A stretch of 64,000 nt of DNA, taken from NCBI RefSeq assembly GCF_001010285.1, contig NZ_CP011104.1, forward strand, positions 1,798,001 through 1,862,000, given 5' to 3'. The notes under the pieces are model-generated. The model did no database searches, was not told the DNA's origin, and saw only the letters and a program-made list of their open reading frames with translations. The translations under genes were made by a program, and so were the position numbers. Every line of letters begins with the position of its first letter. Positions within the stretch are counted from its first letter, which is position 1. Below are positions 1-64,000 of this stretch, in pieces. This stretch comes from Photorhabdus thracensis. GTDB taxonomy: Bacteria; Pseudomonadota; Gammaproteobacteria; Enterobacterales; Enterobacteriaceae.

Positions 1-93
1 TTAAGAAATAACGGTAAAAAATACATATCAAAAAACCACACATATAATGCTTTATCAAATAAATTCCTAAAAGCAATGATAAATCATAAATAA
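1..93 (+). CDS. C-terminal end of a glycosyltransferase (partial, starts before the window)
   Basis: Frame 1 is open from the first base to a TAA at 91-93 and encodes 30 residues. The segment GKKYISKNHTYNALSNKFL resembles the last helix of GT4-family glycosyltransferases, where a G-R/K-K-Y-x-x-x-N-H motif precedes a leucine-rich end. If so, it would add a sugar to the O unit at the cytoplasmic face of the inner membrane. The fragment is too short to be certain of the family. It lies just upstream of, and on the same strand as, the O-antigen genes that follow, so it is probably the last intact gene of the preceding operon segment. Confidence 0.5.
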   Translation, partial: LRNNGKKYISKNHTYNALSNKFLKAMINHK

Positions 94-97
94 CAGA

Positions 98-230
98 TGC
101 CTTCCTTTAGCGTTACCTGAAATTGGACAATCTAAAATAGAAAAAATTACTGATTGACTTAAAACTGGTTGGATAATTACCGGCCCAAAGCCAGAAGATT
201 TGAACAAGATATAGAAATTATACTTAAATA
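98..230 (+). pseudogene. Fossil of the N-terminus of a DegT-family sugar aminotransferase
   Basis: The translation runs LPLALPEIGQ, then a TGA stop near 154, then LKTGWIITGPK. A one-base deletion follows, and the frame resumes as RRFEQD. This matches residues 6-43 of the intact aminotransferase at 1290-2447 (LPFALPELGQ, LRTGWITTGPK, RRFEQD) at both DNA and protein level. It is a decayed second copy of the start of that gene, or of a close paralogue, and cannot be translated. It probably marks an old duplication or recombination joint, with the GT2 gene inserted between the two copies. Nothing else is seen in the 1-268 leader apart from this and the upstream gene tail. Confidence 0.72.
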
Positions 231-268
231 ACTATCATTACTGTCCAAATAGAGGTTATTATTCAATC

Positions 269-1279
269 ATGATAAATATATCAGTAATTTGCCCTATATT
301 AAATGAAGAGAAATATATAAAAGGATGTATCGAATCACTTCTAAAACAAGATTATCCTACCGAGCAATTAGAGATTATCTTTATAGATGGCTGTAGCTCA
401 GACAACACTTTAAAAGTCATTCAAAGTTATATTGAGAAATATGAATTCATAAAACTACTATACAACCCTGAAAAACATGTCCCTGCTGCACTGAATATTG
501 GTATAAAAAATTCATCAGGAGAATATATAGCCAGAATCGATGCGCATTCTAACTATCCTAGCAACTACTTATCCAAACTATATAGTTTATCAAAACAATT
601 TGATATTGATAATATAGGTGGAGTTCTTAGTACAAAACCATGTAATCCTACAATTATTGCCCATACTATTGCATATGCCTTAAGTAGTCACTTTGGCATG
701 GGTAATTCCCATTTTCGAATTGGTGTCAATAACATAAAAAAAGTTGATACAGTACCTTTTGGTTTTTTCAAAAGAAATATATTCGATAAAATAGGTCTAT
801 TTGATGAGGATTTAATTAGAAACCAAGATGATGAATTCAACAACAGAATTATAAAACATGGAGGTAATATATATCTTGCCCCAGATATTATTGTTGATTA
901 TTACCCCAGAGATTCAATTAAAAAAACTTGCTCTATGTTCTATCAATACGGTTTGTTTAAACCATTAGTCAATTTGAAATTAAAAACAACAACATCATTT
1001 CGACAATTAATACCACCGACTTTTGTCTTAGGGTTAATCCTGGGACTAATCCTCTCATTCATTAACCCAATATTTTCATATCTATATATAAGTTGTATTT
1101 TTATCTATTTATCCCTGGCTTTATTGGTGTCAATAAAAGCCCATATTAAAAATAAAAAAAATTATATTTTCTTACCATTAATATTTCTGTGCATACATTT
1201 ATCTTATGGATCAGGGTATCTCATTGGAATAATGAAAATTATATTCAATAAGAAATTCCACGTAAAAAATAAAAGATAA
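269..1279 (+). CDS. GT2 glycosyltransferase, ExoA-like, with C-terminal membrane segments
   Basis: The 336-residue protein has an N-terminal GT-A fold of family 2. It shows VICPILNEEKYI near residues 6-17, the nucleotide-binding DGCSSD at 40-45 and an ARIDAH motif at 88-93, which supplies the metal-binding acidic residues. The DAH..Y form is typical of ExoA-like succinoglycan glycosyltransferases. About 100 C-terminal residues are hydrophobic (roughly 245-330) and give two or three membrane spans, so the enzyme should work on lipid-linked sugars at the inner membrane. The sugar and acceptor cannot be read from sequence. The stop lies 10 bases before the aminotransferase start, so the genes are probably cotranscribed. 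Confidence 0.83.
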   Translation: MINISVICPILNEEKYIKGCIESLLKQDYPTEQLEIIFIDGCSSDNTLKVIQSYIEKYEFIKLLYNPEKHVPAALNIGIKNSSGEYIARIDAHSNYPSNYLSKLYSLSKQFDIDNIGGVLSTKPCNPTIIAHTIAYALSSHFGMGNSHFRIGVNNIKKVDTVPFGFFKRNIFDKIGLFDEDLIRNQDDEFNNRIIKHGGNIYLAPDIIVDYYPRDSIKKTCSMFYQYGLFKPLVNLKLKTTTSFRQLIPPTFVLGLILGLILSFINPIFSYLYISCIFIYLSLALLVSIKAHIKNKKNYIFLPLIFLCIHLSYGSGYLIGIMKIIFNKKFHVKNKR

Positions 1280-1289
1280 GGATTATATC

Positions 1290-2447
1290 ATGAGCTCTTT
1301 TTTTCTCCCTTTTGCACTCCCAGAACTCGGCCAAGAAGAAATTGATGAAGTCATTGATTCACTTAGAACAGGTTGGATAACTACCGGACCTAAAGCCAGA
1401 AGATTTGAACAAGATTTTGCTCTGTATTTAAATTCTGATGTTGAAGCAATCGCGGTAAGTTCAGCAACGGCTGGATTACATTTAGCGTTAGAAGCCATTG
1501 GTATCCAACCTGGTGATGAAATCATCGTCCCTACCTACACCTTTACTGCAACAGCAGAAGTTGTCCGTTATCTGGGCGCTCACCCTATTTTTGTTGATTC
1601 TTTACCTAACAGCCTGAATATTGATCCAGTAGCAATAAGAAAAGCAATCACATCCAAAACTAAAGCGATTATACCAGTACACTTTGCAGGTTTATCCTGT
1701 GATATGGATGAAATCATTGCTATAGCTAAAGAATTCAATCTACGAATAGTTGAAGATGCAGCTCATTCACTCCCAACCTTATACAAAGGAAAAAAAATTG
1801 GCACTCTGGACACCGATGTAACCGTATTTAGTTTCTACGCCAATAAAACCATGACAACGGCTGAAGGCGGGATGCTAGTAACCCGAAATCCAGACATTAT
1901 AAAAAGAGCAAAAGTCATGCGTTTGCACGGCATTAGCAAAGATGCTTTTGACAGATATCAATCTAAAACACCAGCCTGGTACTACGAAGTGATTGAACCA
2001 GGCTATAAATATAATATGCCAGATATTTGTGCGGCCATTGGTATTCATCAATTACAGAAAATAGACTCTTTTCAGAAGAAAAGAGAAGAGATGGCTAAAT
2101 TTTACGATAGTGAATTAAAAGACTTACCCATTATTTTACCGACTAAACCTAAAGAGCCTAATAGCCAGCACGCCTGGCATTTATATACTATCAGACTAAA
2201 TGATGAAGTTAAGATATCAAGAGACGACTTTATAATAAAAATGGCAGAAAAAAATATAGGTTGTTCTGTCCATTTTATCCCACTACATAAACAACCCATA
2301 TGGAAAAACACCTATTCTCTTGATAAAAATAACTTCCCAGTAGCAGAAGAAAATTTTAAAAGAATTGTATCCATTCCTTTATACACAAAAATGACCCAAG
2401 AAGACCAGATCTACGTTATCAAGACAATTAAAGGGATTCTTGAATAA
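1290..2447 (+). CDS. PLP-dependent nucleotide-sugar aminotransferase (DegT/DnrJ/EryC1/StrS, PglE-like)
   Basis: This is a fold-type I aminotransferase of 385 residues, a normal length for the family. The PLP lysine is K186 in the context SFYANKTMTTAEGG, and EDAAHS at 155-160 supplies the aspartate and histidine that hold the cofactor. It would transfer an amino group from glutamate to a 4-keto-6-deoxy nucleotide sugar. The product of the dehydratase two genes downstream is the obvious substrate, giving a UDP-4-amino sugar as in the PglF-PglE (bacillosamine) route. The next gene starts directly at the stop codon (2448). A fossil second copy of its 5' end lies at 98-230. The exact sugar is an inference from neighbours. 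Confidence 0.9.
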   Translation: MSSFFLPFALPELGQEEIDEVIDSLRTGWITTGPKARRFEQDFALYLNSDVEAIAVSSATAGLHLALEAIGIQPGDEIIVPTYTFTATAEVVRYLGAHPIFVDSLPNSLNIDPVAIRKAITSKTKAIIPVHFAGLSCDMDEIIAIAKEFNLRIVEDAAHSLPTLYKGKKIGTLDTDVTVFSFYANKTMTTAEGGMLVTRNPDIIKRAKVMRLHGISKDAFDRYQSKTPAWYYEVIEPGYKYNMPDICAAIGIHQLQKIDSFQKKREEMAKFYDSELKDLPIILPTKPKEPNSQHAWHLYTIRLNDEVKISRDDFIIKMAEKNIGCSVHFIPLHKQPIWKNTYSLDKNNFPVAEENFKRIVSIPLYTKMTQEDQIYVIKTIKGILE

Positions 2448-3059
2448 ATGAAAATAACTTATTCAACTATAAAAATAGTTTTTGACTTCACTGCATCTTC
2501 AATTGGGCTAATCATCCTTTCTCCTATCTTAATCGCGATTGCCATTTGGATAAAAATAGACTCGGAAGGGCCTATTTTTTTCCGGCAAAAGCGCGTAGGT
2601 CAATATAATAAAGATTTTTATATTCACAAATTTAGAAGTATGACTACCGGTTCAGAACAAAAAGGTCAACTCACTGTAGGTCATGATCTACGTATTACGA
2701 ACTCTGGAAAATTTATACGCAAATACAAACTTGATGAACTAGCTCAACTCATTGATGTTATTCAAGGAAAAATGAGTTTAGTCGGGCCAAGGCCAGAAGT
2801 ACCACAATTTATGGATAAATACCCAGATGACGTAAGAAACAAAATATTATCTGTCAAACCTGGAATAACAGATTTGGCTTCTATAGAAATGATTGATGAA
2901 AATCAAATATTAGATAAATATGCAAATCCTCATCAAGCCTATATTGATATTGTGATGCCTATAAAAGCCAAATACTACTTAGAATATGTTGATGACAAGT
3001 CATTTTTCCATGACCTGAAGATTATTTTTAAAACAATTTACAAATTAGTTTTTAGGTAA
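2448..3059 (+). CDS. Initiating phosphoglycosyl transferase, PglC-like
   Basis: The protein is a 203-residue small monotopic phosphoglycosyl transferase. It has one reentrant hydrophobic segment (about 10-35), the amphipathic EGPIFFRQKRVG motif at 40-51, KFRSMT near 61-66, the catalytic Asp-Glu pair D96-E97 in KLDELAQL, and the LVGPRPE motif at 111-117. The family transfers sugar-1-phosphate from a UDP-sugar to undecaprenyl phosphate, the first step of O-unit assembly. Its length fits the catalytic core alone, as in Campylobacter PglC, without the extra membrane domain of WbaP. With the PglE- and PglF-like neighbours, a UDP-diNAc-bacillosamine-type donor is likely. The ATG follows the aminotransferase stop with no gap. 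Confidence 0.9.
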   Translation: MKITYSTIKIVFDFTASSIGLIILSPILIAIAIWIKIDSEGPIFFRQKRVGQYNKDFYIHKFRSMTTGSEQKGQLTVGHDLRITNSGKFIRKYKLDELAQLIDVIQGKMSLVGPRPEVPQFMDKYPDDVRNKILSVKPGITDLASIEMIDENQILDKYANPHQAYIDIVMPIKAKYYLEYVDDKSFFHDLKIIFKTIYKLVFR

Positions 3060-3068
3060 TTTAAAATT

Positions 3069-4946
3069 ATGAATAAAAGAATAGTTTTTGGCCCAGATAG
3101 ACTAATAAAGACTCTCGTTCTTCTGATAGTAGATATATTTATAATCAGTATTTCATACTGGCTAAGTATGTGGCTACGTCTTGACAGAGAAGTACCGCTC
3201 TACAGCTTACAACATTGGATAACGATTATATTCACAGTACCTTGCACGCTATTTATTTTCTTAAGAATTGGCTTTTATAGATCGATATTGAAATACGTTA
3301 ATATGAGTATATTGAAATGGGCTATTATTGGCTCATTATCATCGACTCTATTCTTAACAGCATTCTCCTTATATCAACAGGCATTCTTACCCAGAACTGT
3401 ACCTATTATTTATTTTTCTTTTTTGGTTATATCACTCTGTGGCACAAGGTTCTTATATAGAACACTGCGTAATCTATTAAAATATAAAGGAACCCCAGTA
3501 ATTATCTATGGCGCAGGAGAATCTGGTCGGCAACTTTTACCCATATTGACAATGCATAGAGAATTCAACCCAATTGCCTTTGTTGATGACAATACTAAAT
3601 TACATAATTTATCTATTCATGGGGTTTACGTCTTCTCTCCAGAAAAAATAAATTTTCTGGTAGAGAAATATAATATCAAGAAGATATTACTCGCTATACC
3701 CAGTGCTTCAATATCCAATAGAAAAAAAATAATTGAGAGACTACAAAAAGAGCATTGTGAAATACTCACAATCCCAAGCTTCAACGATCTGGTTGAAGGA
3801 AAAGCCCAAATAAACTCACTAAAGCGGGTTTCCATTAATGATCTGCTAGGAAGAGAACAAGTTAACCCATTACAAGACTTACTCAGTAAAAACATCAGAA
3901 ATAAAAACGTCCTTATTACAGGCGCTGGCGGTTCAATAGGATCTGAACTGTGCAGACAAATCATCAATCAGTCACCATCTCAGATAATATTATTTGAGCT
4001 AACAGAGTACTGCCTTTACTCAATAGAAATGGAGCTGCAAAAAATAAATCTGGAAAGAGATCTCAATATAAATATCATTCCGATTTTAGGTGATATAAAA
4101 GACTCAGATAAAATAAATAAAATAATAAACAAATTCAACATTAACACAATATACCATGCTGCTGCATATAAACACGTCCCACTGGTAGAAATGAACACAC
4201 TGGAGGGTATAAATAATAATATTTTTGGCACACTCTCACTTGCACAAGCAGCAATTAAACAAAAAGTTGAAAAATTTGTATTAATCTCTACCGACAAAGC
4301 CGTTCGCCCGACAAACACAATGGGGGCAACAAAAAGATTCGCAGAACTTATACTGCAAGCCTTTGCTAAAGAAAACAGCCATACAAAATTTTCGATGGTT
4401 CGTTTCGGCAACGTTCTTGGCTCATCTGGCTCAGTAGTACCCCTTTTCGAGCAACAAATGGCAAATGGTGGACCAATAACACTAACTCACAAAGATATCA
4501 CACGTTACTTCATGACCATCCCGGAAGCCGCCCAATTAGTTATCCAGGCAGGCGCGATGGGCAACAATGGCGACGTCTTTGTTCTGGACATGGGCGAGTC
4601 AGTAAAAATTTATGACCTTGCCCGAAAAATGATTAACCTCTCCGGCTTGACAGTTAAAGATAAAACCAATCCTCATGGTGATATAGAAATCAAAATTACC
4701 GGATTAAGGCCAGGCGAAAAGCTTTATGAAGAGCTACTCATTGGTGATAACGTTTCTGGCACCAACCATCCTAGAATAATGACAGCAAATGAAGTATTTT
4801 TACCTTGGGATAAATTAAACTCATTATTAAATGACTTAAAAATATCTTGTGAAAATTATGATTTCGAAAACATTAGAAAGATTCTTATCAACTCCCCTAT
4901 TGAGTTTCATCCCAAAGAAGATTGTATTTACGATCTTTTAAAATAA
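3069..4946 (+). CDS. Membrane UDP-GlcNAc 4,6-dehydratase, WbpM/PglF family
   Basis: The protein has 625 residues. Four membrane spans fill about 12-130. A first Rossmann-like domain follows (IIYGAGESGRQ near 145-155), then the catalytic short-chain dehydrogenase domain (LITGAGGSIGSE at 282-293). The active site reads STDKAVRPTNTMGATK, with Met418 where most SDR enzymes have tyrosine and Lys422 kept. This Met-for-Tyr change is characteristic of WbpM, PglF and FlaA1 dehydratases, so it is not a defect. The enzyme converts UDP-GlcNAc to UDP-4-keto-6-deoxy-GlcNAc, which feeds the aminotransferase. It is the last gene of the GT2-aminotransferase-transferase-dehydratase set. Confidence 0.92.
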   Translation: MNKRIVFGPDRLIKTLVLLIVDIFIISISYWLSMWLRLDREVPLYSLQHWITIIFTVPCTLFIFLRIGFYRSILKYVNMSILKWAIIGSLSSTLFLTAFSLYQQAFLPRTVPIIYFSFLVISLCGTRFLYRTLRNLLKYKGTPVIIYGAGESGRQLLPILTMHREFNPIAFVDDNTKLHNLSIHGVYVFSPEKINFLVEKYNIKKILLAIPSASISNRKKIIERLQKEHCEILTIPSFNDLVEGKAQINSLKRVSINDLLGREQVNPLQDLLSKNIRNKNVLITGAGGSIGSELCRQIINQSPSQIILFELTEYCLYSIEMELQKINLERDLNINIIPILGDIKDSDKINKIINKFNINTIYHAAAYKHVPLVEMNTLEGINNNIFGTLSLAQAAIKQKVEKFVLISTDKAVRPTNTMGATKRFAELILQAFAKENSHTKFSMVRFGNVLGSSGSVVPLFEQQMANGGPITLTHKDITRYFMTIPEAAQLVIQAGAMGNNGDVFVLDMGESVKIYDLARKMINLSGLTVKDKTNPHGDIEIKITGLRPGEKLYEELLIGDNVSGTNHPRIMTANEVFLPWDKLNSLLNDLKISCENYDFENIRKILINSPIEFHPKEDCIYDLLK

Positions 4947-4972
4947 TATCTACGCTTTCTAACCGGCTAAAG

Positions 4973-5160
4973 AGATATGATATAACCATATTAATCACTG
5001 AAGGAAATGGCTATACCAGCTCACACACTGCATCTGTGAGGAGACTCAATGAATTCAGCTGAAAGTTATATTGGTTATCTGGATAAACAACAACCCTATG
5101 AAATTTTTAATATACGAGTCATTAAAAATCATATAATTCAAAAAATTAAAATAACAATCC
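4973..5160 (+). pseudogene. Probable fossil of an SDR-type nucleotide-sugar epimerase
   Basis: The 349-base gap between the dehydratase and the EamA gene has no intact gene. One frame from 4982 reads ITILITEGNGYTSSHT, which looks like the decayed dinucleotide-binding start of a GalE-type epimerase (ILVTGGxGYIGSHT). A second frame from 5049 reads SYIGYLDKQQPYEIFNI, resembling the C-terminal PYEVFNIG region of the same family. The two ends lie about 80 bases apart, so almost the whole gene would have been deleted. The match is by eye on short stretches and could be chance. No other signal was seen in 5161-5295. Confidence 0.35.
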
Positions 5161-5295
5161 AATAGAATCTCATTATTAGATATATCATATGCATTATACT
5201 TCCTTCAGTTTTTCTCTCAAAAAAGGAAAATAAAAATTATGGAATTGACCTCTTAGTACGAGCCTATAACTTTATGAAAAAGTATCAAAATAGCT

Positions 5296-6249
5296 ATGGT
5301 TACCAACCGTAAAATAACAGCAAATGCCTATGGACTGTTCTCTGGTGTTTTTTGGGGACTCACCGGTGTTCTTTTAGCTATTTTATTAAAAAACAACACT
5401 CTTTCCTCTTACTTTATTATTCCTATCATTATTGCCTTCCTGAATGACCTAATTTCATGTGTATACATGTTTATATATCTGCTATATCAGAATAAATATC
5501 GGGTAATAATCGCCATCACTAAGAATAAAAAATATTGGATAATCGTACTGGCAGCTATGTTGGGTGGCCCAATAGGCATGTCTTGTTATATCCTGGCCAT
5601 TCAACATATTGGTGTTGGCTATACAGCAATTATCGCTGCAACTTATCCTGCCATTGGTTCTCTAATATCATTCTGTCTATTTAAAGACAGAATTCACCTT
5701 ATAGGAACATTAGGTTTAATATTAACCGTTGTATGCACCATAATACTAGGCTATTCAACAACAACGCAAACAATATCTAATTGGACAGGATTCCTGTTTG
5801 CCTTTATCTGTGCACTGGGCTGGGGATCTGAAGTTGTTATCAGCTCCTACGGAATGAACAACAATATACCTGCTGACATCGCCTATTTTATAAGACAACT
5901 CTCCTCTTCGGTAGGTTATATTATCCTTATCATAGCCTTCATATTCTCTCTGCCTAATGTAATAGATATCTTCTCAAGTTTCACACTATCCAGCCTGCTA
6001 CTAATAACTTCACTGACAACGACCGTATCATACCTCTTCTACTATCGAGCAATCAGCATACTCCAACCTATTCGAGCGATGGCTTTAAACATCACCTACA
6101 CCGTTTGGGCAATATTCTTTGCCTACTTCCTTCTAAATGAATCCATCTCCATAAAATTATTAATCCTGTGTATAGGTGTTTCTTTAGGATCATTCTTAAC
6201 CGCCATCAATCCCCGTAATATCAAAAAATTAATATTGGACCTCAAGTGA
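5296..6249 (+). CDS. EamA/DMT-family transporter, ten membrane spans
   Basis: The 317-residue protein is almost entirely hydrophobic with about ten predicted membrane helices in two five-helix repeats, as usual for the drug/metabolite transporter superfamily. Typical DMT stretches include the N-terminal FWGLTGVLL and an internal GYTAIIAATYPAIG. The substrate cannot be told from sequence. The position inside a polysaccharide cluster could mean export of a small metabolite or modification precursor, but DMT proteins also occur as passengers. The ATG start follows an AT-rich leader, so it may have its own promoter. It is followed by more than 700 bases of decayed DNA. Confidence 0.82.
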   Translation: MVTNRKITANAYGLFSGVFWGLTGVLLAILLKNNTLSSYFIIPIIIAFLNDLISCVYMFIYLLYQNKYRVIIAITKNKKYWIIVLAAMLGGPIGMSCYILAIQHIGVGYTAIIAATYPAIGSLISFCLFKDRIHLIGTLGLILTVVCTIILGYSTTTQTISNWTGFLFAFICALGWGSEVVISSYGMNNNIPADIAYFIRQLSSSVGYIILIIAFIFSLPNVIDIFSSFTLSSLLLITSLTTTVSYLFYYRAISILQPIRAMALNITYTVWAIFFAYFLLNESISIKLLILCIGVSLGSFLTAINPRNIKKLILDLK

Positions 6250-7013
6250 GTGCAATTATAAAGAATTTCTTCACAATGTAATGGGGTTAAAGTTAACCAA
6301 TATTCTAGAAAATAGGAAGTATAAATAGCGGACTATCATTGTGGACAACATTGAATGGAGGAAATGCCTTCTTAATGTACCGATCTGAATGGCTATACTC
6401 TAAAAACACAGGAGAAACATAGGTTTTATAATATATGAGAAAGAACTCAATAAAAATATTGTATTATCTAAGACCCTTCAAAATAACCCCACTGATCAGA
6501 AAAAATAACATTTTCACACCTTTATTTAATTAAACAGCTAACTGAATCCTTCTTAAGTCTACCGAACTTGACTCTCACCCAGTAAATAACCTCAAATCCA
6601 ATCACAGGAACGATTCCAACAAAAAACCATCAAAACCCCTGATTAGCAGCCTTATTTTATCAATTAATTAAACAAGCAGCGTATTAAGCTTGACCCGGGG
6701 AAGCTTACAGTTTACTCTCCCCCAAAATAGTTACAAAATCTTATCCCCCATTACTTTTTGTTACGACAGACAAAAGTACTGGAAAATCAACACAATAGAT
6801 AAGATTATAGAATCCTATAGGCGTTCTGGGAGCCAACAACCTAGTGCGGTAGCTTTATTTAATGGTTATTAACATACTGACTCAGGTTTTTCATCTGTAT
6901 ATATAAGAAAATTCCTACATGCTTAAGCAAAAATCATTAAATAACCTCATTTAATGGCTAACCATACAATTAACCTAAATCAGTAATAATATAAATAGAT
7001 TGGCCAAATTAAT
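6250..7013 (+). other. 764-base stretch without a recognisable gene
   Basis: Very AT-rich DNA with many stops in all frames. A 60-codon open frame at 6690-6872 has no family I recognise, no good ribosome-binding site and no gene-like neighbours, so I do not call it a gene. The stretch lies between the transporter and an rmlA fossil and is probably what remains of older O-antigen genes. No promoter or repeat could be supported. Confidence 0.4.
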
Positions 7014-7073
7014 ATGAAAGGCATCATTCTAGCCGGTGGTTCCGGCACCAGATTATACCCTATAACAATAGGT
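7014..7073 (+). pseudogene. rmlA: Fossil of rmlA (glucose-1-phosphate thymidylyltransferase), first 18 codons only
   Basis: The ATG at 7014 opens [18 protein letters not shown], the strongly conserved nucleotide-binding start of RmlA (GGSGTRLYP signature). After about 18 codons similarity ends abruptly and unrelated sequence follows, so nothing functional is made. RmlA would make dTDP-glucose for rhamnose or dTDP-amino sugars. No rmlB, rmlC or rmlD is visible in the window. The fragment shows that an ancestor of this locus had a dTDP-sugar pathway that was later replaced. The sequence from 7074 to about 7245 was not recognised, though it may belong to the flanking mobile elements. Confidence 0.68.
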
Positions 7074-7418
7074 GTATTTCGCCTCGACGACCTTGTTCAA
7101 GCAGGCAATACATCGCTTTTTTACGGAAATATTACCGGAACTGGCCGGGAACCTGTCGTGCCGTATTAATGACAACTTCCAGGTTATGAATACTGCATCT
7201 TCAAGTTAAGCGGGTATATATTGTTAGGCACGATTTTATTGAATTATGAAAAAACATCTTGTAGCCAATGACCAATACCTGACGAACTTTGAGCAAAAAA
7301 GTTATGAAGAAAAGCAGGGTAACGAATTTAAAGCACATCGTTGGATGTAGGAAAAGACGCATAGCTGATTAGCTGGATGAATCGCTTTCGGCGAATACTG
7401 ATGCGCTGAGAGAAGAAA

Positions 7419-7446
7419 CTAGGTGTTTAGTCCCAACATTTGATGG
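7419..7446 (+). repeat. Left terminal inverted repeat of the IS481-family element
   Basis: The 28 bases beginning CTAGGTGTTTAG are the reverse complement of 8408-8435 except at two adjacent positions. CTAG at the outer end is probably the duplicated target. Confidence 0.8.
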
Positions 7447-7493
7447 ATAGGGTTCATAGTGAATCTTTCTGGTTCAAGAGTCTATTGTTTGCA

Positions 7494-8374
7494 AATATAT
7501 TCATAGGGTGTTAACCCCCAAGGGTCTTTAACCGTCTTGCAAAATTGTATACCAATACAAAGTCACCCAAATGAATTTCTAATTGTTGATGTGTATCATA
7601 GTGGTAACGTTTGACAGTTGCTTCTTTGAGGGTCCGGTTCATACGTTCCCCCCACCCATTAGTCCAAGGGGATTTGATTTTTGTCAAACGGTGCTCTATC
7701 GCGTTGGGTTTACATGCCCTGTCAAAGATATTCATTTAGGCATAGATATCTTTTTCCGGGTTGGTAAATTGGCATCCGTTATCTGTCAGAATAGTATGAA
7801 TGTGATAAGGGATTATTTTGAGTAAGTTCTCTAGAAATTGGGCAGCATTTAATTTTCCGGCCTTGGCTTTCAATTCAACATAAACAAACTTACTGGTTCT
7901 ATCCATTGCGACAAAGAGATTCAATTTTCCCTCAACAGTTCGAACTTCAGCGATATCGATATAAAAATACCCGATAGGACAACGTTTGAATTTTTTTGTG
8001 CCACGGGTTTAGTTTATTTCCCTTCATTTCCAGCAATCTGGAAATGCCATAGCGCTGAAGGCAGCGGTGCAATGAGGAACGAGTTAAATGTTTAATTGAT
8101 AGCGGCAAAGCATATAAACAATCATCTAAAGGCAGCAATGCTCACTTTCAGAATTCAACAATACTGGCTTCTTCTGCTTCAGACAGTACCGTCGATTTTG
8201 GCACAAGGGGCCTGTAGGTAAGTCATTTACTGACGCCCATTTTTCCCATTCAGCCACAGTCTTCGGACTAATATGATAGCGTTCAACAAGGACTTTTAGA
8301 CTTTCTAGACTACTTTGTATTGCTCGACGCATTGCCTCAGTCGTTGTGGCACACCGGTGTAAAATCTGTCCCGT
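7494..8374 (-). pseudogene. IS481-family transposase, broken by frameshifts and a lost start codon
   Basis: Read leftward, the pieces give an N-terminal helix-turn-helix (ATTTEAMRRAIQ, SPKTVAEWEKW), a middle region (TRSSLHRCLQRYGISRL) and an rve integrase core. The core includes LFVAMDRTSKFVYVEL and ILTDNGCQFT, where its acidic residues lie, and the segment SPWTNGWGERMNRTLKEATV. At least three changes of frame separate the pieces. The expected start at 8374 is ACG instead of ATG, behind an intact GGAG-like ribosome-binding site. Together these rule out an active product. In life the family recombines insertion-sequence ends through a DDE active site. Related IS481 elements are common in this bacterial family. 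Confidence 0.82.
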
Positions 8375-8407
8375 AACTGCTCCTTCGACTGAATGGAAAT
8401 TATCGTA

Positions 8408-8435
8408 CCATCAAATGTTGGAGCTAAACACCTAG
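8408..8435 (-). repeat. Right terminal inverted repeat of the IS481-family element
   Basis: Mirror copy of 7419-7446, ending CTAAACACCTAG. The following base resumes the IS5-family fossil. Confidence 0.8.
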
Positions 8436-8562
8436 AAAATTATAAAGCAATGCTACACTTGGCATGTGGATTAATTGTCTAGAATAAAATCCATTGGGAT
8501 AGGAACAATATACTATCAATCTAGCTAGAATTAACATTAATAGATTATATGGAATTTAAATT

Positions 8563-9642
8563 ATGGCTGTTGTTATCGGAAGTGCCAGTGAATTAAATAT
8601 TACAATAAAAATGATTTGCGATTTCTACAAAAAGCATTGGTCAAGGCCAATTATATTGACTAATGAAGATTTTTACATTTGGCAATTCATTAATAATCCA
8701 TGTAATAAGAGCATCGATAACTGTTGTGTTGCGATAGATTATGATAAAGTCGTTGGCATAATGGGATTAAATGAACGGGATTTTGTCCTTGATGGAGCTA
8801 TAGAAAAAGGGGCTGAATTAACGACTTGGGTTATTGCTGAATCTCATCGTAATAAAGGGTGTGGGCCTAAAATGATTGAATATTTAAAAAATAAATATTC
8901 AGTTATGATTGGAATGGGAATATCTCAAACTGCATTGCCTGTATATATTAGAAACGGATTTAAATATATAAAATCAATTCCAAGATATGTTCATGTTATA
9001 AGCTGGGATAATATTTCCTCACTGACTACAATTGATCCTCTCGCGAAAAAATATGCAAAAGGACAATTAAAAAAAGTAAACTATAACATACTTGATTTCT
9101 CTAAAGATGATATAAATAATTTATATAAAGAATTCTCCAAAAACTATAATTCGTTTTCCAGAACTCACGATGACATATATTGGCGATATAATGAACACCC
9201 ATATTTCAAATATGAATATGTTATCATAGAAGCCGAAAATAAAACAAAATGCTTTGTTGCCTATCGGATAGATCGTAATATAGATGGCCTTATTATGGCT
9301 CATTGCTTAGATATTTTTGGCGATAAACAAGCTTATTCTGCTGGCATTTCATTTATAGCTGACATAGCTAAAATCAATGCAGCAGATGCTATTGACATAT
9401 ATGCAACAAATTCATCTCTAGTTTCAGAATTAAAATGTAATGGGTGGTTCTCAACATTAGACGATGATTTTTTTAAATTTCCTCATTTATTCCATCCTAT
9501 AGAAGTTAGAGAACCAGCAACTACGTCTTTAATTTTATGGTCTAGTAAAAACATTAATATCCTTCTTGATACTGGAAAATTACACATTACTAAACAAGAT
9601 GCTGATCTTGATAGACCAACTCTTTATAAAAAGGATGTATGA
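8563..9642 (+). CDS. GNAT-family N-acetyltransferase
   Basis: The protein of 359 residues has an N-terminal GNAT domain (about 1-140). The acetyl-CoA-binding loop is HRNKGCGPKMIEYL, followed by a conserved IRNGFKY turn. A second, weaker GNAT-like half follows (about 170-310). Proteins of this type often sit beside a polysaccharide deacetylase in surface-polysaccharide clusters, as here, where its stop overlaps the next start by four bases (ATGA). It could N-acylate an amino sugar freed by the partner deacetylase, or the amino sugar made by the upstream PglE-like enzyme. The substrate is an inference. It has been kept intact although it lies between two IS graveyards. Confidence 0.78.
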   Translation: MAVVIGSASELNITIKMICDFYKKHWSRPIILTNEDFYIWQFINNPCNKSIDNCCVAIDYDKVVGIMGLNERDFVLDGAIEKGAELTTWVIAESHRNKGCGPKMIEYLKNKYSVMIGMGISQTALPVYIRNGFKYIKSIPRYVHVISWDNISSLTTIDPLAKKYAKGQLKKVNYNILDFSKDDINNLYKEFSKNYNSFSRTHDDIYWRYNEHPYFKYEYVIIEAENKTKCFVAYRIDRNIDGLIMAHCLDIFGDKQAYSAGISFIADIAKINAADAIDIYATNSSLVSELKCNGWFSTLDDDFFKFPHLFHPIEVREPATTSLILWSSKNINILLDTGKLHITKQDADLDRPTLYKKDV

Positions 9643-10607
9643 TGAGTGACCTAACTGTCGTTATGTACCACTATGTAAGAAGAATTCATGATTCCCGTTA
9701 CCCTGGAATAAAAGGATTAGAATTTGACTTGTTTTTAGAGCAAGTTGCATATATAAAAAAGAACTATACTCCTATTACTATAGAACAAGCTATTCATTCT
9801 TTTGAAAGCGGAGAAAAACTACCAAATCACGCAATTTTACTAACCTTTGATGATGCCTATAGTGACCACTTTATTAATGTTTATCCAGTCCTTAAAAAGA
9901 ATAATATTCAAGGATGCTTCTATGCTCCTGCTAAAGCTATAACTGAAAATATAATCCTTGATGTTAATAAGCTTCATTTCATTCTTTCCTCTTGTAAAGA
10001 TCTTTCCAAGATTATAAATCATATAAAAATTCTATTAGAGAAAGAGAGGAAAAATCATAATATAAAAAATTTTGACGAATACTACTCCGAACTAGCTATT
10101 GCCAATAGATTCGACTCTGCAAATACTATTTTTATAAAAAGGTTATTACAAGTCGCACTACCAGAGCCTATCAGAAATAGAATTTGCGATCATCTCTTCA
10201 AATATTATGTTGAAATTGATGAAAAATCGTTCAGCAAAGAACTATACATGAATAAATTTCAATTAGAACATATGATTAATGACGGGATGCATGTAGGAGC
10301 TCACGGATATGATCACTACTGGTGGAATAAATTAACTGACAGTGAACTTAACCAAGAAATAGAATTATCTCTACATTTCCTTAACACAATAGGCGCAGAT
10401 AATCAAAATTGGACTGCATGCTATCCATATGGGTCTTCTAGTGATAATGTAGTTAATAAGTTAGGAAAAATGGGATGCAAAATAGCATTTACTACACAAG
10501 TAGATATCGCCAATATTAATTCCAATCATAGATTATTAATCCCAAGGCTTGATACCAACGATCTACCTAAACATAGAGATGCAAAAAATAATAAATGGTT
10601 TAAATAA
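9639..10607 (+). CDS. Polysaccharide deacetylase family protein (NodB-like)
   Basis: The protein has 322 residues. The NodB-type metal centre is visible: TFDDAYSDHF near residues 68-77 gives the catalytic and metal-binding aspartates, and GAHGYDHYWW near 222-231 gives the two histidines four residues apart. A later ACYPYG motif is also typical. There is no signal peptide, so it probably acts in the cytoplasm, on a precursor rather than on finished polysaccharide. It is translationally coupled to the acetyltransferase upstream (overlap at 9639-9642). The pair may together swap one N-acyl group for another. No homologue with known substrate can be named from sequence alone. Confidence 0.8.
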   Translation: MMSDLTVVMYHYVRRIHDSRYPGIKGLEFDLFLEQVAYIKKNYTPITIEQAIHSFESGEKLPNHAILLTFDDAYSDHFINVYPVLKKNNIQGCFYAPAKAITENIILDVNKLHFILSSCKDLSKIINHIKILLEKERKNHNIKNFDEYYSELAIANRFDSANTIFIKRLLQVALPEPIRNRICDHLFKYYVEIDEKSFSKELYMNKFQLEHMINDGMHVGAHGYDHYWWNKLTDSELNQEIELSLHFLNTIGADNQNWTACYPYGSSSDNVVNKLGKMGCKIAFTTQVDIANINSNHRLLIPRLDTNDLPKHRDAKNNKWFK

Positions 10608-10689
10608 ATCACGTATCTATTTAATTAAAAAATCATTTTTTAGGCATACCCTTAAATATTAATCAAATCAAAATATAGTATAATTATTT

Positions 10690-11255
10690 TATGATAAAGG
10701 CACAGTGGTTCAAGCACTTCATGTCGTCAACACCTATGATGCCGGTTCTGGTATCGCGTTATACCAACAGACGATAGAAAACTAAGGTAAAAGCCAAACT
10801 CATTGAATCACTTGCCCTTGATGGGGCTATCGTCACTCTGGATGTTCTGCATTGTCAGACAGAAACTCACAATAAAAGGCAATCAAAAACAGTTTCATAA
10901 GTTTGTTAAATCTCATTTTGCAAGCCATCACAATAACGATTAATCAATTGAATTTACTGCGAAAATAAGGGAATGGTCGCACAGAGCAACTTGGTATGTC
11001 AGCTCATTACCGCTGGATGCTGAAGCAGCAACAAAAACGATCAAACAGCACTGGGGGATTGAAAATAAACTTCATTGGTTGCTGGATGTCACTTTTAGGG
11101 AAGATAAATTATCCCTAAAGATCCTGATAAGGCTGCACATATGACATTATTTAATCGGATTGCATTAACGAGACTTAAAGACAGTCAGGCATCAAAACGC
11201 CGGAGAACTACGTACATGGTCAAGAGAATTTCGCAACGAACTTATCTTTGATTAA
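10690..11255 (+). pseudogene. ISAs1-family transposase fossil
   Basis: In changing frames the sequence encodes VVQALHVVNTYDAGSGIAL, then LDGAIVTLDVLHCQT (the DDE aspartate region), then HYRWMLKQQQKR and a GIENKLHWLLDVTFREDKLS region with the glutamate. This order is that of the ISAs1 family (DDE_Tnp_ISAs1, H-repeat-associated). Stops and frameshifts are frequent. No terminal repeats could be assigned. It is the first of two ISAs1-type fossils lying next to each other upstream of neuD. Confidence 0.72.
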
Positions 11256-11282
11256 ATTATGAATAAAGTGGAATCTGATAGA

Positions 11283-11890
11283 TACAATAGATTGTCAGAG
11301 AAATATTGCTCAAGAGATTATCGATAAAGAGGCTGACTATTTGCTGCCAGTGAAATTCCCGCTTTTTTTTCATTTGAATGACCAGAGTTAAAAACCATAA
11401 GAGCTGTTGTCTCTCTCAGAGAGGGAAATTCAACATCAAGGAAGAGAGTATACTATAGCTCAGTAAAACTCAGTACAGAACAGTTTACCAGAGCTGTCAG
11501 AGAGCATTGGTATATTGAGAATAAATTGCATTGGAGACTAAATAAGATTTCATAATTATGCTCCACTTCCAACCAACCTTTGTGTACCAAGACATACAGT
11601 CTTTTCATCTAAGCGATCCGTAAAATTAGTGAGATAGGCTACAGAACCAACATTGTTCAAAAAAGAAAACAAAAGGCACAAATGTATCGGTATTATGGAA
11701 AGCTATTTAGGTGTGGAAATGTTAAAGAGGATGATTGTCGTATTCAGCGAAGAAATGCCGCAGAATTGCCATCTGGTAGTATATGCAGTTAACTTGCTAA
11801 ATAACACTCAAACATTTCAAACGGGGTTGAAAAGCAGCAATGAGTGCACGTCATCTTACTAAAGTCCTTGCAGGATACGCTTCATAATAT
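11283..11890 (+). pseudogene. Second ISAs1-family (H-repeat type) transposase fossil
   Basis: Fragments in several frames read DTIDCQRNIAQEIIDKEADY, TEQFTRAVREHWYIENKLHW, VKEDDCRIQRRNAAELPSG, YAVNLLNNTQTFQTGLK and SARHLTKVLAG. These match, in order, the E. coli H-repeat transposase up to its C-terminus. About 150 bases between the LHW piece and the EDDC piece are foreign or scrambled. The small open frame at 11653-11862 is one of these pieces and not a gene. The copy is a different, more diverged lineage than the fossil just upstream. Confidence 0.72.
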
Positions 11891-12190
11891 TTCCCGACCC
11901 GCTACCGGGATCTGGAAAAAGAACCATAACAGACTGGCAGTGCTATTCATTCTAGTGAGCTTAGTGTATGTCGGCCAACTGGTAGGAATAGCGTGAAAAA
12001 CCGGTAAGAAAGAATGTTATCTGACCAAATATGCATGGCTTGGGGACCAAGCTAATTACTAAAAATAGTCACCAGATAAGCAAAACTCTTTTACTTGAAT
12101 CCCTCACAGGACTAAATGGGCTAAAGTTGGTCATACGGTTCCACCCATCCTTCCTGCCGTTCCTTTCAGGCATTTAAAAAAAGCAGCAAT
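11891..12190 (+). other. Decayed mobile-element DNA upstream of neuD
   Basis: One frame contains NRLAVLFILVSLVYVGQLVGIA followed by stops, a hydrophobic helix reminiscent of the C-terminal part of IS4-type transposases. The likeness is weak. No promoter for neuD could be recognised with confidence, although one must lie here or further upstream. The 1.6 kb between the deacetylase and neuD is therefore made up almost wholly of mobile-element debris. Confidence 0.3.
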
Positions 12191-12208
12191 GCTATAAGAA
12201 TATCATCT

Positions 12209-12841
12209 ATGATTAAAAAGAAACTAATAATAATCGGAGCTGGTGGATTTTCTAAATCAATAATAGACAGCTTAGATAGGAAAAAATACGAACTCATTGG
12301 TTTTATAGATACTTTCAAAGTTGGAAGTCATCAAGGGTACCCCATTTTAGGTAATGATATAAATAAAGTAGATGAGTCCATGAATTATAATTATTTTATA
12401 GGGATAGGAGATCCTAAAATTAGGCTCCATTTTTTTAATTTGATTATGAGTAAAGGACTAAGTCTCATAAATATCATAGATCCAACAGCGATTGTTTCTA
12501 GTAGCACAAAATTGGGGATAGGGGTATACATAGGTAAGATGTGTATTATCAATCCCGATACTTGTATTGGTGATGGTGTGGTTATTAATACTAGATCACT
12601 AATTGAGCATGGAAATAGTATTGGTTGCTGCTGTAATATTTCAACTAATGTAGTACTTAATGGTGATGTAACTGTTGGTACTAAAACATTCATAGGAAGT
12701 TGTACAGTTGTTAATGGACAAATAACTATTGGCAATAACTCAGTAATAGGATCTGGTTCTGTGGTTATAAGGCATATACCGAATAATGTCGTTGTAGCAG
12801 GTTCACCAACAAGATTAATTAGAGAAATAAATGATGAATAA
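12209..12841 (+). CDS. neuD: Sialic acid O-acetyltransferase / NeuD-PglD family acyltransferase
   Basis: This 210-residue protein has an N-terminal PglD-type Rossmann-like domain (IIIGAGGFSKSIIDSL, residues 7-22) and a C-terminal left-handed beta helix of hexapeptide repeats (about 95-195). The helix contains the catalytic H of IEHGNSIG and the acetyl-CoA loop near GSGSVVIRHIP. The E. coli K1 NeuD is about the same size and opens the same neuDBAC gene order. NeuD is reported to O-acetylate sialic acid and to help the pathway. The related PglD N-acetylates UDP-4-amino sugars, so this protein could also serve the PglE-like product upstream. It overlaps neuB by eight bases. Confidence 0.86.
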   Translation: MIKKKLIIIGAGGFSKSIIDSLDRKKYELIGFIDTFKVGSHQGYPILGNDINKVDESMNYNYFIGIGDPKIRLHFFNLIMSKGLSLINIIDPTAIVSSSTKLGIGVYIGKMCIINPDTCIGDGVVINTRSLIEHGNSIGCCCNISTNVVLNGDVTVGTKTFIGSCTVVNGQITIGNNSVIGSGSVVIRHIPNNVVVAGSPTRLIREINDE

Positions 12842-13874
12842 TATTTATATTGTTGCAGAAATTGGATGTAATCATAATGGTGACTTTTCACTTGCAAAAA
12901 AAATGGTAGATGAAGCAAAAAAAGCAGGGGTTAATGCAGTAAAGTTTCAAACATTTAAAGCAGACCAGTTAATTTCAAAATTTGCGCCGAAAGCCGAGTA
13001 TCAAATAAAAGTCACCGGTAGTGATGAATCGCAATTAGAAATGACGCGAAAATTAGAACTACCATATGATGAGTTCATTAAATTAGAAGAGTACGCAAAA
13101 GAAGTAGGACTAGATGTCTTTTCTACGCCTTTCGACTTTGACTCAATTGATTTTCTACATAGCAGAAATCAGAAAATGTGGAAGATACCCTCTGGTGAAC
13201 TATTAAACCTACCGTACTTGGAGAAAATAGCTAGGCTACCGATTCGTCAAAAACAAATAGTTATTTCAACCGGAATGGCAGTCATTGACGAAATCAAAAT
13301 GGCATTGGCAGTTCTAACTAATAATGGAATTCATAAAGAGGATATAACTATACTTCATTGTAATACTGAATATCCAACTCCTTTTGAAGATGTAAATCTA
13401 AACGCTATCTCTGGTTTAAAGGAAACTTTTAGAGGTTATAAAATAGGGTTTTCTGATCATTCTCCTGGTTATTTTGCGGGTATAGCTGCCGTTCCATATG
13501 GAATAACATTTATAGAAAAACATTTCACATTAAATAAAAATTTTTCAGGGCCGGATCATAAAGCGTCGGTAACACCTGATGAATTGAAATTACTCTGTGA
13601 CGGAATTAGAGCAGTAGAAAAAGCATTGGGTACATTTGATAAAATAGTAACAAATTCAGAAAGAAAAAATAAAATTGTCGCTAGAAAATCTATTGTTGCT
13701 AAATCAGCAATAAAGAAAGGTGAAGTATTTACAGTGGATAATATAACAACTAAGAGGCCAGGGAATGGGATTAGCCCAATGTTTTGGTACGATATCTTAG
13801 GAGAAGTTGCAGAAAAAGATTTTAGCGAAGATGAGTTAATTGAACATACAGGGTTTAGTGCACAAGAGGTATAG
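12834..13874 (+). CDS. neuB: N-acetylneuraminate synthase
   Basis: NeuB condenses ManNAc with phosphoenolpyruvate to give Neu5Ac in the cytoplasm. The N-terminal TIM barrel shows VAEIGCNHNGDF at about 7-18, KFQTF, STPFDFDSIDFL and GFSDHSPGYFAG. The C-terminal SAF (antifreeze-like) domain starts near residue 280 with ARKSIVAKSAIKKGE and ends with the KRPGNGISP motif that reaches into the neighbouring subunit's active site. About 346 residues is the normal length. Two ATG codons occur at 12831 and 12834; I chose the second because E. coli NeuB begins M-x-N-I-Y-I-V. Legionaminate synthases are close relatives, but the NeuA and NeuC neighbours favour Neu5Ac. Confidence 0.93.
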   Translation: MNNIYIVAEIGCNHNGDFSLAKKMVDEAKKAGVNAVKFQTFKADQLISKFAPKAEYQIKVTGSDESQLEMTRKLELPYDEFIKLEEYAKEVGLDVFSTPFDFDSIDFLHSRNQKMWKIPSGELLNLPYLEKIARLPIRQKQIVISTGMAVIDEIKMALAVLTNNGIHKEDITILHCNTEYPTPFEDVNLNAISGLKETFRGYKIGFSDHSPGYFAGIAAVPYGITFIEKHFTLNKNFSGPDHKASVTPDELKLLCDGIRAVEKALGTFDKIVTNSERKNKIVARKSIVAKSAIKKGEVFTVDNITTKRPGNGISPMFWYDILGEVAEKDFSEDELIEHTGFSAQEV

Positions 13875-13878
13875 AAAT

Positions 13879-15135
13879 ATGCAAAAGAAAATTGCAATTA
13901 TCCCTGCTCGTTCTGGTTCTAAAGGTTTACGTAACAAAAATATTTTAATGCTATTAGATAAGCCTTTGATAGCTTATACCATTGAAGCTGCAATAAATTC
14001 AGCAATATTTGATAGAGTTATCGTTTCAACTGATTCTTATGAGTATAAAGATATAGCAGAAAAATATGGTGCAGAGGTTATTATTCGCAGTGAAGAATTA
14101 TCTTCTGATACAGCAACAACCTATATGGTGATAGAAGACGTTCTAAGTAAAATAAATGATTTTGATTATTTTGTACTTCTGCAACCAACGTCACCTTTTA
14201 GAAATGATACACATATAAAAGAAGCAATAAATTTTTTTGAGAATAATCAAAAAGCAAATTTCCTTGTTTCAGTTAAAGAAAGTGAAAAAAGCTCAGACTT
14301 GATTAAACCCATCGATAATGACTTAAGTTTAAAGTTTTTTGAGTCTGATTATAGTAATTATCGGCGTCAGAATAGAAAAGAATACACGCCTAACGGCGCT
14401 ATCTTTATAGCAAATAAAAGTAACTATTTAGAGAAAAAACAATTTTTTGGAAAAGATAGTTTTGCTTATATTATGAGTAAGAAAGATTCAGTTGACATTG
14501 ATGATAAATTAGATTTTGAATTTGCTATCGCAATAGCGACTCAATCTAAAAAAAACGAAACTCTTCAAAAAAAAATTCGTGATCGAATTGAAGAAAAGAA
14601 ACACTTGATGCAGCAGCATCATTGTCCAATAACTTTTATAGGACATTCTATCTTCGATTATTGGCCTATAGAAAAACTAAGTTATCTTAAGATAAATAAC
14701 CTAGGAATCGCCGGTATAAATACAAAGGAATACCTCGACTATATCATTAATAAAAAATTAATTAAAAATTTTGGTGATTATGTGTTTATATTTTCAGGAA
14801 CAAATGACATTGTGCTTGATAACTGGAAATGTAGAGATACTCTTAATTGGATTCATGAAATATCAGACTATATAAAGACAAATAGTCCTATGATAAAAAT
14901 ATACTTAATTTCAGTACCTCCAGTCAGAGGAAGAATAGATAGAAGTAACCAGGTCATAAGAGAATTAAATGAATATCTGAAGAATAATCTTAAGGATGCT
15001 GTTTTTATTGAATTAAGTGAAGAATTTTATGATAAATATAAAAATTTAAACCAATATTATACTTATGATGGCTTGCATTTGACTCAAACAGGTTACGAAC
15101 AGTTAGAAAAAGAGTTAGAGAAATATATTGTATGA
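13879..15135 (+). CDS. neuA: Bifunctional CMP-sialic acid synthetase / SGNH esterase
   Basis: The 418-residue protein has the E. coli K1 two-domain layout. Residues 1-225 are the cytidylyltransferase with IIPARSGSKGLRNKNI near the start and LQPTSPFR near 100, which activates Neu5Ac to CMP-Neu5Ac. From about 250 a GDSL/SGNH-hydrolase-like domain follows (FIGHSIFDYW, FSGTNDIV, YTYDGLHL with the Asp-His pair). In E. coli this domain is an O-acetyl esterase acting on sialic acid. The open frame extends 13 codons further upstream, but the ATG at 13879 has an AGAGG site and follows the neuB stop by four bases. It overlaps neuC by four bases. Confidence 0.93.
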   Translation: MQKKIAIIPARSGSKGLRNKNILMLLDKPLIAYTIEAAINSAIFDRVIVSTDSYEYKDIAEKYGAEVIIRSEELSSDTATTYMVIEDVLSKINDFDYFVLLQPTSPFRNDTHIKEAINFFENNQKANFLVSVKESEKSSDLIKPIDNDLSLKFFESDYSNYRRQNRKEYTPNGAIFIANKSNYLEKKQFFGKDSFAYIMSKKDSVDIDDKLDFEFAIAIATQSKKNETLQKKIRDRIEEKKHLMQQHHCPITFIGHSIFDYWPIEKLSYLKINNLGIAGINTKEYLDYIINKKLIKNFGDYVFIFSGTNDIVLDNWKCRDTLNWIHEISDYIKTNSPMIKIYLISVPPVRGRIDRSNQVIRELNEYLKNNLKDAVFIELSEEFYDKYKNLNQYYTYDGLHLTQTGYEQLEKELEKYIV

Positions 15136-16283
15136 AAAAAGTATTATATGTCACTGGTTCCAGAGCAGAATATGGAATAATGAAACGTCTCCTCATAAAA
15201 ATGAGGGAGGACGCTGATATTGAGTTGAGTATTATCGCTACAGGAATGCATTGTGACGAAAATTATGGTTTAACTTATAAGGTTATAAAAAATGACGGCT
15301 TCGAAATAGAAAAGTTGATTGACATAAACATCAATACTGAAAATAACGCTGCTATTTTAAAAGCAATGTCAATATGTCAGGAAGAGTTTGGTAAGTATTT
15401 TCATACTCATCATTATGATGCCGTAATGTTATTAGGTGATCGATATGAAATATTTTCTGTGGCCATTGCTGCTGCAATGCATAATTTACCAATTATCCAT
15501 CTACATGGTGGTGAACAAACATTAGGGAATTATGATGAATTCATTCGCCATGCTATAACAAAAATGAGCAGACTGCACCTTGCCTCAACTGAAGAGTATA
15601 GAAACAGAATCATTCAAATGGGAGAGCACCCTAGTACAGTGTTTAATATTGGAGCATTAGGAGCAGAAAATAGCTTATCAATGTCCTTACCATCGAAAGA
15701 TGAATTGGAAGATAAATTTGGCAGTCTTAACAAGCCTTATTTTATGGTGGTATTTCATCCAGAGACGCTTACAACTATACCGTTAATAGACCAAGTGATG
15801 GAGTTGTTATCAGCTCTAATTGAGTTTACTGAAAGATATGGTTTCATTTTTATTGGCTCTAATTCTGATACTGGCTCAAATGAGATCTCTACTGAGATTG
15901 TTAAATTTTGTAAAATAACAAACTCTCGATATTTAAAATCCGTAGCTCCAGAAGAATATTTAGCATTGAATATTCATTCAAAAGGACTTATTGGTAATTC
16001 TTCGTCTGGATTGATAGAAGTACCGACATTAAAAATCCCTACAATAAATATTGGAGATAGACAAAAGGGGAGAGTGCGAGGGTGCTCTGTAATCGATGTT
16101 AAATGCAACAAAGATGACATTATAAATGCAATATATCAAAGTCAATCGCCCGAACTCCTAAATATTATTACGTCATCAATTAATCCATATTTGAAGAAAG
16201 ATTCCTTAAGGATGGCAATTAAGATAATCAAAGAATTCCTATGGAATGATCCGAAGCATTATAAGAAATTTTATGATCTGTAA
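15132..16283 (+). CDS. neuC: UDP-GlcNAc 2-epimerase, hydrolysing
   Basis: NeuC converts UDP-GlcNAc to ManNAc and UDP, the entry step to Neu5Ac. The 383-residue protein begins VLYVTGSRAEYG and carries GDRYEIFSVAIAA, HLHGGEQTLGNYDEFIRHA, FHPETLTTIP and GNSSSGLIEVP, all features of the GT-B-fold epimerase family and closely matching E. coli K1 NeuC throughout. Its start overlaps neuA (ATGA), so translation is coupled. It completes the pathway UDP-GlcNAc to ManNAc (NeuC), to Neu5Ac (NeuB), to CMP-Neu5Ac (NeuA). About 1 kb without a working gene follows, including 16284-16548, which is AT-rich and holds only short hydrophobic open frames. Confidence 0.94.
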   Translation: MKKVLYVTGSRAEYGIMKRLLIKMREDADIELSIIATGMHCDENYGLTYKVIKNDGFEIEKLIDININTENNAAILKAMSICQEEFGKYFHTHHYDAVMLLGDRYEIFSVAIAAAMHNLPIIHLHGGEQTLGNYDEFIRHAITKMSRLHLASTEEYRNRIIQMGEHPSTVFNIGALGAENSLSMSLPSKDELEDKFGSLNKPYFMVVFHPETLTTIPLIDQVMELLSALIEFTERYGFIFIGSNSDTGSNEISTEIVKFCKITNSRYLKSVAPEEYLALNIHSKGLIGNSSSGLIEVPTLKIPTINIGDRQKGRVRGCSVIDVKCNKDDIINAIYQSQSPELLNIITSSINPYLKKDSLRMAIKIIKEFLWNDPKHYKKFYDL

Positions 16284-16548
16284 TATTGCTATAAGAAAAG
16301 AATGAACATAAAAAGGTTCCAGTATATATACTCCTGTTTTTTTAATGGTTTTGAGAGCAATAGCAGCATTTATATTAGTAATTGTTTTGGTATTTATTAC
16401 TGTAATAAGGAGGTTTTTAATAACAAAGGTATTTTTAATTTTGATTCTTACTCCTTTTATTTAGTAATTCATTTTATTATTCTTAATAATCTATCCCAAT
16501 AGGAATTGTATATAATAGGCTATCATCAATTTTTACTTTTATTTGACC

Positions 16549-17220
16549 ATGAAAGAAACACCTCATAATCCCTGGCTCATCTCCGACGAACTTTGGGCAA
16601 AAATAGAACCTATGCTTCCTAATTCATCAACCCTATCATTCTCTCGGACGTCACCGGTGCCGAGTCAATAACCGCGCAGCGGTGAATGTCATCTTCTTTG
16701 TATTAAGAACCAGCTGCCAGTGGAATTTGCGCAATGCCACCGTAATTCGTTCCTCAAGTTCTGCCCATCAGCGTTTTCAGAAACGAGTCGCTGCAAGGAT
16801 ATACGAATATTTTTGGCAAATATGGATTACTCGGCTAGTGAGAGGATCATCAATTGGTCATGCTGGTGTTAAATGGTTGCCAAATGAAAGCCCCACTAGC
16901 TGGGACAAAAAAACGGGTGAAAACCCGACAGACTGGGGTAAACATGGAGTAAAATACAGTTTACTCACGGACGGAAAAGGTTTACTGCTTGCTTTGGCGG
17001 TTGATGTGCCAATACTCATGATATCAGATTGGTAGAGGGTGTTCTGTCGCCTTACAGACTACCAGACTGGGAACCCCGGCCCTAGGGATGGCTGAAATTG
17101 TTGTTAAAGAAACATGATATATTCAATCCAGAAAGGAGGAGTGTGATTCGGCCAGGGGGAACAGTGAATTTAAAGCACATAGCTGGATAGTGGAAGGAAC
17201 CCGTAGCTGGAATGAGCTCC
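16549..17220 (+). pseudogene. IS5-family transposase fossil between neuC and wzx
   Basis: The ATG at 16549 begins METPHNPW-like sequence with LISDELWAKIEPMLP, the N-terminus of an IS5-family (IS427-like) transposase. After frameshifts, segments VNVIFFVLRTSCQW, KKTGENPTDWGKHGVKYSLLTDGKGL and FKAHSWIVEGTRSW follow in the right order. Part of the catalytic core between about 17020 and 17160 is lost or scrambled. The open frame at 16682-17035 is one piece of this. The fossil shares its N- and C-terminal sequence with the one at 7246-8510. No clear terminal repeats were found. It splits the neu operon from wzx, so wzx may need its own promoter in 17220-17283. Confidence 0.75.
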
Positions 17221-17283
17221 TATTGAAAGTAGGTTGGCTTTTATCTAAGTATATTTTCACAGTAGATATAGATTAAATTATAG

Positions 17284-18525
17284 GTGAAAACTGAATTGTA
17301 TTATATACTAAGTATATCTCTAAGAACACTAACACTTTTTAGTAAATTTTTACTGATTATATTGCTGGCAAAGTTACTATCTATTTCAGAGCTTGGTCTT
17401 TATGGATTAATTAGTGCAGTAATCGGGTATACAATATTTATTGTTGGTTCTGAATTCTATACTTATAGTACTAGAGAGATGATCACTCAGCCAAAAAGTG
17501 AATGGCTAGGAATGATACGCGATCAATTTGTGTATTACTTAATAGTATATGGTGTATCTATTCCTTTTATATTAATAATATTTTATTTTAACGTGTTGCC
17601 ATATCGATACATCTGGTGGTTTTGTTCAATTCTCTTATTTGAGCACATAGCCCAGGAAATAAATCGAATCTTGATATCTGCTCAGAGTCAACTATTGGCA
17701 AGTTTTATTCTGTTTATACGGCAAGGACTATGGTGTTGGATTGTTATTGTGACTATGTGGTTTTTCCCTGATTATCGTTGTCTTGAGACAATCTTATCGA
17801 TGTGGCTAGTAGGAACACTTTTGGCATGTTTGATTGGGGGAGTGTACATATATCGCTACGATAAGATTTCAGTTTTTAGAAATATCGATTGGTATTGGAT
17901 TAGAAAAGGAGTATTGCTTGCATTTCCTATGTTAATTGCTTCTGTCGCAATACGGGGAATCTTCACTTTTGACCGATTCTTTATTGAATCAATAGCAGGA
18001 CTGGAGTGGTTAGGGGTCTACGTATTATTTGCGAATATGGCATCTGCAGTACAATCTTTTCTTGATACTATCGTTATTACTTTCTCATTTCCTAAGCTTA
18101 CATCTTTGGCTGGAGCAGGTAGAATAGATGAATTTAAAAAAGAGATGTGGGCATTTTCACTGAAAGTTATAGTGACCACCCTTATATTATCATTGTCTTG
18201 TTGGTTACTTGGTAATATTCTACTAGGATGGCTTTCTGATACAGCTTATTTAGAGCATGTGAACATGTTAGGTGCTTTGCTTCTTGCTACAATCGTGTTT
18301 TGTTTTAGTCTAATACCTCATATGGGGCTATATGCATTGAGAGAAGATAAGCATATCATATATAGTCAGGTTGTAGCATTAATTGTATTTATTTTGCTAT
18401 CTTGGGCATCAATTCAAATAGGAAACGTAATGCTTATTCCTTTATCCATGACAATCAGTTTTATTTTTCTGCTTGCTTGGAAAGGTTTTTTTTATTATCA
18501 TGCAATTAAGTCGATTAATTTTTAG
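17284..18525 (+). CDS. wzx: O-antigen flippase (Wzx, MATE/MOP superfamily)
   Basis: The 413-residue protein is hydrophobic with about twelve predicted membrane helices. It starts LYYILSISLRTLTLFSKFLL, followed by LISELGLYGL-like sequence, a common Wzx opening (helix, then E-x-G-x-Y). It would flip undecaprenyl-linked O units to the periplasm. The start is GTG at 17284, and no better ATG fits the family's N-terminus. Position next to a predicted polymerase supports the call. Wzx proteins are too divergent to infer the exact unit transported. The preceding DNA is an IS fossil, so the promoter is uncertain. Confidence 0.82.
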   Translation: MKTELYYILSISLRTLTLFSKFLLIILLAKLLSISELGLYGLISAVIGYTIFIVGSEFYTYSTREMITQPKSEWLGMIRDQFVYYLIVYGVSIPFILIIFYFNVLPYRYIWWFCSILLFEHIAQEINRILISAQSQLLASFILFIRQGLWCWIVIVTMWFFPDYRCLETILSMWLVGTLLACLIGGVYIYRYDKISVFRNIDWYWIRKGVLLAFPMLIASVAIRGIFTFDRFFIESIAGLEWLGVYVLFANMASAVQSFLDTIVITFSFPKLTSLAGAGRIDEFKKEMWAFSLKVIVTTLILSLSCWLLGNILLGWLSDTAYLEHVNMLGALLLATIVFCFSLIPHMGLYALREDKHIIYSQVVALIVFILLSWASIQIGNVMLIPLSMTISFIFLLAWKGFFYYHAIKSINF

Positions 18526-18603
18526 GTTATTGAAATTTTACTCCCTAGTTTATTATATCAAGTGGTGCTTTATGAATATAAATAAAGAGAATAAGGCTAT
18601 AGA

Positions 18604-19812
18604 ATGAGAATAAACGTTAAAAATTTTCTTTATTTCATAGTATGCTCCTGGATCATTATATCTTCAGTTTATTATGTGGATGCCTTACTTACAGGAATAA
18701 CAAGAACATTCGTAGAAGAAAATTTATTGCATAAGTTGGTCAAGTACATAGTATGTTTCTTAATATCTTTATTTCTTTGTTTTATATCTCGCAGTTATAA
18801 ATTAATTCTTTTATCTTTACTCTTTTACTCTTTTTCTCTTTTTTCATTCATCATTTCTAATGAGCATATAACATTATTTTCGACAACAATGCTAATAATA
18901 GGGAGTATGTGCTCATTCTGTCTTTTACTTCCTCTTTTTTATGAGAGAATTGATAGCATTAATCGTATTTTCATATTTAGTGGTATTCTTATTGGTTTTT
19001 TCTCTATACTTGAAATAACAGTATTTTATGATCAGATGTCTTCTTACTGGCGTGCCACAGGAGGTATTCGTTCTATTTCTTCATTATTTAACCCAAACAA
19101 TAGTGGATTGTATGCAGGTGCTATCATCTTATTAATATTCTCAATAGGAATAAATAAAAGTATAATTACACTATTATCACTTGGTCTTTCTACCTTTACC
19201 CTAGTTGCTAGTGGTTCAAGAACTGCGTGGGTATCATTATTTATTATATTTTTTCTTTCGTTATTTATGAAGGATAAGGCTAGTCAAAATATAAGAGGAT
19301 ATATACCATTCCTTTTCGTTTTAGGAATATTTTTCTTGTTTTTTCAGTTATTGGGATATGGGATTGTTATTAATGGTGATATTGAAAACCAACATAGAGG
19401 ATTAGATATTTATACTGCAGACATTAGAGTGCAAAATTTTATCTATTACATTTCTAGTTTAGATATTGATTTACTTCTCCCGGATTTTACAGATAAAAGA
19501 ATAAAATTCATACAAGATAATGTCTATCTCGTTATTTTAAACATGTTTGGTTTAGTTGGTTTTGTATTTTTATTTTTCTGTTTTATATTCTTACATGTAA
19601 AATCATACATGCACTGGAGGAAACCTTCCAAAGATATTAGTGCCTGGAAAATTGTTTTTTATTATTTAATTATTTCTGGGCTCTCTGGATCTTTTATTAA
19701 TTCATTTCCTATGAATCAGATATTTTTTATTTCAATAGGTTATTTTCTTTTTAAGAAAAAAGGGAACGAGGTTAATCATATAAAATTTGGAAAGGTAGCA
19801 ATAAATGTCTAG
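18604..19812 (+). CDS. wzy: O-antigen polymerase, Wzy/WaaL superfamily
   Basis: The protein has 402 residues and about eleven membrane helices with one larger periplasmic loop (about 255-300). The segment SISSLFNPNNSGLYAGA and the short SGSRTAW motif before a long hydrophobic helix are typical of the Wzy_C family, which links O units (Wzy) or ligates them to core (WaaL). Because a separate waaL-like gene lies in the core region at 54284, this one is taken as the polymerase. It lies 78 bases after wzx and overlaps the next gene by eight bases. Confidence 0.8.
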   Translation: MRINVKNFLYFIVCSWIIISSVYYVDALLTGITRTFVEENLLHKLVKYIVCFLISLFLCFISRSYKLILLSLLFYSFSLFSFIISNEHITLFSTTMLIIGSMCSFCLLLPLFYERIDSINRIFIFSGILIGFFSILEITVFYDQMSSYWRATGGIRSISSLFNPNNSGLYAGAIILLIFSIGINKSIITLLSLGLSTFTLVASGSRTAWVSLFIIFFLSLFMKDKASQNIRGYIPFLFVLGIFFLFFQLLGYGIVINGDIENQHRGLDIYTADIRVQNFIYYISSLDIDLLLPDFTDKRIKFIQDNVYLVILNMFGLVGFVFLFFCFIFLHVKSYMHWRKPSKDISAWKIVFYYLIISGLSGSFINSFPMNQIFFISIGYFLFKKKGNEVNHIKFGKVAINV

Positions 19813-21046
19813 ATTTAGAACCTTTATTCACGAATATATAGCAGCCACTAAAAACGAAATAGCAATAGATAATAGACTAAGACGAGCATATTATAATCGA
19901 TTACCATACATTCCCAGAATTAGTAAATGGATTACAATGTGGTTAAGAAATAGAGTTTTAATGCACTTTTTTTTCTGGGTTGGATTTTTACTATGGGTAT
20001 TTGGTGGTGCTTTAATATTTTATCTTTTTGATATATTACGCTGTCTACTTCTAAAGGAAAAATGTATAGTACCACAGGAATTACCAGAACAGGGAGGGAT
20101 AAATGACGTTTCTAAAAAGTATTATATTGTTTTTTGTTCTAAGAGTGTTGAATCTATACAAAGTATGTATGAACCTTTTTCAAATATTACATTAGTAACA
20201 TTACCTTGGATACAATTCAGGAAACTTGATAATATAAATTATGTCTCTATAAAAAAAATACTAACATTTTCTGATTACTTTAAAGCTTATATTCTGTCTG
20301 CTGCAACTTTACCGGTTTTTATTAGCAATCCATTAAACATAAAATGGATTTTACAAACTTATACTGCATCCAAATGGTTCTGTACTAGGTTAGCACTCGA
20401 TAAACTTAATGGAGAATTTATTACAACGGAGCATTTTGATCGTTGGGCGGTTTTGATGGATAGATTGTGTCTTAGCAAAAAAACAAACTTGACACTGATA
20501 CAGCATGGCTCTCTCAAAGGACTCTTATTACCTGAAAACGCTCATTTTAAGCTTTACACTCGCTTGCACTCAGTTTCTGAGTTGGTAACTTATGATGAGA
20601 TTGAGTCAAAAATTTTTCTTAATAAAATTATTAGAAATAGAAAGGACAGAGAAATTATAAAACGCTGTATGGGAATGAAATTAAATACAACGAAAATCTA
20701 TAATGATAAATTCAGCATTTTGTTTATCGGGCACTCCCATTGCGAAGATATACAAGTAAAAATTTACTATTCTTTATCAGAACTAAATATTATTGCTTAT
20801 TATAAAGAGCATCCTAAGGCACCAGCTTCAAGAAACGCAAAGGGTATGGATTGGATCTTTATTAATGACTCTCAATTTTTTCCCGATGTGGATTTAGTTG
20901 TTTCTTATGCATCTACTCTAGCGTATGAATACGAAAATATAGGAACTAAGGTTTTATTTCATGATCTTTCTACGATCTCTGAAAGCGCATGTTTAAATAT
21001 TGTAAATTTAATTGAGAAAGAAGTGAAAAATAATGAGCGAAAATGA
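19805..21046 (+). CDS. Putative GT-B glycosyltransferase, candidate sialyltransferase
   Basis: I do not recognise a named family over the full 413 residues. One hydrophobic segment (about 52-80) may anchor it to the membrane. The C-terminal half has LIQHGSLKGLLLP, FIGHSHCED, YYKEHPKAP and VVSYASTLAYEYE. A histidine-proline followed about 25-30 residues later by a Ser/Thr-rich YAST-type site is the layout of the CMP-binding HP and S-S/T motifs of bacterial sialyl- and polysialyltransferases. The D/E-D/E-G acid-base motif is not obvious. Since the cluster makes CMP-Neu5Ac and no other gene here looks like a sialyltransferase, this is the best candidate. It overlaps wbuX by 14 bases. Confidence 0.55.
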   Translation: MSRFRTFIHEYIAATKNEIAIDNRLRRAYYNRLPYIPRISKWITMWLRNRVLMHFFFWVGFLLWVFGGALIFYLFDILRCLLLKEKCIVPQELPEQGGINDVSKKYYIVFCSKSVESIQSMYEPFSNITLVTLPWIQFRKLDNINYVSIKKILTFSDYFKAYILSAATLPVFISNPLNIKWILQTYTASKWFCTRLALDKLNGEFITTEHFDRWAVLMDRLCLSKKTNLTLIQHGSLKGLLLPENAHFKLYTRLHSVSELVTYDEIESKIFLNKIIRNRKDREIIKRCMGMKLNTTKIYNDKFSILFIGHSHCEDIQVKIYYSLSELNIIAYYKEHPKAPASRNAKGMDWIFINDSQFFPDVDLVVSYASTLAYEYENIGTKVLFHDLSTISESACLNIVNLIEKEVKNNERK

Positions 21047-22175
21047 ATACAAAATCTGCTCCCATTGCATAATGGACACCTCTGATCCGAATATTACCTT
21101 CGATGATCACGGGTGTTGTGACTATTGCAATAACTATGAATTGACCATTCTGCCAAACTGGCATACTGATGAAAAAGGCTACTCTGAGCTAATGTCCATG
21201 GCTGAGCGTATCAAGGCTGATAGTAAAGGACATGACTTCGACTGTATTATTGGCCTTTCTGGGGGGCTTGATAGCTCTTATGCTGCCTACGTAGCCAAGG
21301 AAAAAATGGGGCTAAAACCTCTTTTATTTCATGTGGATGCAGGCTGGAATACCGATCAGGCAGTTGGTAACATTGAGAAATTGATCGATGGGCTTGGTTT
21401 GGAACTCTACACTGAAGTGGTGAACTGGGAAGAGATGAAAGATCTTCAGGTGGCATTCCTACACTCTGGCATTCCCGATCAGGATCTGGTACAGGATGCA
21501 GCCTTCTTCTCTGGATTATACAAATTTGCCCGCCAGTATGGCATTAAACACATTATTACCGGTTCTAATTTCTCTACCGAATGCTGCCGTGAGCCGGAAG
21601 AGTGGGGAGGGTACCTAGGTATTGATACCTGGTTGTTTAACGATATTCATCGTCAGTTTGGAAAAATACCACTTGAATCTTTTCCTTTAACCGACATTCT
21701 GGTTTACAAAGTGTTCTACCAGAAGATATTAGGTATGAAGGTGCATCATCCACTTAATCTTGTTCCCTTCACCAAAAAACAAGCTGAGGATGAGCTTGAA
21801 CAACGTTTTGGTTGGCAGCGTTTTCAGCATAAACATCATGAATCACGTTTTACTCGTTTCTATGAGGATTATTGGTTGCCACGCCGTTTTGGTTACCATA
21901 AACGACGTGCCCACTTCTCCAGTTTGATTTTGACTGGGCAGATGACTCGGGATGAAGCTCTGGAGCGGATATCTCGTCCTGAGATGGATGAACATTTCTT
22001 GCGACAAGAGTTTGAGTTCGTTGCGCATAAACTGGATCTGACTGTTGATGAATTGCAACAGATTTTTGAATTACCTAAGAAAACCTACCGAGACTATCGC
22101 AATAAGCGTTGGCTGATTGGTTTGGGGGCTAACCTAATGCGTTGGTTAGGCTTGGAGAGAAGGTATTTTAGATGA
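21033..22175 (+). CDS. wbuX: N-acetyl sugar amidotransferase (WbuX/LfnA/WbpG family)
   Basis: The 380-residue protein has two CxxC zinc knuckles (C9-C12, C29-C32) and a PP-loop ATP pyrophosphatase motif SGGLDSS at 76-82. The family activates the N-acetyl carbonyl with ATP and replaces oxygen with ammonia, forming an acetamidino group. P. aeruginosa LfnA and E. coli O145 WbuX are reported to be needed for L-FucNAm in O antigen. Ammonia comes from the HisH/HisF-like pair encoded next, and the substrate should be the FucNAc made by fnlABC downstream. The ATG lies inside the end of the preceding gene, and the stop overlaps wbuY (ATGA). Confidence 0.88.
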   Translation: MSENEYKICSHCIMDTSDPNITFDDHGCCDYCNNYELTILPNWHTDEKGYSELMSMAERIKADSKGHDFDCIIGLSGGLDSSYAAYVAKEKMGLKPLLFHVDAGWNTDQAVGNIEKLIDGLGLELYTEVVNWEEMKDLQVAFLHSGIPDQDLVQDAAFFSGLYKFARQYGIKHIITGSNFSTECCREPEEWGGYLGIDTWLFNDIHRQFGKIPLESFPLTDILVYKVFYQKILGMKVHHPLNLVPFTKKQAEDELEQRFGWQRFQHKHHESRFTRFYEDYWLPRRFGYHKRRAHFSSLILTGQMTRDEALERISRPEMDEHFLRQEFEFVAHKLDLTVDELQQIFELPKKTYRDYRNKRWLIGLGANLMRWLGLERRYFR

Positions 22176-22786
22176 TCCGTATCGTTGACTATGGCGTGGG
22201 TAATATTCAAGCGTTTATGAATATGTTCAAACGTCTTGGTATATTAGCTGAACGAGCTCATTCTGCGGTTAATTTGCAGGATGCGACTCATTTGATTCTC
22301 CCAGGGGTGGGTGCTTTTGATCATGCCATGGAGATGTTTAATAAGTCTGGCATGCGTCCTGCTCTAGAGGAGCTTGTGTTAGGCAAAAAGCTCCCTGTTC
22401 TCGGAATATGTGTCGGTATGCAAATGCTTGCTGGACGCAGTGATGAGGGAAAACTGCAAGGCCTTAATTGGATTCCAGGACAGGTCCGTTCTTTTGCTTC
22501 TAATCCACAAGCTGCGTCTCTTCCAATGCCTCATATGGGATGGAACGATCTAATAGTCAAATCAGAAGGGCATTTGTTTAAAAACTTCGAATCGTCTCCA
22601 CGGTTTTATTTTTTGCATTCTTATTATTTTGAGTGCGATAACCCCTCACATGTTGCTGCTTCAGCACGATATGGTTTTGATTTTGATTGTATAATCTCTT
22701 CTGGCAACATTCATGGTGTACAGTGCCACCCAGAAAAAAGCCATCGTTTCGGTGCTCAGTTGCTTAAGAATTTTTCGGAATTGTAG
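22172..22786 (+). CDS. wbuY: HisH-like glutamine amidotransferase for sugar amidination
   Basis: This is a class I glutamine amidotransferase of 204 residues, like HisH. The nucleophile is C80 in LGICVGMQML, and H186 and E188 in QCHPEKSH complete the triad. It hydrolyses glutamine and passes ammonia to its HisF-like partner. It is not the histidine-biosynthesis enzyme: it sits in an O-antigen operon between wbuX and a HisF homologue and away from other his genes. In P. aeruginosa the hisH2-hisF2-wbpG set plays this role. Overlap with wbuX and a two-base gap to wbuZ point to tight co-translation. Confidence 0.9.
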   Translation: MIRIVDYGVGNIQAFMNMFKRLGILAERAHSAVNLQDATHLILPGVGAFDHAMEMFNKSGMRPALEELVLGKKLPVLGICVGMQMLAGRSDEGKLQGLNWIPGQVRSFASNPQAASLPMPHMGWNDLIVKSEGHLFKNFESSPRFYFLHSYYFECDNPSHVAASARYGFDFDCIISSGNIHGVQCHPEKSHRFGAQLLKNFSEL

Positions 22787-22788
22787 AA

Positions 22789-23583
22789 ATGCTGCGACCA
22801 AGAATCATCCCCTGTTTGTTAGTACATAAAGGTGGTCTAGTTAAGACACTGGGTTTTAAGTCTCCCAAGTATGTCGGTGATCCGATTAATGCTGTTAAAA
22901 TCTTCAACGAGAAAGAAGCCGACGAACTCATTGTGCTTGACATTGATGCAAGTGTGAACGGAGTCGAGCCTAATTATGAGCTGATTGCCAAGTTGGCTGC
23001 GGAATGTCGTATGCCTCTATGTTATGGTGGAGGAATTACGACTGCAGAGCAAGCATCAAGAATTATAGATTTAGGGGTAGAGAAAGTTTCAATTAGTTCA
23101 GCGGCTGTTTCCGATCCTTCCTTGCTTAAGAAGATTTCTGATGCGATTGGACGACAAAGTGTAGTCGCAGTACTGGATGTAAGAAAAAAATCAGGTTTCT
23201 TTCAAAAAGGCTATGAAATCTGTACTTGTAATGCCAAGAAAACTCACAAAATTGAACCCATCTCATTTGCAAAAATTTTACAGGAAGCTGGTGCTGGCGA
23301 GATTGTTATTAACTCCGTTGAGCGTGACGGTGAGATGAAGGGTTATGATTTGGAGTTTGCACAACAAATGCGTTCGTCCCTCAATGTTCCCTTGACTTTT
23401 TTGGGAGGAGCTGGGTCTCATCAGGATATCATTGAACTAGTGAAAACATGCGGAGTTGTAGGTGCTGCAGCGGGTAGCCTTTTTGTATTTAAGGGGAAGT
23501 ATCGTGCTGTACTCATTAATTATCCTACAAACTTACAGAAAGATGAGATCTGTTATTCAGGATTATCTGTTTCAAAAATTTAA
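22789..23583 (+). CDS. wbuZ: HisF-like cyclase-subunit homologue for sugar amidination
   Basis: The 264-residue TIM barrel is of HisF type, beginning RIIPCLLVHKGGLVK and with VLDIDAS near 50 and CYGGGI near 80. The D-I-D-A and GGG motifs match the HisF phosphate-binding and catalytic strands. In imidazole glycerol phosphate synthase HisF receives ammonia through its barrel. Here it is thought to form the ammonia channel between WbuY and the amidotransferase WbuX. The last 20 residues lack the usual HisF ending, which is common in the O-antigen versions. The function is an inference from context and family. Confidence 0.88.
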   Translation: MLRPRIIPCLLVHKGGLVKTLGFKSPKYVGDPINAVKIFNEKEADELIVLDIDASVNGVEPNYELIAKLAAECRMPLCYGGGITTAEQASRIIDLGVEKVSISSAAVSDPSLLKKISDAIGRQSVVAVLDVRKKSGFFQKGYEICTCNAKKTHKIEPISFAKILQEAGAGEIVINSVERDGEMKGYDLEFAQQMRSSLNVPLTFLGGAGSHQDIIELVKTCGVVGAAAGSLFVFKGKYRAVLINYPTNLQKDEICYSGLSVSKI

Positions 23584-23599
23584 TATCTAAGGATGTATA

Positions 23600-24634
23600 A
23601 TGTTTTCTGGTAAGACTTTATTAATTACTGGCGGTACAGGTTCTTTTGGCAATGCTGTATTAAGGCGATTCCTGAATTCAGATCTGCGTGAAATTCGAAT
23701 CTTTAGTCGAGATGAGAAGAAACAGGATGACATGCGCAAGCTCTATAATAGTCCTAAAATTAAGTTCTACATAGGCGATGTTAGGGATTATCTCAGTATT
23801 CTGAATGCGACCAGAGGTGTGGATTATATCTATCATGCTGCTGCCTTAAAACAAGTTCCGTCTTGTGAATTTTATCCAATGGAGGCGGTTAAAACTAATG
23901 TTATTGGTACAGAAAATGTTCTTGAAGCTGCCATCGCCAATAATGTTTCTAAGGTCGTATGTCTCAGTACAGATAAAGCTGTTTATCCTATCAATGCAAT
24001 GGGGATTTCTAAGGCCATGATGGAAAAAGTCATGGTTGCCAAATCAAGAAATCTGGATTCGAGCAAAACAGTAATATGTGGTACGCGTTATGGCAATGTT
24101 ATGGCTTCTCGAGGTTCTGTAATCCCGCTGTTTATCGATCTTATACAGTCGGAAAAACCTATCACAGTTACAGACCTTAACATGACTCGGTTTATGATGA
24201 CATTAGAAGATGCTGTGGACTTAGTATTGTATGCATTTAAGCATGGTGATAATGGGGATATATTTGTTCAGAAAGCACCTGCTGCTACTATTGACGTATT
24301 AACCAAGGCTATTCTCGAATTATTACAAAAGTCAGATTATCCGGTTGATGTCATTGGTACTCGTCATGGTGAAAAATTATATGAAGTTCTATTAAGCCGT
24401 GAAGAGATGGCTGGTGCGATTGATATGGATAATTATTACAGGATTCTGCCAGATAATCGGGATTTGAATTATGGAAAATATTTTGACCAAGGAGATAAGA
24501 CCATTAGCGAGCTGGAAGACTATAACTCACATAACACTCAGAGACTCGATGTTGAGGGTATGAAAAAGTTGCTACTCAAACTCGATTTTATTAAGAAAAT
24601 TGTCCGTGGCGAAACTGCGATAGCTGAGGCCTGA
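23600..24634 (+). CDS. fnlA: UDP-GlcNAc 4,6-dehydratase / 5-epimerase
   Basis: The 344-residue short-chain dehydrogenase has TLLITGGTGSFG at 6-17 for NAD(P) binding. Its active site reads STDKAVYPINAMGISK, with Met134 in place of the usual tyrosine and Lys138, as in CapE, FnlA and other inverting dehydratases. It starts the pathway from UDP-GlcNAc to UDP-L-FucNAc by dehydration and C5 (and C3) epimerisation. It is followed at a three-base gap by fnlB and then fnlC, the complete set. It is a soluble relative of the membrane-bound WbpM-like enzyme at 3069 but serves another branch. Confidence 0.92.
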   Translation: MFSGKTLLITGGTGSFGNAVLRRFLNSDLREIRIFSRDEKKQDDMRKLYNSPKIKFYIGDVRDYLSILNATRGVDYIYHAAALKQVPSCEFYPMEAVKTNVIGTENVLEAAIANNVSKVVCLSTDKAVYPINAMGISKAMMEKVMVAKSRNLDSSKTVICGTRYGNVMASRGSVIPLFIDLIQSEKPITVTDLNMTRFMMTLEDAVDLVLYAFKHGDNGDIFVQKAPAATIDVLTKAILELLQKSDYPVDVIGTRHGEKLYEVLLSREEMAGAIDMDNYYRILPDNRDLNYGKYFDQGDKTISELEDYNSHNTQRLDVEGMKKLLLKLDFIKKIVRGETAIAEA

Positions 24635-24637
24635 TCT

Positions 24638-25744
24638 ATGAAGGTATTGGTTACTGGTTCTGATGGATTCATTGGAAAAAATCTATGTATCAGTTTATCA
24701 GAACTATCGGATATTGAGACCCTAAAATTTAATCGTAGTCACAATCTCGACTGTCTTGATGAATTAATTAGGCAAGCTGATTTTATTTTTCACTTGGCTG
24801 GCGAAAATCGCCCAAAAAATGAAAGTGATTTTTTTGCTGGAAACGCAGATTTAACGGAACAACTTTGCTCTTTAATAAAGAAATATAATAGAAATATACC
24901 GATAGTTTTGACTTCGTCTATTCAGGCTGAGCAACCTAACCCTTACGGTAGAAGTAAGTTACGCGCGGAAATGCATTTACTTAACCTCTATATGGATACA
25001 AGTAATACTATTTACATTTATCGGTTACCTAATGTATTTGGCAAATGGTGTAAACCTAACTACAACTCAGTTGTTGCTACATTTTGCCATAATATTTGTC
25101 GTGGTTTGCCAATTACAATAAATGACCCAGATACTGAATTGAACTTGGCTCACATAGATACAGTTGTAGCATCATTTGTAGATGTTTTGTTGAATAGACC
25201 GGTAGACCATATTCATATTGAATTGGATCCTATCTATAAGGTTACTCTTGGGGTCATTGCTGAGTATTTGTATCAGTTTCGTGATAGTCGTGAATCGTTA
25301 ATAACTGAGCGGGTCGGTGGTGGATTTATTCGGGCGCTTTATGCAACCTATATCAGTTATATGTCTCCTGATAATTTCAGTTATTCTCTGGCAAAACACG
25401 AAGATGCCAGAGGATGTTTTGTTGAAATGCTAAAGACCCAAGATTCTGGTCAATTCTCTTTTTTTACTGCTTATCCAGGTGTTATTCGTGGTGGTCATTA
25501 TCATCATGTGAAGAGTGAAAAATTTTTGGTGATTAGAGGTAAAGCTAGATTTGGCTTTCGTCATATCGTAACAAATGAAACTTTTGAAATATATACATCA
25601 GGTGAAAGCCCTGAGGTTGTAGAGACAGTTCCGGGTTGGTCACATGATGTTACTAATGTCGGAAATGATGAGCTTATAGTGATGCTATGGGCCAATGAGA
25701 ATTTTGATAAAGAGCGTCCTGACACAGTAGCACATATGGTGTAA
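24638..25744 (+). CDS. fnlB: UDP-2-acetamido-2,6-dideoxy-hexulose reductase/epimerase
   Basis: The 368-residue protein has two domains like CapF/WbjC. The N-terminal SDR reductase (about 1-240) has [14 protein letters not shown] at 3-16 and [13 protein letters not shown] near 130. The C-terminal cupin (about 255-368) holds metal ligands in [14 protein letters not shown] near 283-296 and ends with a GWSHDVTN turn. The cupin domain is thought to do C3 epimerisation and the SDR domain the 4-keto reduction, giving UDP-2-acetamido-L-pneumose/talose-type intermediates. The N-terminal YGRSK segment supplies the catalytic Tyr-Lys. Flanked closely by fnlA and fnlC. Confidence 0.92.
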
Positions 25745-25746
25745 GT

Positions 25747-26877
25747 ATGAAAAAGTTGAAAATAATGACAATCGTGGGAACCCGGCCAGAAATTATACGT
25801 CTTTCCCGCGTAATAGCCCGCCTGGATGAATATTGTGAACATATTTTTGTACACACAGGCCAAAATTATGATTACGAGCTTAACCAAATTTTTTTTGATG
25901 ACTTGGGTATTCGCAAACCTGATTATTTCCTGAATGCTGCGGGGGTAAGTGGTGCCGAAACTATTGGTAAAGTGATCATCGCAGTGGATGGTGTGCTGGA
26001 ACAAGAAAAACCCGATGCCATGTTGGTACTGGGAGACACCAACAGTTGTATGTCTGTTTTACCTGCTAAACGCCGTAAGATCCCTACATTTCATATGGAA
26101 GCTGGTAATCGTTGTTTCGACATGCGTGTGCCAGAAGAGATCAACAGACGAATAGTTGATCATACTGCTGATATTAATCTGACTTATAGCTCAATCGCAC
26201 GGGAATATTTACTGCGTGAAGGATTGCCATCCGATATGGTGATCAAGACAGGAAGCCCGATGAATGAAGTTCTGATGTACTATCGAGCCGGCATTGAGTC
26301 ATCAGATATATTGGAGCGTCTGAACTTACAGGTGGGACAGTTTTTTGTTGTCAGTGCGCATAGAGAAGAAAACATTGATTCTGATAAAAACTTTAGCAAG
26401 TTAGTTCGGGTGCTTAATACTATTGCCGAGACTTACGATATGCCTGTTATCGTTTCAACTCATCCTAGAACTAAAAAAAGGGTAGACGCTGCAGGGGCCA
26501 AATTTAACGAACATGTGCACTTACTCAAGCCGCTAGGGTTTACCGATTATAATAAACTTCAACTCACAGCAAAAGCAGTCCTCTCTGACAGCGGGACAAT
26601 CAACGAAGAATCCTCCATTCTCAATTTTCCGGCTCTTAACTTGCGTGAAGCACATGAGCGACCAGAAGGTATGGAGGAAGCTGCGGTGATGATGGTTGGT
26701 CTTGAGGTTGAGAGAATCATGCAGGCATTGGTTATCCTCGACAGCCAGCCTAGGATAAATGAACGTTTGTTGCGTCAAGTAAGTGACTACAACATGCCAA
26801 ATGTGTCTGATAAAGTGGTTAGGATAATTCACAGTTATACGGATTATGTGAAACGAGTAGTTTGGAGAGAGTATTGA
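25747..26877 (+). CDS. fnlC: UDP-L-FucNAc-forming C2 epimerase
   Basis: The 376-residue enzyme is of the non-hydrolysing UDP-GlcNAc 2-epimerase (WecB) type. It shows [14 protein letters not shown] near the start, [31 protein letters not shown] and [11 protein letters not shown], all canonical. As FnlC/WbjD/CapG it inverts C2 of the fnlB product to yield UDP-L-FucNAc, the third and last step. The start is two bases after the fnlB stop, and its stop codon overlaps the wbuB start (TGATG). The large C-terminal match to family length suggests it is intact. Confidence 0.93.
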
Positions 26878-28088
26878 TGCGGCTTGCACTCATCGTTGAT
26901 GATTATTTGCCACATAGCACACGAGTTGCAGCCAAGATGATGCATGAACTTGCTCTTGAGCTTGCGTGCCAGGGGCATGAACCTATCGTTATTACTTTAA
27001 AGGGGGATAACAAATCCTCTCATTTAGTGGCTGACATTATTGATGGAATTCAAGTTTTCCGGTTTCCTGGTGGAAGAATCAAAGATGTATCCAAAGTTGT
27101 TAGAGCGTTCAATGAATCGCTTTTGTCTGTTCGTGCATGGTGGTATTTGAAGGATATGCTAGCATCTAAAAGGATTGATGGGGTAATTTATTATTCTCCT
27201 TCTATTTTTTTTGGGCCACTAGTAAATAAGATAAAATCATTGTGGAATTGTCCATCGTATCTTATTTTACGTGATATATTTCCGCAGTGGGTTATAGACG
27301 AAGGCATGCTCAGAGAAAAATCTATAATAGCAAAGTACTTTAGATTTTTTGAAAATATTAATTATAAAGCTGCAGATTTTATTGGCTTAATGTCTCAAAA
27401 GAATCTGGAGTTTTTCTGTCAACATAAATGGCATAATCATGTAGACGTTCTTTATAATTGGGCAAAACCAGTTCCGGCCCAGCTTCCGTTATCTTATCAA
27501 GGTATTCGCCATCAATTAGGATTAACGGGTAAAGTGATCTTTTTTTATGGTGGTAATATTGGACGAGCTCAAGATATGGATAATCTTTTGCGTCTAGCTA
27601 AAGCACTGAAAAATAGAAAGGAAGCCCACTTTTTATTTATTGGACAGGGAGATGAGGTTGATTTAGTTAAGAATACGATTGCAAAATTTAATCTTAATAA
27701 CACCACTTACTTACCATCAGTCGCACAGGAAGAATTTAAAAATATATTATGTGAAGTTGATGTGGGCCTCTTTAGTTTAGCTCGTTCTCACAAAACACAT
27801 AACTTTCCAGGTAAAATTCTGGGTTATATGGTTAATAAAGTCCCTATCCTAGGGAGTATTAATCCTGATAATGATTTAGCTGATGTAATAAATGGTGCTA
27901 ATGCTGGAATGGTACTAATTAATGGTGAAGACGATAAGTTAGTAAGTGCTGCTGAGTTATTGTTGTCAAATAAAGATTATCGCAGAGGATTGGGTAATAA
28001 TGCATGGATGTTATTACATGACCGGTTCTCAGTTACATCGGCTACCAGTAACATATGTAAACAACTTGCAGAAGTGAAAAACTCATAG
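26877..28088 (+). CDS. wbuB: GT4 glycosyltransferase, probable L-FucNAc(Am) transferase
   Basis: This 403-residue GT-B enzyme begins [16 protein letters not shown] and has a C-terminal Rossmann domain with FFYGGNIGRAQDMDNLL (about 218-234) and the FPGKILGYM donor-binding segment. This pattern, with a DDYLPHSTRVAAKM opening, is that of WbuB, the FucNAc transferase of several E. coli O serotypes. The open frame extends five codons upstream, but the ATG at 26877 is preceded by GGAGAGAG and matches the family start. It follows fnlC directly, fitting its use of the sugar that cluster makes. The acceptor is probably GlcNAc, an inference. Confidence 0.87.
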   Translation: MRLALIVDDYLPHSTRVAAKMMHELALELACQGHEPIVITLKGDNKSSHLVADIIDGIQVFRFPGGRIKDVSKVVRAFNESLLSVRAWWYLKDMLASKRIDGVIYYSPSIFFGPLVNKIKSLWNCPSYLILRDIFPQWVIDEGMLREKSIIAKYFRFFENINYKAADFIGLMSQKNLEFFCQHKWHNHVDVLYNWAKPVPAQLPLSYQGIRHQLGLTGKVIFFYGGNIGRAQDMDNLLRLAKALKNRKEAHFLFIGQGDEVDLVKNTIAKFNLNNTTYLPSVAQEEFKNILCEVDVGLFSLARSHKTHNFPGKILGYMVNKVPILGSINPDNDLADVINGANAGMVLINGEDDKLVSAAELLLSNKDYRRGLGNNAWMLLHDRFSVTSATSNICKQLAEVKNS

Positions 28089-28105
28089 TGTTATAAATTA
28101 ATCTA

Positions 28106-28280
28106 ATGGAGTTTTTTGTCTTTTCAGACGATTATTTAGATCTCTTTGTCTCTGAAGCAATACAAAACAAGCGGTTGCATTAGTACAAGAACATTTACAT
28201 GAGCCATAACGAATTGTGTCAAAGGTTATTTAATGTTGTTGATGTTGAGAGTTATATCAAAACTCATAGAACATGCTATA
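28106..28280 (+). pseudogene. wbuC: Broken wbuC (cupin-fold protein), cut off at the insertion sequence
   Basis: From the ATG at 28106 the frame reads VFSDDYLDLFVSEAIQNKRLH, then a TAG at 28181, then continues in the same frame as YKNIYMSHNELCQRLFNVVD and VESYIKTHRT up to the insertion sequence at 28281. WbuC-family cupins share the N-x-H...C-Q-R-L-x-N...S-Y-I-x-x-H-R pattern and follow wbuB in E. coli O-antigen clusters. The stop and the loss of the whole C-terminal barrel make this a dead gene. The remaining part is not found beyond the insertion sequence. Its loss is probably harmless, since wbuC is often absent or broken. Confidence 0.72.
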
Positions 28281-29537
28281 GGGAACCTCTAAAAACTCTC
28301 AATACAAAAAATAAGATCAATTTTGCACTCACCAATAAATGACCTTATTGTGTATGACTTTTTCTTGCTTTTTCAGGGGAAAAAATAAACTCATCGCTTT
28401 TTCATCACATACCGGAATTAAAAGGCATGAATGCCGGATTTTCCAAAATAAACCAAACGTTGTAAATTATAGCAGGTTGCCTTCAGAGTCATCGCAAAAG
28501 TGGCTCGCAGCTGGCCTATCGTTCGGATAAATTTTTCACCCATCTGAGAGAATGAGCCAAAGATATGTTCTACTCGTGCCCGGGTTTTCGCTATTTTCTT
28601 ATTTCGGCCTTTCTGACAGTCTGATAAGGGCTTATTGCGTGACGCTTTCCTCTGAATATGAACACGATAGCCCTGTTCCTTCAGCTCACGTTCACGCATC
28701 TGGCTGGCATACCCTTTATCAGCATAAATGTCCCGACTTGTATTTGACCGATCCAAAACGGCTTCAAAAAACTGGCTGTCATGGACAGCTGCGGTTCCTG
28801 TCGCGATGTGGCGGATCACTTTATATTTTGTATCGACATTAATGGTCAGTTTATAGCCAAAATAACTTTTACCGTTCTTTTTCGTCCAGGTTGCCTCGGT
28901 GTCTTTCTGGCATCGTTTGTTTGCTGTCCAGTTATCCGGGGTTTTACCCTGACGGATTTGTTCATTCTCTTCCTTCTTATTGTGCTGCTTAGGAACTGGA
29001 ATCAACGTGGCATCAATGATTTGACCCCCTCTAGGAATGAATCCCTGTGTCGAAAGCTGATGCTTCGCCTCTTCAAACAACGCTCTGGCACCTGCCTGGC
29101 CAATCCGTTTTTCGAAACACCAAATCGTGTTACGGTCTGGAATATTAATGACATCGGTCAAGCGACAAAAACGTTGCCAGCTCATTCGGTCAAGCAATTG
29201 ATATTCCATCTTTTCATCGGAAAGATTATGGAAATGTTTCAGGATAATGATGCGAACCATCACCTCAGTCGGGAATGGCGGGCGTCCACCTTTGGGAGAA
29301 ATAATACGTGGCGCGACAAGGTCTATGGTGTCAGCCAGTGCCGAGAAATCAACATACTTATCAAGAACAAGTAGCGGATCACCTAATTCATCGATTTTTC
29401 GACGGTGATATTCGGATGCCAGCTTGTCTTTTTTTAAAGCAGAACGAGGCGGTATCATGACAGCGCTACCTTGCAGAGATGTACTGTGCCTACATTTTAC
29501 TCAATTTTGTGGCTGTGAAAAGTTTTTAGAGGTTCCC
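28281..29537 (-). mobile_element. Intact IS5-family insertion sequence with TATA target duplication
   Basis: A 1257-base element with terminal inverted repeats GGGAACCTCTAAAAACT at 28281-28297 and its complement at 29521-29537. It is flanked by TATA at 28277-28280 and 29538-29541, taken as the target duplication (CTATAG is the longer shared flank). One leftward transposase gene fills most of it, and both ends are intact, so it may still be mobile. It has truncated the wbuC relic. The transposase belongs to the same broad IS5 superfamily as the fossils at 7246 and 16549 but is clearly a different group. Confidence 0.88.
28418..29458 (-). CDS. IS5-family transposase
   Basis: The intact 346-residue transposase has an N-terminal DUF772-type domain (GGRPPFPTEVMVRIIILKHF at about 57-76 and LSDEKMEYQLLDRMSW). 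Its DDE triad is D149 in QIIDATLIPVP, D247 in DIYADKGY and E297 in RARVEHIFGS. It cuts and rejoins the element's ends. The frame has no internal stop, and base composition resembles a recent arrival, being richer in G+C than the AT-rich O-antigen genes on either side. Open frames on the opposite strand (28781-29374, for example) are shadows. Confidence 0.9.
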   Translation of the reverse strand: MIPPRSALKKDKLASEYHRRKIDELGDPLLVLDKYVDFSALADTIDLVAPRIISPKGGRPPFPTEVMVRIIILKHFHNLSDEKMEYQLLDRMSWQRFCRLTDVINIPDRNTIWCFEKRIGQAGARALFEEAKHQLSTQGFIPRGGQIIDATLIPVPKQHNKKEENEQIRQGKTPDNWTANKRCQKDTEATWTKKNGKSYFGYKLTINVDTKYKVIRHIATGTAAVHDSQFFEAVLDRSNTSRDIYADKGYASQMRERELKEQGYRVHIQRKASRNKPLSDCQKGRNKKIAKTRARVEHIFGSFSQMGEKFIRTIGQLRATFAMTLKATCYNLQRLVYFGKSGIHAF

Positions 29538-29654
29538 TATAGATAATACATCAGAAAGATGGGCTATCTTTTGATTTGAATCATAAAACAAACACATACT
29601 TATAAACACTGCTTATTTGAATAATCAAGATAATATTTTTAATAAGGATTAGCC

Positions 29655-30647
29655 ATGCATCTCAATAAACGAATCGATTGGGTTGATTCATTAAAATTTT
29701 TAGGCATGTTTTATATATATATTGGGCACTTAGGTCAATCAGCAGGAAATATTTATCCTTTTGTTTTTTCTTTCCATGTTCCTCTATTCTTTTTTATATC
29801 AGGACTGTTTTTTTCAAGTACGGAAAATAATAGAAAATTAATGAATTCAGTTTATAAGTCTTTCAAAGGAATTTTAATTCCTTATTTTATTTTTTCTTTT
29901 ATTTCTGTAATTATTATATCAATCCAAAATAGTGCCAGCCCTCATGAAGTTTTTGAGATGGTTAAATTATGTTTGCTTGGTGTCAGAAATAATATTCCTG
30001 CAGGTTCTCTTTGGTTTTTACCTTGTTTATTTTTGGTTGTTCTATATCAATCCTTTCTCTTTAGAGTATTAAAAAGTAATGTTTTAATTTTTATTATTTC
30101 TTTTTATATATATATAAATATTGGAATGTGGTGGAATGAAATACCTTCTTTATTTTTTAATATTGATAGTGCATTTTATTATTTGCCATATTACGCATTT
30201 GGTGCATTAATAGCTAAAAAATTAATAAATAACTGGCTTGATGACTCAACAGTCTTAATAAGGCTACGTAATTATATCTTGATTACCATTTCTTTTTTAT
30301 TTTTTATTTACTCTTATTTTTATGGTGGATATAGTTTATTTAATTCATTTTCATCATCACAGGGAAGATATGCATGTTATTTTATTATGACAATTGTTTT
30401 ATTTATTCCAAGCATAGCATTGGCTTCTAAGTTAAATATTAGGCCAATATTAATTCTTGGAAAAAATTCCATTTTACTATGTGGTACGGAACAAATATTG
30501 AAGATAACAATAGCATCTTTTTTTTCGTTGATTGGACTCACCTTCTCTGTAAAAAACCCTCTGGAGGCAATAATTTATACATGCCTTTGTTTTTTTGTTA
30601 CATATTTCACCTTCTTGAAAATATATCTTTCTTTTAAAAAAGAATAG
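29655..30647 (+). CDS. Acyltransferase family 3 membrane protein, probable sugar O-acetyltransferase
   Basis: The 330-residue protein has about ten membrane helices. It opens RIDWVDSLKFLGMFYIYIGH, where the H following a short helix is the conserved histidine of acyltransferase-3 (OafA/WecH-like), and continues FSFHVPLFFFISGLFFS, the second hallmark motif. Such enzymes move acetyl or other acyl groups across the membrane onto O-antigen sugars. Acetylation of Neu5Ac or FucNAm is possible but cannot be decided here. It lies alone between the insertion sequence and a stretch of decayed DNA, and probably needs its own promoter in 29542-29654. Confidence 0.85.
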   Translation: MHLNKRIDWVDSLKFLGMFYIYIGHLGQSAGNIYPFVFSFHVPLFFFISGLFFSSTENNRKLMNSVYKSFKGILIPYFIFSFISVIIISIQNSASPHEVFEMVKLCLLGVRNNIPAGSLWFLPCLFLVVLYQSFLFRVLKSNVLIFIISFYIYINIGMWWNEIPSLFFNIDSAFYYLPYYAFGALIAKKLINNWLDDSTVLIRLRNYILITISFLFFIYSYFYGGYSLFNSFSSSQGRYACYFIMTIVLFIPSIALASKLNIRPILILGKNSILLCGTEQILKITIASFFSLIGLTFSVKNPLEAIIYTCLCFFVTYFTFLKIYLSFKKE

Positions 30648-31131
30648 GGAAAAACGATGATGGATATTATAAAGATTAACACTAATTCAACAGCTCTATG
30701 GATAGAAAATATTTCGTTTGTCCAAACTATACTTCTTATGGAATTATTTTTTTCGAGATATATATAAGGTATTTCTATCGTGTAGTGGGTACAAGTTTAT
30801 CCTTGTCATCAATACATTCACAACCTAATACAGCTTTTAGCACTACAGTATTTCTTTTTTCAATAGAAAAACCACTACTAATAGAAGAGCTTAATTCATG
30901 CGATTTCTCAGCGTCATGAGGCATTACGAAAAATGCAAATTCCTAGTTTCTACGCCTGTAGTATTATGGATATTCTCAGGGCGAAGTGTGTCTGATGAAC
31001 TGAGTTTTCAGGTTGCAACTGTAAACCAAAAGAAAAAATATTCACTCCTTATTACTGTTTGCAACAAAGTATTGCAAACATTGTTAGATCAGAACTTAAA
31101 AACCAACAATAATACAATTAAGGAAGAACCA
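30648..31131 (+). other. 484-base stretch without an intact gene, upstream of galE
   Basis: The stretch contains stops in all frames except a long upstream extension of galE (30898-31131). That extension shows no family I recognise and lacks the N-terminal Rossmann start of GalE. Some segments look peptide-like ([17 protein letters not shown] in one frame), suggesting a decayed gene. I could not identify it. The galE promoter probably lies here. Confidence 0.4.
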
Positions 31132-32151
31132 GTGCCAATCCTAATCACCGGTGGAACTGGCTATATAGGCTCCCATACAGTATTAGCCCTTTTAGAAAAA
31201 GGCTCTGATGTTGTTGTTATCGATAATCTCTGTAACTCATCATCAGAATCTCTCAGTAGAGTTGAAAAACTTACTGGTAAATCCGTGAAATTCTATCAAG
31301 GTGATGTACTTAACTTAGATTTACTGAATCAAATCTTCCAAGAAAATAAAATTGAAACCGTTATCCACTTTGCCGGATTAAAAGCCGTTGGTGAATCCAC
31401 CAGAAAGCCACTTGAATATTATCAAAACAATGTTACTGGCACCCTAGTTCTGTTACAAGCGATGCGTGCCAACGGTGTACATCAACTGATTTTCAGCTCA
31501 TCGGCGACAGTCTACGGTGATCCTGAATTTGTCCCGCTAATTGAAAATGCCAAAGTAGGTGGTACAACCAACCCTTATGGCACCTCCAAACTAATGGTTG
31601 AGCAGATTCTGGAAGACTTTGCCGCAGCCGAGCCAAGTTTCAAAATCACTAGCCTGAGATATTTCAACCCTGTTGGTGCTCATCAATCAGGTATGATTGG
31701 CGAAGATCCTAATGGTATTCCTAATAACCTGTTGCCTTATATCACTCAGGTCGCGATTGGTCGTCTGGAATGTTTATCCATTTATGGCAACTATTATCCA
31801 ACCAAAGATGGTACCGGTGTTCGTGACTATATTCATGTGATGGATTTAGCTGAAGGCCATATTGCTGCAATTGATTTTTTGGCTAAACAACAATCTTATG
31901 AGGTATTCAACTTAGGGACTGGGACTGGTTATTCTGTACTTGAGCTACTTCATGCTTTCGAAAAAGCAGCAGGTAAAGCAATTCCATACAAGATCACAGA
32001 CAGACGCCCTGGAGATATTGCTGAATGTTGGTCTGATCCATCCAGAGCTCGCAATACTCTTGGCTGGCAAGCAACACGTAATATTGACGATATGATGCGT
32101 GATAGCTGGAACTGGCAGAAGAATAATCCCAATGGTTTTTGCTCTCATTGA
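31132..32151 (+). CDS. galE: UDP-glucose 4-epimerase
   Basis: GalE interconverts UDP-glucose and UDP-galactose (or the GlcNAc/GalNAc pair) using tightly bound NAD. At 339 residues it has the family's normal length. The start is [14 protein letters not shown], followed by [11 protein letters not shown] and the catalytic YGTSK segment (Tyr-x-x-x-Lys) near 150. I chose GTG at 31132, with AAGGAAG a few bases upstream, because the family begins with exactly this strand; the open frame further upstream is unrelated. It is the last gene of the O-antigen block and precedes the conserved trmL-cysE segment. Confidence 0.92.
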
Positions 32152-32193
32152 GGTGTATGTTTATTCTGTTTGGAACCTCAAAGGAAGTAAGAT

Positions 32194-32397
32194 TCAGAAT
32201 AAATCTGAATGACTACCTACTCGATATAGTTTCAATTCAGTATTTTTACGCTGATAAATAAGCAAAATATCAGGCGCTCCGTGGCATTCAAGGTAGCCAA
32301 TATATTGGCCTGCTAATGAATGTTCACGGTAACGCTCTGGTAAAGGTTCACCAGTCTGTAAAAGCTCAATGGTTTTCAATTGAGCTTTATTTACCAT
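32194..32397 (-). CDS. yafQ: YafQ/RelE-type mRNA interferase toxin, N-terminally shortened
   Basis: The 67 residues match the C-terminal three quarters of YafQ, including all the active-site residues known from E. coli: H in REHSLAG, H in ECHGAPD, D in the same segment, H in GSHSDLF and the final F. About 25 residues, the first helix and strand, are missing: E. coli YafQ has 92. The only usable start is the ATG at 32397, overlapping the last codons of the antitoxin, and an in-frame TGA lies two codons before it. It may be inactive or altered. The gene is on the strand opposite galE and overlaps the antitoxin gene by seven bases. Confidence 0.8.
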   Translation of the reverse strand: MVNKAQLKTIELLQTGEPLPERYREHSLAGQYIGYLECHGAPDILLIYQRKNTELKLYRVGSHSDLF

Positions 32398-32648
32398 CCA
32401 AGATCACGCTTTAGTTCATCTATCGTATCAACTCGGTGAACACCTACGCCATTTTCCAGATCTCGAATAGCCTGTAATGTCTCCTGATTAAGTTGCAACA
32501 ACTCATCAGGTAATTCTGGCTCAACAGCCAAACGATTAACCACCATACGAATTATAGTGGAAAGATTCAGCCCCATCGCTTTCGCATTAGCCATCGCCGC
32601 CGCTTTGGATTTAGGATTAATACGGGCACGTACAACGGTATCAGCCAT
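32391..32648 (-). CDS. dinJ: DinJ/RelB-type antitoxin
   Basis: The 85-residue protein has the N-terminal ribbon-helix-helix of DinJ (TVVRARINPKSKAAAMANAKAM then GLNLSTIIRMVVNRLA), which binds the operator, and a C-terminal toxin-binding tail that ends DELKRDLGW. It is expected to bind YafQ and repress its own promoter. It starts at ATG 32648 after a strong GGGAGG site. It is complete, unlike its toxin. The unit is at the border between O-antigen genes and the conserved cysE block, a place where such pairs are often found. Confidence 0.87.
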   Translation of the reverse strand: MADTVVRARINPKSKAAAMANAKAMGLNLSTIIRMVVNRLAVEPELPDELLQLNQETLQAIRDLENGVGVHRVDTIDELKRDLGW

Positions 32649-32670
32649 AAGAAACCTCCCTCAATGTTTG

Positions 32671-32699
32671 TCTATATAATAGCCATATTGTAGCCACAA
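32671..32699 (-). promoter_or_regulatory. Probable promoter of the dinJ-yafQ pair
   Basis: Leftward, a -35 TTGTGG (32694-32699) and a -10 TATAGA (32671-32676) are 17 bases apart, about 25 bases before the dinJ start. The region is where DinJ would bind for autoregulation. Only the elements are seen; no operator palindrome was clear. Confidence 0.42.
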
Positions 32700-32825
32700 G
32701 CAAATGAATGTGGCCAAGTGATGAGTAATTTCTGAAAGATGTTCCAACAGATAAACCAGAGATGAAATCCCCCTGCATCCCTACTCAATTTCTGCTAATC
32801 TGTGCCCCTCGTTTCTGGGGGGCAT

Positions 32826-33314
32826 ATGCTAAACATCGTCTTATTTGAACCTGAAATCCCGCCTAATACCGGTAATATTATTCGTCTTTGTGCCAATACT
32901 GGCTTTCAATTACATCTGATTCAGCCTCTGGGTTTTACTTGGGATGATAAACGGCTGCGTCGGGCCGGGCTGGATTATCATGAGTTTGCCAATATCAAAC
33001 AGCATCATGATTATTACGCCTTTTTGGGGAATGAAGGGTTAACAGGAGAATCTTCTGCCCAGCTATTCGCACTCACCACGAAAGGAACTCCGGCACACAG
33101 TGCGGTAAGTTATCAGGATGGTGATTATTTGATGTTCGGGCCGGAAACCCGAGGGTTACCACCTTATGTTCTGGATAATATGCCACCCCAACAAAAAATC
33201 CGCATTCCGATGCTGGCAGACAGCCGGAGTATGAATCTTTCTAACTCAGTTGCTGTTGTGGTTTTTGAAGCCTGGCGGCAATTGGGTTATTCAGGTGCTT
33301 TATTGAAAGAGTAA
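32826..33314 (+). CDS. trmL: tRNA (cytidine/uridine-2'-O-)-methyltransferase TrmL
   Basis: TrmL methylates the ribose of nucleotide 34 in tRNA-Leu isoacceptors. The 162-residue protein begins [20 protein letters not shown] and holds the SPOUT knot motifs FGPETRGLP and [20 protein letters not shown], almost as in E. coli. The open frame starts eight codons earlier, but the ATG at 32826 agrees with the family. It is a single gene, divergent from dinJ, and ends at a terminator shared with the opposite-facing cysE. Confidence 0.95.
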
Positions 33315-33332
33315 TTGTCATTGATTAAAGTT

Positions 33333-33373
33333 AATGCCGTGCATCTAATCAATTAAAAGACCACGGCATTTTT
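33333..33373 (+). terminator. Bidirectional terminator between trmL and cysE
   Basis: AATGCCGTG (33333-33341) pairs with CACGGCATT (33362-33370), followed by T residues on the plus strand. The two genes converge here. The loop is long (about 20 bases). Confidence 0.6.
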
Positions 33374-33423
33374 GACTATCCAGTTTTGTGAACGATATTT
33401 CTCAAACGCGGTTATTCACAAAA

Positions 33424-34245
33424 TCAAATCCCATCACCATATTCAAAGCCATTGTTGATACCATTAAAATGCTGGTTCATATCCAATGATGGTTTTTCGC
33501 TTTCAGGTTTACCGACAATACGGGCTGGCACCCCAGCAGCGGTTGTGTGTGGTGGAACCGAACGAAGGACTACCGAACCGGCACCAATTTTTGCCCCACG
33601 ACCAATTTCGATATTGCCAAGTATTGTTGAACCCGCGCCAATCATCACCCCTTCTCTGACTTTCGGATGACGATCGCCACCTGTTTTGCCTGTACCACCA
33701 AGGGTGACGGATTGCAGGATAGAAACGTCATTCTCCACCACCGCCGTTTCACCAATCACAATGCCGGTAGCGTGGTCAAGCATGATGCCACAACCAATCT
33801 TGGCCGCCGGGTGAATATCAACACTGAAAGACATTGAGATTTGGTTTTGCAGGTAAATAGCCAATGCCTTACGCCCTTCTCCCCATATCCAATGGGCAAT
33901 ACGATAGGCTTGCAAGGCATGGAATCCTTTGAGGTAAAGCAGAGGCGTTGAGTATTTATCTACCGCAGGATCACGTAAACGCACCGCTATGATGTCGCGG
34001 GCAGCAGAGACTATCATTTTCTGATCTGAGCTATAAGCCTCTTCTACGATCTCTCTGACGGCAATAGCCGGCATAATCGGTGTAGCCAGTTTATTCGCCA
34101 GCATATAACTTAGAGCACTACCAAGATTTTCATGCTTGAGTAATGTCGCATGAAAAAAACTGGCTAACATCGGTTCACATTCAGCCAGTGCTCTCGCTTC
34201 TGTTCTTATGTTTTTCCAAACTTCGTCCAATTCTTCTAGCGACAT
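33424..34245 (-). CDS. cysE: Serine acetyltransferase
   Basis: CysE makes O-acetylserine for cysteine synthesis. The 273-residue protein carries the N-terminal helical domain (LADCEPML-like, residues about 20-30) and the left-handed beta helix. It also has the catalytic HPAAKIG and LDHATGIVIGE histidines, HPKVREGVMIGAG, and the C-terminal tail ending GFEYGDGI, the tail that binds cysteine synthase and contributes to feedback inhibition. The start was set at ATG 34245, giving MSLEELDEVW as in E. coli. It is the last gene of the leftward yibN-secB-gpsA-cysE group. Confidence 0.96.
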   Translation of the reverse strand: MSLEELDEVWKNIRTEARALAECEPMLASFFHATLLKHENLGSALSYMLANKLATPIMPAIAVREIVEEAYSSDQKMIVSAARDIIAVRLRDPAVDKYSTPLLYLKGFHALQAYRIAHWIWGEGRKALAIYLQNQISMSFSVDIHPAAKIGCGIMLDHATGIVIGETAVVENDVSILQSVTLGGTGKTGGDRHPKVREGVMIGAGSTILGNIEIGRGAKIGAGSVVLRSVPPHTTAAGVPARIVGKPESEKPSLDMNQHFNGINNGFEYGDGI

Positions 34246-34297
34246 ATTTTTTACTCTCACAGTTAGAACCTATCTTTATTATTAGATTTTTTCTGAT

Positions 34298-35320
34298 TCA
34301 AGAGCGTATATTATCGCTCTCGTCCTTTCTGGCTCTTCCTAATAATGCTTGAGCAGCTTCTATCACATTTTTATTGCAATACAGTATTTGATAGATTTGT
34401 TCTGCAATCGGCATTTCTACACCGGCACGTTCGGCCAATGCGCGCACTTCTTTGGTATTGCGGTAACCTTCAACAACCTGCCCAATCTGGCACTGAGCTT
34501 CTTCAACGCTAATTCCCTGCCCCAGCATCATGCCAAAGCGACGGTTACGTGATTGGTTATCTGTACAAGTTAAGACCAAATCTCCCAATCCCGCCATGCC
34601 CATAAAGGTTGAAGGATCAGCGCCAAGAGCAGTACCAAGACGACTCATTTCTGTTAATCCACGGGTAATCAGCGCAGTACGGGCATTAGCGCCAAACCCC
34701 ATGCCATCAGATATCCCCGCACCTATAGCAATTACGTTTTTTACGGCACCACCAAGTTGAACGCCAATAAAATCAGGATTTTTATAAACACGGAAACTTT
34801 TGCCACAGTGGAATAGTTGCTGAAGTTCATCACTAAAAGCAGATTCAGTGGCTGAAATCGCTATTGCTGTAGGTAAACCAGCCGCTAATTCTTTCGCAAA
34901 GGTTGGGCCAGAAAGCACCGCCAACGGTATTTCGTCGCCTAATATCTCACGGGCCACATCCTGCAATAATCGACCAGTATCAGCTTCCAGACCTTTAGTT
35001 GCCCAAACGATTCGCGAATCAGGCAGCAGATGGGGTTTTACCTGCTTTAACACCTCACCAAACACATGGCTGGGAACCACAACAAGAATGTTGCGGCTTG
35101 CTGTCAGTGCTTTTGTCAGGTCTGTTTCAAGCAATAAACTGTCAGGGAAGGAGACATCCGGCAGAAATTTCTGATTACAACGTGTCTGTTGCAATGCCCG
35201 GATATGCTTTGAGTCATGTCCCCAAAGCACAACATCATGACCATTACGTGCCAACGTAATGGCTAATGCGGTGCCGTATGAACCGGCACCGATAACTGTC
35301 ATAGAAACAGTACTATTCAT
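34298..35320 (-). CDS. gpsA: Glycerol-3-phosphate dehydrogenase [NAD(P)+]
   Basis: GpsA reduces dihydroxyacetone phosphate to glycerol-3-phosphate for phospholipids. The 340-residue enzyme has the N-terminal nucleotide motif [11 protein letters not shown] at 9-19, the VVPSHVF and ATKGLE motifs, LSGPTFAKE, and the catalytic lysine within [15 protein letters not shown]. Length equals the E. coli protein within one residue. Start codon overlaps the secB stop by one base, and cysE follows after a 52-base gap. Confidence 0.97.
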
Positions 35321-35796
35321 TAAGCTTCCTGTTGAGCTTGTTCATCATTTTGAGGTTGCTCTGCCTGCTGTTGCAGGTAGTTCATGAACAGAGCATCAAA
35401 GTTTACCGGAGCCAGGTTGAGTTGTGGGAAGGTACCACGGCTCACCAAGCTGGTGATGCATTCACGGGCATATGGGAACAGGATATTCGGGCAATATGCA
35501 CCCAAGCAATGAGCCAGCTGAGTTCCTTCGATACCTTCAATAGAGAAAATACCGCCTTGCTGTATTTCACACAGGAATGCTGTCTCTTCGCCCAGCGCTG
35601 CCGTCACAGTTACACGCAGAACAACTTCATAAACCCCCTGTGCCAATTCACTGGAAGCCGTATCCAGATCGAGCTTTACTTCCGGCTGCCATTCCTGTTG
35701 GAACACCTGCGGTGCATTTGGTGCTTCAAAAGAGATATCTTTGGTGTAGATACGTTGGATCTGGAAAGCCATTTCTGTATTGTTTTGTTCTGACAT
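35320..35796 (-). CDS. secB: Protein-export chaperone SecB
   Basis: SecB keeps precursor proteins unfolded and hands them to SecA. The 158-residue protein has the conserved [14 protein letters not shown] stretch near 14-27, [15 protein letters not shown] near 99-113 and the [19 protein letters not shown] SecA-binding tail. The acidic, glutamine-rich C-terminus is usual. The next gene upstream is yibN; grxC, found between the two in E. coli, is not present. Confidence 0.97.
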
Positions 35797-35865
35797 AATA
35801 ATTGTTACCTTTAGATGTCCTTATTAAGTTTTTTACGTGAATGTCGCCACTCACACCCAAAATGA

Positions 35866-36303
35866 TTACTTTTTACCACGCGCCAATGGTAAGTTTTCGC
35901 CTGTCCAACCCGCCAGACCTTCTTTCAGGGAACATACGCGTTCAAAACCAGCACGGAGAAGGTTCTCAGCCGGAGTACGCGATTCAGTGCCATTCGCTGA
36001 AACAACAATCACTGGCTGCTTTTTATGTTTTTCCAACTCAGCCAAGTTGTTGTCTTTAATTTCAGATGGAGTCAGGTTTATTGAACCAATGATATGCCCT
36101 TTGCGGAAATCTTCACGGGAACGTAAGTCCACGACGATGGCTTCTTCTTTATTGATCAGATTAATCGCTTGTGCACGGGTTATCTCTTTGGTTTTAGAGA
36201 AGAGACTTTTCATCGTAGTCACAATAACGGCAACCAGCAGCGCAATCCAGATGAGGCTTAAGGTCATGTGCTGATTAATAAATTGCATGATTTCTTGCAG
36301 CAT
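35866..36303 (-). CDS. yibN: Rhodanese-like membrane protein without the catalytic cysteine
   Basis: The 145-residue protein has one N-terminal membrane helix ([14 protein letters not shown], about 15-28) and a rhodanese domain with [15 protein letters not shown] and the ending [12 protein letters not shown]. It matches E. coli YibN, whose function is poorly known. The active-site loop reads [14 protein letters not shown], with serine or threonine where E. coli YibN has cysteine, so it cannot act as a sulfurtransferase. The start ATG 36303 gives MLQEIMQF as in E. coli. The position next to secB is as usual. Confidence 0.92.
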
Positions 36304-36620
36304 GGGGGGCAAAAACTCCCGTTGGTTATTAACAAATATCTAAGTCTTCAGAGTATACCTTTGTGTTGCGTCAATTACAGCCAAATAGCATAAGCTCAAT
36401 GCAAATTTTGCGGAGAGTTTCGAGAAAAAATAAAAATACGCTGGAAATGGAACACGTTAAGTACACGATCAGAAGATTCTCTGCCACACTGAATGAATAC
36501 AGGAATTTAAGCAATAAATAGGCTAAAGTGGCTAATGTGCCCAGTTATTATCTGATTTCAATGTTGAAACAATATTATCCGGAAGTGTAAAAAATCAGCG
36601 CAGTATCTGGTAACCAATTG
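36304..36620 (-). other. Intergenic region between yibN and envC, no gpmM
   Basis: About 370 bases separate the divergent yibN and envC. In E. coli the phosphoglycerate mutase gene gpmM lies here. None of its sequence is visible and no other gene was seen. A promoter for envC lies at the right end. Confidence 0.6.
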
Positions 36621-36649
36621 TTCAACATGAAATAATCTGATGCTATACA
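36621..36649 (+). promoter_or_regulatory. Probable promoter of envC-yibQ
   Basis: A weak -35 TTCAAC (36621-36626) and a -10 TATACA (36644-36649) with 17 bases between them. TG just before the -10 gives an extended -10. The ATG of envC is 23 bases downstream. Confidence 0.42.
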
Positions 36650-36671
36650 GTCGTAAGGTATATTTATAGAA

Positions 36672-37979
36672 ATGGCAAATAACAAGGAAATACCTGGCCG
36701 TAATTATCGGTTCAATCAGAACTCATGGCAGAATAGAATTCGTGCCTTATTGTTCTGTGCTTTCCTGTCCGCTGTTTTCAGCTTTCATACCTTTGCCAAT
36801 CAGATTATCGAGAATAAAAATCAGCTTAAAAATCTTCAGCAAGACATTGCAGAGAAAGAGAAGAGCGTGCAACAACAGCAGCAAAAACGCAGTACGTTGT
36901 TAAGTCAACTGAAAGATCAGGAAAATATAATTTCTAAAGTTGGTCTCTCTCTGCACAGTACCCAAGCTCAGCTCAGTAAGCTGAATAAAGAGATTACCGC
37001 GCTTAATGCCAATATCAAGAAACTGGCAAAACAACAGACAGCACAACAGGATATGCTGGCACGTCAATTGGATGCCGCTTTTCGTCAAGGACAGCATCAA
37101 GGGCTTGAGCTCATGTTCAGAGGTGAGGAAGGCAAGAGGGGGGAGCGCATCCTCGCTTACTATAGTTACCTTAATCAAGCCCGCCAGGATACTATTGTTA
37201 AGCTTGAGCAAACTACCGTTGATTTAACTGAACAAAAAAAACTTGAGCAGCAAAAACAGGAAGAGCAGAAACAAGTTCTGACGGAACAACAACAACAAAA
37301 GCAGCAGATGGAAGTGGCCCGCAGCGCCCGGCAGAAAACCTTGACTGAACTGGAATCTTCCCTGAAGAAAGACCAGAAAAGTCTCGCTGAACTAAAACAA
37401 AATGAAACCCGCCTGCGGGATAAAATTGCTAAGGCAGAACGGGAAGCGAAAGCACGTGCTGAACGGGAAGCCAGAGAAGCTGCGCGTGTCCGTGCTCAAA
37501 TTGCGGCGAAACAGAAACAAGCGCAGAAAAAAGGTTCCAGCTATAAACCCACTGAAGATGAACGCGCATTAATGGCACGGACGGGTGGCCTTGGCCGTCC
37601 GGCTGGTCAGGCGATCTGGCCTGTCCGTGGCAAGGTAATACATGAGTTTGGCGAAGCACTGCAAGGCGAATTGCGCTGGAAAGGCATGGTGATTTCTGCC
37701 ACAGAAGGCACTGAGGTCAAAGCGATATCCGATGGCCGGGTACTGTTGGCTGACTGGTTGCAAGGCTATGGGCTGGTTGTCGTTATAGAGCACGGTAAAG
37801 GTGATATGAGCCTTTATGGCTATAATCAGAGCGCTCTGGTCAGTGTCGGCCAGCAAGTTCGTGCCGGGCAACCCATCGCCCTGGTCGGTAACAGTGGCGG
37901 TCAGGAACAACCCGCCCTGTATTTTGAAATCCGCCGTCAGGGTAGAGCGGTAAACCCACAACCTTGGCTTGGGAGATGA
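36672..37979 (+). CDS. envC: Murein hydrolase activator EnvC
   Basis: EnvC activates the amidases AmiA and AmiB at the division septum. The 435-residue protein has an N-terminal membrane or signal segment (about 24-42, ALLFCAFLSAVFSF). A long glutamine- and lysine-rich coiled coil (about 45-280) recruits it to FtsEX. The C-terminal LytM domain (about 320-430) contains WKGMVISATEGTEVKAISDGR, LYGYNQSALVSVG and YFEIRRQGRAVNPQPWL. The LytM metal ligands are degenerate, as in E. coli, so it is an activator and not a hydrolase itself. It overlaps or abuts yibQ. Confidence 0.95.
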   Translation: MANNKEIPGRNYRFNQNSWQNRIRALLFCAFLSAVFSFHTFANQIIENKNQLKNLQQDIAEKEKSVQQQQQKRSTLLSQLKDQENIISKVGLSLHSTQAQLSKLNKEITALNANIKKLAKQQTAQQDMLARQLDAAFRQGQHQGLELMFRGEEGKRGERILAYYSYLNQARQDTIVKLEQTTVDLTEQKKLEQQKQEEQKQVLTEQQQQKQQMEVARSARQKTLTELESSLKKDQKSLAELKQNETRLRDKIAKAEREAKARAEREAREAARVRAQIAAKQKQAQKKGSSYKPTEDERALMARTGGLGRPAGQAIWPVRGKVIHEFGEALQGELRWKGMVISATEGTEVKAISDGRVLLADWLQGYGLVVVIEHGKGDMSLYGYNQSALVSVGQQVRAGQPIALVGNSGGQEQPALYFEIRRQGRAVNPQPWLGR

Positions 37980-37983
37980 TCAG

Positions 37984-38895
37984 GTGAGACAACACAAGTT
38001 TACAAAACTCATTGGCACTATCGTCCTGTTACTCTTGAGCCTGCAAGCCAGTGCTGCCCGTCTGGCAATTGTTATCGATGACTTTGGCTATCGTCCTCAT
38101 AATGAAAACAAAATATTGCAGATGCCTGTTGCGGTTTCTATCGCCATTCTGCCGGATTCTCCCCACGGCAGGGAAATGGCTGAAAAAGCACATAAACAAG
38201 GACGGGAGATTTTAATCCACCTGCCAATGGCACCTTTAAGTAAGCAACGGTTAGAACCGGATACTCTCCAGCCAACAATGAGCAGTGAAGAGATTGATCG
38301 CATTATTCAGCGCGCAATACAGAAGGTCCCTTATGCGGTAGGAATAAATAACCATATGGGCAGCGCTATGACTTCAAGCTTGCCAGGAATGCAGAAGGTT
38401 ATGCGTTCGCTGTCCCGCTATGAGCTTTATTTTCTCGATAGTGTGACGATTGGAAATACTCAAGCAACAAAGGCAGCACAAGGCACTCATGTTCGCGTTA
38501 TCCGCCGCAATATTTTTCTTGATAATGTGCAATCAGAAGCGGAAACCCGCTATCAGTTAAACCGTGCGATTTCCATTGCCCGTAAGAATGGTTCAGCTAT
38601 TGCTATCGGCCATCCTCATCCGACAACTATTCGCGCATTACAACAGATGCTGCCAACGCTTCCCGCTGATATTGAATTGGTCAGCCCGAGTAGGTTGTTA
38701 AGTGGCACACCTGTTGGTGACAATCACCGTAAATGGGGCAAGCAGTGTGAAATAAAAGAGGTGCCAACTACGGTTACCAGCCAAGACTATCTGGCGGTCA
38801 TTAGCAATACTCTGGTTGATAATCCTGTTGTGAATACAATGAGCCAACATATCCGGAAACTGGCTGGCGATAAATCACAGGGTAGAACAGAATAA
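37984..38895 (+). CDS. yibQ: Divergent polysaccharide deacetylase family protein YibQ
   Basis: The 303-residue protein has a signal peptide (LIGTIVLLLLSLQASA) and the YibQ domain, with LAIVIDDFGYRPHNE, HLPMAPL, INNHMGSAMTS, YFLDSVTIG and AIGHPHPTT. The motifs keep the aspartates and histidines of the deacetylase superfamily, but its substrate is not established; the envC linkage suggests a cell-wall role. Two starts are possible, TTG at 37969 and GTG at 37984. I chose GTG, since GGGAG lies eight bases before it. It ends at a terminator shared with tdh. Confidence 0.9.
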   Translation: MRQHKFTKLIGTIVLLLLSLQASAARLAIVIDDFGYRPHNENKILQMPVAVSIAILPDSPHGREMAEKAHKQGREILIHLPMAPLSKQRLEPDTLQPTMSSEEIDRIIQRAIQKVPYAVGINNHMGSAMTSSLPGMQKVMRSLSRYELYFLDSVTIGNTQATKAAQGTHVRVIRRNIFLDNVQSEAETRYQLNRAISIARKNGSAIAIGHPHPTTIRALQQMLPTLPADIELVSPSRLLSGTPVGDNHRKWGKQCEIKEVPTTVTSQDYLAVISNTLVDNPVVNTMSQHIRKLAGDKSQGRTE

Positions 38896-38922
38896 AAAGT
38901 TATCCGAAAAAATGACTAATAA

Positions 38923-38954
38923 AACAGGCGCCCAAAAAACTGCAAGCGCCTGTT
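38923..38954 (+). terminator. Bidirectional terminator between yibQ and tdh
   Basis: AACAGGCGC (38923-38931) pairs with GCGCCTGTT (38946-38954) around a 14-base loop. The two genes converge here. Confidence 0.65.
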
Positions 38955-38976
38955 AATCTTAGTGGTAATTTAATGA

Positions 38977-40002
38977 TTAATCCCAGCTCAGAATAACTTT
39001 ACCAGACTGCCCTGAACGCATGGTGTCAAAGCCTTGCTGGAAGTCATCAATAGAGAACCGGTGAGTGATAATCGGGGTCAGATCCAAACCAGATTGAATC
39101 AATGTCGCCATTTTGTACCAGGTTTCAAACATTTCACGGCCATAAATACCTTTAATAAACAAGCCCTTGAAAATCACCTGATTCCAGTCGATTGCCATAT
39201 CTGATGGTGGAATACCCAACAGTGCAACACGGCCACCGTGATTCATGGTATTTAATAAGGTACGAAACGCCGCCGGTGCGCCGGACATTTCCAAACCAAC
39301 ATCAAAACCTTCAGTCATGCCTAACTCTGCCATGACATCGGTCAGATTTTCCTTGCTGACATTGACCGCACGGGTAACCCCCATTTTACGTGCCAGTTCA
39401 AGGCGATATTCGTTAACGTCGGTAATAACAACATGGCGCGCACCAACATGTTTACACACTGCCGCAGCCATAATACCAATTGGGCCTGCACCGGAAACCA
39501 GCACATCTTCACCAACCAGATCAAAGGAAAGTGCGGTATGAACAGCATTGCCAAATGGGTCAAAAATAGAAGCCAGTTCATCAGAGATGTTATCTGGGAT
39601 TTTAAACGCATTAAACGCAGGGATAACCAGATATTGAGCAAAACAACCCGGGCGGTTTACCCCGACACCGATGGTATTACGGCATAAGTGAGTACGGCCA
39701 CCACGACAGTTACGGCAGTGACCACAAGTGATATGCCCTTCGCCAGACACCCGGTCACCAATTTTAAAACCTTTCACTTCCTGACCAATAGCAACAACTT
39801 CACCCACATATTCATGACCAACAACCATGGGTACAGGAATTGTTTTTTGCGACCAGTCATCCCAGTTATAGATGTGCACATCCGTACCACAAATCGCCGT
39901 TTTACGGATTTTGATCATCACATCATTGTGCCCCAATTCCGGCTCGGGCACATCGGTCATCCAGATGCCTTCTTCTGCTTTTAACTTTGACAATGCTTTC
40001 AT
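38977..40002 (-). CDS. tdh: L-threonine 3-dehydrogenase
   Basis: Tdh oxidises threonine to 2-amino-3-ketobutyrate, which Kbl then cleaves to glycine and acetyl-CoA. The 341-residue zinc enzyme has the catalytic zinc ligands C38, H63 and E64, the structural zinc cysteines C93, C96, C99 and C107, and a Rossmann domain with [11 protein letters not shown]. The length equals E. coli Tdh. Start ATG at 40002 follows kbl by nine bases, so the two form an operon, as in E. coli. Confidence 0.97.
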
Positions 40003-40011
40003 AGAGATGCC

Positions 40012-41208
40012 TTATGCAATTACTTTTAATTGCTTACCAATTCGCGTGAACGCCTCAACCACGCGTTCAATTTGCTCTTCCGTATGTGCCGCTGACATTT
40101 GCGTGCGGATACGGGCCTGATTTTTAGGGACTACCGGATAGAAGAAACCGGTGACGTAAATGCCTTCTTTCAGTAATTCTGCGGCAAATTCCTGTGCCAA
40201 TTTTGCATCGCCTAACATGACCGGAATGATCGCGTGATCAGCACCTGCCAGAGTGAAACCTGCCGCGGTCATTTTTTCACGGAACAGGTTGGCGTTCTTC
40301 CACAAGCGATCACGTAACGCATCACCCTCTTTCAGCATATCCAGCACTTTAATGGATGCCGCGACAATCGCCGGAGCCAGTGAGTTGGAGAACAGATATG
40401 GACGTGAGCGCTGGCGCAGCCACTCAACAACTTCTTTACGCGCCGCAGTATAGCCACCGGAAGCACCACCCAGCGCTTTACCTAATGTGCCGGTAATGAT
40501 GTCAATACGATCCATGACGTCACAATATTCGTGAGTACCCCGACCATGTGCACCAACAAAACCTACGGCATGGGAGTCATCCACCATCACCATTGCACCA
40601 AATTCATCCGCCAGATCACAGATAGATTTCAGGTCAGCAATGACACCATCCATTGAGAACACACCATCTGTTGCAATCACAATATGACGCGCGTTATCTG
40701 CTTTTGCTTGCTCCAATTGTGCTCTCAGTTCCTGCATATCATTATTAGCATAGCGATAACGCTTCGCTTTACATAAGCGGACACCATCAATAATAGAAGC
40801 GTGGTTAAGAGCATCCGAGATAATGGCATCTTCCGGCCCAAACAGCGTTTCAAATAAACCGCCATTGGCATCAAAACAAGAAGAATAAAGAATGACATCT
40901 TCCATGCCCAAAAATTCCGCCAGTTTTTTCTCCAGCGCTTTATGAGTATCCTGAGTCCCACAAATAAAGCGAACAGATGCCATACCAAAACCGTGGCTAT
41001 CCATTCCCGTTTTAGCGGCAACAATAAGATCAGGGTGATTAGCCAAACCTAAGTAGTTATTTGCGCAGAAGTTAATAACATGGCTGCCATCGGCTACAGC
41101 AATGTCAGCATTTTGGGCAGAAGTGATGATGCGCTCATTTTTGAATAACCCTTCCGAATGGGCTTGCTCTAATTGTTCATTAATTTGCTGATAAAATGAT
41201 GCTGACAT
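40012..41208 (-). CDS. kbl: Glycine C-acetyltransferase (2-amino-3-ketobutyrate CoA ligase)
   Basis: Kbl is a PLP enzyme of 398 residues that cleaves 2-amino-3-ketobutyrate with CoA into glycine and acetyl-CoA. The PLP lysine is in [27 protein letters not shown] near 46-59 and [11 protein letters not shown] are typical of the alpha-oxoamine synthase family. It is upstream of tdh on the same strand. The divergent region to hldD (41209-41440) should hold promoters for both; no site was clear. Confidence 0.97.
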
Positions 41209-41440
41209 TTATTTTCTCCTGATTTAAGTGAAGGGTCGTTACATATTTTACTCATTGATCAGGCAACTGACGACTCTATCAGGCAGTTAATATTAACTTT
41301 GCTGTATCCGTCACGTCATGCAATCTGAATGACCATAATATTTCAGTATATTCCCCTGCTTAAGCTGCTGTCGTCATAGATGTTAGATGTTATTATAGAA
41401 GCAATTTGCTTCATTAACCCGATTGATAGAGGTAAGTCTG

Positions 41441-42379
41441 ATGATCATTGTCACTGGCGGTGCTGGATTTATTGGCAGCAATATTGTCAAAGCACTAAAT
41501 GACGAAGGATATAAAGATATTCTGGTCGTAGATAATCTGAAAGATGGTACTAAGTTCGCCAATCTGGCTGACCTGGATATTGCTGATTACATGGACAAGG
41601 AAGAGTTTATTGTTAGTATCCTGGCCGGTGATGATTTAGGTGATATTGACGCTGTTTTCCATGAAGGCGCCTGCTCATCCACAACCGAGTGGGATGGTAA
41701 GTATATGATGGATAATAACTATCAATATTCAAAAGAATTGCTGCACTATTGCCTTGAACGTGGAATTCCTTTCTTGTACGCCTCTTCCGCAGCAACCTAT
41801 GGTGGCCGCAGTGATAATTTTATTGAGGAGCGTCAATATGAAAAACCTCTCAATGTTTACGGCTACTCTAAGTTCCTGTTCGACCAGTATGTCCGGGAGC
41901 TCTTGCCTCACGCTGATTCACAGATTTGTGGTTTCCGTTATTTCAATGTGTACGGACCACGCGAAGGGCACAAAGGCAGTATGGCCAGTGTTGCATTCCA
42001 TCTGAACAATCAAATCAATCAGGGGCAAAACCCCAAACTATTTGCTGGCAGTGAAGGCTTTCAACGTGATTTTATCTATGTTGGTGATGCCGCTGCGGTT
42101 AATCTGTGGTTCTGGAAAAACGGCGTTTCCGGTATTTATAACTGTGGAACAGGCCGCGCTGAATCTTTCCAGGCGGTTGCCGATGCGGTTGTTGAATTTC
42201 ATAAAGATAAATCACCCACTGTTGAATACATTGATTTCCCTGAAAATTTAAAAGGTCGTTATCAGAGCTTTACTCAAGCGGATATGACTAAACTTCGTGC
42301 GGCTGGTTATGATAAACCATTCAAAACAGTCGCCGAAGGAGTAGCGGAATATATGCATTGGCTTAATCAGGATAAATAA
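41441..42379 (+). CDS. hldD: ADP-L-glycero-D-manno-heptose 6-epimerase
   Basis: HldD turns ADP-D-glycero- into ADP-L-glycero-D-manno-heptose, the donor for the LPS inner core. The 312-residue SDR has [11 protein letters not shown] at 4-14, [13 protein letters not shown], the catalytic YGYSKF and [14 protein letters not shown]. The open frame begins six codons upstream, but the ATG at 41441 with AGAGGT matches the family. It heads an hldD-waaF-waaC operon in the gammaproteobacterial order. Confidence 0.97.
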
Positions 42380-42389
42380 TCTACTCGCT

Positions 42390-43439
42390 ATGAAAATATT
42401 GGTGATCGGCCCTTCGTGGGTGGGTGACATGATGATGTCGCAGAGCCTTTACCGAACATTAAAGGCCCTGCATCCTAATGCAGAAATTGATGTAATGGCT
42501 CCAGCCTGGTGCCGTCCGCTACTGGCAAAAATGCCGGAAGTCAATCAGACGCTGGCAATGCCATTAGGCCATGGAGCACTGGCATTGGGAGAGCGCCGTC
42601 GTCTTGGCGTCGTACTGCGTGAACATAAATATGACCGCGCTTATGTGCTGCCAAACTCTTTTAAATCTGCATTGGTGCCTTTCTTCGCCAATATTCCTCT
42701 GCGCACCGGCTGGCGCGGTGAAATGAGATATGGATTGCTCAATGATATTCGTATACTGAATAAAGAAGCTTTCCCATTAATGGTTCAACGTTATGTCGCA
42801 TTGGCTTACGATGCAAAACTCAGTAGCGCTACGGAGCTTCCTCAACCATTACTGTGGCCTCAGTTGGCTGTCAGTGATGAAGATGTTGCTGAATCTACCG
42901 CAGCATTCAATATTTCTGATCACCGGCCGATTATCGGTTTCTGTCCCGGAGCAGAGTTCGGTCCGGCAAAACGTTGGCCGCACTATCATTATGCCGCGTT
43001 GGCTCAACAGCTTATCACTAAAAAGGGATATCAAATTCTGCTGTTTGGTTCCGCCAAAGATCATGAAGGTGGAGAAGATATCCGCAAGTCACTGACAGAA
43101 GAAACCCGTGAATACTGTATCAATCTTGCCGGACAAACATCTCTTGAGCAGGCGGTCAATATTATCGCAGCCTGTGATGCTATTGTGACCAACGATTCCG
43201 GTTTGATGCATGTCGCCGCGGCACTCAATCGCCCTCTCGTTGCACTCTACGGCCCAAGCAGCCCAGATTTTACTCCACCATTGTCTGATAAAGCAGAAGT
43301 TATCCGCCTTATCACTGGCTATCATAAGGTCAGAAAAGGTGACAGTGCACACGGCTATCATCAGAGTCTGATTGATATTAAACCAGAGCAGGTTATGGCT
43401 TCTCTGGATAAATTATTACAAGCGGAGAACCAGGATTAA
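42390..43439 (+). CDS. waaF: LPS heptosyltransferase II
   Basis: WaaF adds the second heptose to the inner core. The 349-residue GT9 enzyme has ILVIGPSWVGDMMMSQ, the short PLGHGAL segment, LPNSFKSALVPF, GFCPGAEFGPAKRWP near 178 and NDSGLMHVAAAL near 262, the GT9 donor site. It is on the inner side of the cytoplasmic membrane. The length and all motifs fit E. coli WaaF. It overlaps waaC by one base. Confidence 0.97.
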   Translation: MKILVIGPSWVGDMMMSQSLYRTLKALHPNAEIDVMAPAWCRPLLAKMPEVNQTLAMPLGHGALALGERRRLGVVLREHKYDRAYVLPNSFKSALVPFFANIPLRTGWRGEMRYGLLNDIRILNKEAFPLMVQRYVALAYDAKLSSATELPQPLLWPQLAVSDEDVAESTAAFNISDHRPIIGFCPGAEFGPAKRWPHYHYAALAQQLITKKGYQILLFGSAKDHEGGEDIRKSLTEETREYCINLAGQTSLEQAVNIIAACDAIVTNDSGLMHVAAALNRPLVALYGPSSPDFTPPLSDKAEVIRLITGYHKVRKGDSAHGYHQSLIDIKPEQVMASLDKLLQAENQD

Positions 43440-44401
43440 TGCGGGTTTTACTGGTTAAGACTTCTTCCATGGGAGATGTACTCCACTCTCTCCCCGCACT
43501 GACTGATGCAGAAAAAAACCTGCCTGGTGTCCGTTTTGACTGGGTGGTAGAAGAAGGATTCGCACAAATTCCCGGCTGGCACAGTGTAGTTGATCAAGTT
43601 ATTCCTGTTGCTATTCGCCGCTGGCGTAAGAACTGGTTTGGTAAAGAGATCCGCGCAGAACGCCGTTTATTTAAAGAAAAACTAAAATTACATCATTATG
43701 ATGTCATTATTGATGCTCAGGGGTTATTAAAGAGTGCATTTCTGGTCACTCGATTAGCTCATGGCCCTAAACATGGTTACGACCGTAAAAGTATCCGTGA
43801 GCCATTAGCAAGTTTTTTTTATGATTGCCGCCATGCAGTCAGTAAGCAGCAACATGCCGTAGAACGTATCCGCGAGCTGTTTGCTGTCAGCCTGGGTTAT
43901 GCTAAACCCGCAGAGCTGGGCGATTATGGTATTGCCCGTCACTTTTTAAAGCAGCAATCAGAAAATCAAGGTGATTATCTGGTTTTTCTCCATGCCACTA
44001 CCCGTGATGAAAAACACTGGCCGGAAAGCCATTGGCGTCAGCTTATTGCTGAAATTCAGCCGACTGGCATGCGAATTAAACTTCCCTGGGGAGCAGAACA
44101 TGAGCACCAACGTGCATTGAGGCTGGCGGAAGATCTCCCTCATGTGGAAGTTCTGCCAAAACTGACTTTGGCACAAGTCGCTCAGGAATTAGCTGGAGCA
44201 CAAGCCGTTGTCTCTGTTGATACTGGCCTGAGCCACCTCACCGCCGCACTGGATCGCCCTAATATTACGCTGTTTGGCCCAACCGATCCGGGCCTGATCG
44301 GAGGATACGGTAAGGAACAGATGTCCTTGAAAGCCGAGGATGGAAATATCAAAAGTATTACGCCATCGAAAGTACTCTCCTATCTCCGGCAAAAAATATA
44401 A
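43439..44401 (+). CDS. waaC: LPS heptosyltransferase I
   Basis: WaaC adds the first heptose to Kdo. The 320-residue GT9 protein starts VLLVKTSSMGDVLHSLPAL, the acceptor site, and has IIDAQGLLKSA, HATTRDEKHWPE and VSVDTGLSHLTAAL in the donor domain. It closes the operon. A hairpin terminator follows at 44414, and the next gene is in the opposite direction. Confidence 0.97.
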   Translation: MRVLLVKTSSMGDVLHSLPALTDAEKNLPGVRFDWVVEEGFAQIPGWHSVVDQVIPVAIRRWRKNWFGKEIRAERRLFKEKLKLHHYDVIIDAQGLLKSAFLVTRLAHGPKHGYDRKSIREPLASFFYDCRHAVSKQQHAVERIRELFAVSLGYAKPAELGDYGIARHFLKQQSENQGDYLVFLHATTRDEKHWPESHWRQLIAEIQPTGMRIKLPWGAEHEHQRALRLAEDLPHVEVLPKLTLAQVAQELAGAQAVVSVDTGLSHLTAALDRPNITLFGPTDPGLIGGYGKEQMSLKAEDGNIKSITPSKVLSYLRQKI

Positions 44402-44413
44402 AATTAATTTCAA

Positions 44414-44457
44414 AATACTGGCTAAATGCACCCTTTAACCAGTATTCAATCTTTTTT
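44414..44457 (+). terminator. Rho-independent terminator after waaC, overlapping the stop of the facing gene
   Basis: AATACTGGCTAAA (44414-44426) pairs with TTTAACCAGTATT (44434-44446) with one mismatch, and CAATCTTTTTT follows. The stop codon of the convergent GT25 gene (44446-44448) lies at its foot. Confidence 0.7.
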
Positions 44458-45189
44458 AATTTTATATATTTTTCTAACAAAGATTTTCCATAATATATTT
44501 TTAATCTTTACAGAAAAGGGCCTTCTTTTCCTTATTTCTTTCCAAATTTTTCCTGCCTTAATATTATGCTCACTATCCCGCCCCGATATGGTTGTATTAA
44601 CAGCATCCTCACTTTCTGTAACCAAAGCGGGCACTGTACAACATAATTTTATAACGCCATTTTCCCTGAAAAATTCCCAGCGATCTGCAACCAACCATAC
44701 AGGATAAAGGAAAGCAATGAGGTTTTTAGCTGCCTGATTATTCAATATATAACCACAAGCTAATGTGGCGTCTAATACCGATTTAATATCCACACCACAA
44801 GAAAGATTATATTTAGAATGTTCAAAATATTGACTGGCTTCACTCAAAAGAATAGCAGAAGGGGCTATTATCTTTTCTTGCTGAATTTCATTTAAGAATT
44901 CAGGCAAACGTTCATTTAAGATAACATCATCCTCTAATATTAATGCCATAGGAATATTATTTTCAACGATATTCCTGTAGATTTTTATATGACTTAAAGC
45001 ACACCCAATCTCACCAGGCGTTATAGCATCACTTAATTCTCTTGTTTGCCTCTGTAACTCCTCCTGTGATAACAGGCGGCCATCAACAGCCTCAATAAAT
45101 TCATAATCTAAGTTTAGTTTAATACATTGTTCTGCTATTCTTTTCCTTCTCTCTGTAGAATGTTTAAGATTAATAATAAAAGTTTTCAT
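44446..45189 (-). CDS. GT25 (LPS glycosyltransferase, LpsA/Lob1 type)
   Basis: The 247-residue protein opens TFIINLKHSTERRKRI and has FIEAVDGR, GEIGCALSHIKIYR and LILEDDVIL near 83-91 with the acidic pair, as do LpsA-type enzymes that add galactose or other hexoses to lipooligosaccharide in Haemophilus and relatives. The sugar it adds is unknown. It is the last gene of the waaQ-led leftward operon, 27 bases after the Mig-14-like gene. A good AGGA site precedes ATG 45189. Confidence 0.87.
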   Translation of the reverse strand: MKTFIINLKHSTERRKRIAEQCIKLNLDYEFIEAVDGRLLSQEELQRQTRELSDAITPGEIGCALSHIKIYRNIVENNIPMALILEDDVILNERLPEFLNEIQQEKIIAPSAILLSEASQYFEHSKYNLSCGVDIKSVLDATLACGYILNNQAAKNLIAFLYPVWLVADRWEFFRENGVIKLCCTVPALVTESEDAVNTTISGRDSEHNIKAGKIWKEIRKRRPFSVKIKNILWKIFVRKIYKIKKD

Positions 45190-45216
45190 ATCCTGTGCTA
45201 ATGCTCCATTATTCGA

Positions 45217-46104
45217 TTAAGGAAAAATCACTCTTTGTAAGTTGTCTCTATTGCACCACCTATTTTTATATTCAAATGTTGGCCGCCCGAAACTAAATCT
45301 CATCTCCAAATTATTTTCACGGCTGTATTCAATAGCATCCTTAACATTAACCCATGTAGAAACCGTTCCTAGCGATAGATTTGGATAGCTCAAATCCATT
45401 CCGCTATTAACATAGTCATAGCAAATCCATTTTTCACATTGTTTTTTAACAATAAATTGCATTGCGCAAGGATTTCCTTCTAACCATAAAATATTACCAA
45501 AATTTATAGCGGGTATTTCTTCAAGAATTTCCTGCATTTCATTTTTATATGCATGTTCATTCCTGCGTTTAAAATAGAGATAATCATAAATATCTGTTAA
45601 TTCTTTCGCATCATAATGATCAACATTAACAACACTCCCCCCACTTTTTATAAAACGATTCAACTCTCTATTTCTTGTTTCTCTTGTTTTTCTAGAGATA
45701 TCCTTAACCAGACAGATCTGTCTTTTAGAATTTAATTTTTCCGAACAGTTAATAGTATTAACTTTATTTTTCGACGACATAAACTTTGATTTAAATGGAA
45801 TAATAGATCTAACATCCGTTCTAATCGGCAATATTATCTCATCAAAATTAAGTGGATACTTATTAATTCCTTCTTTAATGACAATTTTCTGCTCACCAGC
45901 GAGGTAGCGATCTCTCCAGCTACAGATACCACCAATGATATTCCCTGAACCATCTCTTTTTATATAGAATTTCTCATTTAGCTGAAAACGCTTATGGAAA
46001 AATTCCAAGATTTTTGGAGAAGTGATCACACTTCCCCCGTATAAATTATAAGCCTCTTGATAATCATCAAAGGAACCTAATTTCCAACCAAAATTTAGTA
46101 GCAT
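45217..46104 (-). CDS. Mig-14 family protein (GNAT-type fold)
   Basis: The 295-residue protein has YGGSVITSPKILEFF near 22, FIVKKQCEKW and, at the C-terminus, RFSFGRPTFEYKNRWC, the ending shared with Salmonella and Pseudomonas Mig-14. Mig-14 is needed by those bacteria to resist host antimicrobial peptides and is attached to the inner face of the membrane; how it works is not known. The fold resembles a FemAB/GNAT acyltransferase. Its place in an LPS-core operon suggests it changes the core. I chose ATG 46104 with AGGA rather than the TTG codon just before it. Confidence 0.85.
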   Translation of the reverse strand: MLLNFGWKLGSFDDYQEAYNLYGGSVITSPKILEFFHKRFQLNEKFYIKRDGSGNIIGGICSWRDRYLAGEQKIVIKEGINKYPLNFDEIILPIRTDVRSIIPFKSKFMSSKNKVNTINCSEKLNSKRQICLVKDISRKTRETRNRELNRFIKSGGSVVNVDHYDAKELTDIYDYLYFKRRNEHAYKNEMQEILEEIPAINFGNILWLEGNPCAMQFIVKKQCEKWICYDYVNSGMDLSYPNLSLGTVSTWVNVKDAIEYSRENNLEMRFSFGRPTFEYKNRWCNRDNLQRVIFP

Positions 46105-46137
46105 CAATTAATCCTGTCAGTTTTATTTTTTCAATTA

Positions 46138-47094
46138 TTACGACTTCTTTAACTGGTAATATTCAGCCAATGTCATCCCTTGAACCCGCGATTTCAAATA
46201 GTTAAATAATCCCTCCAAATCCTGATAAAGACTCTCAATTTGTTCTTCATTTTTAAATGTCGGGCTACCACCAGGCATAAATTCAGATGAATGCAGCATA
46301 AATTCAACATAATCACAGCCTTCTGCCAATGTTTGCTGAATAACTTTCTTCATTTGCTCCAGATTACCACCTTTTGGCCGTAACCAGTTAACAGAAGGAG
46401 AACGCGGCTTTCCGCGCAAATTATCGTATTTCTGTTTCAGGGAATTCATCAACGGCGAGTGCTTATATTGGATGCTCATTGGTACTTCCAGCAAAGAAGA
46501 ACCGCCTTCTTTGGAGATATCCTGCAAATCCATAAAATAGGCATAAGATGGAAAGTGGCTATAATCAGTTCCACCGTTACCATTAGGATCACCTTTTGTG
46601 AAACGCCAATTAACCCGCGGCGTTACCGAACAATCGACTTGATAGCCATATTCCACCAACAATTCAGCATAATATTCATTAAATGCCCAACGACCCGCCC
46701 GATGGCTTAACATTTTAGTTTGCAGTTTATCTTCTAATAACTGAGTCATTAGACTAACTTTGGCTCTGACTTGTTCTTTTGGAAATTCAATCAGATAAGG
46801 TTTATAGCGCATATCATCGTCGGTAAGAGGAGCAAGAGGTGGATTATTCCAGGCATGTAAATGCATACCTATTTCACCTTGACCTCTGGCAATAACATCT
46901 TTAGCAAAGTCAATGTATAAATCATCCATAGCCATCTCATAGTTCGTCAACCAAACTGGTTTAAAACCAAAACGTTCGCATAGACTCTGAAATCTTGGTA
47001 AATAACGCGTATTTTCTGTCGAAATCTGACTGTGGTTTTGCCACAGGTCATCACCTTCAGTATCAATCGTAATAATAAATGCGGGTAAAGTCAT
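46138..47094 (-). CDS. Polysaccharide deacetylase-like protein (WalW type) in the core operon
   Basis: The 318-residue protein has PAFIITIDTEGDDLW (DTEGD near 12-16), GMHLHAWNNPP with the two metal-binding histidines, and SHRAGRWAFNEYY. This arrangement fits a deacetylase-type active site, as in WalW-like proteins of other core clusters. No signal peptide is visible, so it probably acts on a precursor inside the cell, perhaps removing an acetyl group from GlcNAc in the core. The start at ATG 47094 seems better than the TTG further upstream. Confidence 0.8.
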   Translation of the reverse strand: MTLPAFIITIDTEGDDLWQNHSQISTENTRYLPRFQSLCERFGFKPVWLTNYEMAMDDLYIDFAKDVIARGQGEIGMHLHAWNNPPLAPLTDDDMRYKPYLIEFPKEQVRAKVSLMTQLLEDKLQTKMLSHRAGRWAFNEYYAELLVEYGYQVDCSVTPRVNWRFTKGDPNGNGGTDYSHFPSYAYFMDLQDISKEGGSSLLEVPMSIQYKHSPLMNSLKQKYDNLRGKPRSPSVNWLRPKGGNLEQMKKVIQQTLAEGCDYVEFMLHSSEFMPGGSPTFKNEEQIESLYQDLEGLFNYLKSRVQGMTLAEYYQLKKS

Positions 47095-47236
47095 TAGAGA
47101 TGTGCCCAAAACAGACCCAAAATAATGGCGTTATGGTACGCAGGTCAGCGATACAGCGCAATTAACTTATCGCTAAAAGAGTAGCTATGTGCAACTTTAT
47201 TTACTCATAGTAAACAATGAGTTAGCTTATTCAGCT

Positions 47237-48331
47237 TTACAAAGATAAATATTTTGCCAAAACAATATCTAAATCAAACTTCTTATACATATCCTCTGTG
47301 ATGGCAGGAGATTCCTGATAAACAAACCTCATTTTTTCTGCAAGTGAGTCAACTGTCAGTTCTGATTTATATTTTTCCAATTCACCGACCATAATTTCAT
47401 TCACACCACCCGGACATGCCACACTGATAATTGGAGTATCGCAAATCAATGATTCAATCAGTACATTACCCAGCCCTTCACTGTCAGAACTCAAGACAAC
47501 CGCTTTAGCTCCACGAATAACAGGTAATGGGTTTTCGAGGAATCCGGTTAGGATGACTTTAGATTGTAAGTTTAAATCCACAATCTTTTGTTTTATCTGT
47601 TGAGTAATAGACTCATCGCCATGTCCAACAATCAATAACTTACATGGCAGAGCTGCTTTCGCAAAAGCCTCTAATAAACGATCATGCCGCTTAACCTGAT
47701 GAAATCGGCCAACATGTAATAAATACGTTTCATCCGAATAAGGATTATTTTGCAAAGATTTTTCTTTAATGTCAGGAATGTTGAAAGGATTATAAATTGT
47801 CACCATTTTCTTAGACATGAGTGACAGATTAATGGCTAAATCTTTCCCAACGGCATCAGATACACAAATTAGATTTCGGTTATTATATGTCCATTTAATT
47901 TTCTGTTTCTTGATCCAACGGGGTAATCCGCTTTTATTGCCAAGGTACGAACTCGAGAACACACCATGAATACAAAACCACACATTTAATCCCGCCAGTA
48001 CCTTTGATTTCACGACAATGCGATCGGTTTTATGCAAATTTGATACAATCAATGAGGGGATTCCCTTCCGAAGAAATATTTTTTCTAAAACCTTATCCAT
48101 AGATTTAGCCCTACGGCAAATCTCAGTCTGTCTTCTGAAAGGCCCATTGTACTCGTCAGCATCAATAATCAGTTCAATACCACCAGGCACTAAATACTCA
48201 CATTTTTCCGCCAGAGAAAGCAGCGTAATATCATACCCTTTCTGTTGCAGACCATCACAAAGCCGGATAGTGACATTTTCTGCACCTCCACCAGGTAATC
48301 CATCAATGATAAATAATATGTGTCCTTTCAT
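47237..48331 (-). CDS. GT4 glycosyltransferase of the LPS core
   Basis: The 364-residue GT-B enzyme begins HILFIIDGLPGGGAENVTIRL, a GT4 start, and has LLHVGRFHQVKRHDRLLEA near 203-221 and SSDSEGLGNVLIESL near 275-289, which carries the donor-sugar E-x7-E motif. Sugar and acceptor are unknown. Its start overlaps wabG by four bases (ATGA). A 142-base gap follows, so genes further down may have reduced expression or their own promoter. Confidence 0.87.
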   Translation of the reverse strand: MKGHILFIIDGLPGGGAENVTIRLCDGLQQKGYDITLLSLAEKCEYLVPGGIELIIDADEYNGPFRRQTEICRRAKSMDKVLEKIFLRKGIPSLIVSNLHKTDRIVVKSKVLAGLNVWFCIHGVFSSSYLGNKSGLPRWIKKQKIKWTYNNRNLICVSDAVGKDLAINLSLMSKKMVTIYNPFNIPDIKEKSLQNNPYSDETYLLHVGRFHQVKRHDRLLEAFAKAALPCKLLIVGHGDESITQQIKQKIVDLNLQSKVILTGFLENPLPVIRGAKAVVLSSDSEGLGNVLIESLICDTPIISVACPGGVNEIMVGELEKYKSELTVDSLAEKMRFVYQESPAITEDMYKKFDLDIVLAKYLSL

Positions 48332-49458
48332 GATGAGAGCACCCTTTCGTATAGTCCAATCAGCTGTTGTGATAAATGTTCCGGTGTATAAGGCAGTACC
48401 TTAGTTCTCGCTAATTCCGACATTTTATTATTCAAATGATCAGAAGGCGTATTTTGAATCGCTTCTGTAATATCCCGGATATTCAAAGCATCACATATAA
48501 ACCCGTTACTTCCAGAGGTAACAAATTCAGCACCACCGCATGTTGTACTAGTTATGACCGGAAGCCCACAAGCCATTGCCTCCAATATCACATTTGGGAA
48601 TGGATCATATAAGGTAGGCAACAATAAGCCATCTGCAATCTGATAAAAAGGCAGTGTCTTTTTCTGAATGCCCATAAATCTGATTCGCTCATTGCACCCC
48701 AGAGAATTGGCTAATTGCTTATATTTCTTCTCTTCTTTATCCTGACCCACAACAATTAAATATGCATCAGTAGCACTCACTGCTTGAATCGCTACTCTTA
48801 GCCCCTTTCGCTCAAACCCGGAACCGACATAAACGAAACATTTCGCCTGTTGGGGAAGATCATATTCTTTCCTTAACAACATTCTCTGAGATTCTATTGC
48901 CGGAAAAAATTGCTTATGGTCTATCGCATTATAAATAACCGATATTTTTTTCTCCGAAAGGCCAAAATCCGCCATGACTTCCCGTTTTACCATTTCCGAG
49001 TTACAAATAACCATTTTTAGTTCTGGCGCCGAATACATTTTTTGCTCAGCATCCATAACATAACGATGGTAACGACTCGCAAAAAGTAATTTGCCTCTCC
49101 AAGAGGATAAAACCCGGGCACGCTGCTGCAACCACCGCTGATGAACACCATCACCCGCACGGTAAATATCGCAACCAGCAATGCGTTCGTGACTTTGAAC
49201 AAGATCAAATTGCTCTTTTTCCCATACTGCTCTGGCCGCTTTAGCAAATCCTCTCTCACGGCTGATTCTTCCCCATTTATGAGGATTTGCTAAATGAACA
49301 TACCAGTCAGGGCTAATGTCTCCCTGCCAAGAACGAGTAATAACATTAAGCTCCAGATTTTCATTACCTAAAGCTTCTAAGGCGCGGGAGACAAAACGTT
49401 CTGCACCACCATCCGGGCGATATTTCTGCCGAACAATAGCAAGACGTACTGATTTCAT
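48328..49458 (-). CDS. wabG: Core glycosyltransferase WabG (GT4)
   Basis: The 376-residue enzyme begins RLAIVRQKYRPDGGAERFVS and has QSHERIAGCDIYRAGDGVHQ, YVGSGFERKGL near 206 and EAMACGLPVITSTTCGGAEF. It is close to Klebsiella and Serratia WabG, which adds galacturonic acid to the second heptose, and related to E. coli WaaG, which adds glucose. The GalA assignment is the more likely for this kind of core but needs chemical evidence. It overlaps both neighbours by four bases. Confidence 0.9.
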   Translation of the reverse strand: MKSVRLAIVRQKYRPDGGAERFVSRALEALGNENLELNVITRSWQGDISPDWYVHLANPHKWGRISRERGFAKAARAVWEKEQFDLVQSHERIAGCDIYRAGDGVHQRWLQQRARVLSSWRGKLLFASRYHRYVMDAEQKMYSAPELKMVICNSEMVKREVMADFGLSEKKISVIYNAIDHKQFFPAIESQRMLLRKEYDLPQQAKCFVYVGSGFERKGLRVAIQAVSATDAYLIVVGQDKEEKKYKQLANSLGCNERIRFMGIQKKTLPFYQIADGLLLPTLYDPFPNVILEAMACGLPVITSTTCGGAEFVTSGSNGFICDALNIRDITEAIQNTPSDHLNNKMSELARTKVLPYTPEHLSQQLIGLYERVLSS

Positions 49459-50519
49459 AATAAATTTCTCCGGGCAGCAGCAATAACTACATCACTGGGA
49501 ATGACATTCAGATAACGTATGCCCGTTTTAGTATCAACATCATCAGGATCAGGTAAATCACCATAATCACCAGCCCAAATTACTTCACCCTTCGCTTCCC
49601 ATGGGTGCCAGAATACTAACTTTGATGGCCCAAATAAAGCAATACAAGGTGTTTTCAATGCTGCGGCCATATGCATAGAAATAGAGTCTACCCCTATGAA
49701 TAAATTAGCTTCATCAATCAGCGCTGCAAGTTGAGGCAAGGTTAATAGGCCAGCAAAAGAAATAACGCTTTCTTTTGGGCAGCTTGATAAAATAGTCTCG
49801 ACCATATCTTCTTCCTTACGATCTGGCCCGGAGGTAACAACAATTGTCCAACCATCAGACTGTAACGCACTAATCGTTTCACCCATCTTTTTCTCATCCC
49901 AACATTTGAAAAACCAGCGGGATGTTGGCTGCACCACAATATATTTTTGACTCACCCCGTGCTGCTCAAGAAGTGCCCGGACAGCGTCTCTATCCTCCTG
50001 ACGGTAACTCATTGTCACTTTAGTACTGGTCGATGGAAGATTTAACAGCGAAAGAGTTGACAAATTTTGCTCAACAACATGCAAAAATTCACTATGCTCT
50101 GTCGGCACTAGATTTGTGAAACATTTTTTCCAAAACAGGCTTCGTCGTTTTGCTAAATCAAACCCAATACGTACTTTTGCTCTGGTAAATCGTGTCACAA
50201 ACGCACTATACCATTGATCAGAGAGATTAATAACTATGTCATATTTACGATTCCTTAATTGTTTAAGTAGTCTCCATTCATGACTAAAATGTGCTCTAGC
50301 GCCTTGCTTCTTCCATTGCCTGTCCATAGAAAATATATTCGCCACAGAAGAAAAATTAGCCAGTATCGGTTCTGTTTCTTTGTAGAGTAAAACATCAATT
50401 TCTACTGAGGGATAATTATCCTTCAGAGTATTAATAACAGGTGTCACTAATAGCACATCACCATGATGTCGTAACTTTATTATCAGAATACGGCTAAATT
50501 GAGTTGGTAATTTACTCAT
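49455..50519 (-). CDS. waaQ: LPS core heptosyltransferase III
   Basis: WaaQ adds the third, branching heptose to heptose II. The 354-residue GT9 protein has ILIIKLRHHGDVLLVTPV near 11-28 and FIGVDSISMHMAAAL near 277. PTSRWFFKCW near 197 is the WaaQ form of the central motif. It is the first gene of the leftward core operon, divergent from waaA. The 230 bases between them should hold both promoters; I found no convincing ops element for RfaH. Confidence 0.93.
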   Translation of the reverse strand: MSKLPTQFSRILIIKLRHHGDVLLVTPVINTLKDNYPSVEIDVLLYKETEPILANFSSVANIFSMDRQWKKQGARAHFSHEWRLLKQLRNRKYDIVINLSDQWYSAFVTRFTRAKVRIGFDLAKRRSLFWKKCFTNLVPTEHSEFLHVVEQNLSTLSLLNLPSTSTKVTMSYRQEDRDAVRALLEQHGVSQKYIVVQPTSRWFFKCWDEKKMGETISALQSDGWTIVVTSGPDRKEEDMVETILSSCPKESVISFAGLLTLPQLAALIDEANLFIGVDSISMHMAAALKTPCIALFGPSKLVFWHPWEAKGEVIWAGDYGDLPDPDDVDTKTGIRYLNVIPSDVVIAAARRNLL

Positions 50520-50749
50520 GGCATTCCCAGTATAAAGATACAGATAATAAGGAAAAAGCTGTCTCTATATGTTCGGAAGCTGCAAGAAACTCCTGCTACT
50601 TTTATATATAATAGAAGCACAATTTTACCCCAAAAACCTAATTTACCGTTCCTATTCTGTTCAGATTCTAGAAGCCATACGCATTTTCATACTTTCTTTG
50701 AAGCAGTGTGGTACTATTGGCGCTAATTTATATAAATGAATTTGATAGA

Positions 50750-52027
50750 ATGTTACTGCGTTTATATCAGGTACTTCTCTACCTTATCCAACCTCTGATT
50801 TGGTTGCGCTTATTACTTCGCAGCCGCAAGGCTCCTGCTTACCGTAAACGTTGGGGTGAACGTTATGGTTTCTGTGCCGGTAAAGTTGCCGCTGGGGGCA
50901 TTCTGCTTCACTCAGTGTCCGTCGGTGAGACATTGGCTGCAATCCCTTTAGTTAGAGCTTTACGCCATCATTACCCTTTTTTACCGATTACGGTGACGAC
51001 GATGACACCAACGGGTTCAGAAAGAGTCCTCTCCGCGTTGGGAAATGATGTCAATCACGTCTATTTGCCATACGATCTTCCCGGCTCCATGGAGCGTTTT
51101 CTCAATCAAGTTAATCCAAAGTTAGTCATCATTATGGAAACAGAACTTTGGCCTAATCTGATTTTTCAACTCCATCGACGTAACATTCCTCTGGTTATTG
51201 CCAATGCCCGTTTATCTGCACGTTCAGCAGCGGGATACCAGAAAGTCGGTAATTTCGTAAAAATAATTTTACGAAAAATTACCCTGATTGCGGCGCAGAA
51301 TCAGGAAGATAGCGAACGTTTTATTGAACTGGGTTTGCGGCGCTCTCAACTGGCTGTCACCGGTAGTTTGAAATTCGATATCTCAGTAACACCTGAATTG
51401 GCCGCTAAGGCCGTAACATTACGACGCCAATGGGCTGCTCGCCGTCCTGTCTGGATAGCGACCAGTACTCATGATGGAGAAGAGAGCATTATTCTGGATG
51501 CTCATTGCAAGTTACTAAAACAATGTCCAAATCTGCTGCTGATCCTGGTGCCACGCCATCCTGAACGTTTTGCTAAAGCTGAAGAATTAACAAAGAAAGC
51601 CGGGCTAAGTTATATCCTTCGCAGCTCCGATAAAATTCCTGACGCCAATATTCAGGTTGTTATCGGCGATACTATGGGTGAGCTAATGCTGCTCTATGGT
51701 ATTGCTGATCTGGCTTTTGTTGGTGGCAGCCTGGTTGAACGCGGTGGGCATAACCCACTGGAAGCCGCAGCTCATGCCATTCCAGTGTTGATGGGCCCAC
51801 ATACCTTTAACTTTAAAGATATCTGCGCCAAACTGGATCAGGCTAATGGTCTGATTACCGTTACGGATAGCCAGTCTTTGTTCACCGAAATCAATAGCTT
51901 ACTGACTGACGAAGATTATCGCCTGTATTATGGCCGCCACGCAGCGGAAGTATTACATGAAAATCAGGGAGCGCTTCAGCGTCTGCTTAAATTACTGGAA
52001 CCCTACCTCCCATCCCGGAGTCACTAA
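50750..52027 (+). CDS. waaA: Kdo transferase
   Basis: WaaA (KdtA) adds two Kdo residues to lipid IVA, an essential step. The 425-residue GT30 enzyme has an N-terminal membrane anchor (LLYLIQPLIWLRLLL), LHSVSVGETLAAIPLV, METELWPN and GHNPLEAAAHAIPVLMGPH. The open frame continues 14 codons upstream; the ATG at 50750 gives exactly the E. coli length. It is followed immediately by waaE and coaD in the same direction. Confidence 0.96.
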   Translation: MLLRLYQVLLYLIQPLIWLRLLLRSRKAPAYRKRWGERYGFCAGKVAAGGILLHSVSVGETLAAIPLVRALRHHYPFLPITVTTMTPTGSERVLSALGNDVNHVYLPYDLPGSMERFLNQVNPKLVIIMETELWPNLIFQLHRRNIPLVIANARLSARSAAGYQKVGNFVKIILRKITLIAAQNQEDSERFIELGLRRSQLAVTGSLKFDISVTPELAAKAVTLRRQWAARRPVWIATSTHDGEESIILDAHCKLLKQCPNLLLILVPRHPERFAKAEELTKKAGLSYILRSSDKIPDANIQVVIGDTMGELMLLYGIADLAFVGGSLVERGGHNPLEAAAHAIPVLMGPHTFNFKDICAKLDQANGLITVTDSQSLFTEINSLLTDEDYRLYYGRHAAEVLHENQGALQRLLKLLEPYLPSRSH

Positions 52028-53283
<1,256 letters not shown>

Positions 53284-53358
53284 TTTACTGAGCTTACTGG
53301 GAGCGACGCACAGTAGGATCTCTCCCTATGCTACGCCTCCCCAAGTTTCCGGTATCAA

Positions 53359-54168
53359 CTAAGACTGACAGCGACGACAAAAGAAAGTACTGCGCTGCCC
53401 AAGTTTAATACTCTCTATTTTCTCACCACAAATCCGGCATGGCTCTCCTGCCCTGCCATACACAAACAGTTCCTGAGCAAAATACCCCGGTTTACCATCA
53501 GATTGCAGGAAATCCCTGAGTGTTGTCCCTCCCTGCTCAATAGATCGTTGCAGGACCTTTTTAATCGTTTCTGCCAATAAATCCGCCTCACGCTCAGTCA
53601 ACGTATGTGCCGGGCGATCAGGCCGAATATGAGCAGTAAACAACGCTTCATTCGCATAGATATTACCGACACCGACAACCAGTTTATTATCCATTAACCA
53701 AGGCTTAATCAATGTTCTTTTACTATTTGATCGAGTGTAGAGATAAGCACCGTTAAAATCATTAGAAAGTGGTTCAGGCCCCAAATGCGTTAATACTGAA
53801 CACTGATTGAGATCATCACTCCATAGCCACGCTCCAAACCGTCTTGGGTCGGTATAACGCAAAACCTTGCCGTCTGCCATGACTAAATCCACATGATCAT
53901 GTTTCTCCGCAGGGCGTTCCTCCAACAAGATCCGCAAACTGCCCGACATGCCCAAATGGACAATAATCCAACCATCTGCCAATTCAATCAGCAAATATTT
54001 GGCCCGGCGTTGAACACTGAGCACAAGCTGATCACTCAGCTTCATAATTTCTTCCGCTACCGGCCAACGTAACCTCCCATTCCGGACTAGCGCATGTTGG
54101 ATCACGTTCCCTACCAGATGTGGTTCTATCCCTCTCCGGCTGGTTTCTACCTCTGGTAGTTCTGGCAT
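53359..54168 (-). CDS. mutM: Formamidopyrimidine-DNA glycosylase
   Basis: MutM excises 8-oxoguanine and formamidopyrimidines and cuts the abasic site. The 269-residue enzyme has the catalytic Pro-Glu at its start (MPELPEVET), the beta-F lysine in [23 protein letters not shown] in the helix-two-turn-helix, and a C-terminal zinc finger CRICG...FFCRRCQS. The length matches E. coli. It sits between coaD and waaL and faces leftward. Confidence 0.97.
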
Positions 54169-54283
54169 GATAATAACTCCTGTATTATGTCTGTTTGTTT
54201 CAACTCTATTGCATCTCAGCAGATTAAGATAATCTTTTCATGTATCATTTCCAACCAAGTTCAACCGAAATGAAAACAGATTG

Positions 54284-55504
54284 ATGAATATGTTTAATCT
54301 TAGAAATTGTAATAAAAAATCATTATGGAATTTATCCCTTATTGGGATTTATATAGCCCTTGTTTATCTGCCTGATATAACAAGATATAAAAACCTGGTT
54401 ATTATCCTGATTGGCATTACCGCGCTGACCTATCTGGTAACAGATTTTCGTCAGGTAATGCACTCTATGCGTAATTCGCTATTCCTATCTATTTTGCTGT
54501 TCATCTTAGCAATGTTCTATTCAATCGCGATTTCAGTCGATCCCGCATTGAGTTTTCAAGAGATGAATAAACCTATTCTAAATGGATTGCTGCTGTTCAG
54601 TTTTACTTTTCCGGTTGTATTGTACAAAGAGAATAAAGAAAGCATTGCCAAGATGATTCTGTTCTCATTCGCCATTGGGATGCTGGCAATATGCCTGACT
54701 GATATCGGTAGATACATTATTAACTACAATCGGGGTGAAATGCCTTTTACCGACTACAACCACCGGGAATTTTCTTACGGTTTTATTTTCTATTTCCCAA
54801 TATTACTTTGCACCTGGGCATTGTGGAAAAAGCACACCTTAGTTAGCTGGCTGATATTGGCTGTTGCTTCGGCTATCAGCCTGTTTCTGTTGTTAGGCAC
54901 CTTAACCCGTGGTGCCTGGGTAGCTGCTGTTGTTATAACGACCTTTATCATCACTATTAACCGGGAATGGAAACTAATTATAGTGGCAGGTTTAAGCCTT
55001 AGTCTTTTGGCCGGAGTTAGCCACCTCACTATGACAGATAATGCAAATACCAAATTACTATTTAAACTTACCCAAACAGATAGTAGCCACCGCTATACCA
55101 ACGGCACCCAAGGAGCTGCTTTTGCTTTAATTCTAGAAAATCCAATTAAAGGTTACGGTTATGGCAATAAAGTCTACCATAAGGTCTACAATGAACGAGT
55201 TAATGACTATCCAGACTGGATATTTCGCACGTCTATCGGCCCCCATAATATCTTTCTGGCGCTCTGGTTTGCAGGTGGAATCATCGGCCTAATCACAACT
55301 TTATTGATGACTATCTCAGCGCTGTACACCGGTAGTCATATTATCACCCGTAACAGCGGAAGGATAAAGCAGGCAGGCATTATTCTACTGACCGGGTTTA
55401 TCGGGCTATTTATTGTCCGTGGCGCCTTTGAAAATACCTATATCAATGAAATAGGTATTTTATTTGGCTTGATGATTGCGCTGTATAAAAAGAAAAGTGA
55501 CTAG
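54284..55504 (+). CDS. waaL: O-antigen ligase
   Basis: The protein has about 406 residues and eleven or twelve membrane helices. The periplasmic loop (about 250-310) and the TLTRGAWVAAVV motif belong to the Wzy_C superfamily. Because it sits in the core gene block and not in the O-antigen cluster, it is taken as WaaL, which joins polymerised O antigen to lipid A-core in the periplasm. The predicted FRTSIGPHNIFLALWFAGG region contains the conserved histidine (GxxxHN..L). ATG at 54284 is preferred to the TTG before it. Confidence 0.85.
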   Translation: MNMFNLRNCNKKSLWNLSLIGIYIALVYLPDITRYKNLVIILIGITALTYLVTDFRQVMHSMRNSLFLSILLFILAMFYSIAISVDPALSFQEMNKPILNGLLLFSFTFPVVLYKENKESIAKMILFSFAIGMLAICLTDIGRYIINYNRGEMPFTDYNHREFSYGFIFYFPILLCTWALWKKHTLVSWLILAVASAISLFLLLGTLTRGAWVAAVVITTFIITINREWKLIIVAGLSLSLLAGVSHLTMTDNANTKLLFKLTQTDSSHRYTNGTQGAAFALILENPIKGYGYGNKVYHKVYNERVNDYPDWIFRTSIGPHNIFLALWFAGGIIGLITTLLMTISALYTGSHIITRNSGRIKQAGIILLTGFIGLFIVRGAFENTYINEIGILFGLMIALYKKKSD

Positions 55505-55561
55505 CAAAATATCCCAGCTATATCATCAGTGGCTGTATATCGCCTATCTCTACACCGATTA

Positions 55562-56737
55562 TTATGCAGAAATATCCTTTGATATCGTCTGCATAATAAG
55601 CCTGGCCCGTCTATCCCAGTTAAGATGCTCTGTTACCAGCATTTTTGCATAACCGACTTGCGCTTTAACTCTCTCTGAGTTGTCTCTCAATAACTGGATT
55701 TGCTGAGCAAAACTTTCCGCATTCTCACTGTCAGCAAAACTGACCGCGTTTTCATCAACCACATCACGAATAGAAGGAAAATCGGAAATAACCACAGGTT
55801 TCCCCATCGCCATATACTCAAATAGCTTCAGTGGTGAGGTATAGCGGCTACCAATACTGGTTTTAGTTAATGGCAACAGACAAATATCATTATCTGCAAT
55901 TATCTGGAAACGCAATTTAGGCTGAATAAACCCAAGAAAATTGACTCGGTCACAAACACCAATCTGCTGAGCAATCTGCCGTAACTGTTGAATCTGTTCT
56001 GGTTCACCACCCGCAATATTCAGTACTGCATCTTCAAGATGACTCATCGCCTTAATCGCCGTCGGAACCCCCTTCCAACGATGCAAACTTCCCAGATAAA
56101 GAATTTGGGTTGGTAATTTGTGGTTAGTTGATGCGAGTTTATTTGATGATATCGACTCTACTGCCAGCATATCTACACCATCTGGCGTAACAACAATAGA
56201 TGTATCGACATGATATTCATTGATAATGTCATCACGCAGTAGCGACGTCAGAACAAAAACAACCCTGGACTGACTATAAACAAGATGTTCAGTTTCTCTT
56301 AACTTCTCATATTTATGCTGATCTTTATTTTTACTCAAATCATGTGACTCTTTAAACGACTGAGCAAAAACCTCATGACTTTCGAAAAAAAGAGGAATTT
56401 CTGGATGTTTACATAAGAGATACTTCGCCATTTTCAAATTACGGGTAAAAACGGCATCTACCCTGTTCTTTTTCAACCAACTGGAAACCTGAAAATAGAA
56501 CATCTTTTGGGTATTCAACGGAAAGTACCATTTACGCCGGATATTGCGTAATGATATCAATTTAGCCGATGATGATAATGAGCGTCCAAGAATCTCCTCT
56601 GCGGTATTTTTACCTTCAGGCGTAACCAGATATACATCAGCCCCCTGTCGAGCAAACGCATCAACATTCTGCAAAATTTGTAATGATGCAACCCGATAGT
56701 CAGGAACCGGATAAGGATCAATATAGGCAATCTTCAT
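55562..56737 (-). CDS. GT4 glycosyltransferase of the outer core
   Basis: The 391-residue GT-B enzyme begins KIAYIDPYPVPDYRVASLQ and has VVTPDGVDMLA near 181, LYLGSLHRWKGVPTAIKA near 216 and SPLKLFEYMAMGKPVV near 300, the donor-binding end of the family. Sugar and linkage are unknown. It is the last gene of the second leftward set and its start overlaps the preceding gene by 20 bases. Confidence 0.87.
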   Translation of the reverse strand: MKIAYIDPYPVPDYRVASLQILQNVDAFARQGADVYLVTPEGKNTAEEILGRSLSSSAKLISLRNIRRKWYFPLNTQKMFYFQVSSWLKKNRVDAVFTRNLKMAKYLLCKHPEIPLFFESHEVFAQSFKESHDLSKNKDQHKYEKLRETEHLVYSQSRVVFVLTSLLRDDIINEYHVDTSIVVTPDGVDMLAVESISSNKLASTNHKLPTQILYLGSLHRWKGVPTAIKAMSHLEDAVLNIAGGEPEQIQQLRQIAQQIGVCDRVNFLGFIQPKLRFQIIADNDICLLPLTKTSIGSRYTSPLKLFEYMAMGKPVVISDFPSIRDVVDENAVSFADSENAESFAQQIQLLRDNSERVKAQVGYAKMLVTEHLNWDRRARLIMQTISKDISA

Positions 56738-57836
56738 TGTTTATTGCTTTCAGTAAACGATTTGCTGAATGTTCCCAGGTATACATTGTTTCAATCCGCT
56801 GGCGGGCTTCTTTTCCCATTCTTTGCCCTCTGTCTGGCTGAGACAATAAAAAATTAACTGCATCGACAATGGCTGAAGCATCCCCTGGCGTGACCAAAAT
56901 ACCTGACTTATTCTCGTTACCGACAACTTCCGGTATGCCTCCGATATAACTGGCAATAACAGGTCTGCCACACGCCATAGCTTCCGCGATCGTTATTCCA
57001 AACGCTTCATCACCAATACTTGGGAAGATCCCCGCATCACCAGCAACATAATATTCAGGCAATTGATCATGTCCTACAGGTGGGTGAAAAATTACCTGCT
57101 TTTCCAATCGCAGTACCGCAACCCGTTTTTCCAGACGTTTCAGGTCTTCACCCGCTCCGATAATCAGTAATTTAACATCTTTATCCTGTAGCTGAGCCAT
57201 TGCATCAACCGCCACATGCATACCTTTCCAACCAACCAAACGCCCGGCAAAGGTCAGTAAAAATGTTTTATCACTGATTCCAAGACGAGTTCTGACAGAA
57301 GAGTCAGTCGGCCTGAATTTATTAATATCAACTCCGTTGTAAATAACCTTTGGGAATTGTTTAAAATGGTGCTGAATCTGCCAGGCATTAAAATGACTGC
57401 ATGCCACCCAGGCTGAAATTCGTTTACTCAGCGTTCTGTCACCCTTGAAGAAACTGGTACCACCGCTCATATAACAAAACTTAGTACGACTCCCTTTTGG
57501 CATCATTCGTGGCCAGAGAAAATCAAATGGTTTAGTCAGAATAATCCAATCAAAATCTTCAGTAATAACCGTATTACGGGCATGGCGGGCAAACGAGTAG
57601 CGCTCAATAATACGCTGAAAACGCCGGCCGATATTAATCACTTTCTCTCTGGGAGTGAATGGAAAAGTATGAATCTGTATTGTTCTCCCATTTAGCTCTG
57701 GCCGGACATCACCCGTCCCCCCCAAAATATGTATCTCATGACCAGCATCAGTCAACGCTTTCGCAAGTTCCCAGACTGCCGTCTGAATTCCACCGTAAGA
57801 CATAGTCACAGTGACATCAATTAAACCTATTTTCAT
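56718..57836 (-). CDS. GT4 glycosyltransferase of the outer core
   Basis: The 372-residue enzyme begins KIGLIDVTVTMSYGGIQTAVWELAKA, the GT4 acceptor motif, with VIYNGVDINKFRP near 172, FAGRLVGWKGMHVAVDAMAQL near 198 and EAMACGRPVIASYIGGIPEVV near 275. The open frame runs 41 codons further up into the heptosyltransferase gene, but ATG 57836 fits the family. It lies eight bases after the heptosyltransferase stop. Sugar unknown. Confidence 0.87.
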   Translation of the reverse strand: MKIGLIDVTVTMSYGGIQTAVWELAKALTDAGHEIHILGGTGDVRPELNGRTIQIHTFPFTPREKVINIGRRFQRIIERYSFARHARNTVITEDFDWIILTKPFDFLWPRMMPKGSRTKFCYMSGGTSFFKGDRTLSKRISAWVACSHFNAWQIQHHFKQFPKVIYNGVDINKFRPTDSSVRTRLGISDKTFLLTFAGRLVGWKGMHVAVDAMAQLQDKDVKLLIIGAGEDLKRLEKRVAVLRLEKQVIFHPPVGHDQLPEYYVAGDAGIFPSIGDEAFGITIAEAMACGRPVIASYIGGIPEVVGNENKSGILVTPGDASAIVDAVNFLLSQPDRGQRMGKEARQRIETMYTWEHSANRLLKAINNEDCLY

Positions 57837-57843
57837 CTGTCTA

Positions 57844-58842
57844 TTACCCTGCTGACCTGGTTGCCAATAATTTCTGAGTTGCCTGCCAGACTTGTTCAAC
57901 AGATATAGCAGACATCGGATCTTCACGTGTGGCTTGCATATAATGAACAGGATGCTCAATCACTACCAAATGTGCATGCTGTTGAGGCGCTAAAAAACGG
58001 CCCGGATGAAAACTGTGATACATCGCAACCATCGGGATACCTAATGCGCCTGCTAAATGTGTCGGCCCAGTATCAACGCCAACGTACAAATCAAGTTTGC
58101 TCATCATTGCCGCATTTTGTCGCATTGTCAGTCTCCCTACCAGCGAAGTACATTTTTCAGCACCGAGTCTTTCTGCCAATGATTGAGCCACAATTTCACC
58201 ATCAGTGCTGCCTAATAACATAATATGCGAATGTGGATAACCGCGATAAATGCATTGCGCTAATTTATAAAAATGTTCAACCGGCCAGTCACGATAAGCT
58301 TTTGCCGGGAAGCTTTGTAACTGAAAACCAATCAGGATCTTATTATTCAAATGATGCTGCCGCATAAAATCATCGGCAAAACGGAGTTCCCCTTCACTAA
58401 CACAATAATTCAACCGCCAATCACTCACCTCAACATCTACCGCATTAGCCAGCATCGCCCGCTCCTGCTGAGCTGGCATCAATACTTCTGGCTTTTTCAC
58501 TGCCATCCAACCCGATTGCAACGAAGATTCATCTGAAAATGAAACTGTTAAACGTGATTTGCGTTTTGCATACTGTAATAATGGCTTATCGTCGCTATAT
58601 ACTAAAGCCAAATCATAATGTCTACCGGTAAACCAACCACACCACTTTGCTTTACCTTTTGAAAAAGCAGTCAATCTATTGATATCACTTATATTTTCAA
58701 GGATCTGTTTGGTTCTTTTATGCGCCATAACATCAATATTCGCACCAGGCCATTTCTGCTTTAAAGCACGAAGTACCGGTGTCACCAGTAAGGTATCACC
58801 GAAACGCGCTATGACAATGACCAGAATATTTTGGATTTGCAT
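57844..58842 (-). CDS. GT9 heptosyltransferase of the outer core
   Basis: The 332-residue GT9 protein begins NILVIVIARFGDTLLVTPVLR and has GFQLQSFPAKAYRDWP near 175 and YVGVDTGPTHLAGALGIP near 253, the heptose-donor site. It is a third or fourth heptosyltransferase besides WaaC, WaaF and WaaQ, so it may add an outer-core heptose or a related sugar. Genes next to it are GT4 enzymes in the same operon. The upstream 186 bases hold its presumed promoter. Confidence 0.86.
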   Translation of the reverse strand: MQIQNILVIVIARFGDTLLVTPVLRALKQKWPGANIDVMAHKRTKQILENISDINRLTAFSKGKAKWCGWFTGRHYDLALVYSDDKPLLQYAKRKSRLTVSFSDESSLQSGWMAVKKPEVLMPAQQERAMLANAVDVEVSDWRLNYCVSEGELRFADDFMRQHHLNNKILIGFQLQSFPAKAYRDWPVEHFYKLAQCIYRGYPHSHIMLLGSTDGEIVAQSLAERLGAEKCTSLVGRLTMRQNAAMMSKLDLYVGVDTGPTHLAGALGIPMVAMYHSFHPGRFLAPQQHAHLVVIEHPVHYMQATREDPMSAISVEQVWQATQKLLATRSAG

Positions 58843-59028
58843 AAGACAATTATCTGATTAATCTGCTATAAAATTCAACAAAATATACAACAAAGCTTTT
58901 TTGTATGCTATCGTTCGGGATAGGATAATTAAACTACAATCAACTTTATAGCCATTTAATATCAACAAGTTATTTTTCGTCCAGAACCATAAATCAAAGG
59001 ATAGCACCGAGAATAATCTTAAAGAATG

Positions 59029-60150
59029 TTAATGCTTTTTACCTTTAATGCTGTGAAAAAAGATCTTTTCCATTTTATCCAGCATATTATCCATTCCAAA
59101 TAAAGCAATTGCCCGCTCTAATGAAGAATGACTGAATTGCAAGCGCAGTTCATTATTATGAATCAACAACGCTAAACTTTCTGTCAATAGCTCTACGTTT
59201 CTGGGTTCCACGATATAACCCGTTTCACCATCAACTACTGCCTCGGTAATCGCGCCAACCGAGGTTGATACAACAGGTATCCCACACGCCATTGCCTGCA
59301 TAATCCCTTGTGGCACGCCTTCATTACCAAAAGAAGGTAATGCAAATAAATCCATCGCATTCAGGCAATCAGGAACATCCTGACGGTTACCTAAAAAAAT
59401 GACACTATCCGACAAACCTTCTCGCTTCACCAACGGTTCCAGTGACTTACGTTGTGGACCATCACCAACAAACAAAAGCTGCCAGTCAGGATATTTCTGG
59501 TGCAGAACTTTCCAACTTTCTAACAGATAACGATGCCCTTTCCAGGTTCTCATCGTCGCAACGACACCTAATGTCGGTTTATCCTTAATACCAATCCGCT
59601 GACGGCAAACCTTCTTATCTTCCGGCCGAAAACGATCCAAGTTGATACCGGTGGGTACCGATGTCATATGTTGTAATGGATAACGATTATTGGCATGCAA
59701 ATGCTGGCGTAGTTTTTCACCTGTAGTCGCAATATGCCGGCATGCTTTCAGATACAACCAACGGGTTGTCATTGAATTAGAAACCTGGGTTGAGACATGC
59801 CGGGTTCTGATCATCGGCGGCATATACCTTAACGTTGCACAAGCCAAAGCAACCAACCATGAATCTGTCGAGCTATGGGTATTAATAACGTCAAACTGAC
59901 GGCCTTCTTTTTTCAACCAGTTACGCATAGCAAGAAAGCTGGACCGCCGTTTTTTCTCAATAGGCAAGGCTACAACTGGCACACCATAAGATTTTGCTTC
60001 ACGGTAGATGTTAGAATTTGGACAGCAAACAATAACCACCTTGTGCCCACGTTTTATCATTCCCTGGGATTCCGTCAGAATACGAATTTCCTGACCTCCC
60101 CAACCACAAGAAGATTCTGTATGTAAAATATTCAGTTTTTCTTTAGCCAT
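59029..60150 (-). CDS. GT4 glycosyltransferase next to rpmG
   Basis: The 373-residue GT-B enzyme begins KLNILHTESSCGWGGQEIRIL, with VPTGINLDRFRP near 165, VVATMRTWKGHRYLLES near 192 and MQAMACGIPVVSTSVGAITEAV near 268. It resembles the glycosyltransferases that begin core clusters next to rpmBG in other Enterobacterales. The open frame goes 44 codons further, into sequence with no domain; ATG 60150 is preferred. Sugar unknown. It is followed by 186 bases before the heptosyltransferase, so it may be a separate unit. Confidence 0.85.
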   Translation of the reverse strand: MAKEKLNILHTESSCGWGGQEIRILTESQGMIKRGHKVVIVCCPNSNIYREAKSYGVPVVALPIEKKRRSSFLAMRNWLKKEGRQFDVINTHSSTDSWLVALACATLRYMPPMIRTRHVSTQVSNSMTTRWLYLKACRHIATTGEKLRQHLHANNRYPLQHMTSVPTGINLDRFRPEDKKVCRQRIGIKDKPTLGVVATMRTWKGHRYLLESWKVLHQKYPDWQLLFVGDGPQRKSLEPLVKREGLSDSVIFLGNRQDVPDCLNAMDLFALPSFGNEGVPQGIMQAMACGIPVVSTSVGAITEAVVDGETGYIVEPRNVELLTESLALLIHNNELRLQFSHSSLERAIALFGMDNMLDKMEKIFFHSIKGKKH

Positions 60151-60282
60151 TTCGGCTCCATATCCAGCCTGCCGGAAGACGTTAGTATAGCGAAACAGCA
60201 TCTTACGTCTATGAATAACCGGATATATATGAAACGTTGAGAAGAATGAGTGAATATCGACTATAAAATCTATAGGCAACAA

Positions 60283-60310
60283 AAAACCCGGCCTAAGCCG
60301 GGTTTTTTAT
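60283..60310 (-). terminator. Terminator of rpmB-rpmG
   Basis: A strong hairpin, AAACCCGGC and GCCGGGTTT around a four-base loop with a run of A before and T after, 15 bases beyond the rpmG stop. It can act in both directions. Confidence 0.88.
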
Positions 60311-60324
60311 CAAATCAGCCAAAG

Positions 60325-60495
<171 letters not shown>

Positions 60496-60503
60496 TCAGC
60501 TCC

Positions 60504-60761
<258 letters not shown>

Positions 60762-60907
60762 TCAGCTCGAGCTTTGTATTGGGTATGGCCGCCTCGTCAG
60801 GCTTAGGAGCCCATCTCAGCAAATTCTACTGAAAAGACTCACACTTACTCAGAAAATGTGCTGAGATAGGCTCTTCTCGCCAAACCAAAGATCCTCAAAG
60901 GTGGCGT

Positions 60908-60936
60908 AGTATACGCCCTCAATCGCTGACGCTCAA
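60908..60936 (-). promoter_or_regulatory. Promoter of rpmB-rpmG
   Basis: Leftward, the -35 TTGAGC (60931-60936) and the -10 TATACT (60908-60913) are exactly 17 bases apart, followed by G+C-rich DNA as in growth-rate regulated promoters. The leader to the rpmB ATG is about 165 bases. Confidence 0.75.
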
Positions 60937-60979
60937 GTCCCGCACAACTAAAGATCCCCAAGGAGCTTGAAAAAGTTGG

Positions 60980-61672
60980 CTAAATCCAGCCTCGTTCAGC
61001 AAATGAGACACAACATTGCCGACCAATAACCAGATGATCCAGCACTTGTACACCAACCAAATTGCAGGCATCAATGACTTTGTCTGTAACAATTTTATCC
61101 GCCAAGCTAGGCTCCGCATGACCAGATGGGTGATTATGCGCCAAAATAATAGATGAAGCATTTACCTTTATCGCCGATCTGACAATTTCACGAGGATGAA
61201 CTTCAACTTTATTGATTGTGCCTTTAAACATCTCCTCATGACAGATGACCTTATTTTGATTATTGAGAAACAACACAACAAATACTTCCCTGTCACGCCC
61301 TGATAACAAGTTTTGCAAATACTCTTGGGTCACACTTGGGCTGCTCATAATATCTTCATGAACGAACTGACTGGAGAAAAAACGCTTTGCCAATTCTGCA
61401 ATAGCCTGCAATTGTGCATATTTGGCTAATCCCATCCCTTTATGAGAACAGAAAGTGTCATAATCAGCAGAGAGTAAATGGTACAGAGAGCCAAATTCTT
61501 TCAGCAAAAATTCAGCCATCCGTAAAACTGGAATCCCTCTGGTCCCGGTACGCAGAAAAATAGCCAGTAGCTCCACATCCGTTAGAGAAACTGAACCATA
61601 TGCCAGTAATTTTTCTCTGGGAGCTAAATTTGAATATATTTCTTCTGTATTTTCAGCAATGCCAACTTCCAT
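60980..61672 (-). CDS. radC: RadC family protein (JAMM/MPN domain)
   Basis: The 230-residue protein has an N-terminal helix-hairpin-helix region ([37 protein letters not shown]) and a C-terminal JAMM zinc site in [18 protein letters not shown], where two histidines and an aspartate bind zinc. Its role in DNA repair is unproven, although plasmid relatives are anti-restriction-like. The chosen ATG at 61672 follows a GGGAG site by eight bases. An open frame 16 codons longer is possible. It is divergent from coaBC. Confidence 0.92.
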
Positions 61673-61873
61673 ATATTCATCTCCCTGCCCCTGTTTCATC
61701 TGATACAAACAGTATTCCATGCCTTAACAATAAGGACGAACGTCATATTCATAAGCTGCGTAGCCGCTCGCAAACTTACCCTTTTTCACTATCAAAGTTC
61801 AGACTATCCTCAACTCTGTAATCTCTTGTGATAAAATCCAGAACCCTTGCAACTTAATATTCGGACAACCACG

Positions 61874-63088
61874 ATGGCAGGACTTTCCGGCAAACAGATT
61901 GTGCTCGGTATTAGCGGAGGGATCGCCGCTTACAAAACACCCGAACTGGTACGCCGCCTGCGTGGTCGCGGCGCACAGGTACGTGTAGTGATGACACCGG
62001 CAGCAGAAGTGTTTATTACCCCACTGACGTTGCAGGCAGTTTCCGGTTACCCCGTCTCCGACAACCTGTTAGATCCGGCCGCGGAAGCTGCTATGGGGCA
62101 TATAGAACTTGGCAAATGGGCTGATCTCATTATTCTCGCCCCAGCTACGGCTGATTTACTGGCTCGTCTGGTAGTTGGTATGACAAATGATCTGGTGACA
62201 ACTGTCTGTCTGGCTTCCGCGGCACCCATTGCCGTGTTACCTGCAATGAATCAACAAATGTTTCGTGCTCAAGCAACACAACACAATCTCAAGATTCTTG
62301 AAGAGCGAGGGGTTTTCCTGTGGGGTCCGGACAGTGGCAATCAGGCTTGCGGTGACGTTGGCCTTGGAAGAATGCTGGAGCCAATGGCGATTGTTGAACT
62401 GGCTGAAAAACATTTTCAAGCAAGCCACGATTTAGCTCACCTAAAACTTGCTATTACCGCCGGACCAACCCGTGAAGCACTGGATCCTGTCCGTTTTATC
62501 AGCAATCACAGCTCCGGCAAAATGGGGTTTGCCATCGCCCAAGCCGCAGCGGCACGTGGCGCAGAAGTCACCCTTATCACAGGCCCCGTCAATTTACCGA
62601 CCCCACCGGGTATCAAACGAATCGACGTAACCAGCGCCTTGGAAATGAATGAACAAGTACAGGCAGTAGCCGGTTCACAGGACATTTTTATTGGTTGTGC
62701 TGCGGTTGCAGATTACCGCGCTAAACAAATTGCCCCAGAAAAAATTAAAAAACAGGGGGAAGAAATTACTTTTACTCTGATTAAAAACCCGGACATTGTT
62801 GCCAATGTAGCCACAATGCAAGAAAATCGCCCTTTTGTTGTTGGATTTGCGGCTGAAACCCAGAATGTGGAAGAATACGCACGTAAAAAACTGGACCAAA
62901 AACATTTGGATCTGATTTGTGCGAATGATGTATCCCTTACTGGTCACGGCTTTAACAGTGATACTAATGCACTACATTTGTTCTGGCATGAGGGGGATAT
63001 CCGCTTACCTCATAGTAATAAGTTATTACTCAGCCACCATTTATTAGATGAGATAGTCAGACGCTATGATGAAAAAAATCGACGTTAA
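61874..63088 (+). CDS. coaBC: Bifunctional phosphopantothenoylcysteine synthetase/decarboxylase
   Basis: CoaBC joins cysteine to phosphopantothenate (CoaB) and decarboxylates the product (CoaC). The 404-residue protein has the flavin domain with [16 protein letters not shown] near 11, the catalytic His in [12 protein letters not shown] (about 76), PAMNQQM (about 124) and the cysteine in NQACGDVG. The CoaB half begins near 190 with [22 protein letters not shown] and has APEKIKK. ATG 61874 gives the family start; the open frame nine codons earlier does not. It overlaps dut by 23 bases. Confidence 0.96.
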
Positions 63089-63524
63089 AATCCTTGATCC
63101 ACGTATTGGGCAGGAATTTCCTCTGCCAACTTACGCGACTCCCGGTTCCGCAGGTTTAGATTTGCGGGCTTGCCTCGACAACGCGGTAGAACTAGCTCCA
63201 GGACAAACTGAACTTCTTCCAACCGGGCTTGCTATTCATATTGGCGATGAGCAACTGGCAGCGGTTATTCTGCCCCGTTCAGGCCTTGGACATAAACATG
63301 GCGTCGTTCTGGGTAATCTGGTTGGTTTGATTGATTCTGATTACCAAGGTCAGCTGATGGTTTCGGTCTGGAACCGTGGTGATAAAACTTTCACTATCGA
63401 GCCAGGCGAACGTATCGCTCAGATGGTTTTTGTACCCGTCGTTCAGGCTGAATTCAATCTGGTGGAAGATTTTGAAACCAGCGAAAGAGGCAACGGTGGT
63501 TTTGGTCATTCCGGTCGCCAATAA
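63066..63524 (+). CDS. dut: dUTP pyrophosphatase
   Basis: Dut hydrolyses dUTP to dUMP, preventing uracil incorporation and giving the substrate for thymidylate. The 152-residue trimeric enzyme has all five motifs: [41 protein letters not shown], and the C-terminal [11 protein letters not shown]. Two ATG codons (63066, 63069) are possible. Its start is inside coaBC, so the two are cotranslated. It is followed by slmA. Confidence 0.97.
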
Positions 63525-63640
63525 ATCTCTGTAAAACCTAATATCATTAACCAATTATCATATTCTTTGCTCAAAATACCCTTGGGCAAAGAATTGCTGA
63601 TTTGTTTATTTTACTGTTCTTAGCAGAGGTCTTGTCAGAC

Positions 63641-64000
63641 ATGGCAGAAAACGAAAATACGAAGAAAAGAAACAGGCGCGAGGAGATTTTGCAGGCCCTT
63701 GCGCATATGTTGCAATCCAGTGATGGCAGCCAGCGGATAACTACCGCTAAACTGGCTGCCAACGTAGGCGTTTCCGAAGCTGCACTGTACCGGCATTTTC
63801 CCAGTAAAACCCGGATGTTTGACAGCTTGATCGAGTTTATTGAAGACACATTAATTTCACGAATTAACCTGATTCTGCAAGACGAAAAAGACACCATTAC
63901 TCGTATCCGCCTGATATTGGTTCTGATTCTGTGCTTCTCAGAAAAAAACCCAGGTCTGACCCGTATCATGACAGGCCATGCTCTGATGTTTGAACAAAAT
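63641..64000 (+). CDS. slmA: Nucleoid occlusion factor SlmA (partial, runs past the window end)
   Basis: SlmA is a TetR-type DNA-binding protein that blocks FtsZ assembly over the chromosome. The visible 120 residues include the N-terminal extension [16 protein letters not shown], the helix-turn-helix [27 protein letters not shown] and the first part of the FtsZ-binding domain ending ALMFEQN. E. coli SlmA has 198 residues, so about 40 per cent is missing. It follows dut after a 116-base gap, its usual place. Confidence 0.95.

Follow-up and report, generated by a model that had tools for sequence, protein, structure and literature searches.

In the LPS-core cluster of Photorhabdus thracensis, a Mig-14 family protein is proposed to transfer an amino acid from aminoacyl-tRNA to core GlcN made by the neighbouring WalW-like deacetylase, a deacetylate-then-aminoacylate module to which we assign a probability of roughly 0.53. 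Gene order, family membership, modelled fold and joint occurrence with deacetylases are observed; the donor, the acceptor, which amino acid is used and how peptides are affected are inferred. In the proposed route, the two enzymes occupying the WabG and WabH positions would add a uronic acid and then GlcNAc, and WalW, acting as a WabN-type enzyme, would remove the acetyl group to give GlcN. Mig-14, a predicted double-GNAT protein of the Fem type, would then take an amino acid (most likely alanine or glycine) from aminoacyl-tRNA and couple it to the freed amine through an amide bond. The resulting N-aminoacyl-GlcN would keep its positive charge at a changed position, which agrees with published antimicrobial-peptide phenotypes of relatives of Mig-14. 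tRNA-dependent aminoacylation is known for peptidoglycan and phosphatidylglycerol; if the proposal is correct, it would join the repertoire of LPS core modifications, and the effect of Mig-14 on cationic-peptide sensitivity would be explained. One hypothesis would thereby cover both the peptide protection conferred by Mig-14, which has no agreed mechanism, and the enzyme behind the core L-alanine of Pseudomonas aeruginosa, and it predicts a change in core mass. No paper joining mig-14 and aminoacyl was found in the literature searched, and no Photorhabdus core structure appeared among the literature matches listed.

The window, a stretch of 64,000 nucleotides (NZ_CP011104.1, positions 1,798,001 to 1,862,000), places the Mig-14 and WalW genes in an LPS-core context with certainty. 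The sequence-only reading had described the Mig-14 gene as lying in a core operon between a GT25 gene and a WalW-like deacetylase gene, and its coordinates, its match to PF07395 (173.8 bits, E 6e-51, above the cut-off of 22) and the core flanks all bear this out. The genes concerned are the following:

42390..43439, (+) strand: WaaF heptosyltransferase II
43439..44401, (+) strand: WaaC heptosyltransferase I; its gene and that for GT25 converge
44446..45189, (-) strand: GT25 glycosyltransferase (PF01755, E 6e-34)
45217..46107, (-) strand: Mig-14 (PF07395), predicted to be a Fem-like aminoacyl transferase with a double-GNAT fold; start codon TTG at 46107 or ATG at 46104
46138..47094, (-) strand: WalW, predicted WabN-type, CE4-like core GlcNAc deacetylase, 318 aa
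47237..48331, (-) strand: GT4, predicted GlcNAc transferase; shares 45% identity with the Klebsiella glycosyltransferase encoded second after rfaQ, regarded as the WabH position
48328..49458, (-) strand: GT4, predicted GalA transferase; shares 63% identity with the Klebsiella glycosyltransferase encoded first after rfaQ, regarded as the WabG position
49455..50519, (-) strand: WaaQ-type heptosyltransferase III (TIGR02201, 502 bits, cut-off 170)
50708..52027, (+) strand: WaaA Kdo transferase

The WalW, Mig-14 and GT25 genes are transcribed in that order from one strand, with gaps of 30 bp between the first two and 27 bp between the last two. The locus is flanked by hldD, waaF and waaC on one side and by waaQ, the two GT4 genes, waaA, a GT2 gene and coaD on the other, and no ops-like GGCGGTAG occurs in the window. 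Among related Photorhabdus loci, the GT25 protein is shortened to 168 aa in one (L179), while another (L177) lacks an open reading frame of at least 90 aa at this place. Co-location is by itself already known: PMC7877592 reports that the waa cluster of three Dickeya zeae strains contains walW and a Mig-14 gene, and in P. aeruginosa a Mig-14-like gene, PA5003, belongs to the core cluster.

WalW is probably a WabN-type deacetylase of core GlcNAc. The canonical CE4 metal motif is H(S/T)xxH; it is absent from WalW, which has an HxH motif (H78, H80) that is invariant, together with E13 and H268, in 17/17 rows. The protein gave no Pfam deacetylase match, and no signal peptide is apparent from its sequence. 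Its structure model, with a pLDDT of only 62.9, resembles CE4/NodB deacetylases, scoring Z 13-16 against CE4-type proteins (13.6 for ArnD), with GH57 enzymes also at Z 13-15. Over 313 residues, WalW shares 72% identity with the deacetylase encoded next to rfaQ in a Klebsiella pneumoniae core cluster, and its waaQ-, wabG- and wabH-like neighbours correspond to those of that enzyme. The Klebsiella protein is taken as WabN by its position and as the sole deacetylase annotated there, in a record that does not carry the name wabN. The function of wabN is the deacetylation of core GlcNAc to GlcN (PMC8552709).

The Mig-14 protein, 296 aa long if translation starts at TTG and 295 aa long if it starts at the ATG that follows, was modelled with high confidence (pLDDT 92.9) as a double-GNAT fold over its whole chain, and from this model it is most likely a transferase acting on amino groups. 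Its best whole-length PDB matches are aminoacyl-tRNA-dependent transferases (Z 15-17), comprising FemX, FemA and streptothricin-type peptide synthases. Rows 1-14 of the VIA-align comparison hold FemX and FemA (Z 16.7-16.0), Sbb17 and Sba18 (Z 15.3-15.1) and MprF domains (Z 13.1), FemX aligning over 245 residues at an rmsd of 3.2 A; the best tandem GNAT of another kind tied with MprF at Z 12.9, but at an rmsd of 6.1. Foldseek also ranked FemX first (E 2e-7), with the first tandem GNAT of another kind at rank 10. The modelled fold thus points to an aminoacyl group from aminoacyl-tRNA as likelier than a plain acyl group from acyl-CoA, although a shared fold alone does not prove the donor.

Sequence motifs give a possible further link to the Fem proteins. 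The residues G274...Y280-K281..W284 are invariant in Mig-14, in 73 to 75 rows, that is, all rows of the tree alignment (75 distinct of 88 rows) with a letter at the position. They align with the FG...FK..WG motif of XrtA-FemAB-like proteins at an hhalign probability of 57% (E 1e-4) when the 75-row profile is set against all 11 FemAB-like ORFs, and at only 7.7% with a smaller profile of 33 rows (32 of 38 ORFs plus the window protein) against 10 of the 11. In hmmsearch, the XrtA-FemAB-like proteins align in turn with chains of the FemX and FemA type at E 1e-6 to 9e-6, and the lysine of the C-terminal motif has a catalytic role in FemX. At sequence level, PDB chains searched with the Mig-14 and WalW profiles gave nothing useful, and the FemAB profile PF02388 matched neither the window protein up to E 10 nor the window's own genome. 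With 157.8 bits (E 4e-46) against a cut-off of 515 for NF011840, the NCBIfam model of the Salmonella Mig-14 equivalog, the protein is rejected as an equivalog of Salmonella Mig-14. The Escherichia coli core protein WaaZ was likewise considered as a PF07395 member and rejected; it weakly matches PF01973, and the literature searched yielded no paper joining waaZ and mig-14.

The two genes are linked at core loci without forming an obligate pair. WalW was present in 12/12 Photorhabdus genomes examined and had an adjacent Mig-14 gene in only 4; it lacked one in 8/12, and 2/12 had no Mig-14 at all. In a Klebsiella core cluster, similarly, the deacetylase gene is present and none of its neighbours is annotated as Mig-14. 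Of 39 Mig-14 loci (L067 and L068 being two contigs of one strain, and the frame being broken in L081), 17 are not core loci, and none of these 17 has WalW in the fetched flank. At the 22 core loci, WalW lies on the same strand within 5.4 kb in all 18 that could be judged, the other four ending too near Mig-14. An obligate pair is therefore rejected, given WalW alone in many genomes and the 17 non-core loci. Two Mig-14 lineages, in Photorhabdus and Xenorhabdus, are found next to WalW at one and the same site. Within the family to which the window belongs, WalW was found in 9/10 genomes with Mig-14 and in 7/20 without (Fisher p 0.007, uncorrected for kinship; 30 genomes of at least 3 Mb, four small genomes of 34 being left out), a genome-level co-occurrence that is only suggestive. 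Beside distant WalW relatives, a FemAB/GNAT gene of one family lies immediately downstream in 11/16 regions; when three of these genes were scanned with TIGR03019, one passed and two fell just below the cut-off.

In a second bacterial group, Mig-14 is associated with a deacetylase of unrelated fold (PIG-L, as against the CE4-like WalW). In family f186, taken by inference for the Pseudomonadaceae, 64 of 99 genomes have both Mig-14 and a PIG-L deacetylase and 35 have neither; in all 64 the two genes share contig and strand with the deacetylase downstream. Both states occur within 8/19 genera, one of which has 15 genomes with both genes and 16 with neither. The P. aeruginosa core carries N-(L-alanyl)-GalN in many strains, with GalNAc reported at the GalN position in others, and the transferase placing the L-alanine was called unknown in 2023 (PMC10579960). 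PA5003, called Mig-14-like in the title of a paper cited in an excerpted source, sits in the P. aeruginosa core cluster and, according to an excerpt of PMC6048251, shares a transcription unit with dnpA, which encodes a putative de-N-acetylase. Mutants in PA5002 and PA5003 are described in an excerpt of PMC3639378 as altered in beta-lactam susceptibility, as are other core mutants. The core of dnpA mutants has been reported as intact (PMC10579960), in agreement with preliminary data in the PMC6048251 excerpt.

The sequence-only reading had suggested that Mig-14 acylates an amino group freed by the deacetylase, to the benefit of an insect pathogen facing host peptides. The lifestyle fits Photorhabdus, and a core amine as target is favoured by the amino-group transferase fold and by the company of core-cluster deacetylases in two bacterial groups; the plain acyl group gives way to an aminoacyl group as the likelier one, and WalW often occurs without Mig-14. 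For P. laumondii, an excerpt of the review PMC11279074 states that pbgPE (L-Ara4N) already gives resistance to polymyxin, colistin and cecropins. A version close to that earlier idea, in which Mig-14 is an ordinary GNAT that uses acyl-CoA to place an acetyl group, or another acyl group, on the core amine once it is free, appears unlikely. In its favour, the window protein weakly matches Acetyltransf_6 (PF13480; 16.1 bits, below the cut-off of 22), which a relative from f186 passes with 42.5 bits, and other tandem and single GNATs come close behind in both fold lists. Nevertheless, the top whole-length matches use aminoacyl-tRNA, and the CoA-loop motif [QR]xxGx[GA] is missing at the loop position: it occurs in the last 150 residues of 0/48 Mig-14 ORFs (further up in 8) and of 3/75 tree rows, where it lies at residues 181-184 or 267 of their own chains, away from the loop preceding the conserved G247 (window protein numbering). 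Moreover, re-acetylation after the partner's deacetylation would presumably be futile, and the known P. aeruginosa substituent is L-Ala.

Slightly more probable, at about one chance in five, is a Fem-like aminoacyl transferase that acts on a peptidoglycan precursor or on some other amine of the envelope (L-Ara4N, phosphoethanolamine or a lipid), with the WalW neighbourhood in Photorhabdus incidental. FemX, the top fold match, acts on peptidoglycan precursors; a second Photorhabdus Mig-14 follows MBOAT, DUF459 and Ape1-like genes of the peptidoglycan O-acetylation type, with a gap of 100-218 bp to the nearest of them in 7/8 loci, and the 17 non-core loci of 39 tend the same way. This reading fits poorly with a Mig-14 gene inseparable from the PIG-L deacetylase in f186, with WalW close by at all 18 judgeable core loci and with two lineages at one core site. 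It is improbable that Mig-14 is no LPS enzyme and instead acts at the inner membrane by binding or degrading antimicrobial peptides, a role that some papers state; according to PMC5913352, Mig-14 "can degrade" cationic peptides, and Mig-14p is found in the inner membrane fraction. GNAT/Fem is a transferase fold, no protease occurs among the best 50 matches of either fold list, and the linkage with core deacetylases would be left unexplained.

Aminoacylation of WalW-made GlcN is accordingly the reading preferred for the window gene. Its extension to the whole family is held more tentatively, at a little under even odds: Mig-14 proteins would be Fem-like, aminoacyl-tRNA-dependent N-aminoacyl transferases for envelope amino sugars, PA5003 would be the L-alanyl transferase still wanting for the core of P. 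aeruginosa, and the two-enzyme module would be recurrent, apparently assembled three times (CE4-like WalW with Mig-14, PIG-L with Mig-14, WalW-like with XrtA FemAB). The module is supported by the Fem-like fold, the absent CoA loop, the f186 linkage, N-(L-alanyl)-GalN, the two lineages beside WalW, deacetylase partners of unrelated folds, the FemAB/GNAT gene after distant WalW relatives and the PA5002/PA5003 mutant phenotype. It is weakened by the frequency of WalW without Mig-14, the many non-core Mig-14 loci, the reportedly intact core of dnpA mutants, the GalNAc carried by other P. aeruginosa strains, the second Photorhabdus Mig-14 beside O-acetylation-like genes, the absent PF02388 match and the single transcription unit of Salmonella mig-14. 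In E. tarda, whose core cluster has no listed Mig-14, the core GlcN or GlcNAc bears glycine, so that amino acids can be attached to a core of this kind by a different enzyme; this glycine was rejected as proof of N-glycylation, since it may sit on GlcNAc, where it cannot be N-linked.

Among known systems, the peptidoglycan ligases FemX (Weissella viridescens) and FemA (Staphylococcus aureus) share the whole-length double-GNAT fold (Z 16-17, 244-255 residues, rmsd 3.2-3.7 A) and may, as bridged by the XrtA-FemAB-like profiles, have the C-terminal FG...(F/Y)K..W motif in common with Mig-14 (57%, or 7.7% with the smaller profile, as above). They differ in sequence (about 10% identity) and in acceptor, a peptidoglycan stem peptide as against the core amino sugar predicted for Mig-14. 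Fem-like enzymes of streptothricin-type pathways aminoacylate an amino sugar; Sbb17 and Sba18 (PDB 9wqw/9wqx/9wqy), of the same fold and similar size (Z 15.1-15.3), were solved with streptothrisamine bound, although they serve antibiotic biosynthesis and not the envelope. Salmonella Mig-14 and the ColV plasmid Mig-14p belong to the same family as the window protein, below the equivalog cut-off; according to the excerpt of PMC5913352, Salmonella mig-14 is a single transcription unit and the Mig-14p gene lies beside hlyF, neither being in a core cluster. The K. pneumoniae protein taken as WabN, an LPS-GlcNAc deacetylase, closely resembles WalW, its gene having no annotated Mig-14 neighbour. PA5003, compared by description only, resembles the window gene in its core cluster and putative de-N-acetylase partner; that partner is a PIG-L protein (DnpA), and heptose-bound GalN would be the likely acceptor, as against GlcN on GalA for the window gene. 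The XrtA/PEP-CTERM FemAB proteins (TIGR03019) offer a similar arrangement, a WalW-like deacetylase and directly after it a Fem-like gene in 11/16 regions, but in other polysaccharide clusters and from another branch of the GNAT_6/FemAB proteins.

In the genome carrying the window (5.15 Mb, one contig), a minus-strand run in the LPS core locus comprises, in order, waaQ, two GT4 genes, WalW, Mig-14 and GT25, flanked by hldD-waaF-waaC (+) on one side and by waaA-GT2-coaD (+) on the other:

48328-49458, minus strand: GT4, first after waaQ; 63% identity to the first glycosyltransferase after Klebsiella rfaQ
47237-48331, minus strand: GT4, second after waaQ; 45% identity to the second glycosyltransferase after Klebsiella rfaQ
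46138-47094, minus strand: WalW, upstream of Mig-14
45217-46107, minus strand: Mig-14, core locus
44446-45189, minus strand: GT25, downstream of Mig-14

There are 4 bp overlaps between waaQ and the two GT4 genes. The sequence-only reading had placed Mig-14 between a GT25 and a WalW-like deacetylase in the core locus, and this arrangement is borne out, with the same-strand genes separated by gaps of 30 bp (WalW/Mig-14) and 27 bp (Mig-14/GT25). The G+C content is 31-35% across Mig-14 and GT25, compared to 44-49% in the adjoining waaF/waaC. The window Mig-14 shares 93-95% identity with the Photorhabdus khanii, P. namnaonensis and P. tasmaniensis proteins, the last being its tree partner. GT25 is shortened to 168 aa in one related Photorhabdus (locus L179) and lacks an ORF of at least 90 aa in another (L177), so it seems dispensable. 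A second Mig-14 gene of this genome lies outside the window (L001, G000:C1:2561399-2562058), where the ORF has 251 aa (relatives: 306-307 aa) and is directly preceded by two ORFs of an IS1182-type transposase; as the first part is absent, the core gene is probably the sole intact copy. A Mig-14 gene beside walW in a core cluster has already been published for Dickeya zeae (PMC7877592).

WalW has no Pfam match. Among named records its closest relatives are deacetylases of core clusters: the identity is 72% to a ‘deacetylase’ adjoining rfaQ in Klebsiella pneumoniae, 73% (over two segments) to the ‘WalW protein’ adjoining rfaQ in K. aerogenes, and 73% to an unannotated stretch in a Proteus mirabilis record. 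In the Klebsiella record we take the first and second glycosyltransferases that follow rfaQ for WabG and WabH and, from its position, the WalW counterpart for WabN, a name absent from that record. WabN has been described as an LPS-GlcNAc deacetylase needed with WabH for outer-core GlcN (PMC8552709). The WalW model, of middling confidence (pLDDT 62.9), is similar to CE4 deacetylases (Z up to 16; 13.6 for ArnD), and GH57 enzymes score nearly as high. E13, H78, H80, R135, D154 and H268 are invariant in 17/17 rows (window, 15 distant relatives and Klebsiella). In this model the predicted first strand occupies residues 5-11, from the protein start, which leaves no room for a signal peptide, and cytoplasmic action would be expected.

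The AlphaFold2 model of Mig-14 (33 sequences, pLDDT 92.9) shows two GNAT-like halves. Foldseek places FemX at the top (E 2e-7), with FemX, FemA, MprF and Sbb17 among the first nine rows; rank 10 is a tandem GNAT of a different type. In VIA-align, rows 1-14 are FemX, FemA, Sbb17/Sba18 and MprF domains (Z 16.7 to 13.1, 233-255 residues), followed in row 15 by a tandem GNAT (Z 12.9, rmsd 6.1), which by the program's rule ties with the MprF rows and not with the first eleven. FemX, FemA and MprF use aminoacyl-tRNA, and for the Sbb17/Sba18 peptide synthases this use is stated in PDB titles. None of 48 Mig-14 ORFs has the CoA-loop motif in its last 150 residues (8 have it further up); among the tree rows, 3/75 carry it in the last 150 residues, away from the loop position. 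The conserved C-terminal SFGR...YK.RW of Mig-14 aligns with DFGR...FK.QWG of XrtA-FemAB-like proteins, which in turn have sequence matches to FemX and FemA-type chains at E 1e-6 to 9e-6. The FemX lysine within this motif is catalytic. Since the window Mig-14 has no FemAB match, it is described here as working like a Fem ligase and not as a FemAB member.

Mig-14 is sparse in the order (11/394 genomes). One scan gave 39 named Mig-14 loci, 22 of them core loci, defined by the presence of hldD (L067 and L068 are one strain, and L081 has a Mig-14 broken into shorter frames). WalW lies upstream of Mig-14 on the same strand in all 18 of these 22 with enough DNA, the two genes being 31-34 bp apart in Photorhabdus and separated by 98-5391 bp and 0-7 ORFs in Xenorhabdus; WalW is present in the fetched flank of 0/17 non-core loci. 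Several Xenorhabdus carry an extra protein between the two genes (L057:8918-9811 and relatives, an 8-member cluster), whose match to the MptE-like family PF01973 is weak, stays below the cut-off and is given by E. coli WaaZ too; it may be WaaZ-like. All 12 Photorhabdus genomes examined have WalW. In 8 of them waaC comes next without an intervening Mig-14 (one has a 90-codon ORF at this point); in the other 4, including the window genome, Mig-14 lies between WalW and waaC. In the tree, the Photorhabdus core genes group with those of Trabulsiella and Rouxiella (100/100) and the Xenorhabdus core genes with the second Photorhabdus locus (99/96). A constraint joining both core groups was rejected (AU p 1e-60), the group being defined by location and the test made after tree inspection. 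Together, these results indicate that two Mig-14 lineages came to adjoin the same deacetylase. Since LPS genes are frequently exchanged at the core locus, this double arrival is less surprising than random landing would suggest.

A similar partnership occurs in family f186, taken for Pseudomonadaceae from the gene content of G554 and kin. In one genus of 31 genomes, 15 have Mig-14 and exactly these 15 also encode a PIG-L protein of 464 aa, both being incomplete in G777. Across the family, 64/99 genomes have both and 35 neither, always on the same contig and strand with PIG-L downstream (64/64). Between the two matches lie 6-42 bp in 52 genomes and 111-1850 bp in the other 12; G975 has its PIG-L match divided between two contigs, G982 into two pieces. 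Both states occur in 8/19 genera, and in each of these either gene is present only where the other is. The order at L092 is msbA, Mig-14, PIG-L, hldE. In P. aeruginosa, PA5003, through which a Mig-14-type gene in a core cluster is also already known, shares one transcription unit with dnpA/PA5002, encoding a 473-aa PIG-L-type putative de-N-acetylase (PMC6048251). A published table names the P. syringae counterparts PIG-L deacetylase and GNAT and lists PA5002 and PA5003 themselves as ‘Unknown’; the same paper finds N-alanyl in the P. syringae core (PMC8005017). The P. aeruginosa core carries N-(L-alanyl)-GalN in many strains, and PMC10579960 calls the alanyl transferase unknown, in text that does not mention PA5003. 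Further papers contain PA5003 (PMC9866376, PMC6834847, PMC4519245). In literature that included few subscription papers (Jochumsen 2011 among those missing), no paper joining mig-14 with aminoacyl was found, nor, in the passages on PA5003 covered here, any assignment of alanyl transfer to it.

The fold, the missing CoA loop, the tRNA-using relatives and the company of de-N-acetylases point to one reaction, aminoacyl transfer, with aminoacyl-tRNA and a deacetylase-freed amine as the predicted donor and acceptor. The deacetylase would expose the amine, in the window that of outer-core GlcN, and Mig-14 would transfer an amino acid from tRNA onto it. The association of Mig-14p with the inner membrane (PMC5913352) is in keeping with an enzyme on the cytoplasmic side. 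The closest chemical parallel in an enterobacterium with WabN is the core of E. tarda, where glycine has been reported on this GlcN or on GlcNAc, and the core cluster as described in the accessible text lists no Mig-14 (PMC5485987); as the linkage is unspecified and the GlcNAc form cannot be N-linked, this is a hint at most. Against the proposal stand genomes that have WalW but no Mig-14, Mig-14 loci that lack WalW, the second Photorhabdus locus with its peptidoglycan O-acetylation-like neighbours, and the dnpA deletion strains, whose core is reported to be intact; some P. aeruginosa strains are also reported to carry GalNAc at the position of the N-alanylated GalN (PMC10579960). An exchange of Ala for acetyl in such mutants would hardly show on gels. 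One positive charge is retained when the amine is N-aminoacylated, so any effect on peptides may come through position or packing, not net charge.

Outside the core, the second Photorhabdus Mig-14 locus follows glucosaminidase, MBOAT, DUF459 and Ape1-type genes (scanned in L070, where no intact Mig-14 ORF was called), a set which resembles a peptidoglycan O-acetylation cluster; the MBOAT/DUF459/Ape1 neighbours are conserved by clustering in 8 loci (L070, L073-L078, L082, around 5000-10900). In Xenorhabdus bovienii, a Mig-14 gene that lies inside a tailocin tail-fibre locus is associated with killing spectra (PMC13280938), possibly linking surface modification with the tailocin receptor or self-protection. 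Mig-14 relatives also occur in 771 plasmid records (654 Escherichia; 659 predicted conjugative), several annotated as GNAT family, and a PF07395 control search gave a match in one Escherichia coli genome.

Distant WalW relatives lie in other polysaccharide clusters, and in 11/16 such regions (L150-L161) the next gene downstream is FemAB-like, of one family; the other 5 have no FemAB-like neighbour. Three of these neighbours scanned with TIGR03019 (cut-off 260.35 bits) scored 267.8, which passes, and 260.2 and 254.1, just below, and one also matches the Mig-14 profile (E 9e-6). An XrtA/PEP-CTERM FemAB-like gene placed directly after a WalW-like deacetylase embodies the same pairing idea as WalW with Mig-14.
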